Positions 1-48,020 of a DNA stretch of 48,020 bases are shown here, piece by piece. The notes under the pieces were generated by a model. It ran no database searches. It saw nothing but the letters and a program-made list of their open reading frames with translations, and was not told the DNA's origin. Made by a program: the position numbers and the translations under genes. The DNA comes from Phycisphaerae bacterium (GTDB taxonomy: Bacteria > Planctomycetota > Phycisphaerae > Sedimentisphaerales > Anaerohalosphaeraceae). Numbering within the stretch: position 1 is the first letter of the stretch; each line of letters starts with the position of its first letter. The stretch spans positions 1 through 48,020 of the forward strand of contig JAGPMT010000022.1 in assembly GCA_018052735.1 (NCBI GenBank). Direction: 5' to 3'.

Positions 1-299
1 GCATAGCCGACAAGGAAAAAGCCCAGCGAGGCCATGCAGAAATCCAGAAAATTCTTGGTCAATATGTTACAGGTATGCTTGGCTCGAATAAAGCCGGCGT
101 CGACCATGCCGAAGCCGGGCTGCATAAAGAATACCAAAAACGCAGCTATCAAAACCCAGACAGTATCTACCGCCTGATACAGGCCCTCAAGAGGGGGCTC
201 TCCTTCGGCTGCCATCACAACTGGCGAGCATATCAATCCCAGAACAATCCCCAGCAGCGGCCTGAAACTAAATGAACTCAAACATTTCTTTGCGTACAT
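1..299 (-). CDS. amt: Ammonium transporter Amt, N-terminal part (runs off the window)
   Basis: Only the first ~99 codons are in the window; the rest lies beyond position 1. Reading the minus strand from an ATG at 297-299 gives a basic start, a hydrophobic signal-like segment (about residues 10-30, ending VVMAAEG) and then the Amt/MEP/Rh first membrane helix: a DTVWVLIAAFLVFFMQPGFG stretch followed by MVDAGFIRAKHTCNILTKN, the family's conserved first helix and loop. Amt proteins are trimeric inner-membrane channels for ammonium uptake. An AAGGGG Shine-Dalgarno lies just upstream of the ATG. A sigma-54 promoter at 347-363 and the NifA-like gene at 1700-3220 suggest nitrogen control. A PII gene (glnK) often accompanies amt but could only lie outside the window. 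Confidence 0.88.
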   Translation of the reverse strand, partial: MYAKKCLSSFSFRPLLGIVLGLICSPVVMAAEGEPPLEGLYQAVDTVWVLIAAFLVFFMQPGFGMVDAGFIRAKHTCNILTKNFLDFCMASLGFFLVGY

Positions 300-346
300 T
301 TTTACCCCTTTCAATTAGTAATTCATTTTTCTAAAATTTATGCTTG

Positions 347-363
347 AGCAACCTTTGTGCCAA
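347..363 (-). promoter_or_regulatory. Sigma-54 promoter of amt
   Basis: On the minus strand the sequence is TTGGCACAAAGGTTGCT: a -24 element TTGGCAC (357-363) and a -12 element TTGCT (347-351) with exactly ten bases between the GG and GC doublets. This is a near-consensus RpoN promoter. It would start transcription near 336, giving a leader of about 37 nt before the amt ATG at 299. Sigma-54 promoters need an AAA+ activator, and one is encoded 1.4 kb away at 1700-3220. Confidence 0.85.
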
Positions 364-710
364 TAGGCATAGTTTGCTAAAAATGCTATATGTACTTGTA
401 TTACCGATAGTTAGGAAACACCAACATGACAATAGCCAGAAATCAAAAGATACATTTACGTTTTTTTAATTAAATATTTCTACATTTTTGTATTTTTTAG
501 GCAAAAATCTTAAAATCTCAATTGCAATTAAATTCATTCTTACCGGCTGGGACGAACACGCATATTAGTCGGCTGAAAAATTCTTAAAACCGGCAGATTA
601 TATTTAGGTGTTGCATCATTCCTCTATCCAATCACGTTGGTCGATCCTGTTCAGCCTTCGGCAGAAGGAATGCCGGTAAACCAGAAAAGAAAAATTTATA
701 TGCTGATTTG
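364..710. other. AT-rich intergenic region upstream of amt, with a possible activator site
   Basis: No gene is visible here. The region holds the 12-mer TACATTTTTGTA at 481-492 (inverted TACA/TGTA ends), about 150 bp upstream of the predicted amt transcription start, and a GATACAT word at 450-456. Both resemble words in the inverted repeats upstream of the porin gene (1584-1692) and in the activator's own promoter (TACAATTTTGTA, 3284-3295). A small CCTTC/GAAGG hairpin near 655-670 follows the porin gene but has no T-run, so it is a poor terminator candidate. Confidence 0.35.
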
Positions 711-1475
711 CTAAAACTCTGCGGATAAACTAAATCCCGTAAAAAACAAATCCCTATCATCCGAAACAAGCCCTTTGCGGATATCCGAATCAAGGATGGT
801 CACGTAATTCAGACTGGGCGTAAGAGTCCATTTGCCAAGGGGCATCGGGAAACCCACTGTGACAAATAAGTCATTCCATCCACTGCTGCGGATCGCCTCG
901 CTGGAGCCGTTCAACCAATATCCTTCATTGTAATTAGAATCGCCCCAGCCGACATTGCACGACAAATCAAGGCCGACCGGTATGGAATCCGTTAATTCCA
1001 TAACTTTTTCGATAGAATGACTGATGCCGGTTGTGATGTAGGTGCCATTGATATCGTCGAAATCATAATATACTGTCAGAGAGGGACTGAGGATGGTATC
1101 CCAAACAAGACTGGAATAGACTTCCTGTGTACTGCCGGCACTGGGAAATCTGTAATAGATATAACCGAAAGACAGCGACAGCTGTTCGGTTATGCTGAAA
1201 GTATAGCTCCCATAGAAATCGTATTCAGTAAATTCTCCTGACTGGCTGTTTTCATCCGTCATATCCAAGTTTCCCCAGATCCCTGCCGACCAAGCTCCCT
1301 TGGATAGTCCAATAGAGGGCTGCCACACCCAGTCGTCAACCAAGTTATGCCCCCGCCAGACGTACTTGCTGTTGAAATCACTGGTTACAGAGAAGACCGC
1401 TTTCTCCTCTTGGGCATCTGCAGAAATTGCTAACGCTGAAACAAATCCCATCCAAAACAATACCGCCTTGTTCAT
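711..1475 (-). CDS. TorF-like putative outer-membrane porin (Gcw_chp type)
   Basis: A 254-residue protein with a Sec signal peptide (residues 1-21, cut after ISADA). The mature start carries FSVTSDFNSKYVWRG, typical of the Gcw_chp/TorF family of predicted outer-membrane beta-barrels. Alternating aromatic/polar strands continue to a C-terminal Phe (FSLSAEF), the usual barrel-assembly signal. Family function is poorly defined; members are often found near nitrogen-regulated transporters. It lies between the NifA-like activator and amt on the same strand and has its own sigma-54 promoter at 1545-1561, so a role in passage of ammonium or small nitrogen compounds across the outer membrane is plausible but inferred. 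Start is ATG at 1475 after an AGGAGAAT-type ribosome site. Confidence 0.75.
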   Translation of the reverse strand: MNKAVLFWMGFVSALAISADAQEEKAVFSVTSDFNSKYVWRGHNLVDDWVWQPSIGLSKGAWSAGIWGNLDMTDENSQSGEFTEYDFYGSYTFSITEQLSLSFGYIYYRFPSAGSTQEVYSSLVWDTILSPSLTVYYDFDDINGTYITTGISHSIEKVMELTDSIPVGLDLSCNVGWGDSNYNEGYWLNGSSEAIRSSGWNDLFVTVGFPMPLGKWTLTPSLNYVTILDSDIRKGLVSDDRDLFFTGFSLSAEF

Positions 1476-1544
1476 TTTATTCTCCTGAAATGTGCTTAAT
1501 CTGCCTGCGGCCTGACGCGGCCGAACATTTTGAAAATAGAGATA

Positions 1545-1561
1545 CGCAACAGATATGCCAA
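1545..1561 (-). promoter_or_regulatory. Sigma-54 promoter of the porin-like gene
   Basis: The minus strand reads TTGGCATATCTGTTGCG: -24 element TTGGCAT (1555-1561), -12 element TTGCG (1545-1549), GG and GC ten bases apart. Predicted start is near 1535, leaving a ~60 nt leader to the ATG at 1475. Two inverted repeats lie 65 and 137 bp upstream, where enhancer-binding proteins normally bind. Confidence 0.78.
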
Positions 1562-1583
1562 AAAAAGGCGGCAGAGTATTAAG

Positions 1584-1616
1584 TTTGTATCTTATTTATT
1601 TACAATGAGATACAAA
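1584..1616. promoter_or_regulatory. Inverted repeat, candidate activator (UAS) site
   Basis: TTTGTATCT (1584-1592) and AGATACAAA (1608-1616) are perfect 9-bp inverted arms with a 15-bp spacer. The centre lies about 65 bp upstream of the predicted sigma-54 start of the porin gene. The TTGTA half-site recurs upstream of amt and in the promoter of the NifA-like gene. Binding by that activator is inferred. Confidence 0.5.
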
Positions 1617-1650
1617 ATATCAATACCATCTAAGCTGATTTGCAGGAAAC

Positions 1651-1692
1651 AACAATAATGTAGTTATTACAATTATTATCTACATTATTGTT
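1651..1692. promoter_or_regulatory. Long perfect inverted repeat, candidate activator site or end-of-gene hairpin
   Basis: AACAATAATGTAG (1651-1663) and CTACATTATTGTT (1680-1692) are perfect 13-bp arms around a 16-bp AT-rich spacer. The repeat begins 8 bp after the stop codon of the NifA-like gene and is centred about 137 bp upstream of the porin's sigma-54 start. As a terminator it is poor: the stem is AT-rich and no T-run follows on the minus strand. Its centre is about 71 bp (near seven helical turns) from the dyad at 1584-1616. Confidence 0.5.
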
Positions 1693-1699
1693 TATTTTC

Positions 1700-3220
1700 T
1701 TACTTCCAAAGAATATTGTACTTTCGTATCTTATAGCCCAGCATGCGTTCTGTTATGCCCAGCTCGCGTGCAGCATGCCGCTGGCATCCTTGTGTTTTTT
1801 TCAGTGCATCAACAATCATTTCTCGCTCAAGATATTCAATCTTCTCCGGCAGCGTGTATGTGCCCGTTTCCACTGTTTTTTTTGCAATCTGCAGCGACGG
1901 GGGCAGGTGTTCAGATCGAATAACATCTTCATTGCACAGAAGAACCGCCCTTTCGATGCAGTTTTCCAGTTCCCGGACATTTCCCGGCCAGTGGTAGCTG
2001 GTCAGCATTTCAATTGCCGGAGTAGAAATGCGGGTGATATTTTTGTGATTTTCCCGTGCATATTTTTCGAGAAAATAATCTGCCAGCAGCATCACATCAT
2101 TCTTTCGCTCCCGCAGCGGAGGCATATAAATAGGAAAGACATTGATGCGGTAGTATAAATCCTCGCGGAACAGGCCGTTTTTGATTTCTTCCTCGAGATT
2201 TTTATTTGTCGCCACAATGATTCGGACATTGGCTTTCAGAGTTTCATAGCCGCCGACACGTTCATATTCCTTAAATTGAATCACGCGCAGCAGCTTGACC
2301 TGCAGATGCAGAGAAAAATCACCGATTTCATCAAGAAACAAAGTTCCGCCCTCGGCTAATTCAAAACGCCCCGGCTTTCGTTCCACAGCGCCGGTAAAAG
2401 CACCCTTTTCATGACCAAAAAGCTCGCTCTCGAGGAGATTTTCGGGCAAAGCCGTACAATTTACCTTAATAAAGGGTTTTGCAGAACGATAGCTGTTATA
2501 ATGAATGGCATGAGCAACTAAATCCTTGCCTGTGCCGCTTTCGCCGCGGATAAGAACTGTCGCATTGCTGTTGGCAACCTGCTCAATAAGCCGATAGACC
2601 TCCTGCATGGCCCCGCTGGTTCCAACCATGTTGTGAATGTTGAATCTTGTTTTCAGTTCACGCAGCAGACGTTCATTCTCATCCTTAAGTTCGCGACGGT
2701 CTGATTCCACAAGCTTATTAAGCTTAACGGCCTGAGCAACCATCGTAGCAATGACTTCAAGCAGCCGGACATGGGCATCAAAATCATCAGCAGGACGCAC
2801 TTTGCGGTCTACACTGATAGCGCCGATGGCTCGCCCTTCAAGCTTAATGGGAACACAGAAAAAAGCAATTTTCTGCCCCTTCGAACGCGGCCGCTGGCCC
2901 GTTTTAGCCAGAAAACGCGGATCTTTGCTGATGTCGGGGACTACGACTTCTTTGCCGGTCTGAACAACCAGACCTGTGATGCCTTCGCCGACTTTATAGG
3001 TAATCTGCTTTTTCGAAGCATCGGGAAGACCATGAGCCACCTTAATGCCGATGGTTTCTGTTTCTGGATCCAGCAGGGTAATTGCCCCTCTTTCCAGTTC
3101 AAGGTGGCTTTCCAAGGCCTTAAGAATAGATTCGAGCGTCGCCTCGAGATTGAGCGATTCCGCAAATGCCTTGGCAATATCAGCCAGCAGCACCACTTCT
3201 TTTGCCAACGACTTGGCCAT
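1700..3220 (-). CDS. NifA-like sigma-54-dependent transcriptional activator (GAF-AAA+-Fis HTH)
   Basis: A 506-residue enhancer-binding protein. Residues ~15-170 form a GAF sensor domain. The AAA+ domain starts near 193: Walker A GESGTGK at 226-232, the sigma-54-contacting GAFTGA loop at 273-278, Walker B LFLDEIG at 294-300, then the [11 protein letters not shown] segment. A Fis-type helix-turn-helix ([17 protein letters not shown]) ends the protein. Domain order and sequence are closest to NifA. The linker between AAA+ and HTH lacks the four-cysteine arrangement of oxygen-sensitive NifA proteins. No nif structural genes are in view, so I would not assume nitrogen fixation; the two adjacent sigma-54 promoters make amt and the porin the likely targets. 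Start is ATG at 3220 after GGGAG; its own sigma-70 promoter is at 3280-3308. Confidence 0.88.
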
Positions 3221-3279
3221 CTTTATTCTCCCTGCTGAAAGCCTGTGGGTTACTTACAATATTGTGTTGAATTAAGCGG

Positions 3280-3308
3280 ATTATACAATTTTGTAGACAA
3301 CTGTTCAA
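3280..3308 (-). promoter_or_regulatory. Sigma-70 promoter of the NifA-like gene, overlapped by an inverted repeat
   Basis: On the minus strand TTGAAC (-35, 3303-3308) and TATAAT (-10, 3280-3285) are 17 bp apart. The 12-mer TACAATTTTGTA (3284-3295; arms TACAA/TTGTA) overlaps the -10 edge and the spacer. It differs by one base from the 12-mer upstream of amt (481-492). Binding there would block RNA polymerase, so autorepression is a reasonable inference. Confidence 0.65.
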
Positions 3309-3309
3309 C

Positions 3310-3345
3310 AAAAAAACCGGTTCCTTTTTTTACGGAACCGGTTCC
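3310..3345 (-). terminator. Rho-independent terminator of the sugar kinase/symporter operon
   Basis: Thirteen bases past the kinase stop codon the minus strand has AACCGGTTCC (3334-3343), a 9-nt loop and GGAACCGGTT (3315-3324), a perfect 10-bp stem running into a T tract. It separates the sugar operon from the NifA-like gene. Confidence 0.85.
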
Positions 3346-3357
3346 AATTATTCCGGA

Positions 3358-4599
3358 TTAAATGGCATTTTCAAATAAGACTATCCCATCTACTACCTTG
3401 CAGGTATGGACAGCATATTTATCAGCAAAATCCGGCCGGCTCCTCGGATAGGCAGTCTCCACGACCTGCCTGACTCTATCGGCATCAGCTGCCAGCACCA
3501 GACATCCTGCGGCTCCTTTGTCCCCGCCGCCGAGCATACGCTCACCCAAAACACCCGGTATCGTGCGAACAATGTCACACATTGTCTCTAATTCCGGTCC
3601 AGAAATAACATACTCATCCCGCAGGCCAATCCCATCCTGACGAAAAACACTGCCGACTGTTTCAATGTCGCCGGCCTTCCATGCATCCATCATCCGGTAA
3701 AAACGCTTTTGGGCTTTGTAGATGTAGGTCATCCGGCTGACCAGATGAGGGTGGCTTTTTTCAAAATGGGACTTTATCCTCCCGAACAGGGCGTCATCTC
3801 TTACATCGGCCAGACAGGTTATACGAAAACCGGCTTCTTGGGCCATCTTAACCAATTCTTCACATTCTGCACGGCGGATTTTATAGGTTGATTTTTCCAG
3901 ACCGGGACGAACAGTGCCTGTATCCATCACAACGATGCGGAAATCTTTTGCACCGGCCCCCAGCGGTACATACTGAATGGAGCGTGCAGCCGGAATGTAA
4001 TGCGTTCCTTTGCCCTCTTTGGCAAAGAGAATCATAATCTGATCCAGTTTGCCGCAGGGTGAACCGATGTAGTCGTTCTCAACGGCCTGCGCCAAGTCCA
4101 CAATCTTCATCGAATCTTTTTCTGCAATTCCATTGGCGTCCAAAATGGACAAAATCAAATTCAGCGTCAGCGAGGCGCTTCGGCTCATTCCTCCGCCGGG
4201 GATATTGCCGTAAAGAACCGCATCAATGCCTTTTGCAATACGATACCCTTCCCGGCGAAGAATAAAATCAACACCGTACGGGAAACGCGCCCACGTATCA
4301 CTGACCTCAGGCGATTTCGGGGCAGGCGTTCTGCCGATTTCAAACTCCACAATGCCGTCCTGAGGAAAATTGCCGCTGAACAGCCGCATCGTATTCGTGC
4401 CGTTGGGCTTATAGGCCATCCAGATAAAACGGTCTGTGCCGACACCAAACAGCTCGGTACCGTTGTAGTCGCCATGCTCTACGCCCAGACAAAAGCGGGA
4501 AGAGCTGCGCCGCACCTTGGCGCCATCCATCTTCATTCCTTTGGAAGCAGCAAGCTCCTTCAAGTAAGCAAAAGCCTGTTTATCGGTTGCTATATCCAC
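3358..4599 (-). CDS. Galactokinase-like GHMP sugar kinase
   Basis: A 413-residue GHMP-superfamily kinase expected to phosphorylate a hexose with ATP in the cytoplasm. The three family motifs are visible: motif 1 RFCLGVEHGDYNG (a variant of galactokinase GEHTDYN, keeping Glu-His and Asp), the ATP loop PGGGMSRSASL, and the C-terminal GGGDKGAAGCLVL. SPCGKLDQ carries the Asp that acts as base in galactokinases. Motif 1 lacks the usual PGRVNLI lead-in, so the substrate may not be galactose. Start is GTG at 4599, preceded by AAGGAG. It follows the symporter by 14 nt and shares its transcript, which fits uptake then phosphorylation of the same sugar. Confidence 0.78.
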   Translation of the reverse strand: MDIATDKQAFAYLKELAASKGMKMDGAKVRRSSSRFCLGVEHGDYNGTELFGVGTDRFIWMAYKPNGTNTMRLFSGNFPQDGIVEFEIGRTPAPKSPEVSDTWARFPYGVDFILRREGYRIAKGIDAVLYGNIPGGGMSRSASLTLNLILSILDANGIAEKDSMKIVDLAQAVENDYIGSPCGKLDQIMILFAKEGKGTHYIPAARSIQYVPLGAGAKDFRIVVMDTGTVRPGLEKSTYKIRRAECEELVKMAQEAGFRITCLADVRDDALFGRIKSHFEKSHPHLVSRMTYIYKAQKRFYRMMDAWKAGDIETVGSVFRQDGIGLRDEYVISGPELETMCDIVRTIPGVLGERMLGGGDKGAAGCLVLAADADRVRQVVETAYPRSRPDFADKYAVHTCKVVDGIVLFENAI

Positions 4600-4613
4600 T
4601 GCTGTATTCTCCT

Positions 4614-6683
4614 TTATCTGGCTATTCCAATAGGACTAAAAATCGCGTACAGAATCAATGTCAAGATAACCACAATCACCCCGGCGATCATGGCACCTTT
4701 GGAGGGAGTCAGCTCGATCGAGGTATTGTGTCTGAATTCGACCGGCTCTTTAAGCGGCTTTAAGACAGTGATAATCGTCATCACCAGAAGACAGGCAACA
4801 AAACTGATAGCCATTCTGTTGAGGAAGTTGCCAATGAGAGTTTCCATCGCTTTGTTTTCCATCAGTCTGGTGATGGTGGATACATATTTCAGTCCGCCGT
4901 AAACGATAAAGTTGGTCACCAGACCCGCCGTGCCGCAGATAGCCGGTCCTATGCGAACAACTAAGCCAAACACAAAAACCGCCAGAACACCCGGGGAAAG
5001 ATACCCCTGACTTTCCTGAATGATCGTAAAGATGCTGTGGCTGATTTTCGGATTGCCCAGAGCCGGAGCCAGTGTTACTGCAATCACCGAAAAGACCACA
5101 ACACAAATCCGGCCCAGCAGAACAATGGTTTTTTGGGAGGCGTTGGGATTGAGATACTTTTTAAATACATCCATTGTGAAAATTGTGGAAGCGGCATTCA
5201 GCATCGCTGCCAGCGAACTGACAATCGCTCCCAGCAAAGCGGCCAGAACAAAGCCAACCCATCCTGTTTTGCGGGGAAGCACCTTGCTGAGCAGCTGTCC
5301 CAGCGCCGAATCGTATTTATAGCCGATGAATTTTTCTGTATGGATTTGGGCATTCGCCGCCTTGGCGGCCTGTTCTGTGGCTTTATTATATGCTTCCATC
5401 TCCGCCGCCAGCGGCCCAAAAACCGTTTTCATCGATTTATCATCCGACTTGAAAACCGAATAGGGCCTCACTGCTAATTTGTCATAATCGGCCTTTACCA
5501 TCGGCAGCACATACGGGTTTTTTGTCCGGGCGGCCTTTTGGCTCTGGACAGTGGGGTAAAGGGCGATCATAAATTTTCCTTCCGCCCAATTTTCAACAGA
5601 CTGGGCATCCGGCGCCTCCACAACCTGCACCAGTGTTGTGGCCGGATTGGCCTTCTGGTAGCGGGCAATCACCGGAGCATTGTCGTTGACAGCTTTAGAC
5701 TTCATCTCTGAGGCAAACAGGTTAAATGAAATAATGCCGGGTATTACAATGACAAAAGGTATCAGCAGCTTCATAAACGCTGAAAACACAATGCCTTTCT
5801 GGCCTTCCGCCAGCGAGGCCGAACCCAGTGTGCGCTGGGTAATATACTGGTTCAGCCCCCAATAGTAAAAATTGGGTATCCACAAGCCCAGCAGCAGAGC
5901 CGTCCATGGAAGAACCGAATCATTTTTCGGCAAAATCATATTCAGCCGCACCCGGTTAAGTTCCACAAACCGCTCCATCGCCCCTTGATTCGGCTCGAAA
6001 CTCTTGAAGGCAACCGCACCGGTCGCCACATCGTCGATATACGCTGCTTCGTTGATGCTGCCGAGCATTTTGAATGCAAAATACATCACAACCCCCCCGC
6101 CCAGAATCAGGGCGCTGCCCTGAATCAGGTCGGCCCACGCACAGGCCTTCAGACCGCCGGCGGCCACATAAATCATCGCGATAATCCCTATCACCAGAGA
6201 GGCCTGAGCCACCGTGGGAACCACTTTCATTCCCATCTCTTCTGCCATGGTGTTGATCGTCAAGGCGCCGGAATAGGTAACCGCTCCCAGCAGAAGCATA
6301 TAAATCAGAAGCATCGAGACGGCCATTATAACCCGGGCTAAAGGATTGTACCGATATTCAAGAAACTCCGGCATTGTATAAATGCCGGCCTTGAGAAAAT
6401 ACGGCAGAAAACCGAACGCCACCACAACCAGCGTAATAGCAGCCATCCATTCATAACTGGCAATTGCCATACCCACATGGCTGGCGGCATTGCCGCTCAT
6501 TCCCACAAACTGCTCCGAAGAAATATTGGCAGCAATCAGCGAAAAACCAATCAGCCACCATTTCAGTCCCCGGCCCGCCAAAAAGTAATCTTCGCCGGAC
6601 TGTTCATTGCGGCTTTTGTACAATCCTACACCGACCACACAGACGACAAACACCACAAATACAATAATGTCCAGAATACCCAT
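4614..6683 (-). CDS. Sodium:solute symporter (SSS/SGLT family), probable sugar transporter
   Basis: An inner-membrane sodium-coupled symporter of about 689 residues with a dozen or more helices. EDYFLAGRGLKWWLIGFSLI followed by AANISSEQFVGMSG is the SGLT-type first core helix region. Between later helices there is a long polar insertion of roughly 150 residues (from about KSKAVNDNAPVIARYQ to GYKYDSALGQLLSKVLP), which explains a length well above the ~530 of compact relatives. I chose the ATG at 6681-6683 because AGGAGA precedes it and the protein then begins directly with the first helix (MGILDIIVFVVFVVC); an in-frame extension to 6839 has no ribosome site. The gene pairs with the downstream sugar kinase. 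Confidence 0.85.
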   Translation of the reverse strand: MGILDIIVFVVFVVCVVGVGLYKSRNEQSGEDYFLAGRGLKWWLIGFSLIAANISSEQFVGMSGNAASHVGMAIASYEWMAAITLVVVAFGFLPYFLKAGIYTMPEFLEYRYNPLARVIMAVSMLLIYMLLLGAVTYSGALTINTMAEEMGMKVVPTVAQASLVIGIIAMIYVAAGGLKACAWADLIQGSALILGGGVVMYFAFKMLGSINEAAYIDDVATGAVAFKSFEPNQGAMERFVELNRVRLNMILPKNDSVLPWTALLLGLWIPNFYYWGLNQYITQRTLGSASLAEGQKGIVFSAFMKLLIPFVIVIPGIISFNLFASEMKSKAVNDNAPVIARYQKANPATTLVQVVEAPDAQSVENWAEGKFMIALYPTVQSQKAARTKNPYVLPMVKADYDKLAVRPYSVFKSDDKSMKTVFGPLAAEMEAYNKATEQAAKAANAQIHTEKFIGYKYDSALGQLLSKVLPRKTGWVGFVLAALLGAIVSSLAAMLNAASTIFTMDVFKKYLNPNASQKTIVLLGRICVVVFSVIAVTLAPALGNPKISHSIFTIIQESQGYLSPGVLAVFVFGLVVRIGPAICGTAGLVTNFIVYGGLKYVSTITRLMENKAMETLIGNFLNRMAISFVACLLVMTIITVLKPLKEPVEFRHNTSIELTPSKGAMIAGVIVVILTLILYAIFSPIGIAR

Positions 6684-6741
6684 GCCAAGATCTCCTAAAA
6701 ACAGTACTTTCCTGCTAATTGGTTGCCTTATTATTTCGTGG

Positions 6742-6769
6742 ATTATGCACATTTTTTGTGGTATATCAA
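6742..6769 (-). promoter_or_regulatory. Possible sigma-70 promoter of the symporter-kinase operon
   Basis: TTGATA (6764-6769) and CATAAT (6742-6747) on the minus strand are 16 bp apart, in the 144-bp gap between the divergent symporter and pseudouridine synthase genes. CACA-N5-TGTG arms at 6748-6760 lie in the spacer and could be an operator. Matches are imperfect. Confidence 0.35.
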
Positions 6770-6827
6770 TAAAATAATCGTCAATACAGGATGAAATAAA
6801 TCTCAAAATAATTGCGAAAATCCTGCA

Positions 6828-7649
6828 ATGGGAAAACACGACATTACTATTCTCTTTGAAGATGAGCAGATTATTCTCATCAACAAACCCGCCGGTTTAT
6901 CAGTTACTGCGGACCGTTCGGGCGCGCCGGATGTGGTTATGATGCTCAATAAACAGCTGCGGCTCACAGAACCGCTGCGGCTGGTGCATCGGTTGGACAA
7001 AGATACCAGCGGTATCCTGCTGATTGCCAAAAACAAGACTGCACAGAGCCGTTATTCCCGGCTGTTTGCCCGACGGACTGTTCAGAAGCTGTATCTGGCC
7101 ATTGTCAAAGGTCCGCTGCCTTATGCCGGCGGCTCCATAAAAGATCCTATTGCTCGCAGCCGGCGCAATCCGCAGGCCATGCAGGTGCATCCCCGCTTAG
7201 GCAAGCCCGCACATACCGTGTGGAAGCAATTGGCTGATTTCGGCGCTGTTTCACTGGTTTGTGCACAGACAGTGACCGGACGCACTCATCAGATACGGAT
7301 TCATTTTGCCCATCGGGGTATGCCGCTGGCAATCGACGCCCTTTACGGCAGTGCGGAGCCGCTGATGCTGTCTGCTTTTAAACCCGATTATCAGGCCAAG
7401 CAGGATAAAGATGAACCGCCGATGATCAGCCGTCTGACACTGCATGCTTATCAGCTTACGCTTCCTATCGGTCAGGAAGAGACACTGAAAACCTTTACAG
7501 CCCCGCTGGATAAGAAATTTGCTGCCGTTATTAAACTGCTGGCTAAGCATACGGCAAAACTTGCCCCGGGATTTGTAAATCAGGACGACCTCAGGCAGAT
7601 ATTAAACGCAAATCCTCTCCATTACCTGCTTGCCGACACCGGAGAATAA
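6828..7649 (+). CDS. RluA-family pseudouridine synthase
   Basis: A 273-residue enzyme predicted to isomerise uridine to pseudouridine in rRNA or tRNA. The catalytic motif HRLDKDTSGILLIAK is at residues 54-68, with Asp57 as the nucleophile. The N-terminal ILFEDEQIILINKPAGLSV and later TGRTHQIRIHFAHRGMPL are standard for the RluA family. There is no N-terminal S4 domain. The exact uridine target cannot be told from sequence. Start is ATG at 6828 without a clear Shine-Dalgarno. It ends one base before the hpt ATG, so the two are probably co-transcribed and translationally coupled. They are the only plus-strand genes in the window. Confidence 0.88.
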   Translation: MGKHDITILFEDEQIILINKPAGLSVTADRSGAPDVVMMLNKQLRLTEPLRLVHRLDKDTSGILLIAKNKTAQSRYSRLFARRTVQKLYLAIVKGPLPYAGGSIKDPIARSRRNPQAMQVHPRLGKPAHTVWKQLADFGAVSLVCAQTVTGRTHQIRIHFAHRGMPLAIDALYGSAEPLMLSAFKPDYQAKQDKDEPPMISRLTLHAYQLTLPIGQEETLKTFTAPLDKKFAAVIKLLAKHTAKLAPGFVNQDDLRQILNANPLHYLLADTGE

Positions 7650-7650
7650 A

Positions 7651-8196
7651 ATGCAGTTCGAACGAATTCTTGCAACATCCGAACAATTGGACCAAATTGT
7701 ATCTGATTTGGCTGAAAAAATCGCCGAGACCTATCGCGGCAGAAGAAATGCAGCAGCCGTAGTTATGCTGGAAGGAGCTCGCCGTTTTGCCAGTGACCTG
7801 CTTGCAAAGCTGGACTTTACAATGGATGTTATTTTCGTCAAGGCATCCAGCTATTACGGCCAGACAGTTTCGACAGGTTTTGTCCAAATTGAAGGACCGC
7901 AGGACTTATCCCAGCTGGTCCGAGGTAAAAATATCCTGCTGATTGATGATATTTATGATACAGGACAAACAATGGCGACAATGCTTTCCCGATTATCAGA
8001 ATATCAGCCGGAAAGCATTAAAATCTGCGTTCTACTGGAAAAGACTATCCCCCATATACAGAATATCCCGATTGATTTTACAGGTCTGAAAGTAGATGAC
8101 GCCTTTATCGTCGGCTATGGCCTCGACTACAATGGATGCTTCCGCGAACTTCCTTACATAGCCGTATTATCCGGTATTCCTGCGGCTGAAAGATAA
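7651..8196 (+). CDS. hpt: Hypoxanthine phosphoribosyltransferase
   Basis: A 181-residue cytoplasmic purine-salvage enzyme converting hypoxanthine (and usually guanine) plus PRPP to IMP/GMP. The PRPP-binding loop ILLIDDIYDTGQT is at residues 95-107; the flexible active-site loop KASSYYG is at 64-70; the C-terminal VDDAFIVGYGLDYNGCFRE is typical of HPRT, binding the purine and closing the site. I chose ATG at 7651 because GGAG lies 6 nt upstream; an in-frame TTG at 7630 would extend it into the preceding gene. Length matches the family. Confidence 0.92.
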   Translation: MQFERILATSEQLDQIVSDLAEKIAETYRGRRNAAAVVMLEGARRFASDLLAKLDFTMDVIFVKASSYYGQTVSTGFVQIEGPQDLSQLVRGKNILLIDDIYDTGQTMATMLSRLSEYQPESIKICVLLEKTIPHIQNIPIDFTGLKVDDAFIVGYGLDYNGCFRELPYIAVLSGIPAAER

Positions 8197-8285
8197 GCAT
8201 TCCGCAAAAAGACCCGGTACCAACCAGCTCGGCCTAAAATACCCAGTCTATCAGAGGATTCTTACAGACTCCGGCTAATTGCAGA

Positions 8286-9158
8286 TTAAAGCCCATATAC
8301 ACCCAGCTTGCCGGTCTGCTGGGATTGGGGGGCCTGCTGGCCTTGCGGCTTATAATAGCGGCGGGCCTCCGGCAGATATTCTTTGATACTTTGTATGCGG
8401 GTCTGGTCTGCCGGATGCGTACTGAGAAATTCCGGTATCTGGCTACCCTCTTTGGAAGCAGCCATCCTCTCCCAGAATCCAACTGCCGCTTCAGGGTCAT
8501 AGCCAGCCATCGCCATAAAAATCAACCCAAGCTGGTCGGCCTCTTTTTCATGCAGACGGCTGTATGGGAGAATCACAGCCAGCGACGCTCCGACCCCATA
8601 GGATGACAGGAAAATATTCCGCGTAGCTTCGGGTTTATCTTTCATCGCCTGAGACAGACCTATGCCGCCCAGTGTCACCATCAGGGCTTGGCTCATGCGT
8701 TCCGCACCGTGTTTGGCAATTGCATGAGCAATCTCGTGGCCCATTACCACCGCCAGCCCTGCATCATCCTGCGTTACTTCGAGCAGACCGGTATAAACCA
8801 CAACCTTGCCTCCGGGCATTGCCCAAGCATTCTTTTCTTTACTTTCAACCAGATTAAACTCCCACTTGTACCCGGCAATCCGGTCGTTCATATAGTTTTC
8901 ATTCATATACCGCTCGACAGCATCAGCGATGCGTTTGCCGACCCGCTGCACCATAGCTGTTTTGTCCGGGTCAGTGCTTAACTTGGTTTCCGGATCTTTG
9001 AGAAAACTATTATACTCCTGCAGAGCCATCGAGTTGATAAGGGGGTCCGGTACAGTATTAAACTGGCTGCGCCCGGTTATGGGTACTGTGGTACAGCCGG
9101 CCATTGCCGCCATAAACACCGCGATTAAAACAACTCGGAATATTCTGCATCTTTTCAT
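8286..9158 (-). CDS. M48-family metallopeptidase lipoprotein (LoiP/YggG-like)
   Basis: A 290-residue envelope zinc protease. Residues 1-22 form a lipoprotein signal with lipobox MAGC (Cys22). The zinc motif HEIAH is at 141-145, followed downstream by HEKEADQLGL carrying the third zinc ligand. The opening CTTVPITGRSQF is shared with LoiP/YggG-like proteins, which act in outer-membrane protein quality control. The C-terminus is a Gln-rich tail. It is convergent with hpt (89 bp gap without an obvious terminator) and has AAGGAG before the ATG plus a candidate promoter at 9203-9229. Confidence 0.88.
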   Translation of the reverse strand: MKRCRIFRVVLIAVFMAAMAGCTTVPITGRSQFNTVPDPLINSMALQEYNSFLKDPETKLSTDPDKTAMVQRVGKRIADAVERYMNENYMNDRIAGYKWEFNLVESKEKNAWAMPGGKVVVYTGLLEVTQDDAGLAVVMGHEIAHAIAKHGAERMSQALMVTLGGIGLSQAMKDKPEATRNIFLSSYGVGASLAVILPYSRLHEKEADQLGLIFMAMAGYDPEAAVGFWERMAASKEGSQIPEFLSTHPADQTRIQSIKEYLPEARRYYKPQGQQAPQSQQTGKLGVYGL

Positions 9159-9202
9159 ATATTTGACTCCTTTTACAGATTGCTTTCCTGTTAACGCTTT
9201 CT

Positions 9203-9229
9203 ATTATAACCGAAAACAGAAAGATGCAA
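9203..9229 (-). promoter_or_regulatory. Candidate sigma-70 promoter of the M48 protease gene
   Basis: A perfect TATAAT (minus strand, 9203-9208) has TTGCAT at 9224-9229. The spacer is 15 bp, shorter than ideal, so the -35 assignment is weak. Confidence 0.45.
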
Positions 9230-9268
9230 GCGTATTTTCTGGAGATATAAACGCTTTAATCGCCTGAA

Positions 9269-10225
9269 TTATTTCAAATCTTCAATAATCAGCTCAAGTG
9301 TTTGATCAAGGGTATATCGCGGGACAAATCCGATTGCCGTTCGAATCCGCTCCAAACTTGGAACTCGCCTTTTCATATCGTCAAAGGGTCGGCCGTATGC
9401 TTCTTCATAGGATAAATACTGCTTGATGCTTCGGCTTTGGGTCAATCCAATAATTTTGTCGGCAAGAGCATCGATTGTTATCTCCGCATCAGAACCGAGG
9501 TTAAAGACTTTTCCTTCGGCTTGCCGGCAGTTCATCAGACGCATCAGGCCGTCAGTCACATCGTGGACACAGCAAAAACATCGGGATTGCCGGCCGTCGC
9601 CGTAAATCTGAATAGGCTCATTTTTCAGCGCCCGGGCGACAAAACGCGGAATAACCATTCCGTATTGTCCGGTTTGCCGCGGCCCGACTGTGTTAAACAG
9701 CCGGACAATAACCACCGGCAGACCATACTGTTGATGATAGGCCAACGCCAGAAACTCATCGATGGCCTTGCTGCAGGCATATGACCAGCGGGAAAAACGC
9801 GTGCTGCCCAGAACGGTGTCATCATCTTCGTGGAAGGGAATCGCCTCGCTTTTGCCGTACACTTCACTGGTAGAGGCAATAAGGACTTTTTTGCGAAACT
9901 TGTTGGCAACCGACAGAACAACTTCCGTCCCGTGGATATTGGTCTCGATGGTATGCACCGGACGATCAACAATAAGCTGAACTCCCACAGCGGCGGCCAG
10001 ATGATAAATCACATCGCATTTTTCGACCAGCAGATGCATCGTGTTGGGATTGCGAACGGAATCGCATACGAATTCAAAATCCGGATGATGCTCGACAGAT
10101 GCAATATTCTTCAGGGAGCCGGTAGAGAGGTCATCAATAACGGTTACGCTATGACCCTCCCGCAGGCAGGCCTCTGCCAGATGAGAACCAATAAAGCCGG
10201 CTCCGCCTGTTATTAATATTCGCAT
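9269..10225 (-). CDS. NAD-dependent nucleotide-sugar epimerase/dehydratase
   Basis: A 318-residue extended short-chain dehydrogenase. The NAD-binding TGGAGFIGSHL is at residues 6-16, the STSEVYG strand at 118-124 and the catalytic YxxxK at 149-153 (Tyr149, Lys153). Later GPRQTGQYGMVIPRFV and IQIYGDGRQSRCFCCVHDV match the substrate-binding part of UDP-glucuronate decarboxylase and UDP-glucose 4-epimerase-type enzymes. Which nucleotide sugar it converts cannot be decided here. It would act in the cytoplasm to supply precursors for polysaccharide; the exopolysaccharide operon is 18 kb away. GGAG precedes the ATG at 10225. It follows the giant GspK gene by 103 bp and could be read from the same transcript. 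Confidence 0.85.
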   Translation of the reverse strand: MRILITGGAGFIGSHLAEACLREGHSVTVIDDLSTGSLKNIASVEHHPDFEFVCDSVRNPNTMHLLVEKCDVIYHLAAAVGVQLIVDRPVHTIETNIHGTEVVLSVANKFRKKVLIASTSEVYGKSEAIPFHEDDDTVLGSTRFSRWSYACSKAIDEFLALAYHQQYGLPVVIVRLFNTVGPRQTGQYGMVIPRFVARALKNEPIQIYGDGRQSRCFCCVHDVTDGLMRLMNCRQAEGKVFNLGSDAEITIDALADKIIGLTQSRSIKQYLSYEEAYGRPFDDMKRRVPSLERIRTAIGFVPRYTLDQTLELIIEDLK

Positions 10226-10328
10226 TACACGATCTCCAGAATGAGTGTTTTTGCCAAAAAGAAACTCACTTAATCAACCTGCACCGCCAATTCCTGCGTT
10301 TTGATGTTTCAGCCTTTTGTGATTCAGA

Positions 10329-13300
10329 TTATCGCGGGTCGGCAACCGGATGCAGCGCAACCAGTTTGGGACGGTCGTTTTTAGTCCACACCTGACTGCG
10401 ATCAAAAACAGCGATCATCCGCCGCTGCGGACCGTCTTCTCCCAGCCGTACGAGAATGTAGGCCGTAAAGACATCGCTGCGGACTGTGAACTTATTGGCA
10501 AGATTCGACAGAATCCAATGTTCCTCCTCGATATCGTCGCTGATACTCTGCATCCCGACATTTTCTTCTTTCCAAGGCCCGTCGGAATACTGCTTCATCC
10601 TCGGTACTTTAGTCAGCAGATCTGCCAACTTTGCATAAGGCCGATGCTGGATGATTTCCTCTGCCAGCTGCAGTGATGAAAAAGTAACCGTTTTATCCGG
10701 GTCGGCGGCATTGGGGTTAGCCAGCACAGGGGGTATAGCCGCAGCAATCACATGCAGCGGGGCCGTGTTGATATTGATGCGGCCGGGAAGTGTGCCGCTA
10801 TCGGGGCGGTTAATCGTGCATATATAATCTAAAACAGCAGGCTCCTGAATCAAGTCCAAATGAAGCGGTGATGTATCCGCTGCGGTTAATTTGGCTGTGA
10901 TGACAGCATTCGGGTCCGATGTATTTTCTGGTCCGTTGCCGTACAGCGGCAGCGTTTCCAGCTCATGCCACCGGCACAGCGGCCTGCCGTCATCTGCTGC
11001 AGCAAGCTGAAAGCCCTTGGCACCGGGCACTGTTACGCTGTTGGCCTGCCCAAGTGTGTGCGTGTAGTTGGGAGAAGGACCACCTGTCTGCTGCAATGCA
11101 TAACGCCCATAAATGAATTTCCACTCCGTATCCTGCCGTTTGACAGCATTTTGCCCCACAAGCAGCAGCATAGAAGCAACCGTGTCGCCAGAAACCTTGT
11201 CCACAACTATATAATCGATTCCGCGGTTGTTTTTAATCCACGCCGGCGCCGGCCGGAGCAGCTGAATTTCCTTATCGGTTACAGTATTTATCTGAAGAAG
11301 GGATGCCAGTTCATAGGTAAGCGATGCCAGCGGACCGGAAGCCAGCGTCACCGCAGCAGAACTTCGAATGACATACCGGCCGGGTGATTGGGCAGTTTGG
11401 TCATCATACTTAGGTACAAATTTATAGAGATCCCCGACAGCAGCATTAATCACCGCCCCATCGCCTACTTTTATCCGCCATGCATCTTCATTAACAGTAT
11501 AAGCCGTATCAATACGTGCAAGCTTCAGATCGTCAGGATAAGGATTCAGCAATTCAATGGCAAACTCTTCCAGTACGCCCGTAGTCACATTGCGTTTGGC
11601 ATACACTTCTGAAATAAAGGGCTGGCGCTCATAGCCGAAAACAATATCGTCTGTTTCCAGACCAAACGGCATAGCTCCGGCCGGCACAAGGCCGCCGGTT
11701 ACCTCTGCCAGCATCTTGTCAATGATGTCTTCTGTAATAAAGGTGCAGTCCACATTGGCCTGCGCGCCGTAATCGGGATGGTAAAAAGGCCCTTCCGACT
11801 CCCCGGGAACTTGACTGTTGGGCGATCCATCATCCGAAAAATCAATCACATTCGCTGCAAATTGGGCAGCGCTTAAGGCCGCCTCGTGAAGGTCGCCGCC
11901 GTTTTGCTGAAAGAAATACTCCCGCATGGCATAAAGCAGCTGCAGGATTCGGCGCCGCGTTTCAATAGTATTGTACGGCTTGCCGGATGTGCCCTTGAGA
12001 ATCTCAGCCGGCGAAGCGATGTCTGTGGAAACAGGACCGGCTGGAATCAGCAGCGAGCGAATCCGGCCGCGGCTTCCGGCAGGAATCCCCGCCAAATCTG
12101 CTTCCAGCAGCGGATAGCCGCCTCTTCGGAACATCCGGTCAAAGCTGTAAAATGTGCACAGATGCCGCCGGTCATATCGAAACAAAGGATTCGTTGGCGC
12201 AAGCGGATTGCCCGCCAAATCCCATTTATCGAAATTGGCCGGATCGACTTTGATTTTCCATGATACAAATGCCGTATTCTCATCGACCGGAGTTCGCAAC
12301 GCCCCATATGTCCCGCCGCCGGCATCCAATGTAAAATGCAAAACACCCGGGTCGGGAGGCGATTTTCGTTCAAACCGCGCCTCTGTCATTGAGGTAATAA
12401 GATAGCGGTTCCGCAATTCCAGTTCATCACCGATGTCAAAAAATCGGCCGGCAAGGGGTTTTTCCATATTCAGCAGAAACGCCTGAGCAGCCGCAGGAGC
12501 AAAAGGATAAATATTGCCCCCCCATACTTTGGCTAATCCTTTTGCTGCCATTAAATCATACCACCGGTCGCCGGATTCCCCCGAAGCTCCGCCGTCAAAC
12601 AAAACCCCGTTCAAATCCCGCCCGCGCAGAAACGGCAGATAGTTTATTTCAGTTAAATACCGCCCTGAACCGTCTTTTTGATTGTCATGCCATGGCTTCA
12701 AAGTAAACGTATTGACAGGATCTTCATGCCAGTAAGTCCACATATCCGAAAACGGCGATCGTTTCTTAGGGTCGGCATAACCCTTCACATTGAAACAGCT
12801 GGCCGCATTCAGGTTGAGCATCGCGCAGTTGTCGATAATGCGGACGGCGGCAAAGACCGGCTCGCCCCGGCTGGTCGTCAGGCCCGGCACCAGTACCCAG
12901 CGGCTGTCGGCCACGCCGTCGCCATCGGCATCGGCTCGGGCGCCGTAAATGCAGGTACTGGCCGGATTGTTCCACTCCGACACATTCGGCGCTGCTCCCT
13001 GCAGAATAATCTTCATTCTATCCTTGGGTCTAATTATTTTTGCCCGCACATTATAGGCACTGACCTTATAGGCTTCCCAAACCCCTGGAGCAGTGCTCCA
13101 CTGCGATGGAACATTGCTGTTGTCCGGGTCAAGCCAATATCTTGCTGCCGTCTGCGGGTAATATACATGCTGACCTCGGTCAAACCGCTGATAATACAAG
13201 CTGTCTGAAGCCCCCTGAATTGTCCCCCACAAATCGCTGATATGAGGCCAGACGTAAATATCATCCGTCGGGTCAGCAGGCGTATTGTTATTGTGCCACC

Positions 13301-13772
13301 AGACCGGCTCCAGCGAGGCCAGCCAATAATCATCCAGCAATCCCGGCAGCCAGACATCATCATTTGCCGCCGGCGCTTGGGCCGGATCGAGCTGGCCGTC
13401 AGGACCGGGATCAATCATATCATCCCACGTACCAGCTATTCCATCCACGCCCAAACCGTTGTTGAAGCCCCGATGATGTTCCGCCAAATCCCAGGGTTCA
13501 TCGGAATCGGGATTAAGATTGCCGGCGTCGGCAATACCCGGCCGGGCCGGATTGGTGCCGAACAAATCGGCAACAAGAACGTCATCGATACGGGATAGCA
13601 CCGTCTGGACGGCAGCATCCAGATCCTTGCTCTGGATTACTGCGGCCGATTCCATCTGGCCGGCACGGGAGATCATCAGGAACATTACCCCCACCACGGC
13701 CAGCAGCACCGTAACGACTATCACCAGAATCAGAGCGGAACCTTTATGCAGTTGTCTATTCTGTGTTTTCAC
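10329..13772 (-). CDS. Giant GspK-like minor pseudopilin (1147 residues)
   Basis: The N-terminus (KGSALILVIVVTVLLAVVGV) is a type IV prepilin-like helix preceded by a basic leader and, as in GspK, has no Glu at position 5. Near the C-terminus GRININTAPLHVIAAAIPP and a following helix-hairpin region match the GspK family, whose members cap the pseudopilus tip. Typical GspK is about 300-350 residues; this one is over three times longer. Acidic loops occur, including DADGDGVADS at residues 281-290, like an EF-hand/thrombospondin-type calcium loop. Start is GTG at 13772 after AAAGGTGG. It ends the pseudopilin operon, in the usual place for K. The extra mass probably forms a large surface-exposed or cargo-binding module, but that is inference. 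Confidence 0.75.
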   Translation of the reverse strand: MKTQNRQLHKGSALILVIVVTVLLAVVGVMFLMISRAGQMESAAVIQSKDLDAAVQTVLSRIDDVLVADLFGTNPARPGIADAGNLNPDSDEPWDLAEHHRGFNNGLGVDGIAGTWDDMIDPGPDGQLDPAQAPAANDDVWLPGLLDDYWLASLEPVWWHNNNTPADPTDDIYVWPHISDLWGTIQGASDSLYYQRFDRGQHVYYPQTAARYWLDPDNSNVPSQWSTAPGVWEAYKVSAYNVRAKIIRPKDRMKIILQGAAPNVSEWNNPASTCIYGARADADGDGVADSRWVLVPGLTTSRGEPVFAAVRIIDNCAMLNLNAASCFNVKGYADPKKRSPFSDMWTYWHEDPVNTFTLKPWHDNQKDGSGRYLTEINYLPFLRGRDLNGVLFDGGASGESGDRWYDLMAAKGLAKVWGGNIYPFAPAAAQAFLLNMEKPLAGRFFDIGDELELRNRYLITSMTEARFERKSPPDPGVLHFTLDAGGGTYGALRTPVDENTAFVSWKIKVDPANFDKWDLAGNPLAPTNPLFRYDRRHLCTFYSFDRMFRRGGYPLLEADLAGIPAGSRGRIRSLLIPAGPVSTDIASPAEILKGTSGKPYNTIETRRRILQLLYAMREYFFQQNGGDLHEAALSAAQFAANVIDFSDDGSPNSQVPGESEGPFYHPDYGAQANVDCTFITEDIIDKMLAEVTGGLVPAGAMPFGLETDDIVFGYERQPFISEVYAKRNVTTGVLEEFAIELLNPYPDDLKLARIDTAYTVNEDAWRIKVGDGAVINAAVGDLYKFVPKYDDQTAQSPGRYVIRSSAAVTLASGPLASLTYELASLLQINTVTDKEIQLLRPAPAWIKNNRGIDYIVVDKVSGDTVASMLLLVGQNAVKRQDTEWKFIYGRYALQQTGGPSPNYTHTLGQANSVTVPGAKGFQLAAADDGRPLCRWHELETLPLYGNGPENTSDPNAVITAKLTAADTSPLHLDLIQEPAVLDYICTINRPDSGTLPGRININTAPLHVIAAAIPPVLANPNAADPDKTVTFSSLQLAEEIIQHRPYAKLADLLTKVPRMKQYSDGPWKEENVGMQSISDDIEEEHWILSNLANKFTVRSDVFTAYILVRLGEDGPQRRMIAVFDRSQVWTKNDRPKLVALHPVADPR

Positions 13773-13905
13773 AATACCACCTTTATTGTCATTTTAGACT
13801 ATACAGATACTCCTGCTGGAAAAATCCCTTTGCAGAACGCCTTGTTTGCCTTCAATGACATTTCCATTCCGTTTCAGCTTACCGTCAATGGCCCCGCGTT
13901 TGTCT

Positions 13906-15090
13906 TCAATCGCCTATATATACAATATGCGTAAATATCTTGCCGTCGGCGAAAATCCCGTTGCTGTCCTTGAGCACAAACGTAAACTTCAGCGCTTTGG
14001 GATAAAAATCCTTCCGAAAAGGACATGCTAAAGTTTGGCATCTTTTGCTTGCATTATCCGTATTTACCATATACCAATTAGCGATGGTATCCGTCGTCCC
14101 TTTGGGCAGCGTAAAACACACGCCGAATTTATTGACGCCCATTAACGAAAAATCGGAATCCACATCATTGGGGGGCACATTACCATTTCCCACAGGGTCC
14201 ACATCCGGCCACCATCGCACGCCTATAAATAAAGGCGGAGCGGGGGCAAGCCCCGTAAAGGAGACAAGATCCTCATTCTGATAAGCCCACTGAATCTGCA
14301 TCTGAACAACACCTTGGCAAAAGAGATTCCACAGACCGTCGGCGGCGTCGATATTGACCATCGGGCGGCTGATATTGCCGTCCGGCACAGAGGTATCAAA
14401 CATCACCGTTCGGAGAAAATAACCAGCGTTATTGGTGCTGTAATTGAGAGTATTGATCCAGTCCGTCAGCGAAATCGTATCATACTCCCAGACATTTTCA
14501 TTGCCCAAAAGGAACTGGGATGCTGCGGGATTTATGAAAATAGAATAGTCGGGCGGTATGCCCAAATTGGGATACGGCATAACCGTCAAAAGCTGACTGT
14601 CAGCCGTCAAAATGTGGCAGCGGCGGGCAAGAATCTCTGCTTGTTTAAAATCGGGAACAGCTGTCGGGTCCGCTATCAGATTAACCGAATTGGCATGGCC
14701 GTAATAAATGCGGGCGGCATTGCCGTAAATCATCTTGTTCGGCAGTGGCGTTTGGGCCGCCTGAAAATCCCCATCGGCAAAAAAATGAATGGCATCATAA
14801 TAGGTATCCGGAACAGCATCGCCATTGGTATCAACAGCATTAAACCACAGAAACAGCGGCGCTTCTTTCCGCAGACCGCGAAAATCGGCATTGATCTGCT
14901 CGGCAACAGCCCGCAAATTGCGGGATACCTCGATCGATGCTCCTGCCTGCCGGTGGGCCTGGACTGTCGTCGAAAAGACCAGCCCCGACAGGGTCAGCAG
15001 CATCACCAGCAGAGCCATTGCCACCAGCAGCTCTGCAATCGTAAAGCCCCGTGCTGATTTTACCGTCATATTGTCAAATTTACAATCCAT
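13906..15090 (-). CDS. GspJ-like minor pseudopilin
   Basis: The prepilin signature ARG|FTIAELLVAMALLVMLLTLSG (cleavage after Gly, Glu at +5) starts a long hydrophobic helix, followed by a large globular domain. Its size and its position between I- and K-like genes suggest the GspJ role at the pseudopilus tip. A loop DTNGDAVPD (coded at about 14806-14832) resembles a calcium-binding loop. The start is uncertain: ATG at 15090 (15-residue leader), ATG at 15069 (8-residue leader) and TTG at 15126 are all in frame, and none has a good Shine-Dalgarno. A 133-bp gap without a visible gene separates it from the GspK-like gene. Confidence 0.72.
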   Translation of the reverse strand: MDCKFDNMTVKSARGFTIAELLVAMALLVMLLTLSGLVFSTTVQAHRQAGASIEVSRNLRAVAEQINADFRGLRKEAPLFLWFNAVDTNGDAVPDTYYDAIHFFADGDFQAAQTPLPNKMIYGNAARIYYGHANSVNLIADPTAVPDFKQAEILARRCHILTADSQLLTVMPYPNLGIPPDYSIFINPAASQFLLGNENVWEYDTISLTDWINTLNYSTNNAGYFLRTVMFDTSVPDGNISRPMVNIDAADGLWNLFCQGVVQMQIQWAYQNEDLVSFTGLAPAPPLFIGVRWWPDVDPVGNGNVPPNDVDSDFSLMGVNKFGVCFTLPKGTTDTIANWYMVNTDNASKRCQTLACPFRKDFYPKALKFTFVLKDSNGIFADGKIFTHIVYIGD

Positions 15091-15135
15091 TTTCGAAACC
15101 GCTGGTTGCACAGATGTATTTCTCAACTGCCGCTG

Positions 15136-16053
15136 TTATTGAATCTGATCCAACTGAATCACTTTCTGATACACCCCGACACAGGGATATCGGTCGCTGC
15201 CCGCCGCCGGTGGTACAACCCAGATATAATGGGCCAATCCCGCCGGCTTTGCCGGATCGGTAATCCAGTCTTCCGCAAGGGTTAGTATTCCATCGGTGCG
15301 GTTCACTTCAAGGATTCGATAAATCCGGCCGGAATAATCATCTGCAATCGTATAGCCGTCACTGAAAAAATCCAGAATGCTGCTGCCAAGCAGCAGATTG
15401 GTCCATTTCGGATTGTCCTCCGGTACAACCTGCAGCTTCCGCAAACCGGCAAGACGCACCTGCACTCTGACCGGCGAAGGCCAAGGGAGATTGTTCGCCG
15501 CCGGATAGGGATTGGATGCATCGCCCGAAAATCCCAAATGCCCGTAATAGCTGTTTCCGGCCGTATTGCGGCGGTTGACAAACACGGTAATCTGCACCGC
15601 TTTGTCTCCTGCCCGACGGCACAGGGCAGACCAGTGATACTTCTGCCCTTCGGGATAAGCAGTCGGCAAAACAGACGGATACCTGAACTGCTCCCAATCG
15701 GCGGTTACAGGAATATCGTCTACGGTGTTATAGATTCTATCCGGCCCCAGACTATACCGGTTGACATCAATATAATTGCTGCAGGTACTGTATTCATCCG
15801 GAAAACCGGCAGGATCTGCCTGATGCAGCAGTGCGGACGGCCAGAACTGGAAGTCCCGCAGGCCATAAAGCCGGATTTTGGCAAAGGCCTCATCCGCCGC
15901 AACCGCCCCTACTGCCCGTTCGGTAGTCAGTGTTGTCAGTTTGACCCCAACCGGAAAGATTGTGGCTACCATCACCAATCCGATTGCCATAATGCCGGTG
16001 GCAATCAGCATCTCGGTCAATGAAAATCCAAATTGTTTACGGATTCTGTTCAC
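15136..16053 (-). CDS. GspI/PilV-like minor pseudopilin
   Basis: The leader VNRIRKQFG|FSLTEMLIATGIMAIGLVMV is a class III prepilin signal with Glu at +5. The mature protein (about 296 residues) is longer than usual GspI. I chose the GTG at 16053, giving a 9-residue leader and 305 residues in all; longer in-frame starts put about 60 extra residues before the signal, which a prepilin peptidase would not accept. This start overlaps the end of the upstream GspH-like gene by 17 bp in another frame, suggesting translational coupling. It ends 45 bp before the GspJ-like gene. Confidence 0.7.
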   Translation of the reverse strand: MNRIRKQFGFSLTEMLIATGIMAIGLVMVATIFPVGVKLTTLTTERAVGAVAADEAFAKIRLYGLRDFQFWPSALLHQADPAGFPDEYSTCSNYIDVNRYSLGPDRIYNTVDDIPVTADWEQFRYPSVLPTAYPEGQKYHWSALCRRAGDKAVQITVFVNRRNTAGNSYYGHLGFSGDASNPYPAANNLPWPSPVRVQVRLAGLRKLQVVPEDNPKWTNLLLGSSILDFFSDGYTIADDYSGRIYRILEVNRTDGILTLAEDWITDPAKPAGLAHYIWVVPPAAGSDRYPCVGVYQKVIQLDQIQ

Positions 16054-16891
16054 GGTATTTGAGCACCAGTTCTCCCGTATAAGGGCTGATATGTTCGTCA
16101 TTGATGGTTTGCAAATAACTTGTCCAGCGGGCAGCCGCATTTGCCTGCTTGTAATCTGATTTGCTGTACAGCTTAAAGGATTGCACGCTGATTTCCGGAC
16201 CAACACCGCAGTTGGTGGGGTCAAGTCCATAATCATCCTGAAGAAACTGACTGATTCCTGCTTGGACTTTTACCAGCACATTAAAAATTGTATCATTGCT
16301 GCTGCCGTCAGTTGTGCCGTCTTTATTTCGCACCCAAACCGGATGAACAGTCAGGCGGCCTTGCGGCGAAAAAATAATCGAAAAGGTGCTGGCATCCAGC
16401 AGACACCGATTTACCCCTCCTGTGCCGACAGGGGCAAGATTGGCTGCGTTATCTGTTAAAACTGCATCATCAAGTTTGACGGGCATCAGCTTATTCCAGT
16501 CATAGGTTGTGTAGAAATCCGCCCGCTTAATCCAGTACGAACAGACCGCCCCTACATCATCCGGCAGCTTCATCGGCCTGCGGCCGGTTAGTGCCCGAAA
16601 TCCGTTGGCAAGCCCGGTCGCTGCAGGGTCGTGGACAATAAAAATCATATAGGTATGCCCATTCATATCCGGCTGAAAGCGAATGCCGGCATAGGTCTGC
16701 TCGCGAACAGCAATAGCCCGGGCATTGGACATGGCGGAGTTAATCAGTTTGCGAACACCGGCTGTCGATTCGTACGAGTCCATTAAGCTGCGGGCTGCCG
16801 GAATGGAGATGCCCATCAGGATGGCGATAATTCCCGCCACGACGAGAATCTCGGTCAGTGAAATCCCATTTTGTCGTCTGGTCGTTGGCAT
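16037..16891 (-). CDS. GspH-like minor pseudopilin
   Basis: A 284-residue prepilin with leader MPTTRRQNG|ISLTEILVVAGIIAILMGIS (Glu at +5). SNARAIAVREQTYAGIRFQPD in the following segment resembles the GspH domain, in which a helix leads into a beta-sandwich. It would be an inner-membrane-anchored minor pseudopilin after cleavage by a prepilin peptidase (not in the window). It follows a GspG-like gene by 39 bp and overlaps the start of the next gene. Start ATG at 16891; the ribosome site is weak. Confidence 0.75.
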   Translation of the reverse strand: MPTTRRQNGISLTEILVVAGIIAILMGISIPAARSLMDSYESTAGVRKLINSAMSNARAIAVREQTYAGIRFQPDMNGHTYMIFIVHDPAATGLANGFRALTGRRPMKLPDDVGAVCSYWIKRADFYTTYDWNKLMPVKLDDAVLTDNAANLAPVGTGGVNRCLLDASTFSIIFSPQGRLTVHPVWVRNKDGTTDGSSNDTIFNVLVKVQAGISQFLQDDYGLDPTNCGVGPEISVQSFKLYSKSDYKQANAAARWTSYLQTINDEHISPYTGELVLKYREQNP

Positions 16892-16930
16892 TCTAAATCC
16901 CAGCCGCTGCTTGGCACTCGCAGCGAGGCG

Positions 16931-17800
16931 CTATTTTTCCTGCTCAAAGTTAAAGACATCATCCGATGTGCCATATCTCCCATCGGGGCCGGCACTGTGC
17001 AGCAGAAATGATTCAGCCCGGTACGGCCGCGGGGGACTGGTAAAATTCGGATTGGCTGTCTGCCCGTAAAACCAGCCGGGATTGGCATACAGCGGATGAT
17101 AGGCCGCATTCGGCTTGGCGGCTATGCCGTTAATGCTGTCATAGACATTGTAGGTATTCAACTGGGCTATTGTAGTTTCATTATCGGCTGCCTCAAAAGC
17201 ATGACGGCTTTTGAGGCGATTGGCCTTGTAATACAGAATCGGCATTCCGGTCATTTTGCCCGTAGCCAGATTCTTCGTAATTTTATACATATCAGCCAGT
17301 ATATAAGTATCCACCAAAGGAGCGGCCGCTGTTCCGTACAGACTGCCCAGTTTGACCGCATTGGCATTTTCCAGCTCCAGATACGGCCCTTTGCGCAGTT
17401 TAAGATTGTCCGGATTGGCCGTCACATCCACCGCCGGAGCATACAGGGCTGTGGCCGGCGTGCCATCAACTGTTCCATCGGCTCGGAACTGCGACGCAGG
17501 ATGAAAGCCGAAGCCGTCCTGACCGATAATGGCTTCTGCCAGCCGCTGCGAGGCGGTATAATTGCCGTACACAGCAGGATTCCACTGGCTGGGCGGATAG
17601 TCGCCGGTGTCGCTGCGGAAGGCCTCCAAAGCCACGCCGATTGCGTGAAACTGCCCTCTCTGCTTGACATTGGCGGCGGTTTTGGTCACCTGATTGAGTG
17701 CTGGTATCAGCAAAGCCAGCAGCACGCCGATAACCGCCAGCGTTGTCAGCAGCTCCACCAGCGTAAAGCCGGTCAGCAGTGTTTTCGATTTGTATTTCAT
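16931..17800 (-). CDS. GspG-like pseudopilin (paralog 4)
   Basis: A 289-residue prepilin: leader ending LLTG|FTLVELLTTLAVIGVLLALL with Glu at +5. It shares with the products at 17828-18790 and 19545-20501 an internal LAEA-x-x-G-x-D-x-x-G-[FY]-HP block, a GMPILYYKA block, and a C-terminal SAGPDGRYGTSDDVFNF tail. That tail is in the place of the calcium-binding C-terminal loop of major pseudopilin GspG. Standard GspG is about 140 residues, so this is an enlarged relative. A strong AGGAGG precedes the ATG. The tandem paralogs point to gene duplication within the operon. Confidence 0.78.
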   Translation of the reverse strand: MKYKSKTLLTGFTLVELLTTLAVIGVLLALLIPALNQVTKTAANVKQRGQFHAIGVALEAFRSDTGDYPPSQWNPAVYGNYTASQRLAEAIIGQDGFGFHPASQFRADGTVDGTPATALYAPAVDVTANPDNLKLRKGPYLELENANAVKLGSLYGTAAAPLVDTYILADMYKITKNLATGKMTGMPILYYKANRLKSRHAFEAADNETTIAQLNTYNVYDSINGIAAKPNAAYHPLYANPGWFYGQTANPNFTSPPRPYRAESFLLHSAGPDGRYGTSDDVFNFEQEK

Positions 17801-17827
17801 AAAAACGCCTCCTGAATGCTAACCGTA

Positions 17828-18790
17828 TCAATAGTTAAAATTGGTAATGTCATCCTTGGTTCCATAAATGCCGTCCCAGCCGGCAGAAATCAGGACAAAA
17901 GTGCTTGGATTGAAGGGCTTGTCCCAATTCGAACCCGGTGTATGACGCCGCGACAGCTGTTCGTAAAAAACCTGCGCCGGATTATCCGCAGTCCCATCGT
18001 TGTCCTCATCCGGATAATGCGGGGGAATATCATTATTCGTATCTGCCGCCGGGTCGCGCAGCCAAGGAAGCCGCAGCATCGGCAGATTGTCCGAAAAATT
18101 ATAGACCCAGTTTTTGTATTCGGATTCAGCGGGGTTCGTAACCGGCTGGTTAGAGGCATCTACCCGAAACCGCTTGGAAGAATCAGCCTTAAAATATAAT
18201 ACCGGCATTCCGGCCCTCTCACTGTCGCCGCTGGGCAGGGTTATCCGGTTGCGGTTGAATATGTCCGTAATAACCGGCGCCCGATGGGTCCCATTGGGTG
18301 TTACCGCCCCGGAATCGTAAATCGTCGAACCGCCGTTATTGCCCGCCCATAACTCATAAATGGTATAAACCCCCAGACGCCTCATTTCCATATACGGCGA
18401 TTTCCGGTCTTTTTGGGTCTGGGAGGTATAAAGCGAAAGGCCCGGATGAGGTGCCGGAGCCGCCATGTCCAGATTCGGATGCCATTTGGTTTTGGGATGA
18501 AATCCAAGCTCATCCCGGCCGACAAGGGCTTCGGCTAACCGCTGGGCACCGCAGACAACGGTACTTCCATCGGATACTTGAGCCGAATCCGGATATTCCT
18601 GAAAATCCTTGCTGAACAGTTCCAGTCCCACTTCCATTGCCTTCAGGGCGGCCTTCTGCTGCAGGTTGCGCTGGACAATTTTTACCTTTTGAAGGCCGGC
18701 ACCGAACAGCGCAATCAGCATCGCAATTATCGCCACCACTGTCAGCAGCTCAATGAGCGTAAAACCGCTGTTGTTTTGCAGCTTTTTCAT
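17828..18790 (-). CDS. GspG-like pseudopilin (paralog 3)
   Basis: A 320-residue prepilin with leader MKKLQNNSG|FTLIELLTVVAIIAMLIALFG (Glu at +5). It carries the LAEALVGRDELGFHP and GMPVLYFKA blocks shared with its neighbours and the tail SAGWDGIYGTKDDITNF. A loop DEDNDGTADN (coded at 17981-18010) has the spacing of an EF-hand/type-3 thrombospondin calcium loop. Start is ATG at 18790; the upstream sequence offers only a weak ribosome site, and a hairpin at 18853-18882 lies in the preceding gap. It ends 27 bp before paralog 4. Confidence 0.77.
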   Translation of the reverse strand: MKKLQNNSGFTLIELLTVVAIIAMLIALFGAGLQKVKIVQRNLQQKAALKAMEVGLELFSKDFQEYPDSAQVSDGSTVVCGAQRLAEALVGRDELGFHPKTKWHPNLDMAAPAPHPGLSLYTSQTQKDRKSPYMEMRRLGVYTIYELWAGNNGGSTIYDSGAVTPNGTHRAPVITDIFNRNRITLPSGDSERAGMPVLYFKADSSKRFRVDASNQPVTNPAESEYKNWVYNFSDNLPMLRLPWLRDPAADTNNDIPPHYPDEDNDGTADNPAQVFYEQLSRRHTPGSNWDKPFNPSTFVLISAGWDGIYGTKDDITNFNY

Positions 18791-18852
18791 TGTTTCAAGT
18801 CCCGGTTTAATATGTTCGGGTTTTTTGAATTTTTAAGCGATAAGCATTGAGA

Positions 18853-18882
18853 AGCCCCACTAAACCAACGGCTTAGTCGGCT
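18853..18882 (-). other. Intercistronic hairpin between two pseudopilin genes
   Basis: AGCC-x2-ACTAA (18853-18863) pairs with TTAGT-x-GGCT (18873-18882) across a 9-nt loop in the 115-bp gap between genes at 18906 and 18790. No T-run follows directly, so it is more likely an mRNA-stability or processing element than a terminator. This gap is the longest inside the G-like gene array. Confidence 0.35.
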
Positions 18883-18905
18883 CCCTAACTCAAAACTTAA
18901 AATGC

Positions 18906-19505
18906 TTATTTACTTGTAATATCATCGGGCGTCCCGAAAACTTTGTCCGGCCCTGCGCTGGTCAAGACCGGAAAAGCCCAGCCCAGCTGGTACTCATAGC
19001 GAATGCTGGTCTTCCAGGAGTCGATATACCGCGGCAGGTCGGTCCAGATGCCGGACCCAGCCGGCTGCTCCATCCGAATTGCCTGCCCCGAAGCATCTTT
19101 ACTGGTTATCAGCGTATCCGTGACAGCGGCGGCAATCGAGCGGCTGGATGGGATTCGGCTCAGAAAGTAATACAGCGCCGCACTGGATGCATTGGAAATC
19201 TCATTGCCCAGCCCGTCTTTTTCCACAAGCGAATCCGGCGGATCAACCACCGCAGCCAAAAGCCCTTCTAAATCGTTCTCATTAAATCCGGCGTTTGCCA
19301 CAAAAGGAAAACGGCCGGCTTCATCGTAGTACTGCTCGACGGCTGTGCAGAGAACTTCCAGCATGCTTCGGTTAAGGTCTTCCGCAGCCCGCTCCTTGAT
19401 GCGGCGGCCGGCGCCGATCAATATGCTGATAAGAATCAGAATAACCGCCGCCGTAACCAGCATTTCCAGCAGCGTAAAACCGTGTTGTCGGCACGCTTGG
19501 CGCAT
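18906..19505 (-). CDS. Short GspG-like pseudopilin (paralog 2)
   Basis: A 199-residue prepilin, the smallest of the set: leader MRQACRQHG|FTLLEMLVTAAVILILISILIG with Glu at +5. The tail SAGPDKVFGTPDDITSK is a diverged form of the C-terminal loop in the other three G-like proteins. It lacks the internal LAEA...HP and GMPILYY blocks. QYYDEAGRFPFVAN resembles the N-terminal helix end of GspG. At this length it is nearest to a normal major pseudopilin, so it may be the true shaft subunit, although the large paralogs are equally placed for that role. Confidence 0.75.
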   Translation of the reverse strand: MRQACRQHGFTLLEMLVTAAVILILISILIGAGRRIKERAAEDLNRSMLEVLCTAVEQYYDEAGRFPFVANAGFNENDLEGLLAAVVDPPDSLVEKDGLGNEISNASSAALYYFLSRIPSSRSIAAAVTDTLITSKDASGQAIRMEQPAGSGIWTDLPRYIDSWKTSIRYEYQLGWAFPVLTSAGPDKVFGTPDDITSK

Positions 19506-19544
19506 ATAGACCCTTTAGCGATGCAAGGGAAAGCATTCCCCCGC

Positions 19545-20501
19545 TTATTCGGTAACTTCCTTCTCAAAGTTGACCACATCGTCAGCCGTTCCGTAAAGAC
19601 CGTCTTTGCCCGCCGACAGCAGAAAGAAGGAATCCGCCCGATAAGGCCGCTTGACACCCGTGGGATTGGCAGCCGTTACAGTGGCCTGAAGAACCTGCTG
19701 ATTCAAAATGATGCTTTCAAAATCTGCATAATCGTTGCTTCCGTCATAAAGCGGATGCTGTATCGCGTTGTCATCCGGCGAATTCAGAGCCAGCAGATTG
19801 ATGTTGTCATTATAGTTATAAATGTCATCGTCGATGCCGTTTGTATAGTCTTGAAACTGGAAACCCGTGCGGGCCCGGTAATACAGAATCGGCATCCCTG
19901 TCTTCTTGGAAGACAGACGCTTTTTGGCATACACATCGCAGAGCACAACATTGGTTGACTTGGTCCAGCCGGCCCCTGTCACAACAGCCGGTGCATAGAC
20001 ATCCTGCATTTGGAAGCCGTTGGCATTTTCCAAGTCAATGAACCGCTTGCGGTTGGCGATGTTTTCGGCGCCGTTGACTTCATTATAGGGCGACCCGGGC
20101 ACACCCGTCTGAATGCCGTTGGTTGTATCATAGACAAACTCCGCTGTCCCGTCGCCGTTGACATCATTGTAGCCGTTGGCGGTAAAACCGGAACGGGGAT
20201 GATACCCCAGAAAATCCCACCCTATCATGGCCTCGGCGAGTTTATTGGCTCCGCAATACACGGTTGAATCGATGGGATTTACAGCGGCAAAGGAGTTGTC
20301 TTTCGATTCCGGATAGTTGCCGAATTCATTCTTAAACATTTCAATCCCCACGTCAATACTGTGCATCTGGGCCTTCTGCTGGATGCGCTTGGAATAGTCC
20401 TTCACAAGGCCCAGCGCCGGCACCAGCAGTCCAATCAGAACCGCAATCACCCCCATCACTGTCAGCAGTTCAACAATCGTAAACCCCTTTGTTCGCTTCA
20501 T
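19545..20501 (-). CDS. GspG-like pseudopilin (paralog 1)
   Basis: A 318-residue prepilin, first of the pseudopilin array after gspF: leader MKRTKG|FTIVELLTVMGVIAVLIGLL, Glu at +5. It shows LAEAMIGWDFLGYHP, GMPILYYRA and the tail SAGKDGLYGTADDVVNF. A loop DVNGDGTAEF (coded at 20136-20165) is calcium-loop-like. GAAAGGAC precedes the ATG. Sharing of all three blocks with paralogs 3 and 4 supports origin by tandem duplication. Confidence 0.78.
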   Translation of the reverse strand: MKRTKGFTIVELLTVMGVIAVLIGLLVPALGLVKDYSKRIQQKAQMHSIDVGIEMFKNEFGNYPESKDNSFAAVNPIDSTVYCGANKLAEAMIGWDFLGYHPRSGFTANGYNDVNGDGTAEFVYDTTNGIQTGVPGSPYNEVNGAENIANRKRFIDLENANGFQMQDVYAPAVVTGAGWTKSTNVVLCDVYAKKRLSSKKTGMPILYYRARTGFQFQDYTNGIDDDIYNYNDNINLLALNSPDDNAIQHPLYDGSNDYADFESIILNQQVLQATVTAANPTGVKRPYRADSFFLLSAGKDGLYGTADDVVNFEKEVTE

Positions 20502-20562
20502 TGTTTTGTCCTTTCTAAAAATAAATGAGTTCGTTTTCTGCAGTCCGGATCTGTCCGTCCTT

Positions 20563-21819
20563 CTACATCAGCACCTGAATCATTTTTACCATCGGCAGAA
20601 ACATTGCCAGCACAATCGTCCCGACCAGTCCCCCCAGCATAATAATCATAATCGGCTCCAGCATGCTCATCAGCGAACCGACCAGCACATCGGCTTCCTC
20701 GTCAAAATTGTCAGCAATCTTCAGCAGCATCTTATCGAGATCGCCTGTTTCCTCGCCTACATCGACCATGTTGACCACAATGGAGTCCACTGTTTTCGAC
20801 TGCCGGAGCGGATTGGCAAATGTATCCCCCTGCCGGATAGCGGCCTGTACCTTGGCCAGCATCGCCGAATAGATTTCATTTTCCGATGTTTCACGGGTAA
20901 TGTTGAGCGCTTCCAGAATAGGCACGCCGGCACTGATCAGCGTCGCCAGCGTCCGCGTCCAGCGGGCAACGGAGGTTTTATACACCAGCTTCTTGATAAT
21001 CGGAGTATGCAGCTTCAGCCAGTCCATCGCATAGCGCCCATAGCGGAACTGGCGAACAAGCTTCAGCAGCGAAAACACCACAAACGGACAGACCGCCACG
21101 AGTGCGGCATTAAGTCCCTTGCGCCCCAGCAGCCAATTGCTGATAGCCAGCAGGCCGCGCGTCAGCCCCGGCAGCTGGGCTTTGCCGTCGCTCATATCCT
21201 TCAGCACCTCTGAAAAAGTCGGAACAATAAAAATCATCAGCCCCATCACAATAAAAAACGCAGCTGTCATCACCACCGCCGGATACACCATGGCCCCTTT
21301 GATTTTGGATTTGAGCCGTTCGCTTTTTTCCATAAAGTCGGCCACGCGGTTGAGGATGACATCCAGCACGCCCCCAACCTCTCCGGCCGCAACCATGTTC
21401 ACAAACAGCCGGTTGAAGCAGCGCGGATAGTGGCTCATCGCCTCCGACAGGGTCGCACCGCCTTCAATCTCATCCGCCACATACCCGATCACCCGCTTGA
21501 AGGTCCCTTTTTTCTGCTGCTCTTCCAGAATCCGCAGCGACCGCAGAATCGCCAGACCTGCATCCTGCAGAGTGGACATCTGCCGGGCAAACTGCGTAAC
21601 CGCCTTGATTTTGACCTTGCCGTTGGCCCCCCGCCGCTTCGGACCAGCGGCCTCTCTGGCTACCTTGGCCTTTTTGGACACATTCTGTGCGCGGACTTTG
21701 GTGGGGAACAATCCTTTGTTGCGAATCTTGCTGATGGCTTCTTTGCTGCTGAGCGCCTCAATCTCGCCTTTCGTTTCGTTTCCTTTGGCATCCAATGCTT
21801 GATATTGAAATATCGCCAT
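20563..21819 (-). CDS. Type II secretion / type IV pilus inner-membrane platform protein GspF/PilC
   Basis: A 418-residue polytopic inner-membrane protein that couples the assembly ATPase to the pseudopilus. The N-terminus MAIFQYQALDAKGNETKGEI and two repeats of the T2SSF domain (around residues 75-200 and 280-400, each with a ...LxxAG...ILxxL... start) are visible, with three membrane helices (about 175-205, 225-250 and 385-415). The linker near residues 45-75 is Lys/Arg/Ala-rich. A strong TAGGAGG precedes the ATG. It follows the ATPase gene by 46 bp, the usual E-F order. Confidence 0.9.
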   Translation of the reverse strand: MAIFQYQALDAKGNETKGEIEALSSKEAISKIRNKGLFPTKVRAQNVSKKAKVAREAAGPKRRGANGKVKIKAVTQFARQMSTLQDAGLAILRSLRILEEQQKKGTFKRVIGYVADEIEGGATLSEAMSHYPRCFNRLFVNMVAAGEVGGVLDVILNRVADFMEKSERLKSKIKGAMVYPAVVMTAAFFIVMGLMIFIVPTFSEVLKDMSDGKAQLPGLTRGLLAISNWLLGRKGLNAALVAVCPFVVFSLLKLVRQFRYGRYAMDWLKLHTPIIKKLVYKTSVARWTRTLATLISAGVPILEALNITRETSENEIYSAMLAKVQAAIRQGDTFANPLRQSKTVDSIVVNMVDVGEETGDLDKMLLKIADNFDEEADVLVGSLMSMLEPIMIIMLGGLVGTIVLAMFLPMVKMIQVLM

Positions 21820-21865
21820 TGTCGTGCCCTCCTAAGAAAATAAAGCCGTATACCGATTCATCGCA

Positions 21866-23617
21866 TTAATCCTCTTCCGCCGCAATGGTTTCACGGGACA
21901 CTTCATCAATCGTGGTGATGCCGTCATAGATAGCTGCCAGACCGTTTTCCCGCAGCGTTTTCATCCCTGCCCGCCTTGCTGCTTCCCGCAGAACGGATGT
22001 AGAGGCATTGTTCATCACCAAATCCCGCAGCTCATCATTAAACACCATGATTTCAAAAATGCCTAATCGCCCGCGATAGCCCGACCGGTTGCATTTGTCG
22101 CAGCCCTTGCCGTAGAAGAACCGTTTGCCCCCGACATCTTCCGGACGCAGGTTCAGTTCCATCAGCATCTCTTCGGTGGGTTCATATTCCGTCTTGCAAT
22201 GGGGGCATATTTTACGCACCAGCCGCTGGGCCACAATGCCCTCGATGGTAGCGGTCATCAAGAATGGTTCCAGCCCCAAATCCAGCAGACGGGCAACCGT
22301 GCTGGGGGCATCGTTGGTATGCACGGTGGTGAAAACCAAATGCCCTGTCAGCGAGGCCTGAATAGCAATCTGTGCAGTCTCCAAATCGCGGATCTCACCG
22401 ACCATCACAATATCCGGGTCCTGACGCAGAATGGATCGCAGACAGCGGGCAAATGTCAGACCGATTTCAGGACGTATCTGCACCTGAATCAATCCGTCAA
22501 TGTCATATTCAACCGGGTTTTCGGTCGTAATGATCTTGCTTTCGACATCGTTGAGTTCTTTGAGGGCAGAATAGAGCGTGGTGGTTTTGCCGGAGCCGGT
22601 CGGACCTGTTACAATAATGATGCCGTTGGGCTTTTGAATCAGGCTGCGCATCTTGGCCAAATCCTGCTCGCGCATCCCCAGCATATCCAGCGACAGATTC
22701 ACCTGCGAACGGTCGAGCACGCGAAGCACCACACTTTCGCCAAACATCGTCGGAAGGATGCTCACACGCAGATCAACAGGATTGCCGCCCATCACCAGCG
22801 GGATACGACCGTCCTGCGGCAGACGCCGCTCCGCAATATCCAGATTGGCCATAACCTTGATGCGGCTGCTCAACGCCATAGCGATATACTTGGGCGGCGG
22901 CTCCATCTCGTAGAGCACGCCGTCAATACGATACCGCATTTTATAGGTATCCTCGAACGGTTCAAAATGGATATCCGAGGCCTTGTCTCGTATGGCCTGC
23001 ATCAGCACAAGGTTCAGCAGCTTTATCACCGGCGTTGATTCAGCGGCATCTTTTAAATCATCCAAGTCAATGCTCGCATCGCGGCCGGCAAGCTGGGTAA
23101 GGGTTTTATCGCTTTCTATTTCGCCTATCAGCTCATTGATGCTGCTGTCCTCCTCGGCGTAATATTTATCCAAGTATTTTCGTATAACCTCCTCATCTGC
23201 CACTTTGGCTACAACTTTATAGCCCATCAGCGTGCTTAAATCATCGGTAGCCCGAAAATTGTCGGGACTGTCCATAGCAACAGTCAGCTGATTTCGAGAC
23301 TTGTCAAACTCAATGGGAATGATTTTGTATGTCCGCGCCATTTGGGCAGGAATTTGTTCCAACACTGCTTTTGGTATTTCCATCCCCTCAATGTCTATAT
23401 ATTCCATCCCCCTCTGGCCGGCAAGTGCTATCCGTAGATCACTGGGTTTTATTAAGCCCTGTTCAATAAAGATTTGACCCAGTTTCTGTTTATTTCCCCC
23501 CTGCTTTTGAATTTCAAGACATTTATGTACCTTTTCTCTTGTCAACAGACCCATCTTAATAAGGATGCGTCCAAGTGTTCTTCCTTTTAACTCGTATACT
23601 GGAGGTATTTTGGCCAT
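21866..23617 (-). CDS. GspE/PilB-family assembly ATPase with MshEN-type N-domain
   Basis: A 583-residue hexameric ATPase that powers pseudopilus or pilus assembly at the inner membrane. The N-domain has two 24-residue repeats (residues 14-37 and 45-68) fitting the MshEN pattern [RK]LG-x5-...-G-[LI]-...-L-x2-Q, known in that family to bind c-di-GMP. The ATPase part has Walker A GPTGSGKTTT, an Asp box, Walker B IVMVGEIRDLET and the His box. The zinc site ICPHC...GCDKCNRSGY is intact. A leader hairpin at 23633-23662 touches its Shine-Dalgarno (AAAGGAG, 11 nt before the ATG). It heads the gspE-F-G-H-I-J-K transcription unit. Confidence 0.88.
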   Translation of the reverse strand: MAKIPPVYELKGRTLGRILIKMGLLTREKVHKCLEIQKQGGNKQKLGQIFIEQGLIKPSDLRIALAGQRGMEYIDIEGMEIPKAVLEQIPAQMARTYKIIPIEFDKSRNQLTVAMDSPDNFRATDDLSTLMGYKVVAKVADEEVIRKYLDKYYAEEDSSINELIGEIESDKTLTQLAGRDASIDLDDLKDAAESTPVIKLLNLVLMQAIRDKASDIHFEPFEDTYKMRYRIDGVLYEMEPPPKYIAMALSSRIKVMANLDIAERRLPQDGRIPLVMGGNPVDLRVSILPTMFGESVVLRVLDRSQVNLSLDMLGMREQDLAKMRSLIQKPNGIIIVTGPTGSGKTTTLYSALKELNDVESKIITTENPVEYDIDGLIQVQIRPEIGLTFARCLRSILRQDPDIVMVGEIRDLETAQIAIQASLTGHLVFTTVHTNDAPSTVARLLDLGLEPFLMTATIEGIVAQRLVRKICPHCKTEYEPTEEMLMELNLRPEDVGGKRFFYGKGCDKCNRSGYRGRLGIFEIMVFNDELRDLVMNNASTSVLREAARRAGMKTLRENGLAAIYDGITTIDEVSRETIAAEED

Positions 23618-23632
23618 AATCCATCAAACTCC

Positions 23633-23662
23633 TTTGCCTGATTTTAACTATTTACAGGCAAA
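23633..23662 (-). promoter_or_regulatory. Leader hairpin overlapping the gspE ribosome-binding site
   Basis: TTTGCCTG and CAGGCAAA (on the plus strand 23633-23640 and 23655-23662) form a perfect 8-bp stem with a 14-nt loop in the gspE leader. Three bases of the AAAGGAG Shine-Dalgarno (23629-23635) fall inside the stem. Partial masking of translation is possible. Confidence 0.45.
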
Positions 23663-23679
23663 AATCACTGACCTTATTA

Positions 23680-23707
23680 ATTATACGGCTTTCTGAATAA
23701 AAAACAA
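23680..23707 (-). promoter_or_regulatory. Candidate sigma-70 promoter of the gspE-K operon
   Basis: A perfect TATAAT (minus strand, 23680-23685) has TTGTTT 16 bp upstream (23702-23707), only a half match to -35. It lies in a 293-bp AT-rich gap between pilT and gspE; the rest of this gap (23710-23910) has poly-A/T runs and no gene. Confidence 0.4.
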
Positions 23708-23910
23708 ATTTTTTATAGATTGGACACTTGATATATAATACGTAATCAAATCCTTAAAGATTTCAAATAACGAAATACATCAAAAAAACCTAAAAAAACA
23801 AAAAAAATTAACATTTTTCTGTTTTTTTGTATGGACACATGCCATATAAAACAACGATAAGGTAATTCTATCAGCTCTTCTTTTTATGACAAGAGGATAT
23901 TACAGGTCTT

Positions 23911-25053
23911 TTAATCTGAAGTCTTTAAGACAGGACCATACTCTTCTTCAAGCTTCTTAGCCGCAGCAGAGCCAAGACTTCCCCCAGCTTTCTCTTTTGC
24001 GGCTTTAAGCATTTCACCGGGATTACGGGCCTTATCCAACAGTTCATCCAGATCGATTATCTCTTTATCATAGAGTTCCCATAAATGGTCATCCAGAAGC
24101 TGCATACCAAGTTTCTTGCCGATCTGGATGCTCGATTCGATACGATAGACTTTATTTTCACGAATCAGGTTTGAAATAGCCGGCGTAACAATCATAAACT
24201 CATACGCCGCTACCCGCCCGCGGCCGGTTTTTTTCGGACAAAGCGTCTGGCTTAGTACGGCAATTAAATTGGTACTAAGCTGCACGCGAATCTGCTCCTG
24301 CTGGCTGACTGGGAATGCGTCGATAATACGGTTAATCGTTCCTTGACAGCCAGTCGTGTGCAGAGTTCCGAACACCAAGTGTCCGGTTTCGGCTGCCGTA
24401 ATGGCCGCTTCCATCGTTTCCAAGTCCCGAAGTTCGCCCACCAGAATCACATCGGGGTCTTGACGCAGAGAACGGCGGAGGGCCTCCGCAAATGTTGTAA
24501 CATCCAGACCTACTTCACGCTGATTGATAATGGATTTCTTGTGCTGGTGGTAATATTCGATGGGTTCTTCGACAGTGATGATATGCCTGTCCAGTGTTTC
24601 GTTAATATAATTAATCATCGCCGCCAGAGTGGTCGTTTTACCGCTGCCCGTCGGGCCGGTAACCAAAAACAAACCGCGCGGACGCCGGCACAAAGCCGCG
24701 CAAATATGCGGCAGACCGATTTGTTCCAGACTCAGCAGCTGCGACGGAATCAGACGCAGCACCATTGCAATATTGCCGCGCTGCTTGAACACTGCTGTTC
24801 GGAAACGTCCTGCATCTCCAAAGGCAAATCCATAGTCGGTACTTCCCACTTCCTGCAATTCCTGCTGGTTGCGTTCCGGCGTGATGCTTTTCATCAGCGC
24901 AACCGTATCCTCCGGCTCCAGCACTTTGGTATCCAAAGACCGCAGACGTCCCGAAATACGAAGGACCGGAGGACGCCCCACCGTAATATGGACATCCGAA
25001 CCGCCCATTTTAATGCACGCTTCCAGCAATCGGTCAATATTCAAACTTGCCAT
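23911..25053 (-). CDS. pilT: PilT-family pilus retraction ATPase
   Basis: A 380-residue ATPase that depolymerises type IV pili. The N-terminal GGSDVHITVGRPPVLRISG is the PilT N-domain. Walker A GPTGSGKTTTLAAM, Walker B VILVGELRDLETM, the HTTG His box, and the C-terminal AISNLIRENK (a one-residue variant of the PilT AIRNLIRE motif) are present. There is no zinc-binding CxxC pair, as expected for PilT and unlike the neighbouring GspE/PilB proteins. AGGACAGG precedes the ATG at 25053. It follows the second assembly ATPase by 36 bp and is probably co-transcribed. Its presence argues that some filaments made by this locus retract, unlike a pure type II secretion system. Confidence 0.9.
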   Translation of the reverse strand: MASLNIDRLLEACIKMGGSDVHITVGRPPVLRISGRLRSLDTKVLEPEDTVALMKSITPERNQQELQEVGSTDYGFAFGDAGRFRTAVFKQRGNIAMVLRLIPSQLLSLEQIGLPHICAALCRRPRGLFLVTGPTGSGKTTTLAAMINYINETLDRHIITVEEPIEYYHQHKKSIINQREVGLDVTTFAEALRRSLRQDPDVILVGELRDLETMEAAITAAETGHLVFGTLHTTGCQGTINRIIDAFPVSQQEQIRVQLSTNLIAVLSQTLCPKKTGRGRVAAYEFMIVTPAISNLIRENKVYRIESSIQIGKKLGMQLLDDHLWELYDKEIIDLDELLDKARNPGEMLKAAKEKAGGSLGSAAAKKLEEEYGPVLKTSD

Positions 25054-25089
25054 ATCAAAACACCTGTCCTAAAATACAAAAAATGATTC

Positions 25090-26826
25090 CTATACATCGA
25101 CAACCAGTTCTTCTGCCTGTGCTACGCGCGATACTTCATCCGGCGTTGTAATGCCTTTGAAGACCTTGATTTTGCCGTCTTCCAGCAGCGAACGCATTCC
25201 GGAAGCCAAAGCGGCTTTCCGCAATTCACTGGCGGGCGCACGCGAAAAAGCCAGTTCCCGAAGCTGGTTGTTCATCTCGAGCATTTCAAAAATAGCGATA
25301 CGGCCCTTGTAACCCGTTCCCTGACATCGGGCACAGCCGGCACCTTTATAAATCGGATGCTTATGAATATCCTCCGGAGTAATCCGCAGCAGCCGCAGGT
25401 AATGCGGGTCGGGGGTGGTATCTACGACCTTGCATTCTTTGCAGATGACACGGACAAGACGCTGAGCCATAATCGCCTGAATGGAACTGGCCACAAGGAA
25501 GGGCTTGACCCCCATATCAATCAATCGCGTGATGGCGCTGGGGGCATCGTTGGTGTGCAGGGTACTGAAGACCAAGTGACCGGTCAGAGCGGCCTGAATC
25601 GCAATATCCGCTACCACGCCGTCTCGAATTTCACCAATCAGAATGATATTGGGGGCCTGACGCAGCATAGACCGCAGAATGGCCTCAAATGTCAATCCGA
25701 TTTCCGTTTTCACCTGACATTGATTAATGCCGGAAATATTGTATTCGACGGGGTCTTCTGCTGTAATAATCTTCTTATCCGGCCTGTTTAATTCCTGAAG
25801 TGCTGAATACAGGGTTGTTGTTTTACCGGAACCCGTCGGACCTGTAACAAGAAAGATTCCATTGGGCCGCCGAATGATGCGGATAAACCGCTCGTAGTCA
25901 TCCGGCTCAAAACCGATTGCCTGAATGCCGATATTGACGGATTCGGGCCGCAAAATACGCAGAACCGTACTCTCGCCGTGATAACCCGGCAGACAGGATA
26001 CACGGAAGTCGATATCCTGTCCATCAACCGTCCGCTTAATACGGCCGTCCTGCGGCAGCCGCCGTTCGCCGATATCCATTCCCGACATAATTTTGATGCG
26101 GGCCAGCAGCGGCGCCTGCATATTTTTGGGAATATTGTCCCGTTCCACGCACACACCGTCTATCCGGTATCGGATTCGCACCCGGTCAGCCATGGGCTCG
26201 ATATGAATATCGCTTGCCCGCATCCGAACGGCTTCATCAATAATCAGGTTTGCCAGACGAACGATCGGCCCATCGTCCATTTCGTCTTCGGCCGCCTGTG
26301 CCCGGCGAACCTCGGCTTCTATCGTATGCCCCATAGCCGCCAGTTCCGCGGCTGTCTGGTCAATGCTGCTGCGGTAATCATCTTTGGCAGGTTCATCCGC
26401 TTCTGATTTATTGAGAAAATTTTCAATCTTGGTGGGGCTTGCCAAGCAGCAGCGGATTTCCATATTCAGCCGAAAACGCAGCAAATCCAATGTATCCAAA
26501 TCCATCGGATCTTTGATGACAACTTTTAACTCCCCGTTATTGACTTCGATAGGGATGATTTTATGACGCTTGATGATATCTTCGGGAACTAATTTAGCAA
26601 CATTTGGCGGGATTTGGACATTATCGAGATTTACAAATTCATAACCGAATTGTTTAGCCAGACACTCGTAAATCTGGTCTTCGGTGGCCAGTTTCATCTC
26701 CAGCAGCACTTCCCCCAGCCGTTTATTGGTTTGCTTGCCTTTTTTAATTGCGGCGATTAGATTCTCTTTGCTGACATACCCTTTCTTATAGAGAATTTCG
26801 CCTAAGTGTCTTCTTTCTTTCGACAT
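25090..26826 (-). CDS. Second GspE/PilB-family assembly ATPase with MshEN-type N-domain
   Basis: A 578-residue assembly ATPase. N-terminal repeats at residues 7-30 and 36-59 follow the MshEN 24-residue pattern; the second is the better match (RLGEVLL...L...L...Q) although its Gly at position 10 is Lys. Walker A GPTGSGKTTT, Walker B IILIGEIRD and a zinc site (ICKEC...GCARCQGTGY) are intact. Together with PilT directly downstream it forms a PilB-PilT pair, so this one may drive a retractile pilus while the 21866-23617 ATPase serves the pseudopilin operon; that split is inferred. A good sigma-70 promoter lies at 26874-26902. Start ATG at 26826 with a weak GTGAG ribosome site. Confidence 0.88.
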   Translation of the reverse strand: MSKERRHLGEILYKKGYVSKENLIAAIKKGKQTNKRLGEVLLEMKLATEDQIYECLAKQFGYEFVNLDNVQIPPNVAKLVPEDIIKRHKIIPIEVNNGELKVVIKDPMDLDTLDLLRFRLNMEIRCCLASPTKIENFLNKSEADEPAKDDYRSSIDQTAAELAAMGHTIEAEVRRAQAAEDEMDDGPIVRLANLIIDEAVRMRASDIHIEPMADRVRIRYRIDGVCVERDNIPKNMQAPLLARIKIMSGMDIGERRLPQDGRIKRTVDGQDIDFRVSCLPGYHGESTVLRILRPESVNIGIQAIGFEPDDYERFIRIIRRPNGIFLVTGPTGSGKTTTLYSALQELNRPDKKIITAEDPVEYNISGINQCQVKTEIGLTFEAILRSMLRQAPNIILIGEIRDGVVADIAIQAALTGHLVFSTLHTNDAPSAITRLIDMGVKPFLVASSIQAIMAQRLVRVICKECKVVDTTPDPHYLRLLRITPEDIHKHPIYKGAGCARCQGTGYKGRIAIFEMLEMNNQLRELAFSRAPASELRKAALASGMRSLLEDGKIKVFKGITTPDEVSRVAQAEELVVDV

Positions 26827-26873
26827 TGGATCTCACTTATTACTGGACAAAAAACAGTAAAGCACAGAAATGT

Positions 26874-26902
26874 ATTGTACCATAAAAAAAACGGCTCGTC
26901 AA
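26874..26902 (-). promoter_or_regulatory. Sigma-70 promoter of the pilB2-pilT operon
   Basis: TTGACG (26897-26902) and TACAAT (26874-26879) on the minus strand are 17 bp apart, each one base from consensus. The -35 box overlaps the stop codon of cinA, so the pilus genes have their own start although cinA lies just upstream on the same strand. Confidence 0.7.
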
Positions 26903-28140
26903 ACCTGCAATCGCAGCCGAACAAGATTTAATGCTGTCATCGCCGCCCGCTGCCGAATAGACTGCCGGTCTGCATCTCCAAACCGGCATCTTTGCACATC
27001 ACAAATGCCGTCCGTCCATACCCCTATAAACACCAGCCCCACCGGCTTTTCTTCGCTGCCACCGTCCGGACCCGCAATACCGGTAATAGAAACAGCTATA
27101 TCAGCACCGGATCTCTTTGCCGCCCCCTCTGCCATTGCCGACGCAACCTGCCGGCTTACGGCGCCAAAATCCCGAATGAATTGTTCGGGAACTCCCAATT
27201 GGCGCACTTTTGCTTCATTGCTGTAAGTTACCCAGCCGGCCAGCATATAGGCACTGGAGCCGGGTATATCGGTCAGCATTTTCGATAACAATCCTCCGGT
27301 ACAGGATTCAGCTGCGGCTATCGTTTTGTGCTTCTCTCGGAGCAGCTGCCCCACAGCCGCAGGCAAACTCGAGTCATCTTCTCCAAATACGATATTCCCG
27401 AGCAATGCCTTCAATCGCTGCTTATCATCCTGAACCATTTTCATTGCCTGCATTTTACTGTCGGCAGATGCAATAATGTGAAGTACGACCTCTCCGGCCC
27501 CGCAGGTACAATTGATCAGGGGATTTCGCCTGCGGTTCATTAAATCGCCCAATCGCTGTGCAATATCGGATTCACCAGCACCAAAACAATGCAGCTTGCC
27601 GGCCGCTGTAAACGCACCTTGTGCCGCCGTATCGATTTGGTCTTTGACCTGCTCATTGAACATGCGCTTCATCTCCTCCGGCACTCCCGGCATGGCGGCA
27701 AAAAAAACACCGTTGCGCAAACCCCAGAACCCGCAAGCCGTACCCGCTGGATTATCAAGACGCCGGCAGCCGGCAGGGATATAGGCCTGCGACTGATTTC
27801 GAGCAGGCATAGTCCGGCCCCGCTTCTTGAAAAAATCTGCAATTTTGTCCAGCCACTCCGGCTGAAACACAAGATCGGTCCCAAGCCAAGAAGCCGCCGC
27901 CTGCCGTGTCAAATCATCATCCGTCGGCCCCAAGCCGCCGGTTATCAGAAGGATTTCTGCCTCCCGTGATGCCTCATCGAAGGCATGAATAATCCGGCTG
28001 ATTTCATCGGGAACCGTCCAGACTCCGGCTGTTGGAAGACCCATCGCCAGAAGTTCCCCCGCCAGCCACGAGGCATTGGTATCCGTTGTATGACCGTTGA
28101 GCAGCTCATTGCCGATGCTGATAATGCCGACTTTCTTCAT
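26899..28140 (-). CDS. cinA: CinA-family protein (MoCF-like domain + nicotinamide-nucleotide amidase)
   Basis: A 413-residue cytoplasmic protein of the two-domain CinA type. Residues 1-170 are the molybdopterin-binding-like domain (GIISIGNELLNGHTTDTNAS, ITGGLGPTDDDLTRQA). Residues ~255-413 form the PncC amidohydrolase domain (AAESCTGGLLSKMLTDIPGS, SITGIAGPDGGSEEKPVG), which removes the amide from NMN in pyridine-nucleotide recycling. Length is normal for the full-length form. It stands between the exopolysaccharide terminator and the pilus promoter, with no functional tie to either. Start ATG at 28140 has no clear Shine-Dalgarno. Confidence 0.9.
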   Translation of the reverse strand: MKKVGIISIGNELLNGHTTDTNASWLAGELLAMGLPTAGVWTVPDEISRIIHAFDEASREAEILLITGGLGPTDDDLTRQAAASWLGTDLVFQPEWLDKIADFFKKRGRTMPARNQSQAYIPAGCRRLDNPAGTACGFWGLRNGVFFAAMPGVPEEMKRMFNEQVKDQIDTAAQGAFTAAGKLHCFGAGESDIAQRLGDLMNRRRNPLINCTCGAGEVVLHIIASADSKMQAMKMVQDDKQRLKALLGNIVFGEDDSSLPAAVGQLLREKHKTIAAAESCTGGLLSKMLTDIPGSSAYMLAGWVTYSNEAKVRQLGVPEQFIRDFGAVSRQVASAMAEGAAKRSGADIAVSITGIAGPDGGSEEKPVGLVFIGVWTDGICDVQRCRFGDADRQSIRQRAAMTALNLVRLRLQV

Positions 28141-28237
28141 ACTTTAATTAAAACAAAGCAGCGGCTGAATGTCCAGCCCCAAACCTGTCTGCCGCCGGCA
28201 GGATGGTCTGCCAAGGATTCCGTTTTCCTGATAAGAT

Positions 28238-28270
28238 AAAAAAAGCCCGGCTGATACTGATGCCGGGCTT
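28238..28270 (-). terminator. Rho-independent terminator of the exopolysaccharide/exosortase operon
   Basis: Twenty-six bases past the stop of the Wzz/BY-kinase gene, the minus strand has AAGCCCGGC, a 10-nt loop and GCCGGGCTT, a perfect 9-bp GC-rich stem ending in a run of T (28238-28244). Confidence 0.9.
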
Positions 28271-28295
28271 AGAATCTGTTTTGAGCAGAACCGAG

Positions 28296-30605
28296 TTATA
28301 CTGTCTGCTGGACTTGGACCTGCTGATATTTCTGATAAGAACGATAGACCTCCCGGAAATATCCGCCTTTGCGGCTCTTGGCTCCCATCAAGACGGCTCC
28401 GGCAACATTGGCATTTATATCCTTCAGTTCCCGCAGGATCCGCAGCGCTGCCCCGCGACGGGTAACAGCAGCATTCAGCACCACCAATGCCGCGTCGGCC
28501 TGTGCCGCCAGCGTCTTGGCATCGCTGACCAGCATCGCAGGTCCATCAATGATGATATAATCAAACTGGGATCTGCAGTAATCCAGCAGCGTTTTCATCC
28601 GCTCACTGGTGAACAGTTCAGCCGGATTGGCCGGCAGCGGCCCGCTGTCAATCAGGTACAACCCGGTGATGCCGCTGTCCCGAATAATGCGATCCTCGGA
28701 ACATTGTCCCATCAGGTAATTGCTCAGGCCGAAATCCGAAAATCCCGATGAACCATTGGCCTGTGAGCGGGGGAATAACCGCGCTGTGGACGGCCGGCGG
28801 AAATTGGCATCCAGCAGCAGAACCCGGCGGCCTTCCATCAGCAGGGTGCTGGCCAGATTGACGGCAACGGTTGTTTTTCCGTCTCCGGCCTGTCCGCTGG
28901 TCACGCACAATACCTTGTGCATTGCTCCACCCGGCCCCAACAGACGCAAATTGGTGCGCAGCTGCCGATAGCCCTCGCTCATCATCGAATAAGGGGCTTG
29001 ACGAACCACATGATACAAATCAACCCCTTCTGCCTCATCATCATCGCTGACATGCCAAATCATCCCCATCAGCGGCACTCTCAGATGCCGCACCACATCG
29101 CTGGGCGTGCGGACCAAATCATTGGCCAGCTCAATCAGGAAAGCCAGTCCTAAACCGGCCAGCAGGCCCAGAATAAAGCCGCCCGGGAAGAACAGCTCCC
29201 AGCGCGGGAAACTTTTTTCCCGGGGATCTGTTGCGCCGTAGGGGGACGACAGCTTGCTCAGACGCGGATTGTCATGCTGGGCATTTTTCTTCTCAATCAG
29301 GGTGTTCATATCCTCCAGAAGCTTCTGATTTTCTTCCCGCTGCTGCTCATACCGCGCATATTCAGCACGAATTCGGTCGATTTCTTTGTATTCGGCACGG
29401 GCCGCATTGAGCTGCTGGGTTGCAGTCTCCAACTGCGAAGTCAGCGCTGTCATTGTATCCCGTGCATTGATCAGATTGGACTGGCGAATCAATTCACCAA
29501 TCATCTTCTGACGGGCATCATACTCATCGTACATCTTTTTAAGAGCCGCCTGCGTCTGTTTGACAAGACGATGCTCATCGCCGAAACGGGCCCGCTGCTG
29601 ATCCAGCAGCGGTTCCATTGCCGCTATATTGCTTCTCATCTGGCGGGCTATCGGATCATTTTCAACTTCCTGCCTGACCACTTCATCAAAATCATATGCC
29701 TTGGCCCGCACATCCAAGGTTGCAATGATACTTTCCAGCCGCGATTTTTCGCTGTCATATTCACTATATCGGTTTTCCAAATCAGCCAGCTTCTCATCCA
29801 TATAATCCCGGAAAGACTGATTATCCCTAAGATTCAGGCGGGCAAACCGCGTGCCGGAACGGATGGATTCCAGACTGGCTTCAATCTGATTCAGTTTGGT
29901 CTGTATCTGGTCACGCTGGTTTTTAAGCTGAGCCAGTTCCTGCTTGAGCGTGCTTTGAGCCAGTTCCTGCTGCTGCCGCATAAAAATTCGGACCATTTCA
30001 TCGACAATTGTTTTAGCATCCCGGGCATTGCGGCACTTCATGGAAACCAGCAGATAGTTGTTGTCGCGGGGGGCGGTTGCACTGAGATTATCCTGCAAAT
30101 CCTTCAAGGCCTCGCGGATAGCTTTTTCAACATCGCCGACAATCTGGCCCTGACTGTCGATCTTGGCAAAACTCTTGAACCAGTCTGTTTCCCGGACTCT
30201 CGGCTGCTCCAGCAAGGTCAGCAGCATATTCTGCTGCTGAATCATCGATGCCTTGGTGAAGCGAAACGCATAGTAGAGATCCTTCTGCACCTGAATGCTG
30301 GCTATCTGCATCGGATCCATATCCACCGGCGGGTCCACATCGATCGCACGAACAGACGTATAGCGCGGATAATAACGGTCGCACAAATACCACAGTCCGC
30401 CGCCGATAACCGTGCCCAGAATCGTCATCAGTATAATCATCCACAGATGCCGCCGCAGAATGCCCAAAATCTCCCGCGGGGTCAATTCCATACCGCCGCC
30501 GGCCCCGCCGGCAGGTCTGGCCGGCCCCTGCGGGGGGGTCATCGGGGGACGGGACGATGCCGGCCCGGTCATCATATTGATTGTCCGCTGGATTGCATTA
30601 TCCAT
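28296..30605 (-). CDS. Wzz/Wzc-type polysaccharide co-polymerase with BY-kinase domain
   Basis: A 769-residue inner-membrane protein that sets chain length and controls export of exopolysaccharide. After a Pro/Gly-rich N-terminus come a first membrane helix (53-73), a long periplasmic part with coiled coil (about 210-445), a second helix (471-491) and a cytoplasmic tyrosine autokinase. The kinase shows Walker A GQAGDGKTT (571-579), Walker A' RRVLLLDANFRRP (593-605) and Walker B YIIIDGP (683-689). The C-terminus carries four tyrosines (749, 754, 757, 760), the usual autophosphorylation cluster. It is the last gene of the operon and has GGGAG before its ATG. Confidence 0.88.
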   Translation of the reverse strand: MDNAIQRTINMMTGPASSRPPMTPPQGPARPAGGAGGGMELTPREILGILRRHLWMIILMTILGTVIGGGLWYLCDRYYPRYTSVRAIDVDPPVDMDPMQIASIQVQKDLYYAFRFTKASMIQQQNMLLTLLEQPRVRETDWFKSFAKIDSQGQIVGDVEKAIREALKDLQDNLSATAPRDNNYLLVSMKCRNARDAKTIVDEMVRIFMRQQQELAQSTLKQELAQLKNQRDQIQTKLNQIEASLESIRSGTRFARLNLRDNQSFRDYMDEKLADLENRYSEYDSEKSRLESIIATLDVRAKAYDFDEVVRQEVENDPIARQMRSNIAAMEPLLDQQRARFGDEHRLVKQTQAALKKMYDEYDARQKMIGELIRQSNLINARDTMTALTSQLETATQQLNAARAEYKEIDRIRAEYARYEQQREENQKLLEDMNTLIEKKNAQHDNPRLSKLSSPYGATDPREKSFPRWELFFPGGFILGLLAGLGLAFLIELANDLVRTPSDVVRHLRVPLMGMIWHVSDDDEAEGVDLYHVVRQAPYSMMSEGYRQLRTNLRLLGPGGAMHKVLCVTSGQAGDGKTTVAVNLASTLLMEGRRVLLLDANFRRPSTARLFPRSQANGSSGFSDFGLSNYLMGQCSEDRIIRDSGITGLYLIDSGPLPANPAELFTSERMKTLLDYCRSQFDYIIIDGPAMLVSDAKTLAAQADAALVVLNAAVTRRGAALRILRELKDINANVAGAVLMGAKSRKGGYFREVYRSYQKYQQVQVQQTV

Positions 30606-30634
30606 ATCAAGTCTCCCACTACAAAACCGTTTTA

Positions 30635-33600
30635 TTATTGCTGACGCAGCCGCTCAATCGCCTTCTGAAGCTGCTGTTTTTCCTTATCCGGCATTTCCTG
30701 TGCAGAATCAAGGGCTTTTTGATAGGTCTCCATCGCCTGCTGCGGCTTATTGAGCCCTTCCTGTGCCATTGCCAGATGCTTATAAACATCCCACGGAACC
30801 GGCTGGCCGGAAACATCATAAATCTGAATCGCCCGAAGCAGATTCTGTTCTGCCGTGTCATACTGACCAACTTTGCACTGAACAAATGCATAGGTATCCA
30901 GAAAAATCGGATTTCCCGGATCCTGCTGATGAGCGCTGCGTGCATAATTCAGCGCTTTTTCAAGCTGCTGGTCGTTGTCAGCCAGCAGGTAGGCCATGTT
31001 GTTCAGCAGTGACGAATTGTTCGGCTGAATCTGAAGCATTTTCTCCAGCATGTCCGCCGCGCGTTCAAAATAGCTGCTGTCTGCCGTTTTCGCATAGGCC
31101 ATGATCAGCAGATTGACCTTCTTGAGGTTATACAGGAACAGCTGCGGATTGTCGGGCGCAATCAAACCGATGCACTGGTCTGCATACTCAATCGCCTTAT
31201 TGTAAGCACCCTTTTCCTGCGCCAACCGGCAGGCCAACAGCAGGGCCGGCAGCGATTTGGCATCAGCCGCCAGCGTTTTCGTTACCCAGCCGTCCAGCAC
31301 TTCTTCTCCGGCCGCCGGCCGAACTTTCTGCAGAATCAGCTCCTGCATAGTCTCGCTGGTCTGGGCCTTGTCCAGCGCTTTATAAAAGCTGTCAATCGCC
31401 TTGTCCTTCTGCCCCTGCTGGCTCTGAACCAGTCCCAGATACATATACGCCACCGGTGCCCCCGGCGTATCAATCAAACCGCCGGCAAAAGTGATAAGTT
31501 TATCATATTGCTTGGCTGCATACAAGACTTCTAAATATCCCTGTACCAACTCGAGATTCGGCTGGTTTTGGGCACTGGCCAGCTTCCAAGCCGACAGCAG
31601 CAATTCCTCAGCGCGGGTGTAATTTTTCTGGCTGAGGTAGTACATCCCCGCCCGGTAATGCCAAAACGCACTGTTGGGATATTTTTCCAAAGTCCCCTGA
31701 TAAAACTTGTCCAAATCCGCAGCACGGTTATTCTTCTGATACAGCGCTTCCAGCATCAGCCGCACCTGAATCGGGGCTTTCGGGTCATCCAGTGCGGAGG
31801 CCAGTTCTCCAATGGCAGCGGTTATCTGCCGGGTCTCGTTATAGACATTGGCCAGCTCCATCCGAACCATCGGATTATCCTGAAGGCCTTTGCTCCGCTG
31901 CAGGTCCTCAATGGCTTTCTGCTGCTGATTCATCAGCCGATACAGCCGGCCGCGCAGCCGCCATGCTCCCGCATTGGCGGTATCCTTTTCCAGATACAGA
32001 TTTGTCAGCGAAAGCGCCTCATCCAGCCGGCCATGCCCCATCGCTGTCCATGCTTTTATCAGAAGAATGGTAATGTCATCCGGATACCTCTCCTGGAAAC
32101 TGGGGATTCTGCTTTCCGCCTCGGCAGTAAAAGCATTGTCCAGATATTTCTGCATAATCCACAATTCGCCGTCTTTGGTTTGCTCCAGCTTGACCAGCGC
32201 ATCAAGATACTCTTTGACCTGCTGACGCTTGCCGGCGCCCTCGGAGGCGATCACAAGTCCCTGATACAGCAGTACATCATCGGGATGTTTCGCCAGAAGG
32301 TCTTTCAAGATCGCCTCGGCCTGTTCAAACTGCCCGCCGCGAAGGTAATACTTCCACAGCAGATTCTGGTCGCCTTTGAGCAAATCCAGCGCTTTATCGC
32401 TCTGCTGGGTCAGCCGGAGGTAGTCGGCATACGCCTGCCGAATGGAATCATTGTCCGGCTCAAGGTCTATCGCCTGCTGATAGGCCTTGCCTGCCAGCTC
32501 AACCAATCCGGTCCGCTTGGCCGTATCCCATTCCGACTGCGCCATGCGAAGGGCCATATTGCCCAGCATCAGGGCATTGGAGGCCGTCGGAACAGTCTGC
32601 AGCAGCCGCTGACGAATCTGCAAAGCCCGATCCGGCGCCTGCTGCTGGATGCTTTCGGCATAGAGGCCCTGCAGCTGCCAGTCGGCCGGATTAAGCAGCA
32701 TCGCCAGCGTCAGCGCCTGTTCGGCTTCGCTGCGCTGTTCCGGCGTCACTTTTGTCCCCAGTTCATTGTTCCGCGCAAACAGCAGCATCGCCAGATTCCG
32801 GGCATACGCAGCATGTTGGGGATTCATCTGAACCGCCTGCCGGGCGTTCTGAATAGCCGCTGTGCTGTCCTGCATCTGGTGCTGAACCTGACTTTTCAGA
32901 TAATACAAATAACTGGACAGCGGACGCAGGGTCAGGCACTCATCCAGACGGCGCAGCGCTTGGGGATAATTTTCCTTGAGCATCTCCACCCGTGCAGCCG
33001 CCAGCCCGCCTTCGCATCCGTCGGCATTTTTCGAACGAATCATCTGGAGCAGGCCTTCTGCCTTGGCACTATCCTTCTGGTCAACGGCGATATCAAATTG
33101 AGCATTCAGAATCTCCGGATCATTGGCCGCATCCGGCCCGGCATCCTGCATCAGAGCCGCCATCGCCTTTTCATAGTCTCCCTGTGCCCGATAGAGGGCT
33201 GACCGCAGCAGGGCTTTCTGCCGGGGATTCTGAATCCGGTCCGCGGCCTGCTCCTGCAGCTGCGCTGTCGGCTGCGCTGCCGGATCGTCCTGAGACGCCC
33301 GCAGGCGAAGCAGCTGCAAACCGTAAGCATCCGGATTGGCTGCCAGATAAATATCCAGAAAGGCAGCCGCCTGCGGGGCCTGCTTGTTTTGAATCATATC
33401 CATACAAATAACATTCAACAGCTGGGGATCCATCTGAGCCGGCTCCAGCTGAAGCGCCTGCTGCAAAACCGTATTCCGCTCAGCCCGCAGGGTATCGAGC
33501 TTCTTGAGCTGTTCGGCTGTGGGCTCCTTGGGCGGCTGTGCCTGCCGGCCTTCGGCAATAGAACCGGCAATCTGGGCGATTTGGGCTGTCAGCACTTCCA

Positions 33601-35362
33601 GCCGCAGCTGAAGCACTGGGGCAGACGTCCCATCCAGCTGGGCCAGCAGACGGCGGGCCTGATCAAATTTGCCCAGTGCCGCCGCCGCACGAATCGCCAG
33701 CATTTGGCTCTGTCCATTGGCTCCATAGCGGTTTTGATACTCCTCCACCATCCGTTCTGTATTGTTCCACGCACGCAGCTGGCCCAGAACCTCGGCATAA
33801 TCCAGAATCAGCTTGGGCTTCTGGAGCACATAGCGGCTGTTGTTGTAGATTGCCCACTGCAGAAATTCGCGGCGCATACCCGGTTCGCCGCTGTCTTTCA
33901 TCAAATCGGCAAGCACCGCACAGACCAGCGGATCGGCATTGGAAAATTCCTGCGGCCTGTCCAGCGCCCGCCACTGCTCATAAGCCTTATGCAGAAGACG
34001 CAGTCCCTTGTCTTTCTGGTCCTTGGCCAGAGCCAGCAGACCCTGATACTTCTGCGCGGTGGGACTATCCGATGTCCCCAGAATCCCGCTGATAACAGCA
34101 ACGCACGATTCGGCTTTGGCTGTCAGCTCATCGGCTTCAGCTGTTCTGCCTTCCCGCCGGGCTGTCAGCGCATGGTCAAGATACAGATCCGCCAAAAACG
34201 CATTCAGCGTAAACCGGTAATTGAGATTGCGTCCCTGCAGCGGTCCCGTCACGTCCTGCACGGCATCCATCGACAGCGCATCCTCGGCAATCTGCCGGGC
34301 ATCTGCCAATGCCGCCGCATCCGCGAAGGCATTGGCCTTGCGGTACATAAGCCGTGCCAGACGGAGGACATACTCAAAATTATCGGGCTTCATCTCGTGT
34401 GCCCTGCGAACCGCTTCAATGGCCTGATTGATTTCCGCCTGCGCCGACTGCCTGCCCGGGAATTCATACGCGATCGAGACAACCAGCCAGAACACATCGT
34501 TGGGCTGAATCTGCGTCCGGTATGTTTCAATTTCAGCCCGGAATGCTTCCAGCCCATTCGGATCGCCGACGGTTGACTGCAGCCGATAGCGAAGCAGATT
34601 GGCCACCGCCGCCGATTTGTCATCGGCTCGCTCGACGCCTGCCTGCAGATGCTCCAAGGCCTTCTGCCGTGCATTTTCGGCAGCCCGAATCACACCGGAT
34701 TGAGTATCCAGTTCGCCCTGAAGGCCGGCCGCTTCAGCCAGCAGCAGATACACCTCCGCATTGCCGGGCTCTTTTTCCTTCAGCTGCTCGAGGATGGTCA
34801 TGCAGTCACTCAGATGCTGGCGGCGATCGGTGGTTTCGCCCCGCTGGGCAATGTACAGCAGCGATTTGGCGTGGGCCGTCAAAAGGGTCGTGTCCGGCTC
34901 GGCTTGGCCGGCTTTGAGCGTATCCAGCAGCTTGGTGGTGTTTTCCAGAACATTCTGCCACGCCCGTGCGTCGCCGGCTTCGGCGGCCTGATAGTAAAAG
35001 TCCAGCAGCTTGCGGCGGGCTTGGACATTGTTTGTATCAATCGATACAATCTTGCTCCAGCAGCCCATCGCCTTATTCCATTCCGCCTGATGCTGGGCAT
35101 TGTGAATCAAATGGAAATCCGCCAGTTCAAACAGCCGTTCAATCTTATAGGCATCATCTTTGCCGTATGCAAAAGCCCGGCCCAGCTGCGACTCCGCTTT
35201 TTTATAATCCCCCGCCTCCAGTGCCTGACGCGCTTGGGCCAGTGCCCGGTCCGGATCGCGGTGGACTTTCAGGTACACTACGCCCCCTGCCAGAACACAC
35301 ACAATTCCGACCAGCAGAATGCCGACGACAAGTGCTACTTTTTTATTCAGTTTTTTTGCCAT
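30635..35362 (-). CDS. Giant membrane-anchored TPR protein of the exosortase operon (1575 residues)
   Basis: A single N-terminal membrane helix (about residues 8-31) anchors a ~1540-residue periplasmic chain made almost wholly of tetratricopeptide-like helical pairs, e.g. DRALAQARQALEAGDYKKAE near the start and PQQAMETYQKALDSAQ near the end. There is no lipobox and no catalytic motif. TPR proteins (PrsT type) occur in PEP-CTERM/exosortase exopolysaccharide loci, where they are thought to scaffold the export machinery; this one is larger than the ~900 residues usual for PrsT, and calling it the counterpart is inference from position. AGAGGA precedes the ATG at 35362; it starts 45 bp after the EpsI-like gene and ends 29 bp before the Wzz/BY-kinase gene. 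Confidence 0.82.
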   Translation of the reverse strand: MAKKLNKKVALVVGILLVGIVCVLAGGVVYLKVHRDPDRALAQARQALEAGDYKKAESQLGRAFAYGKDDAYKIERLFELADFHLIHNAQHQAEWNKAMGCWSKIVSIDTNNVQARRKLLDFYYQAAEAGDARAWQNVLENTTKLLDTLKAGQAEPDTTLLTAHAKSLLYIAQRGETTDRRQHLSDCMTILEQLKEKEPGNAEVYLLLAEAAGLQGELDTQSGVIRAAENARQKALEHLQAGVERADDKSAAVANLLRYRLQSTVGDPNGLEAFRAEIETYRTQIQPNDVFWLVVSIAYEFPGRQSAQAEINQAIEAVRRAHEMKPDNFEYVLRLARLMYRKANAFADAAALADARQIAEDALSMDAVQDVTGPLQGRNLNYRFTLNAFLADLYLDHALTARREGRTAEADELTAKAESCVAVISGILGTSDSPTAQKYQGLLALAKDQKDKGLRLLHKAYEQWRALDRPQEFSNADPLVCAVLADLMKDSGEPGMRREFLQWAIYNNSRYVLQKPKLILDYAEVLGQLRAWNNTERMVEEYQNRYGANGQSQMLAIRAAAALGKFDQARRLLAQLDGTSAPVLQLRLEVLTAQIAQIAGSIAEGRQAQPPKEPTAEQLKKLDTLRAERNTVLQQALQLEPAQMDPQLLNVICMDMIQNKQAPQAAAFLDIYLAANPDAYGLQLLRLRASQDDPAAQPTAQLQEQAADRIQNPRQKALLRSALYRAQGDYEKAMAALMQDAGPDAANDPEILNAQFDIAVDQKDSAKAEGLLQMIRSKNADGCEGGLAAARVEMLKENYPQALRRLDECLTLRPLSSYLYYLKSQVQHQMQDSTAAIQNARQAVQMNPQHAAYARNLAMLLFARNNELGTKVTPEQRSEAEQALTLAMLLNPADWQLQGLYAESIQQQAPDRALQIRQRLLQTVPTASNALMLGNMALRMAQSEWDTAKRTGLVELAGKAYQQAIDLEPDNDSIRQAYADYLRLTQQSDKALDLLKGDQNLLWKYYLRGGQFEQAEAILKDLLAKHPDDVLLYQGLVIASEGAGKRQQVKEYLDALVKLEQTKDGELWIMQKYLDNAFTAEAESRIPSFQERYPDDITILLIKAWTAMGHGRLDEALSLTNLYLEKDTANAGAWRLRGRLYRLMNQQQKAIEDLQRSKGLQDNPMVRMELANVYNETRQITAAIGELASALDDPKAPIQVRLMLEALYQKNNRAADLDKFYQGTLEKYPNSAFWHYRAGMYYLSQKNYTRAEELLLSAWKLASAQNQPNLELVQGYLEVLYAAKQYDKLITFAGGLIDTPGAPVAYMYLGLVQSQQGQKDKAIDSFYKALDKAQTSETMQELILQKVRPAAGEEVLDGWVTKTLAADAKSLPALLLACRLAQEKGAYNKAIEYADQCIGLIAPDNPQLFLYNLKKVNLLIMAYAKTADSSYFERAADMLEKMLQIQPNNSSLLNNMAYLLADNDQQLEKALNYARSAHQQDPGNPIFLDTYAFVQCKVGQYDTAEQNLLRAIQIYDVSGQPVPWDVYKHLAMAQEGLNKPQQAMETYQKALDSAQEMPDKEKQQLQKAIERLRQQ

Positions 35363-35407
35363 ACAGTCCTCTATTCGAACGACCCATCGCGGTTACTGTC
35401 TTTGCCG

Positions 35408-36184
35408 CTACTGCGGCTTTGCATTGGCGGCTTCCCAGTCCGGCCAATGATTGGCTTCCAGCTCCGGCAGCAGCCGGGCCAGCAGTCTGCGGCTGGCTTC
35501 CAGCGTCTGCTCCTGACTGGGATAAACGACCCCGAAGGCATCGGCGCCGTAAAATTTCCATTCCACCTTGCAGAAATACGAATACTTGCTGAACCAGTTG
35601 CTGCCCAGAACCAGCCGTGTCTGCGTCCGGTCGCCGCAGTACCGGCCGTTGGCGTGAAAGAAATACTGCACGGAAAAATTGTCTTCTTTGGCTGCCATGG
35701 TGCCGGCCCGGCCGAAAATGACATACTGAAATGCAAGTTTTCGCTCCCCTTGCGGCAGCGGAATATCGAGAGTCAGCGTCTGGCCGTCTTTGCGCTCATT
35801 GCCGCCCCCGACATAGCACTCATCCGGCACATGCGGCACCATATCCGGATTGCCGGTATAATACGTAATAAACAGCGAGCAGAAACGCAGCGGACTGCCC
35901 GCCGGCGCTTCGGGATCTTCCAAAATCCACTGCAGATACTCTTCCGTGCCGAGACTTTCCAGCACATCCCGGTTGAGAATCTGCTCCTTCTGCTTGACCA
36001 CATACGGCCGCAGCGCCTGTTCGTTCATCTCTGCCAGCGGATGCCGCAGTTCGATGCGCTGCTTGGTCATCTGCACGCCCAGCACGCGGATAATGGTTTC
36101 CTTGGCGGCTGCAGCCGTCAGCAGAAGAGCCGTACAGACTACAAACGACGGCTTCAAATAAGATTGTAAAGCAGATGAGGCCAC
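35408..36184 (-). CDS. EpsI-family exosortase-associated protein
   Basis: A 258-residue protein with an N-terminal membrane or signal segment (about residues 8-27) and an EpsI-like domain. The motif TYYTGNPDMVPHVPDECYVGGG (split here: HVPDEC at 118-123, then YVGGG) fits the conserved His/Cys and Gly-rich region of the family, found fused to or beside exosortases. Its biochemical role is not established. It starts with GTG immediately after the exosortase stop codon (zero-base gap), so translation is very likely coupled. In XrtA systems the domain is often fused to the exosortase; here it is separate. Confidence 0.78.
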   Translation of the reverse strand: MASSALQSYLKPSFVVCTALLLTAAAAKETIIRVLGVQMTKQRIELRHPLAEMNEQALRPYVVKQKEQILNRDVLESLGTEEYLQWILEDPEAPAGSPLRFCSLFITYYTGNPDMVPHVPDECYVGGGNERKDGQTLTLDIPLPQGERKLAFQYVIFGRAGTMAAKEDNFSVQYFFHANGRYCGDRTQTRLVLGSNWFSKYSYFCKVEWKFYGADAFGVVYPSQEQTLEASRRLLARLLPELEANHWPDWEAANAKPQ

Positions 36185-37168
36185 TTAGGTTTCCTGTGAT
36201 TGCCGGGGTACGGACTTGCGAACAATAATATCTTCCTGCGTCTGTTCTTCCTCAATAAACAGGTTGCTCATCAGCCAAGCCAATCCCCCGTAGAGCGCAA
36301 ATGCCAGCGGCAGCATCAGCATTCCGAGCATATCATGGTAAATGCCCTGCGCATACTTGGGATTGCCCAGCACATAAATAAATCCTGTAACAGTAACGCG
36401 CACAATATTGCAGAGAATGGCTATCGGCACGGTGCTGGCCAGCAGCACCAACCGCTGCCAGATCGGACGCCAATGCAGGTATGCCATCGCCACTCCCAGC
36501 GCCACAAACGCCATCAGCAGCCGCATCCCGCTGCACGCATCCGCCACATCCAGCGCCGGCTCAAGGGCTTTGCCCTTGTACAGCACATCAATCACCGAGC
36601 CGTGCACTTCGGCCTCCAGCTGCGGTACAAGGTTCAGGATAACCGTGGACGCCTGCGCTGCCAGCTGACGCATCGGATTGGTCAGCTGAAAATACAGACG
36701 CTGCGGCAGCGGCACCGCAAAGAACAAAAATGCCACCGGAAGCCATGTATAACGCAGCAGCTTCCATCCTCCCAAAAACAGCACCACCGCTCCGATGACT
36801 GCAATCATCGTCAGCGGCTTGCCGTACATAAACTTCAGCATCACAAGGTTGATCGGATGCAGCGCCAGCAGAAACAGCAGTGCTCCCAGCCCTGCAAACC
36901 AGCTGGGACGGACCTGTTGAATCGCCAGAATCTCTTCTTTGTTTTGATGGAGAAAATACAGACTGAACAGCGGAATCAAAAATCCATGCGACCAGCTCGG
37001 ATTGGAAATCCACTGCAGCACCAGACCGTTAATCTCTTCGCGGAAAATCCACCAAATCAGCAGGGCTATAATTGCTGCGCGGATATACAGATGGATACCC
37101 AAATCCAGCCAGCTGGGCTGTTTTTCGGTCCTGTCTGCAGCCACCAATATGTCTTGTTTCTGATTCAT
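36185..37168 (-). CDS. Exosortase (EpsH/Xrt family transpeptidase)
   Basis: A 327-residue polytopic inner-membrane protein with about eight helices. The catalytic triad of exosortases is visible: Cys212 in DACSGMRLLMAF, Arg257 in NIVRVTVTGF and His278 in YHDMLGMLMLPLAF. Exosortases cleave C-terminal PEP-CTERM-like sorting signals and are thought to transfer the protein to an acceptor at the cell surface. I placed the start at ATG 37168, 20 bp after the wza-like stop; a longer frame to 37396 would overlap wza and adds a non-membrane sequence. No substrate with a PEP-CTERM-like tail is encoded in the window. The specific Xrt subfamily is not assigned. Confidence 0.88.
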   Translation of the reverse strand: MNQKQDILVAADRTEKQPSWLDLGIHLYIRAAIIALLIWWIFREEINGLVLQWISNPSWSHGFLIPLFSLYFLHQNKEEILAIQQVRPSWFAGLGALLFLLALHPINLVMLKFMYGKPLTMIAVIGAVVLFLGGWKLLRYTWLPVAFLFFAVPLPQRLYFQLTNPMRQLAAQASTVILNLVPQLEAEVHGSVIDVLYKGKALEPALDVADACSGMRLLMAFVALGVAMAYLHWRPIWQRLVLLASTVPIAILCNIVRVTVTGFIYVLGNPKYAQGIYHDMLGMLMLPLAFALYGGLAWLMSNLFIEEEQTQEDIIVRKSVPRQSQET

Positions 37169-37187
37169 TCTGCGCCGTCCGCCAAGC

Positions 37188-38726
37188 TTAGAACGGAAGC
37201 GGATCTCCCAAATAGTCGCGGTCTGCAAAGTTGCGGTCATAAATAAATCCGAAGCCGTACGTGGCGCGGAATGCGTTTCGCAGAACAGCCAGCCAGCGGC
37301 TGGTCCCATGCGTGCCGACATTGATGTAGTCATACGGTTTGATGAAAAAGTCCGGCTGCAGCCCTTGAGCAATCTTCTGCAGATCCACCAGAACAATTTC
37401 TTCCTGCATCAGGCCGGCCTTGTTTTTGCCGATGCGCCGAACAACTTCAACCTTCTGGGGCCATGCAATCGCATTCAGGCCGCCGGCCGTGGCAATCGCC
37501 TGCTTGAGCGTGATAGGACGGCCGGTAATCGAGTAGGCATTCGGGGCATTGACATTGCCGGCCACCCAGAACTCTCCCACCAAATCCCGCGGCACGGTAA
37601 TCCGGTCTCCCGGACGAATAACAATATTATACCGCGGATCTCCGGATTCCAGACGATCCCGCGGAATCTGAATAACACGGGTTACGGTGCTGCTTCGGCC
37701 GACCTCCGAAAGGCCGAAATCCGACGGTATCTGCCGCTGGGGTTTCGTCTGGGCGTACTGCTCCGGCCGGAGCAGCTCCGGCTGCTGCGGCGATTGCTCC
37801 GAAGGCCCTTCCACTTCTATCGGCTTCCACTTGCCGTCTTCAAAAACCCATTCGATCCGTTTGGATGTCTGCGGCGGCAGCAGAGCTTCAGGGCTTTTCA
37901 CATCGGTTACTCCCTGCACCGGTTCAATGCCTTCCGGTGCTGCCAATGTCTCCAATTCGCCTTGCGTTGCCATCTCGGCCGACGTCACAAACAAGCCGCC
38001 GGGCCGGCGGGTCTCGCTGGGCGTAATCAGCTCCAGCATCTCATCCTCTTTGCCAGGAGCCGGCTGCTGGGGCTTGGAATCCGTGCCTGCGGCGCCGGGC
38101 TCAACATCCTGCTGCCTGACATCGCGCGACACATAAATATAGCTGACATTGAAGTCCCCCATTCCGCCTGCCAGCGCTATTGCGTCCGTCAGGCGAATCG
38201 GATACCGCGGCAGCGGATACCGGGCCGATTGAGCAACTCCCTGCCCGATAATCGAAAAATACCGCTGCTGGGAGGCCATCAGGGTGACGGTTACAGACGG
38301 ATTTTTAAGAATACTGGGCGACAGAATACTGGCAATTTCCCGTTCCAGCTGCGCTTCGGTCAGACCAGCCGCCGTAACAAGGCCCACATCCGGAATCGAA
38401 AGGCGGCCCGTCTCGGTGACTATATAATCATTTACATACGTCTGCCCTTCCTGATACAGCTCAAAAATGCTGATGCGCACAATATCACCGGGTCCGAAAA
38501 CATAGTCCGATTCATATGCGATGAGGTCTTCCGGCCGGGGTTCTTCGGCGCCTTCATACGTCGGGGCAGGTTCATCAGCCACACCCAGCGTATCCAGGAT
38601 CACATTCACCGTCGGAGTGGGTTCAAATCGGCCTAACTGCGTCGGATCCAATATATCATTATTGCATCCTCCAAGACCCATAAGCAATGACACACCCGCA
38701 AGCAGAAAAAAACTTTGTCTTCTCAT
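37188..38726 (-). CDS. Wza-like polysaccharide export lipoprotein (Poly_export + SLBB)
   Basis: A 512-residue outer-membrane polysaccharide export protein. The signal ends in lipobox GLGGC (Cys21). GPGDIVRISIFELYQ opens the Poly_export domain (about residues 75-150). A first SLBB-like region (FSIIGQGVAQSARYPLP, about 157-200) and a second (EFWVAGNVNAPNAYSITG, about 390-440) follow. Between them is an unusual Pro/Glu/Gln-rich insertion of about 150 residues. It heads the operon wza-exosortase-EpsI-TPR-Wzz. It starts with ATG at 38726; the ribosome site is weak, and a perfect 7-bp palindrome (38761-38777) lies 35 bp upstream. Confidence 0.87.
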   Translation of the reverse strand: MRRQSFFLLAGVSLLMGLGGCNNDILDPTQLGRFEPTPTVNVILDTLGVADEPAPTYEGAEEPRPEDLIAYESDYVFGPGDIVRISIFELYQEGQTYVNDYIVTETGRLSIPDVGLVTAAGLTEAQLEREIASILSPSILKNPSVTVTLMASQQRYFSIIGQGVAQSARYPLPRYPIRLTDAIALAGGMGDFNVSYIYVSRDVRQQDVEPGAAGTDSKPQQPAPGKEDEMLELITPSETRRPGGLFVTSAEMATQGELETLAAPEGIEPVQGVTDVKSPEALLPPQTSKRIEWVFEDGKWKPIEVEGPSEQSPQQPELLRPEQYAQTKPQRQIPSDFGLSEVGRSSTVTRVIQIPRDRLESGDPRYNIVIRPGDRITVPRDLVGEFWVAGNVNAPNAYSITGRPITLKQAIATAGGLNAIAWPQKVEVVRRIGKNKAGLMQEEIVLVDLQKIAQGLQPDFFIKPYDYINVGTHGTSRWLAVLRNAFRATYGFGFIYDRNFADRDYLGDPLPF

Positions 38727-38947
38727 GGCCTAAAATCCATTCTAAAAATTGCCCTTTTTCGTCTGCCTTAGGCAGACACCGCATTCTTAAAACTTTCAGA
38801 AAAGAGAAAGGTTCTTCCTTCCCAATCGGTCAAATCCGACCGTCCCTTAACCTTTAATTTCGGCTTTAACATCTGAAAAACAACAAAATTATCGTAAACA
38901 GGACATTACGGAAAAACTCCATCGTCTTTAAATCGAGGATTTTTCCC
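38727..38947 (-). other. Leader/promoter region of the exopolysaccharide operon, with a hairpin
   Basis: No gene is visible. GTCTGCC-TTA-GGCAGAC (38761-38777) is a perfect 7-bp stem with a 3-nt loop in the presumed wza leader; a second CGGTC/GACCG pair lies near 38825-38840. I could not find a convincing sigma-70 or sigma-54 promoter. Confidence 0.35.
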
Positions 38948-38968
38948 TGTAGAATAAAACATTCTACA
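38948..38968 (-). other. Hairpin after the orphan lipoprotein gene
   Basis: TGTAGAAT-AAAAC-ATTCTACA is a perfect 8-bp stem with a 5-nt loop, 20 bp past the stop codon of the gene at 38988. The stem is AT-rich and only a short A/T stretch follows, so it is a weak terminator at best. Confidence 0.4.
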
Positions 38969-38987
38969 TTATAATTATCGCAAATGT

Positions 38988-39713
38988 TCACTCGGCTTGC
39001 TGAATTTTACCTGCTGCAAGCAGTTGGGCCGACTGAACAGTTTTATAATCAAATTGAATCATCAGCTGCTTGGATGCGATTCCGCTGCGCGTATCAAACA
39101 CGTCAATAGTTCTCGGGATTCTCTTGTCTAAATCCTTGTTATAACGGAGGTTATAACTTCTCAACAGCCACGACAAGCCGCTGTCGGCATCGTCTAGCCC
39201 AACCAGCTCGATGCGGTTGGTATCCAGCGACCGCAGCAGCGTAATGACAACCGGCGGATTCGTCCAATTTGTCTGAAGCGGCTGGTACCATTGCCCTTCC
39301 AGCTTGATAGGTTCTCCAGAAGAAAGCGATGCGGTATCCAGCAAGTCGCCGCCGGCACAAAAACTATAGAAAAGGGCTGCAGCCAGCTGGGCATTGCAGA
39401 AAGAAACAGGACTGTCCGATAAAACCGCAGTTTTCGGCTTTATCTCACTGTATTGATTCTTATTCAGCGTAAATTGAAGCTGACCAGCCGGTTCGAGAGC
39501 CTTCATTTGAAAATAACCGGTAAGGGGATCGAAGCTGTGCTGCTGGCTGGTTATATAGACCGCCCCATTGGTCTTGTAATAACGGGCAATACAGCTGGCT
39601 GATATTTGTGTCCTTATTTCGGTGGAATCTTGGGAAATCGGTGCCGATTGCCGGCTGCATCCGAGAAAGAGTATGCATAAACAAACTGCACTGCTGATTG
39701 TCGAGCGTATCAT
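38988..39713 (-). CDS. Orphan lipoprotein of unknown function
   Basis: A 241-residue protein I do not recognise. ATG at 39713 gives a lipoprotein signal, MIRSTISSAVCLCILFLGC, with Cys19 as the likely lipidated residue; AGAGGA lies 8 nt upstream. In-frame starts further upstream would put a hydrophilic stretch before the signal. The mature part has beta-rich segments (GAVYITSQQHSFDPLTGYFQ, then QLQFTLNKNQYSE), a C-terminal MIQFDYKTVQSAQLL and conserved-looking Trp residues. This could be a LolA/outer-membrane-lipoprotein-carrier-like fold, but no motif proves it. It lies between nifJ and the exopolysaccharide operon. Confidence 0.65.
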   Translation of the reverse strand: MIRSTISSAVCLCILFLGCSRQSAPISQDSTEIRTQISASCIARYYKTNGAVYITSQQHSFDPLTGYFQMKALEPAGQLQFTLNKNQYSEIKPKTAVLSDSPVSFCNAQLAAALFYSFCAGGDLLDTASLSSGEPIKLEGQWYQPLQTNWTNPPVVITLLRSLDTNRIELVGLDDADSGLSWLLRSYNLRYNKDLDKRIPRTIDVFDTRSGIASKQLMIQFDYKTVQSAQLLAAGKIQQAE

Positions 39714-39781
39714 ACCTGTTTTCCTCTTTTCAGGACAACTCATTTTATCTGCCGCCGCAGGGCGCCCGCTATACATTATAA

Positions 39782-39811
39782 AGCCCAGCCCCGCAGAAGC
39801 GGAGCCGGGCT
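39782..39811 (-). terminator. Rho-independent terminator of the pyruvate:ferredoxin oxidoreductase gene
   Basis: Starting 12 bp past the nifJ stop on the minus strand, AGCCCGGCTCCGC and GCGGGGCTGGGCT pair over 13 positions (two G-U) across a TTCT loop, then TTATAATG follows. The TATAAT at 39775-39780 could double as the -10 box of the lipoprotein gene, though no good -35 is visible. Confidence 0.8.
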
Positions 39812-39822
39812 GGAAAAAGCTG

Positions 39823-42800
39823 CTATTTGCAGTCGCATTCCAATTTGGCCAGTTTTTCAATCAAGGCATACTTTTGAGCCGCATCTTTCTTGGCCAGCTC
39901 CATCAATTCCGCAGCTGCCTGCGGATTGGTCTTCTGGAGCGACTGGAAGCGGGTCTGCCCATTGGCAAATTCCGCAAAGTCAATCGTCGGGGCTTTGGAA
40001 TCCAGCTGGAGCGGATTTTTGCCCTGAGCCGCCAGCCGCGGGTCGTAGCGGTAAAGCGGCCAGTGCCCGCTGGCGACGGCCTTCTTCTGCGTCTCATAGC
40101 CGGTGGCCATATCAAAGCCGTGAGCGATGCAATGGCTGTACGACAGAATCAGCGACGGCCCATTGTAGCTTTCCGCCTCGGCAAATGCCTTGACGGCCTG
40201 ATTCGGATTGGCGCCGATGGCAACGGAGGCCACATAAATACCGCCGTAACTCATCGCCATTAAGCCCATATTCTTCTTGGGCATCCGCTTGCCGCCGGCG
40301 GCAAACTGGGCAACTGCCCCGCGCGGCGTTGACTTGGACATCTGACCGCCGGTATTGGAATACACTTCGGTGTCCAGCACCAGCACATTCACATTTTCGC
40401 CGCTGGCCAGAACATGGTCCAGTCCGCCGTAACCGATATCGTAGGCCCAGCCGTCGCCGCCGACAATCCAGACGCTCTTTTCAACCAGATAATCGGCCAC
40501 CATCAGAAGCTGCCGGCAATCGGGACAGTTGCTCTTGCGGCAGGCGTCCTTGAGCTTTTCGACCCGGCCGCGCTGGGCTTCAATCCCTGCCGGCGAGGTC
40601 TGGTCGGCCGTGCGGATTTCTTCGGCCAGTCCCTTCTCGATGCAGCCGGCCTCGGCCGTCTTGGCAACCAGTTCCAGAGCAAACGCCTTGAACTTGTTGA
40701 TGGCCAGACGCATTCCAAGACCGAATTCGGCGTTATCCTCAAACAAGCTGTTGCTCCAGACAGGACCCCTGCCGTCGGCCCGTTTGGCATAGGGCGTGGT
40801 GGGCAGGTTGCCGCCGTAAATCGACGAACAGCCGGTGGCATTGGCAATATATGCACGGTCCCCGAACAGCTGCGTAATCAGCTTGACATTGGCGGTTTCG
40901 CCGCAGCCGGCACAGGCGCCGCTGAACTCAAACATCGCCGGAATGAGCTGGCTGCCCTTGATGCTGGCGGCCTTGAACTTGGACGGATCCGTATCGGGAA
41001 TCGACAGGAAGAACGCAAAATTGGTGCGTTCCTGCATCCGCAGCGGCTCCTGCAGCGCCATATTGATGGCCTTACGCTGCGGATCGGTTTTGTCCCTGCC
41101 CGGGCAGTTGACCACGCAGGCCGAACAGCCGGTGCAGTCTTCCGGAGCCACCTGAACGGTAAACTTCATTCCCGCAAATTCCTTGCCTTTGGCATCGATG
41201 CTCTTGAAGGCCGGCGGGGCCTTTTCCAGCTCTTTCGGGTCGTAGGCCTTGATGCGAATGGCCGCATGGGGGCACACCAGCGAGCACTGCCCGCACTGGA
41301 TGCACAACTGCGGCTCCCAGACGGGAATATGCACGGCAATATTGCGCTTCTCGTACTTGGTGGTTGCCGTGGGGAACTTGCCGTCGCAGGGCATCTTGCT
41401 GACCGGCAGCTGGTCGCCGCGGCCGGCCATAATTTCGGCCGTAACCTCCTTGACAAAGTCAGGCGCATCATCCGGAACCATCCGCGCCATATGGGTTTGG
41501 CTGGTGGCCTGCGCCGGAACCTCGACTTGGTAAATCTTGCTCAGCGCCGCATCGACGGCCGCATTGTTCATCGCCACAACCTTATCGCCTTTCTTGCCGT
41601 AGGTCTTCTTGATGGCCGCCTTAATCGCATTGACGGCGGTATCCACATCAATCACGCCGCTGATTTTGAAGAAGGCCGTCTGCATAATCACATTGATGCG
41701 CGAGCCCAGCCCCAGCTGTTCGGCAATCTGGATGGCATTGATGACATAGAATTTGAGCTTCTTTTTGATAATCTGCTGCTGGACTTCCAGCGGCAGGGTA
41801 TCCCAGACGGTATCGGGGCCGTGCAGACTGGTCAGCAGGAATGTGCCGCCCTGCTTGATATGGCTGAGCATATCATACTTCTCGAGGAAGCTGGGGTTGT
41901 GGCAGGCCAAAAAGTCAGCCTTCTTGACCAGATACGGGCTGCGGATTTCCTGCGGACCAAACCGCAGATGCGATACGGTCATGGCACCGGCTTTCTTGGA
42001 GTCGTACACGAAGTAGCCCTGTGCATAGTTATTGGTCTCTTCGCCGATAATCTTGATGCTGTTCTTGTTGGCCCCGACGGTCCCATCCGAACCCAGACCA
42101 TAGAACATGGCCGTATAGGACTTGCTGGGGATATCAAATGTTTCATCCACGGCCAGACTGGTCTTGCAGACATCGTCGTTGATGCCGACGGTGAAGTGAT
42201 TCTTCGGCTCTTCCCGGTCGAGGTTGTCAAAGACGGCCTTGACCATCGCCGGCGTAAACTCTTTGGACCCCAGACCGTACCGGCCGCCGACACAAATCGG
42301 ATAAGCCGCAAACGGGGCGGTCTTGTCCGCCATCGCCTCGCCGATCGCCGTCCGCACATCCAGATACAGCGGCTCGCCGATGGAGCCCGGCTCTTTGGTG
42401 CGGTCCAGAACCGCTATCTTGGAGACTGTCTTGGGCAGCGCCTTGATAAAGTGCTCGACGCTGAACGGACGGAACAGACGCACCTTCAGCAGGCCGACCT
42501 TTTCGCCCTTGCTGACAAGATAATCGACCGTCTCGTGGACGGTATCAGCCCCCGAACACATAATCACAATCACCTTCTCAGCGTCGGCGGCGCCGACATA
42601 ATCAAACAGGTGATACTGGCGGCCGACCACGCCGGCCAGCTTGTCCATCGTCTCCTGAACAATCTGCGGGGCGGCCAGATAAAACCGATTGACGGTTTCG
42701 CGCCCTTGGAAATACACATCCGGATTCTGTGCGGTTCCGCACATCATCGGACGGTCGGGACTCAGCGCTCGGGCTTTATGGGCAGCCACCAGCGTCTCAT

Positions 42801-43386
42801 CAATCACCGCCCGCATATCATCGTAGGTCAGCTCTTCCACCTTCTGCACCTCGTGGCTGGTGCGGAAGCCGTCGAAGAAATGCAGGAACGGCACGCGCGA
42901 CGCCAGCGTCGCCTGCTGGGCAATCAGCGCCATATCCATCACTTCCTGCACATTGTTGGATGCCAGCATCGCATAGCCGGTCTGCCGGCAGGCCATAACA
43001 TCCGAGTGGTCGCCGAAAATGCTCAAGGCCTGACAGGCCAGCGAGCGGGCCGATACATGGAAGACCGTCGGCAGCAGTTCGCCGGCGATTTTGTACATAT
43101 TGGGAATCATCAGCAGCAGCCCCTGCGAGGCCGTAAAGGTCGTAGTCAGCGCACCGCTGAGCAGCGCCCCGTGCACCGCACCGGCGGCTCCGCCTTCGGA
43201 CTGCATTTCCGTCACCGACGGCACCGTCCCCCAGATATTCGGCTGGCCGGCGGCACTTTTGGCATCGGAAATCTCCCCCATCGGGGAACTGGGCGTAATC
43301 GGATAAATCGCTATCACCTCATTGGTGGCGTGAGCCACATGGGCGGCAGCGGCATTTCCATCAATCGTTACCATTTTTCGCTTCAT
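39823..43386 (-). CDS. nifJ: Pyruvate:ferredoxin (flavodoxin) oxidoreductase, single-chain
   Basis: A ~1187-residue enzyme that oxidises pyruvate with CoA to acetyl-CoA and CO2, passing electrons to ferredoxin or flavodoxin, central to anaerobic metabolism. Domains in order: pyrimidine-binding domain (AIYPITPSSPMGE), transketolase-like domain II, the gamma domain, two 4Fe-4S motifs (CIQCGQCSLVCPHAA and CTGCSACVVNCPGRDK), and the TPP domain (CAGCGETANV, GDGWAYDIGYGGLDH, NTGGQMSKSTP). A further Cys late in the chain (SYSHCIAHGF) fits the third cluster. I chose ATG at 43386 because GGAG lies 8 nt upstream; the GTG at 43398 would include that site. The name nifJ reflects the family and does not imply nitrogen fixation. 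Confidence 0.93.
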   Translation of the reverse strand: MKRKMVTIDGNAAAAHVAHATNEVIAIYPITPSSPMGEISDAKSAAGQPNIWGTVPSVTEMQSEGGAAGAVHGALLSGALTTTFTASQGLLLMIPNMYKIAGELLPTVFHVSARSLACQALSIFGDHSDVMACRQTGYAMLASNNVQEVMDMALIAQQATLASRVPFLHFFDGFRTSHEVQKVEELTYDDMRAVIDETLVAAHKARALSPDRPMMCGTAQNPDVYFQGRETVNRFYLAAPQIVQETMDKLAGVVGRQYHLFDYVGAADAEKVIVIMCSGADTVHETVDYLVSKGEKVGLLKVRLFRPFSVEHFIKALPKTVSKIAVLDRTKEPGSIGEPLYLDVRTAIGEAMADKTAPFAAYPICVGGRYGLGSKEFTPAMVKAVFDNLDREEPKNHFTVGINDDVCKTSLAVDETFDIPSKSYTAMFYGLGSDGTVGANKNSIKIIGEETNNYAQGYFVYDSKKAGAMTVSHLRFGPQEIRSPYLVKKADFLACHNPSFLEKYDMLSHIKQGGTFLLTSLHGPDTVWDTLPLEVQQQIIKKKLKFYVINAIQIAEQLGLGSRINVIMQTAFFKISGVIDVDTAVNAIKAAIKKTYGKKGDKVVAMNNAAVDAALSKIYQVEVPAQATSQTHMARMVPDDAPDFVKEVTAEIMAGRGDQLPVSKMPCDGKFPTATTKYEKRNIAVHIPVWEPQLCIQCGQCSLVCPHAAIRIKAYDPKELEKAPPAFKSIDAKGKEFAGMKFTVQVAPEDCTGCSACVVNCPGRDKTDPQRKAINMALQEPLRMQERTNFAFFLSIPDTDPSKFKAASIKGSQLIPAMFEFSGACAGCGETANVKLITQLFGDRAYIANATGCSSIYGGNLPTTPYAKRADGRGPVWSNSLFEDNAEFGLGMRLAINKFKAFALELVAKTAEAGCIEKGLAEEIRTADQTSPAGIEAQRGRVEKLKDACRKSNCPDCRQLLMVADYLVEKSVWIVGGDGWAYDIGYGGLDHVLASGENVNVLVLDTEVYSNTGGQMSKSTPRGAVAQFAAGGKRMPKKNMGLMAMSYGGIYVASVAIGANPNQAVKAFAEAESYNGPSLILSYSHCIAHGFDMATGYETQKKAVASGHWPLYRYDPRLAAQGKNPLQLDSKAPTIDFAEFANGQTRFQSLQKTNPQAAAELMELAKKDAAQKYALIEKLAKLECDCK

Positions 43387-43470
43387 ACATTTCTCCACAA
43401 AAAAAATCTCTTGAAAAGAAAACTAAGAATCAAACCATACGCTTGAAGTTTTATAAAAAATAGATTGTTT

Positions 43471-43499
43471 CTTATACCACGTCCCGGCAAAACTGGCAA
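43471..43499 (-). promoter_or_regulatory. Sigma-70 promoter of nifJ
   Basis: TTGCCA (43494-43499) and TATAAG (43471-43476) on the minus strand are 17 bp apart, each one base from consensus. The predicted start near 43464 leaves a ~78-nt leader to the ATG at 43386. Confidence 0.6.
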
Positions 43500-43619
43500 A
43501 CCCTTTTTTAGCCCCTTTTATGCAAAATGCCGATGCCTCATTCCCGAACAATGGATACTCGCCTCCCCCAGATGCGGCCGGCAGCTGCCTGCCAGACAGA
43601 AAATCCCCTCTGAGAAACC

Positions 43620-43664
43620 TGCCTTTTGCCTGTAAGTCCCTTGCGTACAGGATGTAAAGGCAGC
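43620..43664 (-). other. Two-segment stem-loop in the AKR-nifJ intergenic region
   Basis: CTGCCTTT/AAAGGCAG (43620-43627 and 43657-43664) and CCTGTA/TACAGG (43630-43635 and 43647-43652) give a 14-bp stem broken by a small internal loop (2 and 4 nt), with an 11-nt apical loop. It lies in the 312-bp gap 43387-43698, 35 bp after the aldo/keto reductase stop and upstream of the nifJ promoter. A 91-codon open frame across the gap (43423-43698) has no ribosome site or recognisable sequence and is not called. It could be an mRNA 3'-end structure or part of a small RNA. Confidence 0.4.
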
Positions 43665-43698
43665 GGACACCAACGCCGGCAGAATCCCCCGCCGGCAT

Positions 43699-44628
43699 TC
43701 AAGCCACAGTATCCCGGACGGGCCGTCGAATGGCCATCCTGACCCGGCGGGCGAAATCGTCCACTTCCTCCAGATTTTCAAATCCGACGACCATGGTGTC
43801 CACCGTACCCAAATTAAGGACAAACTCGACCGAATAATTGCGCTTCAGGTCGCTGTCCCGAAACCGCCCTTCTCCGATCAGCTTCATTCCCACAACACCC
43901 TTGCCGGCGGCGTGTATCTGTTCCAGAACCGGTACAACCACATCCGGTTCGCCGTCCATCGAAGTCCCGTACGGATTGATTCGGGCATGCACCGAATCGA
44001 CCCACGGTTCGGCGGCGGCTGTCTTCAACGCATCCAGCGAATGACACGATACGCCGTGCGCCCGTACAACACCCTTTTTCTTCAGCTGGTCCAGAACCGT
44101 CATCTGCGTTTCATATCGGCTCGGCCAGTTTTTATCGGTCATACAATGAAGCAGCACCAAATCAAGATAATCTGTGCCGATTTCCTTCAAAAACCGGTCA
44201 ATCGTTTTGCCGACATCCAGCCGCTCTTCCTGCGGAATCGCCACCCCTGCCCGGCCTAACCATATCTTGCTTACAAGGACAACTTTGTCCCGTTCAACAC
44301 CGTTCAAAGCCGGCAGCACATACGGATGACTGCCGTACAGGTCGGCCATATCGAACCAATTGATCCCCCGCTCAAAGCAGCCGGCAATCAGCTCCGAAAA
44401 CTTCTCTTTTCCCAAGCGGGTTTGGTTGGACTGCTGATTGCCCCCGCGCATGCCTGTTCCCAGACCCACCCGCGACACCTTCAGCCCTGTCTTACCGAGG
44501 GCGACCTTTTCATACGGGTCAAAACCGGCCGGAGCCGGCGCTTCCTGTGCAAAACCACGCCGCCCCAATAAAAATCCGCCCATTCCTAAAATGGAACTGC
44601 CCAGAAATGTCCTGCGCGGTATCTTCAT
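43699..44628 (-). CDS. Tat-exported aldo/keto reductase
   Basis: A 309-residue oxidoreductase with a twin-arginine signal (RRTFLGSSILGMGGFLLG, residues 5-22; RRGFAQEA ends it). The AKR catalytic tetrad is visible: Asp93 and Tyr98 in FDMADLYG, Lys121 in VSKIW, His161 in LVLLHCM. The family reduces aldehydes or ketones, or oxidises alcohols, using NAD(P)H as bound cofactor; a folded, cofactor-loaded export through Tat fits. The substrate is unknown. It has a perfect consensus promoter at 44667-44695 and a GAGGGG ribosome site. A GH39 glycosidase lies upstream on the same strand. Confidence 0.87.
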   Translation of the reverse strand: MKIPRRTFLGSSILGMGGFLLGRRGFAQEAPAPAGFDPYEKVALGKTGLKVSRVGLGTGMRGGNQQSNQTRLGKEKFSELIAGCFERGINWFDMADLYGSHPYVLPALNGVERDKVVLVSKIWLGRAGVAIPQEERLDVGKTIDRFLKEIGTDYLDLVLLHCMTDKNWPSRYETQMTVLDQLKKKGVVRAHGVSCHSLDALKTAAAEPWVDSVHARINPYGTSMDGEPDVVVPVLEQIHAAGKGVVGMKLIGEGRFRDSDLKRNYSVEFVLNLGTVDTMVVGFENLEEVDDFARRVRMAIRRPVRDTVA

Positions 44629-44666
44629 AAAACACCCCTCTATATAAAATGGTTATTTTGCCGGTC

Positions 44667-44695
44667 ATTATAGGCCTATCTGCAGCGCCTGTCAA
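44667..44695 (-). promoter_or_regulatory. Perfect consensus sigma-70 promoter of the aldo/keto reductase gene
   Basis: The minus strand reads TTGACA (44690-44695), 17 bp, TATAAT (44667-44672), an exact consensus promoter with optimal spacing. The start near 44660 gives a ~32-nt leader. It lies in the short gap after the GH39 stop codon at 44719. Confidence 0.85.
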
Positions 44696-44718
44696 ACAGC
44701 CGTTTATTTTTGCCCCGC

Positions 44719-46422
44719 TTACCACGTCAGCTTCAGCAGGGAGACGCCCTGCCGCGGCAGTGTCATCGGAAGGGTCAGCCGGCCGTCTTGTGTCTTCAGC
44801 CAGACCGGCGCAGCCAGCAGTTCCAGCTGGCCGGCACGCTCCAGCTCGGCTGTCTGCTGCGGCGTGGGATTCTGGGGAGAACCCATCTTCTTCCAGACCT
44901 CATAGGAATTACTGAACCGGCGGTCCACACGATAGTGGTGCAGCAGCACCTGTGCAGCCGGAACAGAGACAACCGTTACTTCTACCGTTGCATCGGCAGC
45001 GTCAACATCGTCATCGTGGTAGTTCCAGACCATCACTGAGGCAGACCGCTCATCGGCGGCCGCCAGCGCGCTGATATCCGGCCGGGGACCGCGGATGCTG
45101 CTGTCCCGCACCGTCAGCACATCGTAGGCCAAATCGCCGCTGACCTCGACCCGCTGTCCGGCCATCAGACCGAACATCCGAAAGACATTCAAAACGGGCT
45201 TGTCAACCCCGTTGGTGGCCAAATCGCGGTAGCCGTTGAACCACGGCTGGTCTTCAAACTCAAACGACCACGAAACCGCCCCGAGGAAATTCACCCCGAA
45301 CAGGTCAGCCAGTTCGTATTTGCGGGCAAAGGAAGCGGCCGTATAGCTGGAATACAGCGTCCCGTTGCGGTAGGCATTTTCCGGATAATCCTGCATCGAG
45401 CAGGCCGCACAGCCCTCCGGGTCCGATTCGCCGATGATGACCGGCAGGTGTCTGAACGGTTCAAACGATGCAACAATCTCAAAGCCGCTGGAGATGTCGC
45501 GAAGCTGGCGGCCCATATTCATCCGGACATGCCCATCGACCACGCGGGGCGCCCCTTTGGCGTGAAAGGCGATAAAGTCCAGCGGGGCTCCCCGCCGGCC
45601 TGTTGCAGCATTGGTGCCTTCGAAGCAGTGGGTCAGGAAAGCCCGCAGAAAGCGTGCCGCCCCCTGTCCGGACGGGCCGGTTACATGCGGACCGCCCACA
45701 CGCCCTTCCGGCAGCGCCCGCTTGACCGCATCGGCTGAATAGTCATACAGCCGGCAGTAGTCCTCAACCGTGCCCTGCCAGTAGCCGCTGTCCGGCTCGT
45801 TCCACAGCTCCCAGTACCAGCTGGCAACCTCCTGCCGGCCGTACCGCTGGAGGCAGTGGCTGACCCACTGATAGATCAGCTCAGCCCATTTGCCGTAATC
45901 CTTCGGCGGATATGCCCAGCCGGTAAAAATCTCCCGGTACGGCAGCCCCGGACGCCACTGGTGCTGATACGGTTCCGGCTGTATCGACAGCGCCTTGGGC
46001 ATAAAGCCCATTTCCACCAGCGGCTTCATTCCGCGCTGGAGGTAGGTATCGAAGATCCGGTCGATAAGCGTCCAGTCATAAACCGGATTGCCCTGTGCAT
46101 CTTCGGTGTACATATTGGTCGAACCCCATTTGAGGGCGGCCGTTCCGTCGCCTGTGCACATCAGATTGTGCGCCCGCACATACACCGGCACCGGACTCAG
46201 CGCCGACAACTCCGACAGCAGCTTCCGGCCGTCTTTCATATAGGTGTAGTTCGGCTCGTCGTAGCCGAACCATGCCCACACCGGCCGCATCGGCCCCTTG
46301 GTCCGTCCTAAATCCACACGGATCGCAACCGGCTTTTCCGGCTGGGCCATGCAGCGGGACCCCTCCGGCAGCATCGCGGCGGCTATCCATACAACAGCCG
46401 CGGCGGCATAACGGGTCTTCAT
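44719..46422 (-). CDS. Secreted GH39-like glycoside hydrolase
   Basis: A 567-residue protein with a Sec signal (about residues 1-26) and a (beta/alpha)8-type glycosidase domain. The acid/base Glu209 lies in WYWELWNEPD and the likely nucleophile Glu332 in VIIGESDPEG, matching clan GH-A and specifically the layout of GH39 xylosidases. Residues ~420-567 form a beta-sandwich C-terminal domain as in GH39. Likely substrates are xylo- or other beta-linked oligosaccharides; the exact sugar is not determined. AAAGGAG precedes the ATG. It follows the MBL hydrolase by 50 bp and is probably in its transcript. Confidence 0.8.
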   Translation of the reverse strand: MKTRYAAAAVVWIAAAMLPEGSRCMAQPEKPVAIRVDLGRTKGPMRPVWAWFGYDEPNYTYMKDGRKLLSELSALSPVPVYVRAHNLMCTGDGTAALKWGSTNMYTEDAQGNPVYDWTLIDRIFDTYLQRGMKPLVEMGFMPKALSIQPEPYQHQWRPGLPYREIFTGWAYPPKDYGKWAELIYQWVSHCLQRYGRQEVASWYWELWNEPDSGYWQGTVEDYCRLYDYSADAVKRALPEGRVGGPHVTGPSGQGAARFLRAFLTHCFEGTNAATGRRGAPLDFIAFHAKGAPRVVDGHVRMNMGRQLRDISSGFEIVASFEPFRHLPVIIGESDPEGCAACSMQDYPENAYRNGTLYSSYTAASFARKYELADLFGVNFLGAVSWSFEFEDQPWFNGYRDLATNGVDKPVLNVFRMFGLMAGQRVEVSGDLAYDVLTVRDSSIRGPRPDISALAAADERSASVMVWNYHDDDVDAADATVEVTVVSVPAAQVLLHHYRVDRRFSNSYEVWKKMGSPQNPTPQQTAELERAGQLELLAAPVWLKTQDGRLTLPMTLPRQGVSLLKLTW

Positions 46423-46472
46423 ACCTTGCTCCTTTCCATCGGGTATCTGTATAATTGTCTTCCGCCAGTCCG

Positions 46473-47240
46473 CTACGGCAGCCGGCGAATCCGCACCTCA
46501 ATGTCTTTGTCCTCTGCCAGAAGCGCTTGGAGTGTGCTGAGATCCGTCTGGCCGTAGTGATAGGGATACAGCACCTTCGGGCGGAAGGCCTTGGCCGCAT
46601 CGGCTGCCATCTGGGGCGTCATCGTATAGGGCAGATTCACCGGCAGGAAGGCAATATCGATGGACTGGAGGGCCTTCATCTCCGGCGTGTTTTCGGTATC
46701 GCCGGCGACATACAGACGCGTCTTGCCGAGGGTTATAATATAGCCGTTGCCCTGCCCCTTGGGATGATAGGGCACACCGTCCGGACGGGTGTGCTGGATG
46801 TTGTAGGCCGCCACGGCTTCAATCTTGAATCCGGCAGCTTGAGTCGTCTGCCCGTTGGCAAGAATAGTGCCGCCGGCAATCTTTTCGGCACAGGCCTTCG
46901 TCAGAATCACGGCCGTATCCGGCCGGCGCAGCTGCTGGACGGCTTTGGCATCCAGATGGTCGGCATGCTCGTGGGTAATCAGAATCAAATCGGCCTTGGG
47001 CAGCTTGGAATAGTCCGCCAGACGCGTCCACGGGTCAATGTGAATGACCTTGCCGGCACAGTCGGCCATCAGCGTCCCATGACCGATAAAGGTAATCGTC
47101 AGCGGACCGATGTCGGTTTGGAAGACATCCTTTTCAAAGCCGTTGGGCTCGGCCGGCTTGGGGGGTTCTGCACCGGCGGCTGTTCCAGCGCTGCCGGCAA
47201 GCAGTCCGCCCACCAGAAAAAAAACAACCAATCGCTTCAT
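46473..47240 (-). CDS. Exported metallo-beta-lactamase-fold hydrolase (UlaG-like)
   Basis: A 255-residue protein with a Sec signal peptide (residues 1-23, ending AAGA). The metal-binding THEHADHLD motif (His90, His92, Asp94, His95) and the later GDTENTPEM (Asp ligand) and YPYHYGQTD (His) fit the MBL fold, closest to the UlaG/UPF0173 branch, whose members hydrolyse small phosphodiester or lactone substrates; the substrate here is unknown. It lies 28 bp downstream of cobA. The ribosome site is a modest AGGCAGG. Confidence 0.8.
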   Translation of the reverse strand: MKRLVVFFLVGGLLAGSAGTAAGAEPPKPAEPNGFEKDVFQTDIGPLTITFIGHGTLMADCAGKVIHIDPWTRLADYSKLPKADLILITHEHADHLDAKAVQQLRRPDTAVILTKACAEKIAGGTILANGQTTQAAGFKIEAVAAYNIQHTRPDGVPYHPKGQGNGYIITLGKTRLYVAGDTENTPEMKALQSIDIAFLPVNLPYTMTPQMAADAAKAFRPKVLYPYHYGQTDLSTLQALLAEDKDIEVRIRRLP

Positions 47241-47268
47241 ACATCCTGCCTCGCTTTCTTGTTAACCG

Positions 47269-47820
47269 TTAATATTCAATGCCCTTGCGGGCCTTCACGC
47301 CCGTCTCATACGGATGCTTGACCGGGCGCATTTCCGTCACCAAGTCGGCCAGCTCCATCAGTTCCCCGCTGGCCCCGCGGCCGGTCAGCACGATTTCCAC
47401 CTGCCTGTCGCGGTGGGCCAAAAGCCGGCGGATATCCTCCATCCGGGCAAATCCCGCATTCAGACAAAAGACAATCTCATCCAGAACAATCAGGTCATAG
47501 TATTTTTCGTGGGCGGCCGTCTCCAATTCCTGCATCGCCTTATGAATGGCCGTGCGAATCCGCTCTATCTGCCTCTGGTCGTGCATCGAGCGGAACATAT
47601 CCCACGGCTCATCCAGCCAGCGCATCGTGATGGCCTGACACTGGGAGCGAATCAGACTCCGTTCGCCTAAATCCAGATCGGCCGGCTTTAGAAACTGATA
47701 AAAAAGCACCTTTGCCCCATGTCCGGCGGCACGGACGGCCAGCCCCAAGGCCGCTGTGGTTTTGCCTTTGCCGTCGCCGGTGTATATCTGCACAAGTCCC
47801 TTTTCAAACATAGCCGCCAT
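47269..47820 (-). CDS. cobO: Cob(I)yrinic acid a,c-diamide adenosyltransferase
   Basis: A 183-residue ATP:corrinoid adenosyltransferase of the CobA/BtuR/CobO family, adding the adenosyl ligand to cobalamin precursors in the cytoplasm. The P-loop GDGKGKTT is at residues 15-22; DLIVLDEIVFCLNAGF and LTGRGASGELMELADLVTEM are family-standard. The start is placed at ATG 47820, which gives the usual ~180-residue length. ATG 47811 is also possible; an in-frame GTG at 47874 would add an unconserved tail. No other cobalamin gene is in view. The 146 bp beyond 47874 show no gene. Confidence 0.88.
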   Translation of the reverse strand: MAAMFEKGLVQIYTGDGKGKTTAALGLAVRAAGHGAKVLFYQFLKPADLDLGERSLIRSQCQAITMRWLDEPWDMFRSMHDQRQIERIRTAIHKAMQELETAAHEKYYDLIVLDEIVFCLNAGFARMEDIRRLLAHRDRQVEIVLTGRGASGELMELADLVTEMRPVKHPYETGVKARKGIEY

Positions 47821-48020
47821 TCTACCGGCCGAAGGGACACAATTCAAATGCAATTTAACCTGCCCAGTAAACACCCCCCAGCGCCGGCTGTATTAACCCG
47901 ACAGCTATTGTCCAGATGGTCCCAATTCTGCATGCACTATCTTGCTATCTTCAAAAATCCGTAAAAATCTTAAATCCCTTATATGCAAGCAGTTATCGAA
48001 ATTGTACCCCCTTGCAGACG

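Follow-up and report, generated by a model that had tools for sequence, protein, structure and literature searches.

A conserved planctomycete exosortase operon with Wza- and Wzc-type export genes as the probable sorting-and-export half of a split PEP-CTERM system

The analysed window, an entire contig of 48,020 bases, carries a five-gene operon on its minus strand. In wza-to-wzc order, it encodes a Wza-type outer-membrane polysaccharide export lipoprotein (37188–38726), an exosortase (36185–37168), an EpsI-like protein (35408–36184), a giant PrsT-like TPR protein (30635–35362), and a Wzz chain-length domain fused to a BY-kinase (Wzc-like, 28296–30605). All five genes of the compact operon described in the initial annotation were found at these verified coordinates, with intergenic gaps of 19, 0, 45, and 29 bases. 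Directly 3' of wzc, an intrinsic terminator on the same strand (28243–28270) consists of a 9-pair stem, a 10-nt loop, and a subsequent T run. In fold predictions, this hairpin (28270–28243) reached –17.1 kcal/mol with a z-score of –4.55, and none of 200 shuffled sequences folded equally well, in agreement with the terminator previously placed at the end of the operon. Its absence from a simple terminator scan was attributed to the length of the loop. Pfam scans of the 32 proteins encoded in the window detected no glycosyltransferase, flippase, or polymerase, as had been claimed, and no match to PEP-CTERM (PF07589) occurred on the contig. A gene for an SDR-type sugar-nucleotide dehydratase/epimerase was detected at 9269–10225, 18 kb from the operon.

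The wza product showed Poly_export (PF02563, 1.5e-18) and SLBB (SLBB_2, 1.5e-16) domains, with a score against TIGR03028 (94.7 bits) that was under the cut-off of 262.65. The 1575-aa TPR protein, which matched TPR families, scored 126.9 bits against the PrsT model TIGR02917 (cut-off 312.2), and the Wzz/BY-kinase, which has a Tyr-rich C-terminus, exceeded the cut-off of TIGR01007 (130.5 versus 108.05 bits; PF02706, 4.8e-6). The 327-aa exosortase (PF09721, 1.5e-54) was above the cut-off of TIGR02602 (126.1 versus 105.55 bits), and its catalytic residues Cys212, Arg257, and His278 were invariant in 14 of 14 aligned sequences. The ATG at 37168 was its best start; a longer reading frame of 403 aa, starting at 37396, overlaps wza. 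The protein remained under the cut-offs of all named NCBIfam exosortase subtypes (XrtA, B, C, D, V, W, and the cyanoexosortases), with best scores for XrtD (TIGR04152, 158.3 of 400 bits), XrtW (NF038142, 150.1 of 425 bits), and XrtA (137.7 of 208 bits).

The EpsI-like protein is free-standing, with one N-terminal membrane helix and an HxPxxC motif. None of the EpsI models of NCBIfam or Pfam was matched at E 0.01, and a weak match to the XrtD model TIGR04152 (E 0.0015) involved its C-terminal half alone (positions 274–433). His118, Pro120, and Cys123 were invariant in 14 aligned sequences and also in a larger alignment of 36 sequences, from which seven of the 43 initial rows had been omitted. 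Structure comparisons of the fold gave at best E 0.014 in Foldseek and Z 6.5 in VIA, neither of which is a clear match. Conservation of the motif and the position of the gene favour a putative identity as EpsI.

Profile searches of the genome detected one Wza (PF02563) and one Wzz, both encoded in this operon, which also contains the only exosortase of the 96% complete genome. A proteome scan for tail-bearing proteins yielded 31 PF07589 matches above the cut-off, all on other contigs, and four more under the cut-off, so that the supposed lack of a substrate applies to the 48-kb contig and not to the genome. Nearly all of 30 translated PEP-CTERM open reading frames end in the canonical tail, and most include a signal peptide. 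These 31 unlinked genes, together with the conservation of the five-gene order described below, supported the proposal in the initial annotation that the operon is a core serving scattered substrates. Among the 25 substrate genes with 250 bases of upstream sequence, no convincing sigma-54 site was found (best 9–13 of 15, versus an average of approximately 10 in shuffled sequences), a result that was counted against the split-pathway explanation proposed below. Sigma-54 (PrsK/PrsR) control of PEP-CTERM substrates has been described for Proteobacteria. The start context AAAG, GAAG, or AACG directly preceded the ATG in 16 of the 22 usable substrates (of 31) and in 2 of 33 other genes, a pattern that was chosen by eye and may merely mark secreted proteins.

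The position of the exosortase under all named subtype cut-offs could indicate that it is not the PEP-CTERM sortase and that something else serves the 31 substrates. This explanation was considered very improbable, since no other exosortase occurs in this nearly complete genome and since eight genomes with a single exosortase of the same type contain 22 to 49 PEP-CTERM matches. Exosortase and PEP-CTERM are, moreover, both lost in one genome of the collection (G022). Only two of 161 genomes (G022 and G078) were without a PEP-CTERM match, and neither has an operon-type EpsI; G022 (94% complete) encodes no exosortase at all, and G078 (86% complete) encodes a long-type exosortase alone. Operon-type EpsI is absent from 19 of the 161 genomes, most of which are incomplete assemblies, and 17 of these 19 retain PEP-CTERM matches, so that the co-loss profile depends mainly on G022 and G078.

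Genes for a Wzx/Wzy-type polymer were found on other contigs. The genome encodes one Wzx-type flippase (contig C38), one Wzy_C protein (C29), two PF02397 initiating sugar transferases (C8 and C64), and 13 GT4 matches, 10 of which were above the cut-off, all off the contig of the operon. Together with Wza and Wzz of the operon, the Wzx/Wzy export gene set is thus complete genome-wide. Contig ends adjoin the Wzx gene (C38) and one of the initiator genes (C8), which may therefore be linked to something beyond these contigs. This distribution did not bear out the earlier description of the export proteins as dedicated: because the sole Wza and Wzz are encoded here and the Wzx, the Wzy, and both initiators on other contigs, a single pathway split between loci is the simpler reading.

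Conservation was analyzed in the best 80 of 173 EpsI relatives in the collection. All five genes, in the order wza-xrt-epsI-TPR-wzc, were present in 49 of these 80 loci, and the four successive adjacent pairs in 65, 70, 73, and 53 loci, in a count that used plus-strand genes and scored an open reading frame called on the opposite strand as a missing gene. In loci short of five genes, the missing ones were past a contig end or had been skipped by the ORF caller. Searches with phmmer used 16 queries, all from the window's own genome and including the true flippase; they can overlook glycosyltransferases that are remote or belong to other families. In these searches, none of the 80 loci had an open reading frame resembling a glycosyltransferase, Wzx, or Wzy near the operon, versus 14 of 15 loci with the second, long exosortase type. 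The same order thereby provides an internal contrast, since its second exosortase type does sit among sugar genes. An earlier 'Wzx' query was presumably an MviN/MurJ-like protein, and the true flippase was used for the final counts. Two further sets of loci of the operon type gave 0 of 20 and 0 of 20, but overlap with the 80 loci (several contigs are identical) and are not independent. The long exosortases of the order were also considered as Xrt-EpsI fusions, an idea that was rejected when the one scanned with Pfam proved to be a nucleotidyltransferase-hexapeptide-exosortase fusion, and a catalytic Cys that had seemed to be missing from the long exosortases, owing to an overly narrow search pattern, was located by alignment.

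In 40 of the 51 loci (among the best 80 of 173) in which the next gene was visible, wzc is followed by a sugar-nucleotide epimerase gene, which in the present genome is located on contig C8, beside a sugar transferase. The claim that sugar-building genes are lacking thus stood for glycosyltransferases near the operon and was too broad with respect to the SDR gene in the window and the epimerase of the relatives; the situation at this locus is a local extreme of a pattern among relatives. Relocation of the epimerase is consistent with an ordinary EPS locus in mid-decay, whose sugar genes were lately lost or moved without functional meaning. However, the glycosyltransferase-free arrangement extended through all 80 loci (best 80 of 173), down to approximately 40% EpsI identity, which indicated that it is old and stable. 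Mid-decay was thereby largely refuted and is highly unlikely.

A lipoprotein gene (38988–39713, minus strand) is located 261 bases upstream of wza. The AlphaFold model of its product (pLDDT 86.4) matched LolA3 (1.8e-6) and LolB (3.7e-5) in Foldseek. In VIA comparisons of this predicted model, the top rows of the LolA/LolB superfamily reached Z 10.2–12.7 (3bk5, Z 12.7, rmsd 4.1 over 176; E. coli LolB 1iwm, Z 11.2, rmsd 3.7 over 145) and rows outside the superfamily mostly Z ≤7.9, with the exception of a DUF1329 protein (4z48, 11.8). A LolA/LolB fold is thus predicted. The sequence matched no Pfam family at E 0.01 and hence no LolA/LolB sequence model, and a weak PF03548 match in the genome is at another locus, on contig C8. 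Relatives of the lipoprotein were found upstream of the operon in 31 of 52 testable loci, 22 of which had served to build the detecting model, versus 0 of 19 loci of the other exosortase type. Their distance from wza was about 220–690 bases, and exceeded 2 kb, with an intervening open reading frame, in 5 of the 31 loci, so that the association may be mere synteny.

The frequent presence of this predicted LolA/LolB-fold lipoprotein and the absence of glycosyltransferase-like genes in the best 80 of 173 loci would both fit a role of Wza and Wzc in exporting exosortase-processed PEP-CTERM proteins, with lipid or glycan tails, instead of free polysaccharide; the LolB-like lipoprotein would then act as their outer-membrane receptor. 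For Nostoc, it has already been proposed that PEP-CTERM proteins leave by way of a Wza-type protein (PMC12188702). Such protein export is nevertheless unlikely, as the one Wzx and one Wzy of the genome have no other Wza or Wzz available, the lipoprotein was not assigned to LolB by Pfam sequence models, and its variable spacing from wza is open to the synteny explanation. In a self-contained variant, which appears quite unlikely, the exosortase would equip PEP-CTERM proteins with a lipid or short glycolipid tail, and what Wza/Wzc and the receptor deliver to the outer leaflet would be these proteins and no free polymer. If so, the conserved 'polysaccharide' exporter would be a protein exporter, which would account for the absence of sugar genes from its vicinity.

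The operon is instead probably the sorting-and-export half of a split PEP-CTERM/exosortase system that is coupled to a Wzx/Wzy-type surface polysaccharide. In this split system, PEP-CTERM proteins from approximately 31 unlinked genes would enter the inner membrane via Sec, where a C-terminal helix would retain them. With the aid of EpsI, the exosortase (Cys-Arg-His) would cleave ahead of this helix and attach the new C-terminus to an acceptor, with the large TPR protein as a possible scaffold. Wza and the Wzz/BY-kinase would form and gate an envelope-spanning exit to the surface for processed protein and/or polymer. Unlinked genes (the single Wzx and Wzy, the PF02397 initiators, and scattered GT4s) would supply the sugar chain, and would meet the operon solely at the level of their protein products. 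The putative link to a polysaccharide, including passage of polymer through this Wza, derives from family membership only. With this split, sugar genes may turn over and leave the core unchanged.

The route of exosortase-processed proteins across the outer membrane is a standing question in the field (PMC12188702). The tight, single-copy operon of many planctomycetes parts sorting and export from polymer synthesis, which makes it possible to disrupt either half alone and learn if protein, polymer, or both depend on Wza; the lipoprotein with the modelled LolA/LolB fold is a candidate outer-membrane partner. The operon also offers an order-wide exosortase group under all named NCBIfam subtype cut-offs. 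No description of this planctomycete operon or of the exosortase-nucleotidyltransferase fusion was found in the literature searched, a body that excludes most subscription journals. XrtD (VPLPA-CTERM) and XrtW, whose models TIGR04152 and NF038142 were the top-scoring ones for the exosortase, are the nearest named subtypes, and the EpsI-like protein aligns to the XrtD model beyond its exosortase region; scores of the exosortase are, however, far under the cut-offs, and EpsI is here encoded by a separate gene.

The PEP-CTERM/EpsH system (Haft et al., 2006; PMC1569441) resembles the present one in its exosortase, a putative EpsI, a PrsT-like TPR protein, proteins for EPS export and chain length, and many unlinked substrates in one genome, a scatter that has been regarded as usual since 2006. 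It is there described with epsH nearly always among EPS biosynthesis genes, whereas the conserved operon analyzed here combines export genes with no glycosyltransferase, and its substrates have no convincing sigma-54 site. Placement of the exosortase among EPS biosynthesis genes with glycosyltransferases, which is usual but not defining for that system, was not found here. In the study of the Nostoc punctiforme cyanoexosortase B (crtB) locus, published in 2025 (PMC12188702), glycosyltransferase-rich polysaccharide loci are dispersed in the genome, and passage of PEP-CTERM proteins together with polymer through Wza is proposed. The crtB locus involves another exosortase subtype and is described as encoding a Wzx/Wzy-type system, whereas Wzx and Wzy are here encoded elsewhere. 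Both genomes share a single exosortase at an export locus with a Wza-type protein, dispersed sugar loci, and many PEP-CTERM proteins, and the dispersed sugar genes thus have a cyanobacterial precedent.

All five genes of the initial annotation were found where it had placed them, on the reverse strand: a gene for a Wza-type export lipoprotein (wza, 38726-37188), an exosortase gene 19 bases after it (37168-36185), genes for a free-standing EpsI-like protein (36184-35408; 0-base gap) and a 1575-aa TPR protein (35362-30635; 45-base gap) and, 29 bases further, the Wzz/BY-kinase gene (30605-28296). A strong hairpin terminator 3' of the latter corroborated the proposed end of the operon. Upstream of wza lie a lipoprotein gene and pyruvate:ferredoxin oxidoreductase (POR); on the downstream side are CinA and a type II secretion/type IV pilus cluster (15136-26826) with N-methyl pseudopilins, T2SSF and T2SSE-family ATPases. 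Pfam scans of the 32 window proteins yielded no glycosyltransferase, flippase or polymerase, as previously claimed, and a PF07589 profile search yielded no PEP-CTERM match on this contig. The window is the whole of contig C70, one of 70 contigs in a 2.88-Mb, 96% complete genome.

The earlier claim that the operon lacks a substrate holds for the contig only. Of the genome's 35 PF07589 matches (E up to 10), 31 exceed the curated cut-off, and all are located on other contigs. The canonical tail, in which a PEPATL-type motif is followed by a hydrophobic helix and an R/K end, was seen on nearly all of 30 translated ORFs (one, L027, read on the wrong strand), and most carried an N-terminal signal peptide. 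The proposed proteome scan thus recovered scattered substrates, which answers the main puzzle of the missing substrate. Scattered substrates were already a feature of PEP-CTERM systems when these were first described (PMC1569441). In 22 of the 31 PEP-CTERM genes, scored for start-context motifs chosen by eye, GGAGG occurred in 14/22 versus 6/33 other genes, and AAAG, GAAG or AACG directly 5' of ATG in 16/22 versus 2/33. On contig C38 (L225:8791-11876 and 14444-17528), two PEP-CTERM genes are each preceded by genes for an ECF sigma factor (in one case of the Rhodopirellula/Verrucomicrobium family) and a FecR-like protein, a hint that individual substrates have regulators of their own.

Exosortase, Poly_export/Wza and Wzz were each found once in the genome, all three inside the operon. 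Elsewhere, single matches were found for a MOP flippase (PF01943, contig C38) and Wzy_C (contig C29), together with two initiating sugar transferases (contigs C8 and C64) and 13 GT4 matches, 10 of them over cut-off, spread over several contigs. The pieces of one Wzx/Wzy pathway are therefore present, but at a different place from the export core. The flippase locus, broken by a contig end, also encodes a large protein assigned to no family and part of an amidotransferase, which scores below cut-off against the XrtA-system amidotransferase model. At the end of C8, a sugar transferase adjoins a sugar-nucleotide epimerase (L034:16372-17310) and a PLP decarboxylase that scores below cut-off against the 'exosortase A system-associated' model.

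Nearest relatives were mostly Phycisphaerae, Sedimentisphaerales and Planctomycetota MAGs. Among 161 genomes of the order, PF09721 was detected in 153, PEP-CTERM in 159 and operon-type EpsI in 142 (one, G081, on a 4.8e-7 match only); in 66 good genomes, each was present in 65. Loci compared comprised 20 from order-relative genomes and the best 80 of 173 EpsI relatives. The gene-order check proposed earlier showed all five genes, in the same order, in 49 of these 80, and successive adjacent pairs in 65, 70, 73 and 53; fewer than 80 were complete because of contig ends and ORF-caller losses. Sixteen queries for glycosyltransferase, initiating transferase, Wzy and Wzx, all from the window's own genome, matched no ORF in the best 80 of 173 (748 ORFs, 1.25 Mb) and gave 0/20 and 0/20 in the order-relative loci. 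In contrast, they matched in 14/15 loci of a second exosortase type. An SDR epimerase directly followed wzc in 40 of 51 loci with a visible next gene (among the best 80 of 173); it was absent there from the closest relatives and the window's genome, whose counterpart is the C8 epimerase.

Cys212, Arg257 and His278 were unchanged in 14/14 aligned operon-type exosortases, and this Cys/Arg/His set was kept in 33/33 aligned exosortases of three types. The operon exosortase reached the general NCBIfam exosortase model and none of the named NCBIfam subtypes. All 36 aligned EpsI proteins contained an HxPxxC motif; the predicted EpsI fold had no clear match in the PDB.

The genome profile supported, without proving, identification of the operon as the PEP-CTERM sortase. 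Eight genomes whose sole exosortase is the operon type carry 22 to 49 PEP-CTERM matches, and the only two of 161 genomes with no PEP-CTERM match, G022 and G078, both lack operon-type EpsI. G022 (94% complete), with neither an exosortase nor any PEP-CTERM match, represents natural loss of the entire system; the sole exosortase of G078 (86% complete) is a long type. However, 17 further genomes without detected EpsI show PEP-CTERM matches. Most of these genomes are incomplete; G075 (92% complete, 6% contamination; 3 matches) and G011 (89% complete; 23 matches) are nevertheless hard to dismiss.

The second exosortase type (L101:8685-10676 and 14 similar loci, L087-L100; 640-740 aa) combines an N-terminal sugar nucleotidyltransferase and hexapeptide region with a complete exosortase domain retaining Cys/Arg/His, an assignment based on Pfam for one protein and on an N-terminal motif visible in most others. 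Genes for a Wzc-like protein, a hexapeptide-sugar transferase and a TPR protein usually follow. Dozens of such long ORFs appeared in the exosortase search of the order; a literature search for exosortase-nucleotidyltransferase fusions found no paper. A third type (L103:9597-12353, also L106; two of four loci fetched) is adjoined by small proteins with VPVPxA-type C-terminal tails, which suggests a separate tag.

The upstream lipoprotein gene (39713-38988, reverse strand) encodes a lipobox and had no Pfam match. Its predicted structure (pLDDT 86.4) matched the LolA/LolB superfamily, with Foldseek values of 1.8e-6 to 4.7e-4 and VIA Z values of 10.2 to 12.7 on top rows (E. coli LolB, 11.2); outside the superfamily, a DUF1329 protein reached 11.8 and most other rows at most 7.9. 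A relative lay upstream of the operon in 31/52 testable loci, a partly circular count as 22 of the 31 had built the search model, and in 0/19 loci of other exosortase types. In 5/31 it was >2 kb away, so synteny may be conserved without shared function. If functional, the lipoprotein would point to a lipid-tailed product being delivered to the outer membrane.

These results are best explained by a PEP-CTERM/Wzx-Wzy pathway split in two, with the operon as its sorting-and-export half. A close precedent is the crtB locus of Nostoc, which has a Wza-type protein and whose sugar loci are dispersed; exit of PEP-CTERM proteins via Wza has already been proposed there (PMC12188702). New here are the conservation across a planctomycete order of a five-gene unit without glycosyltransferase, its presence as a single copy in the window's genome, its epimerase and LolB-like neighbours, and its contrast to the second exosortase type, whose neighbours do include sugar genes.
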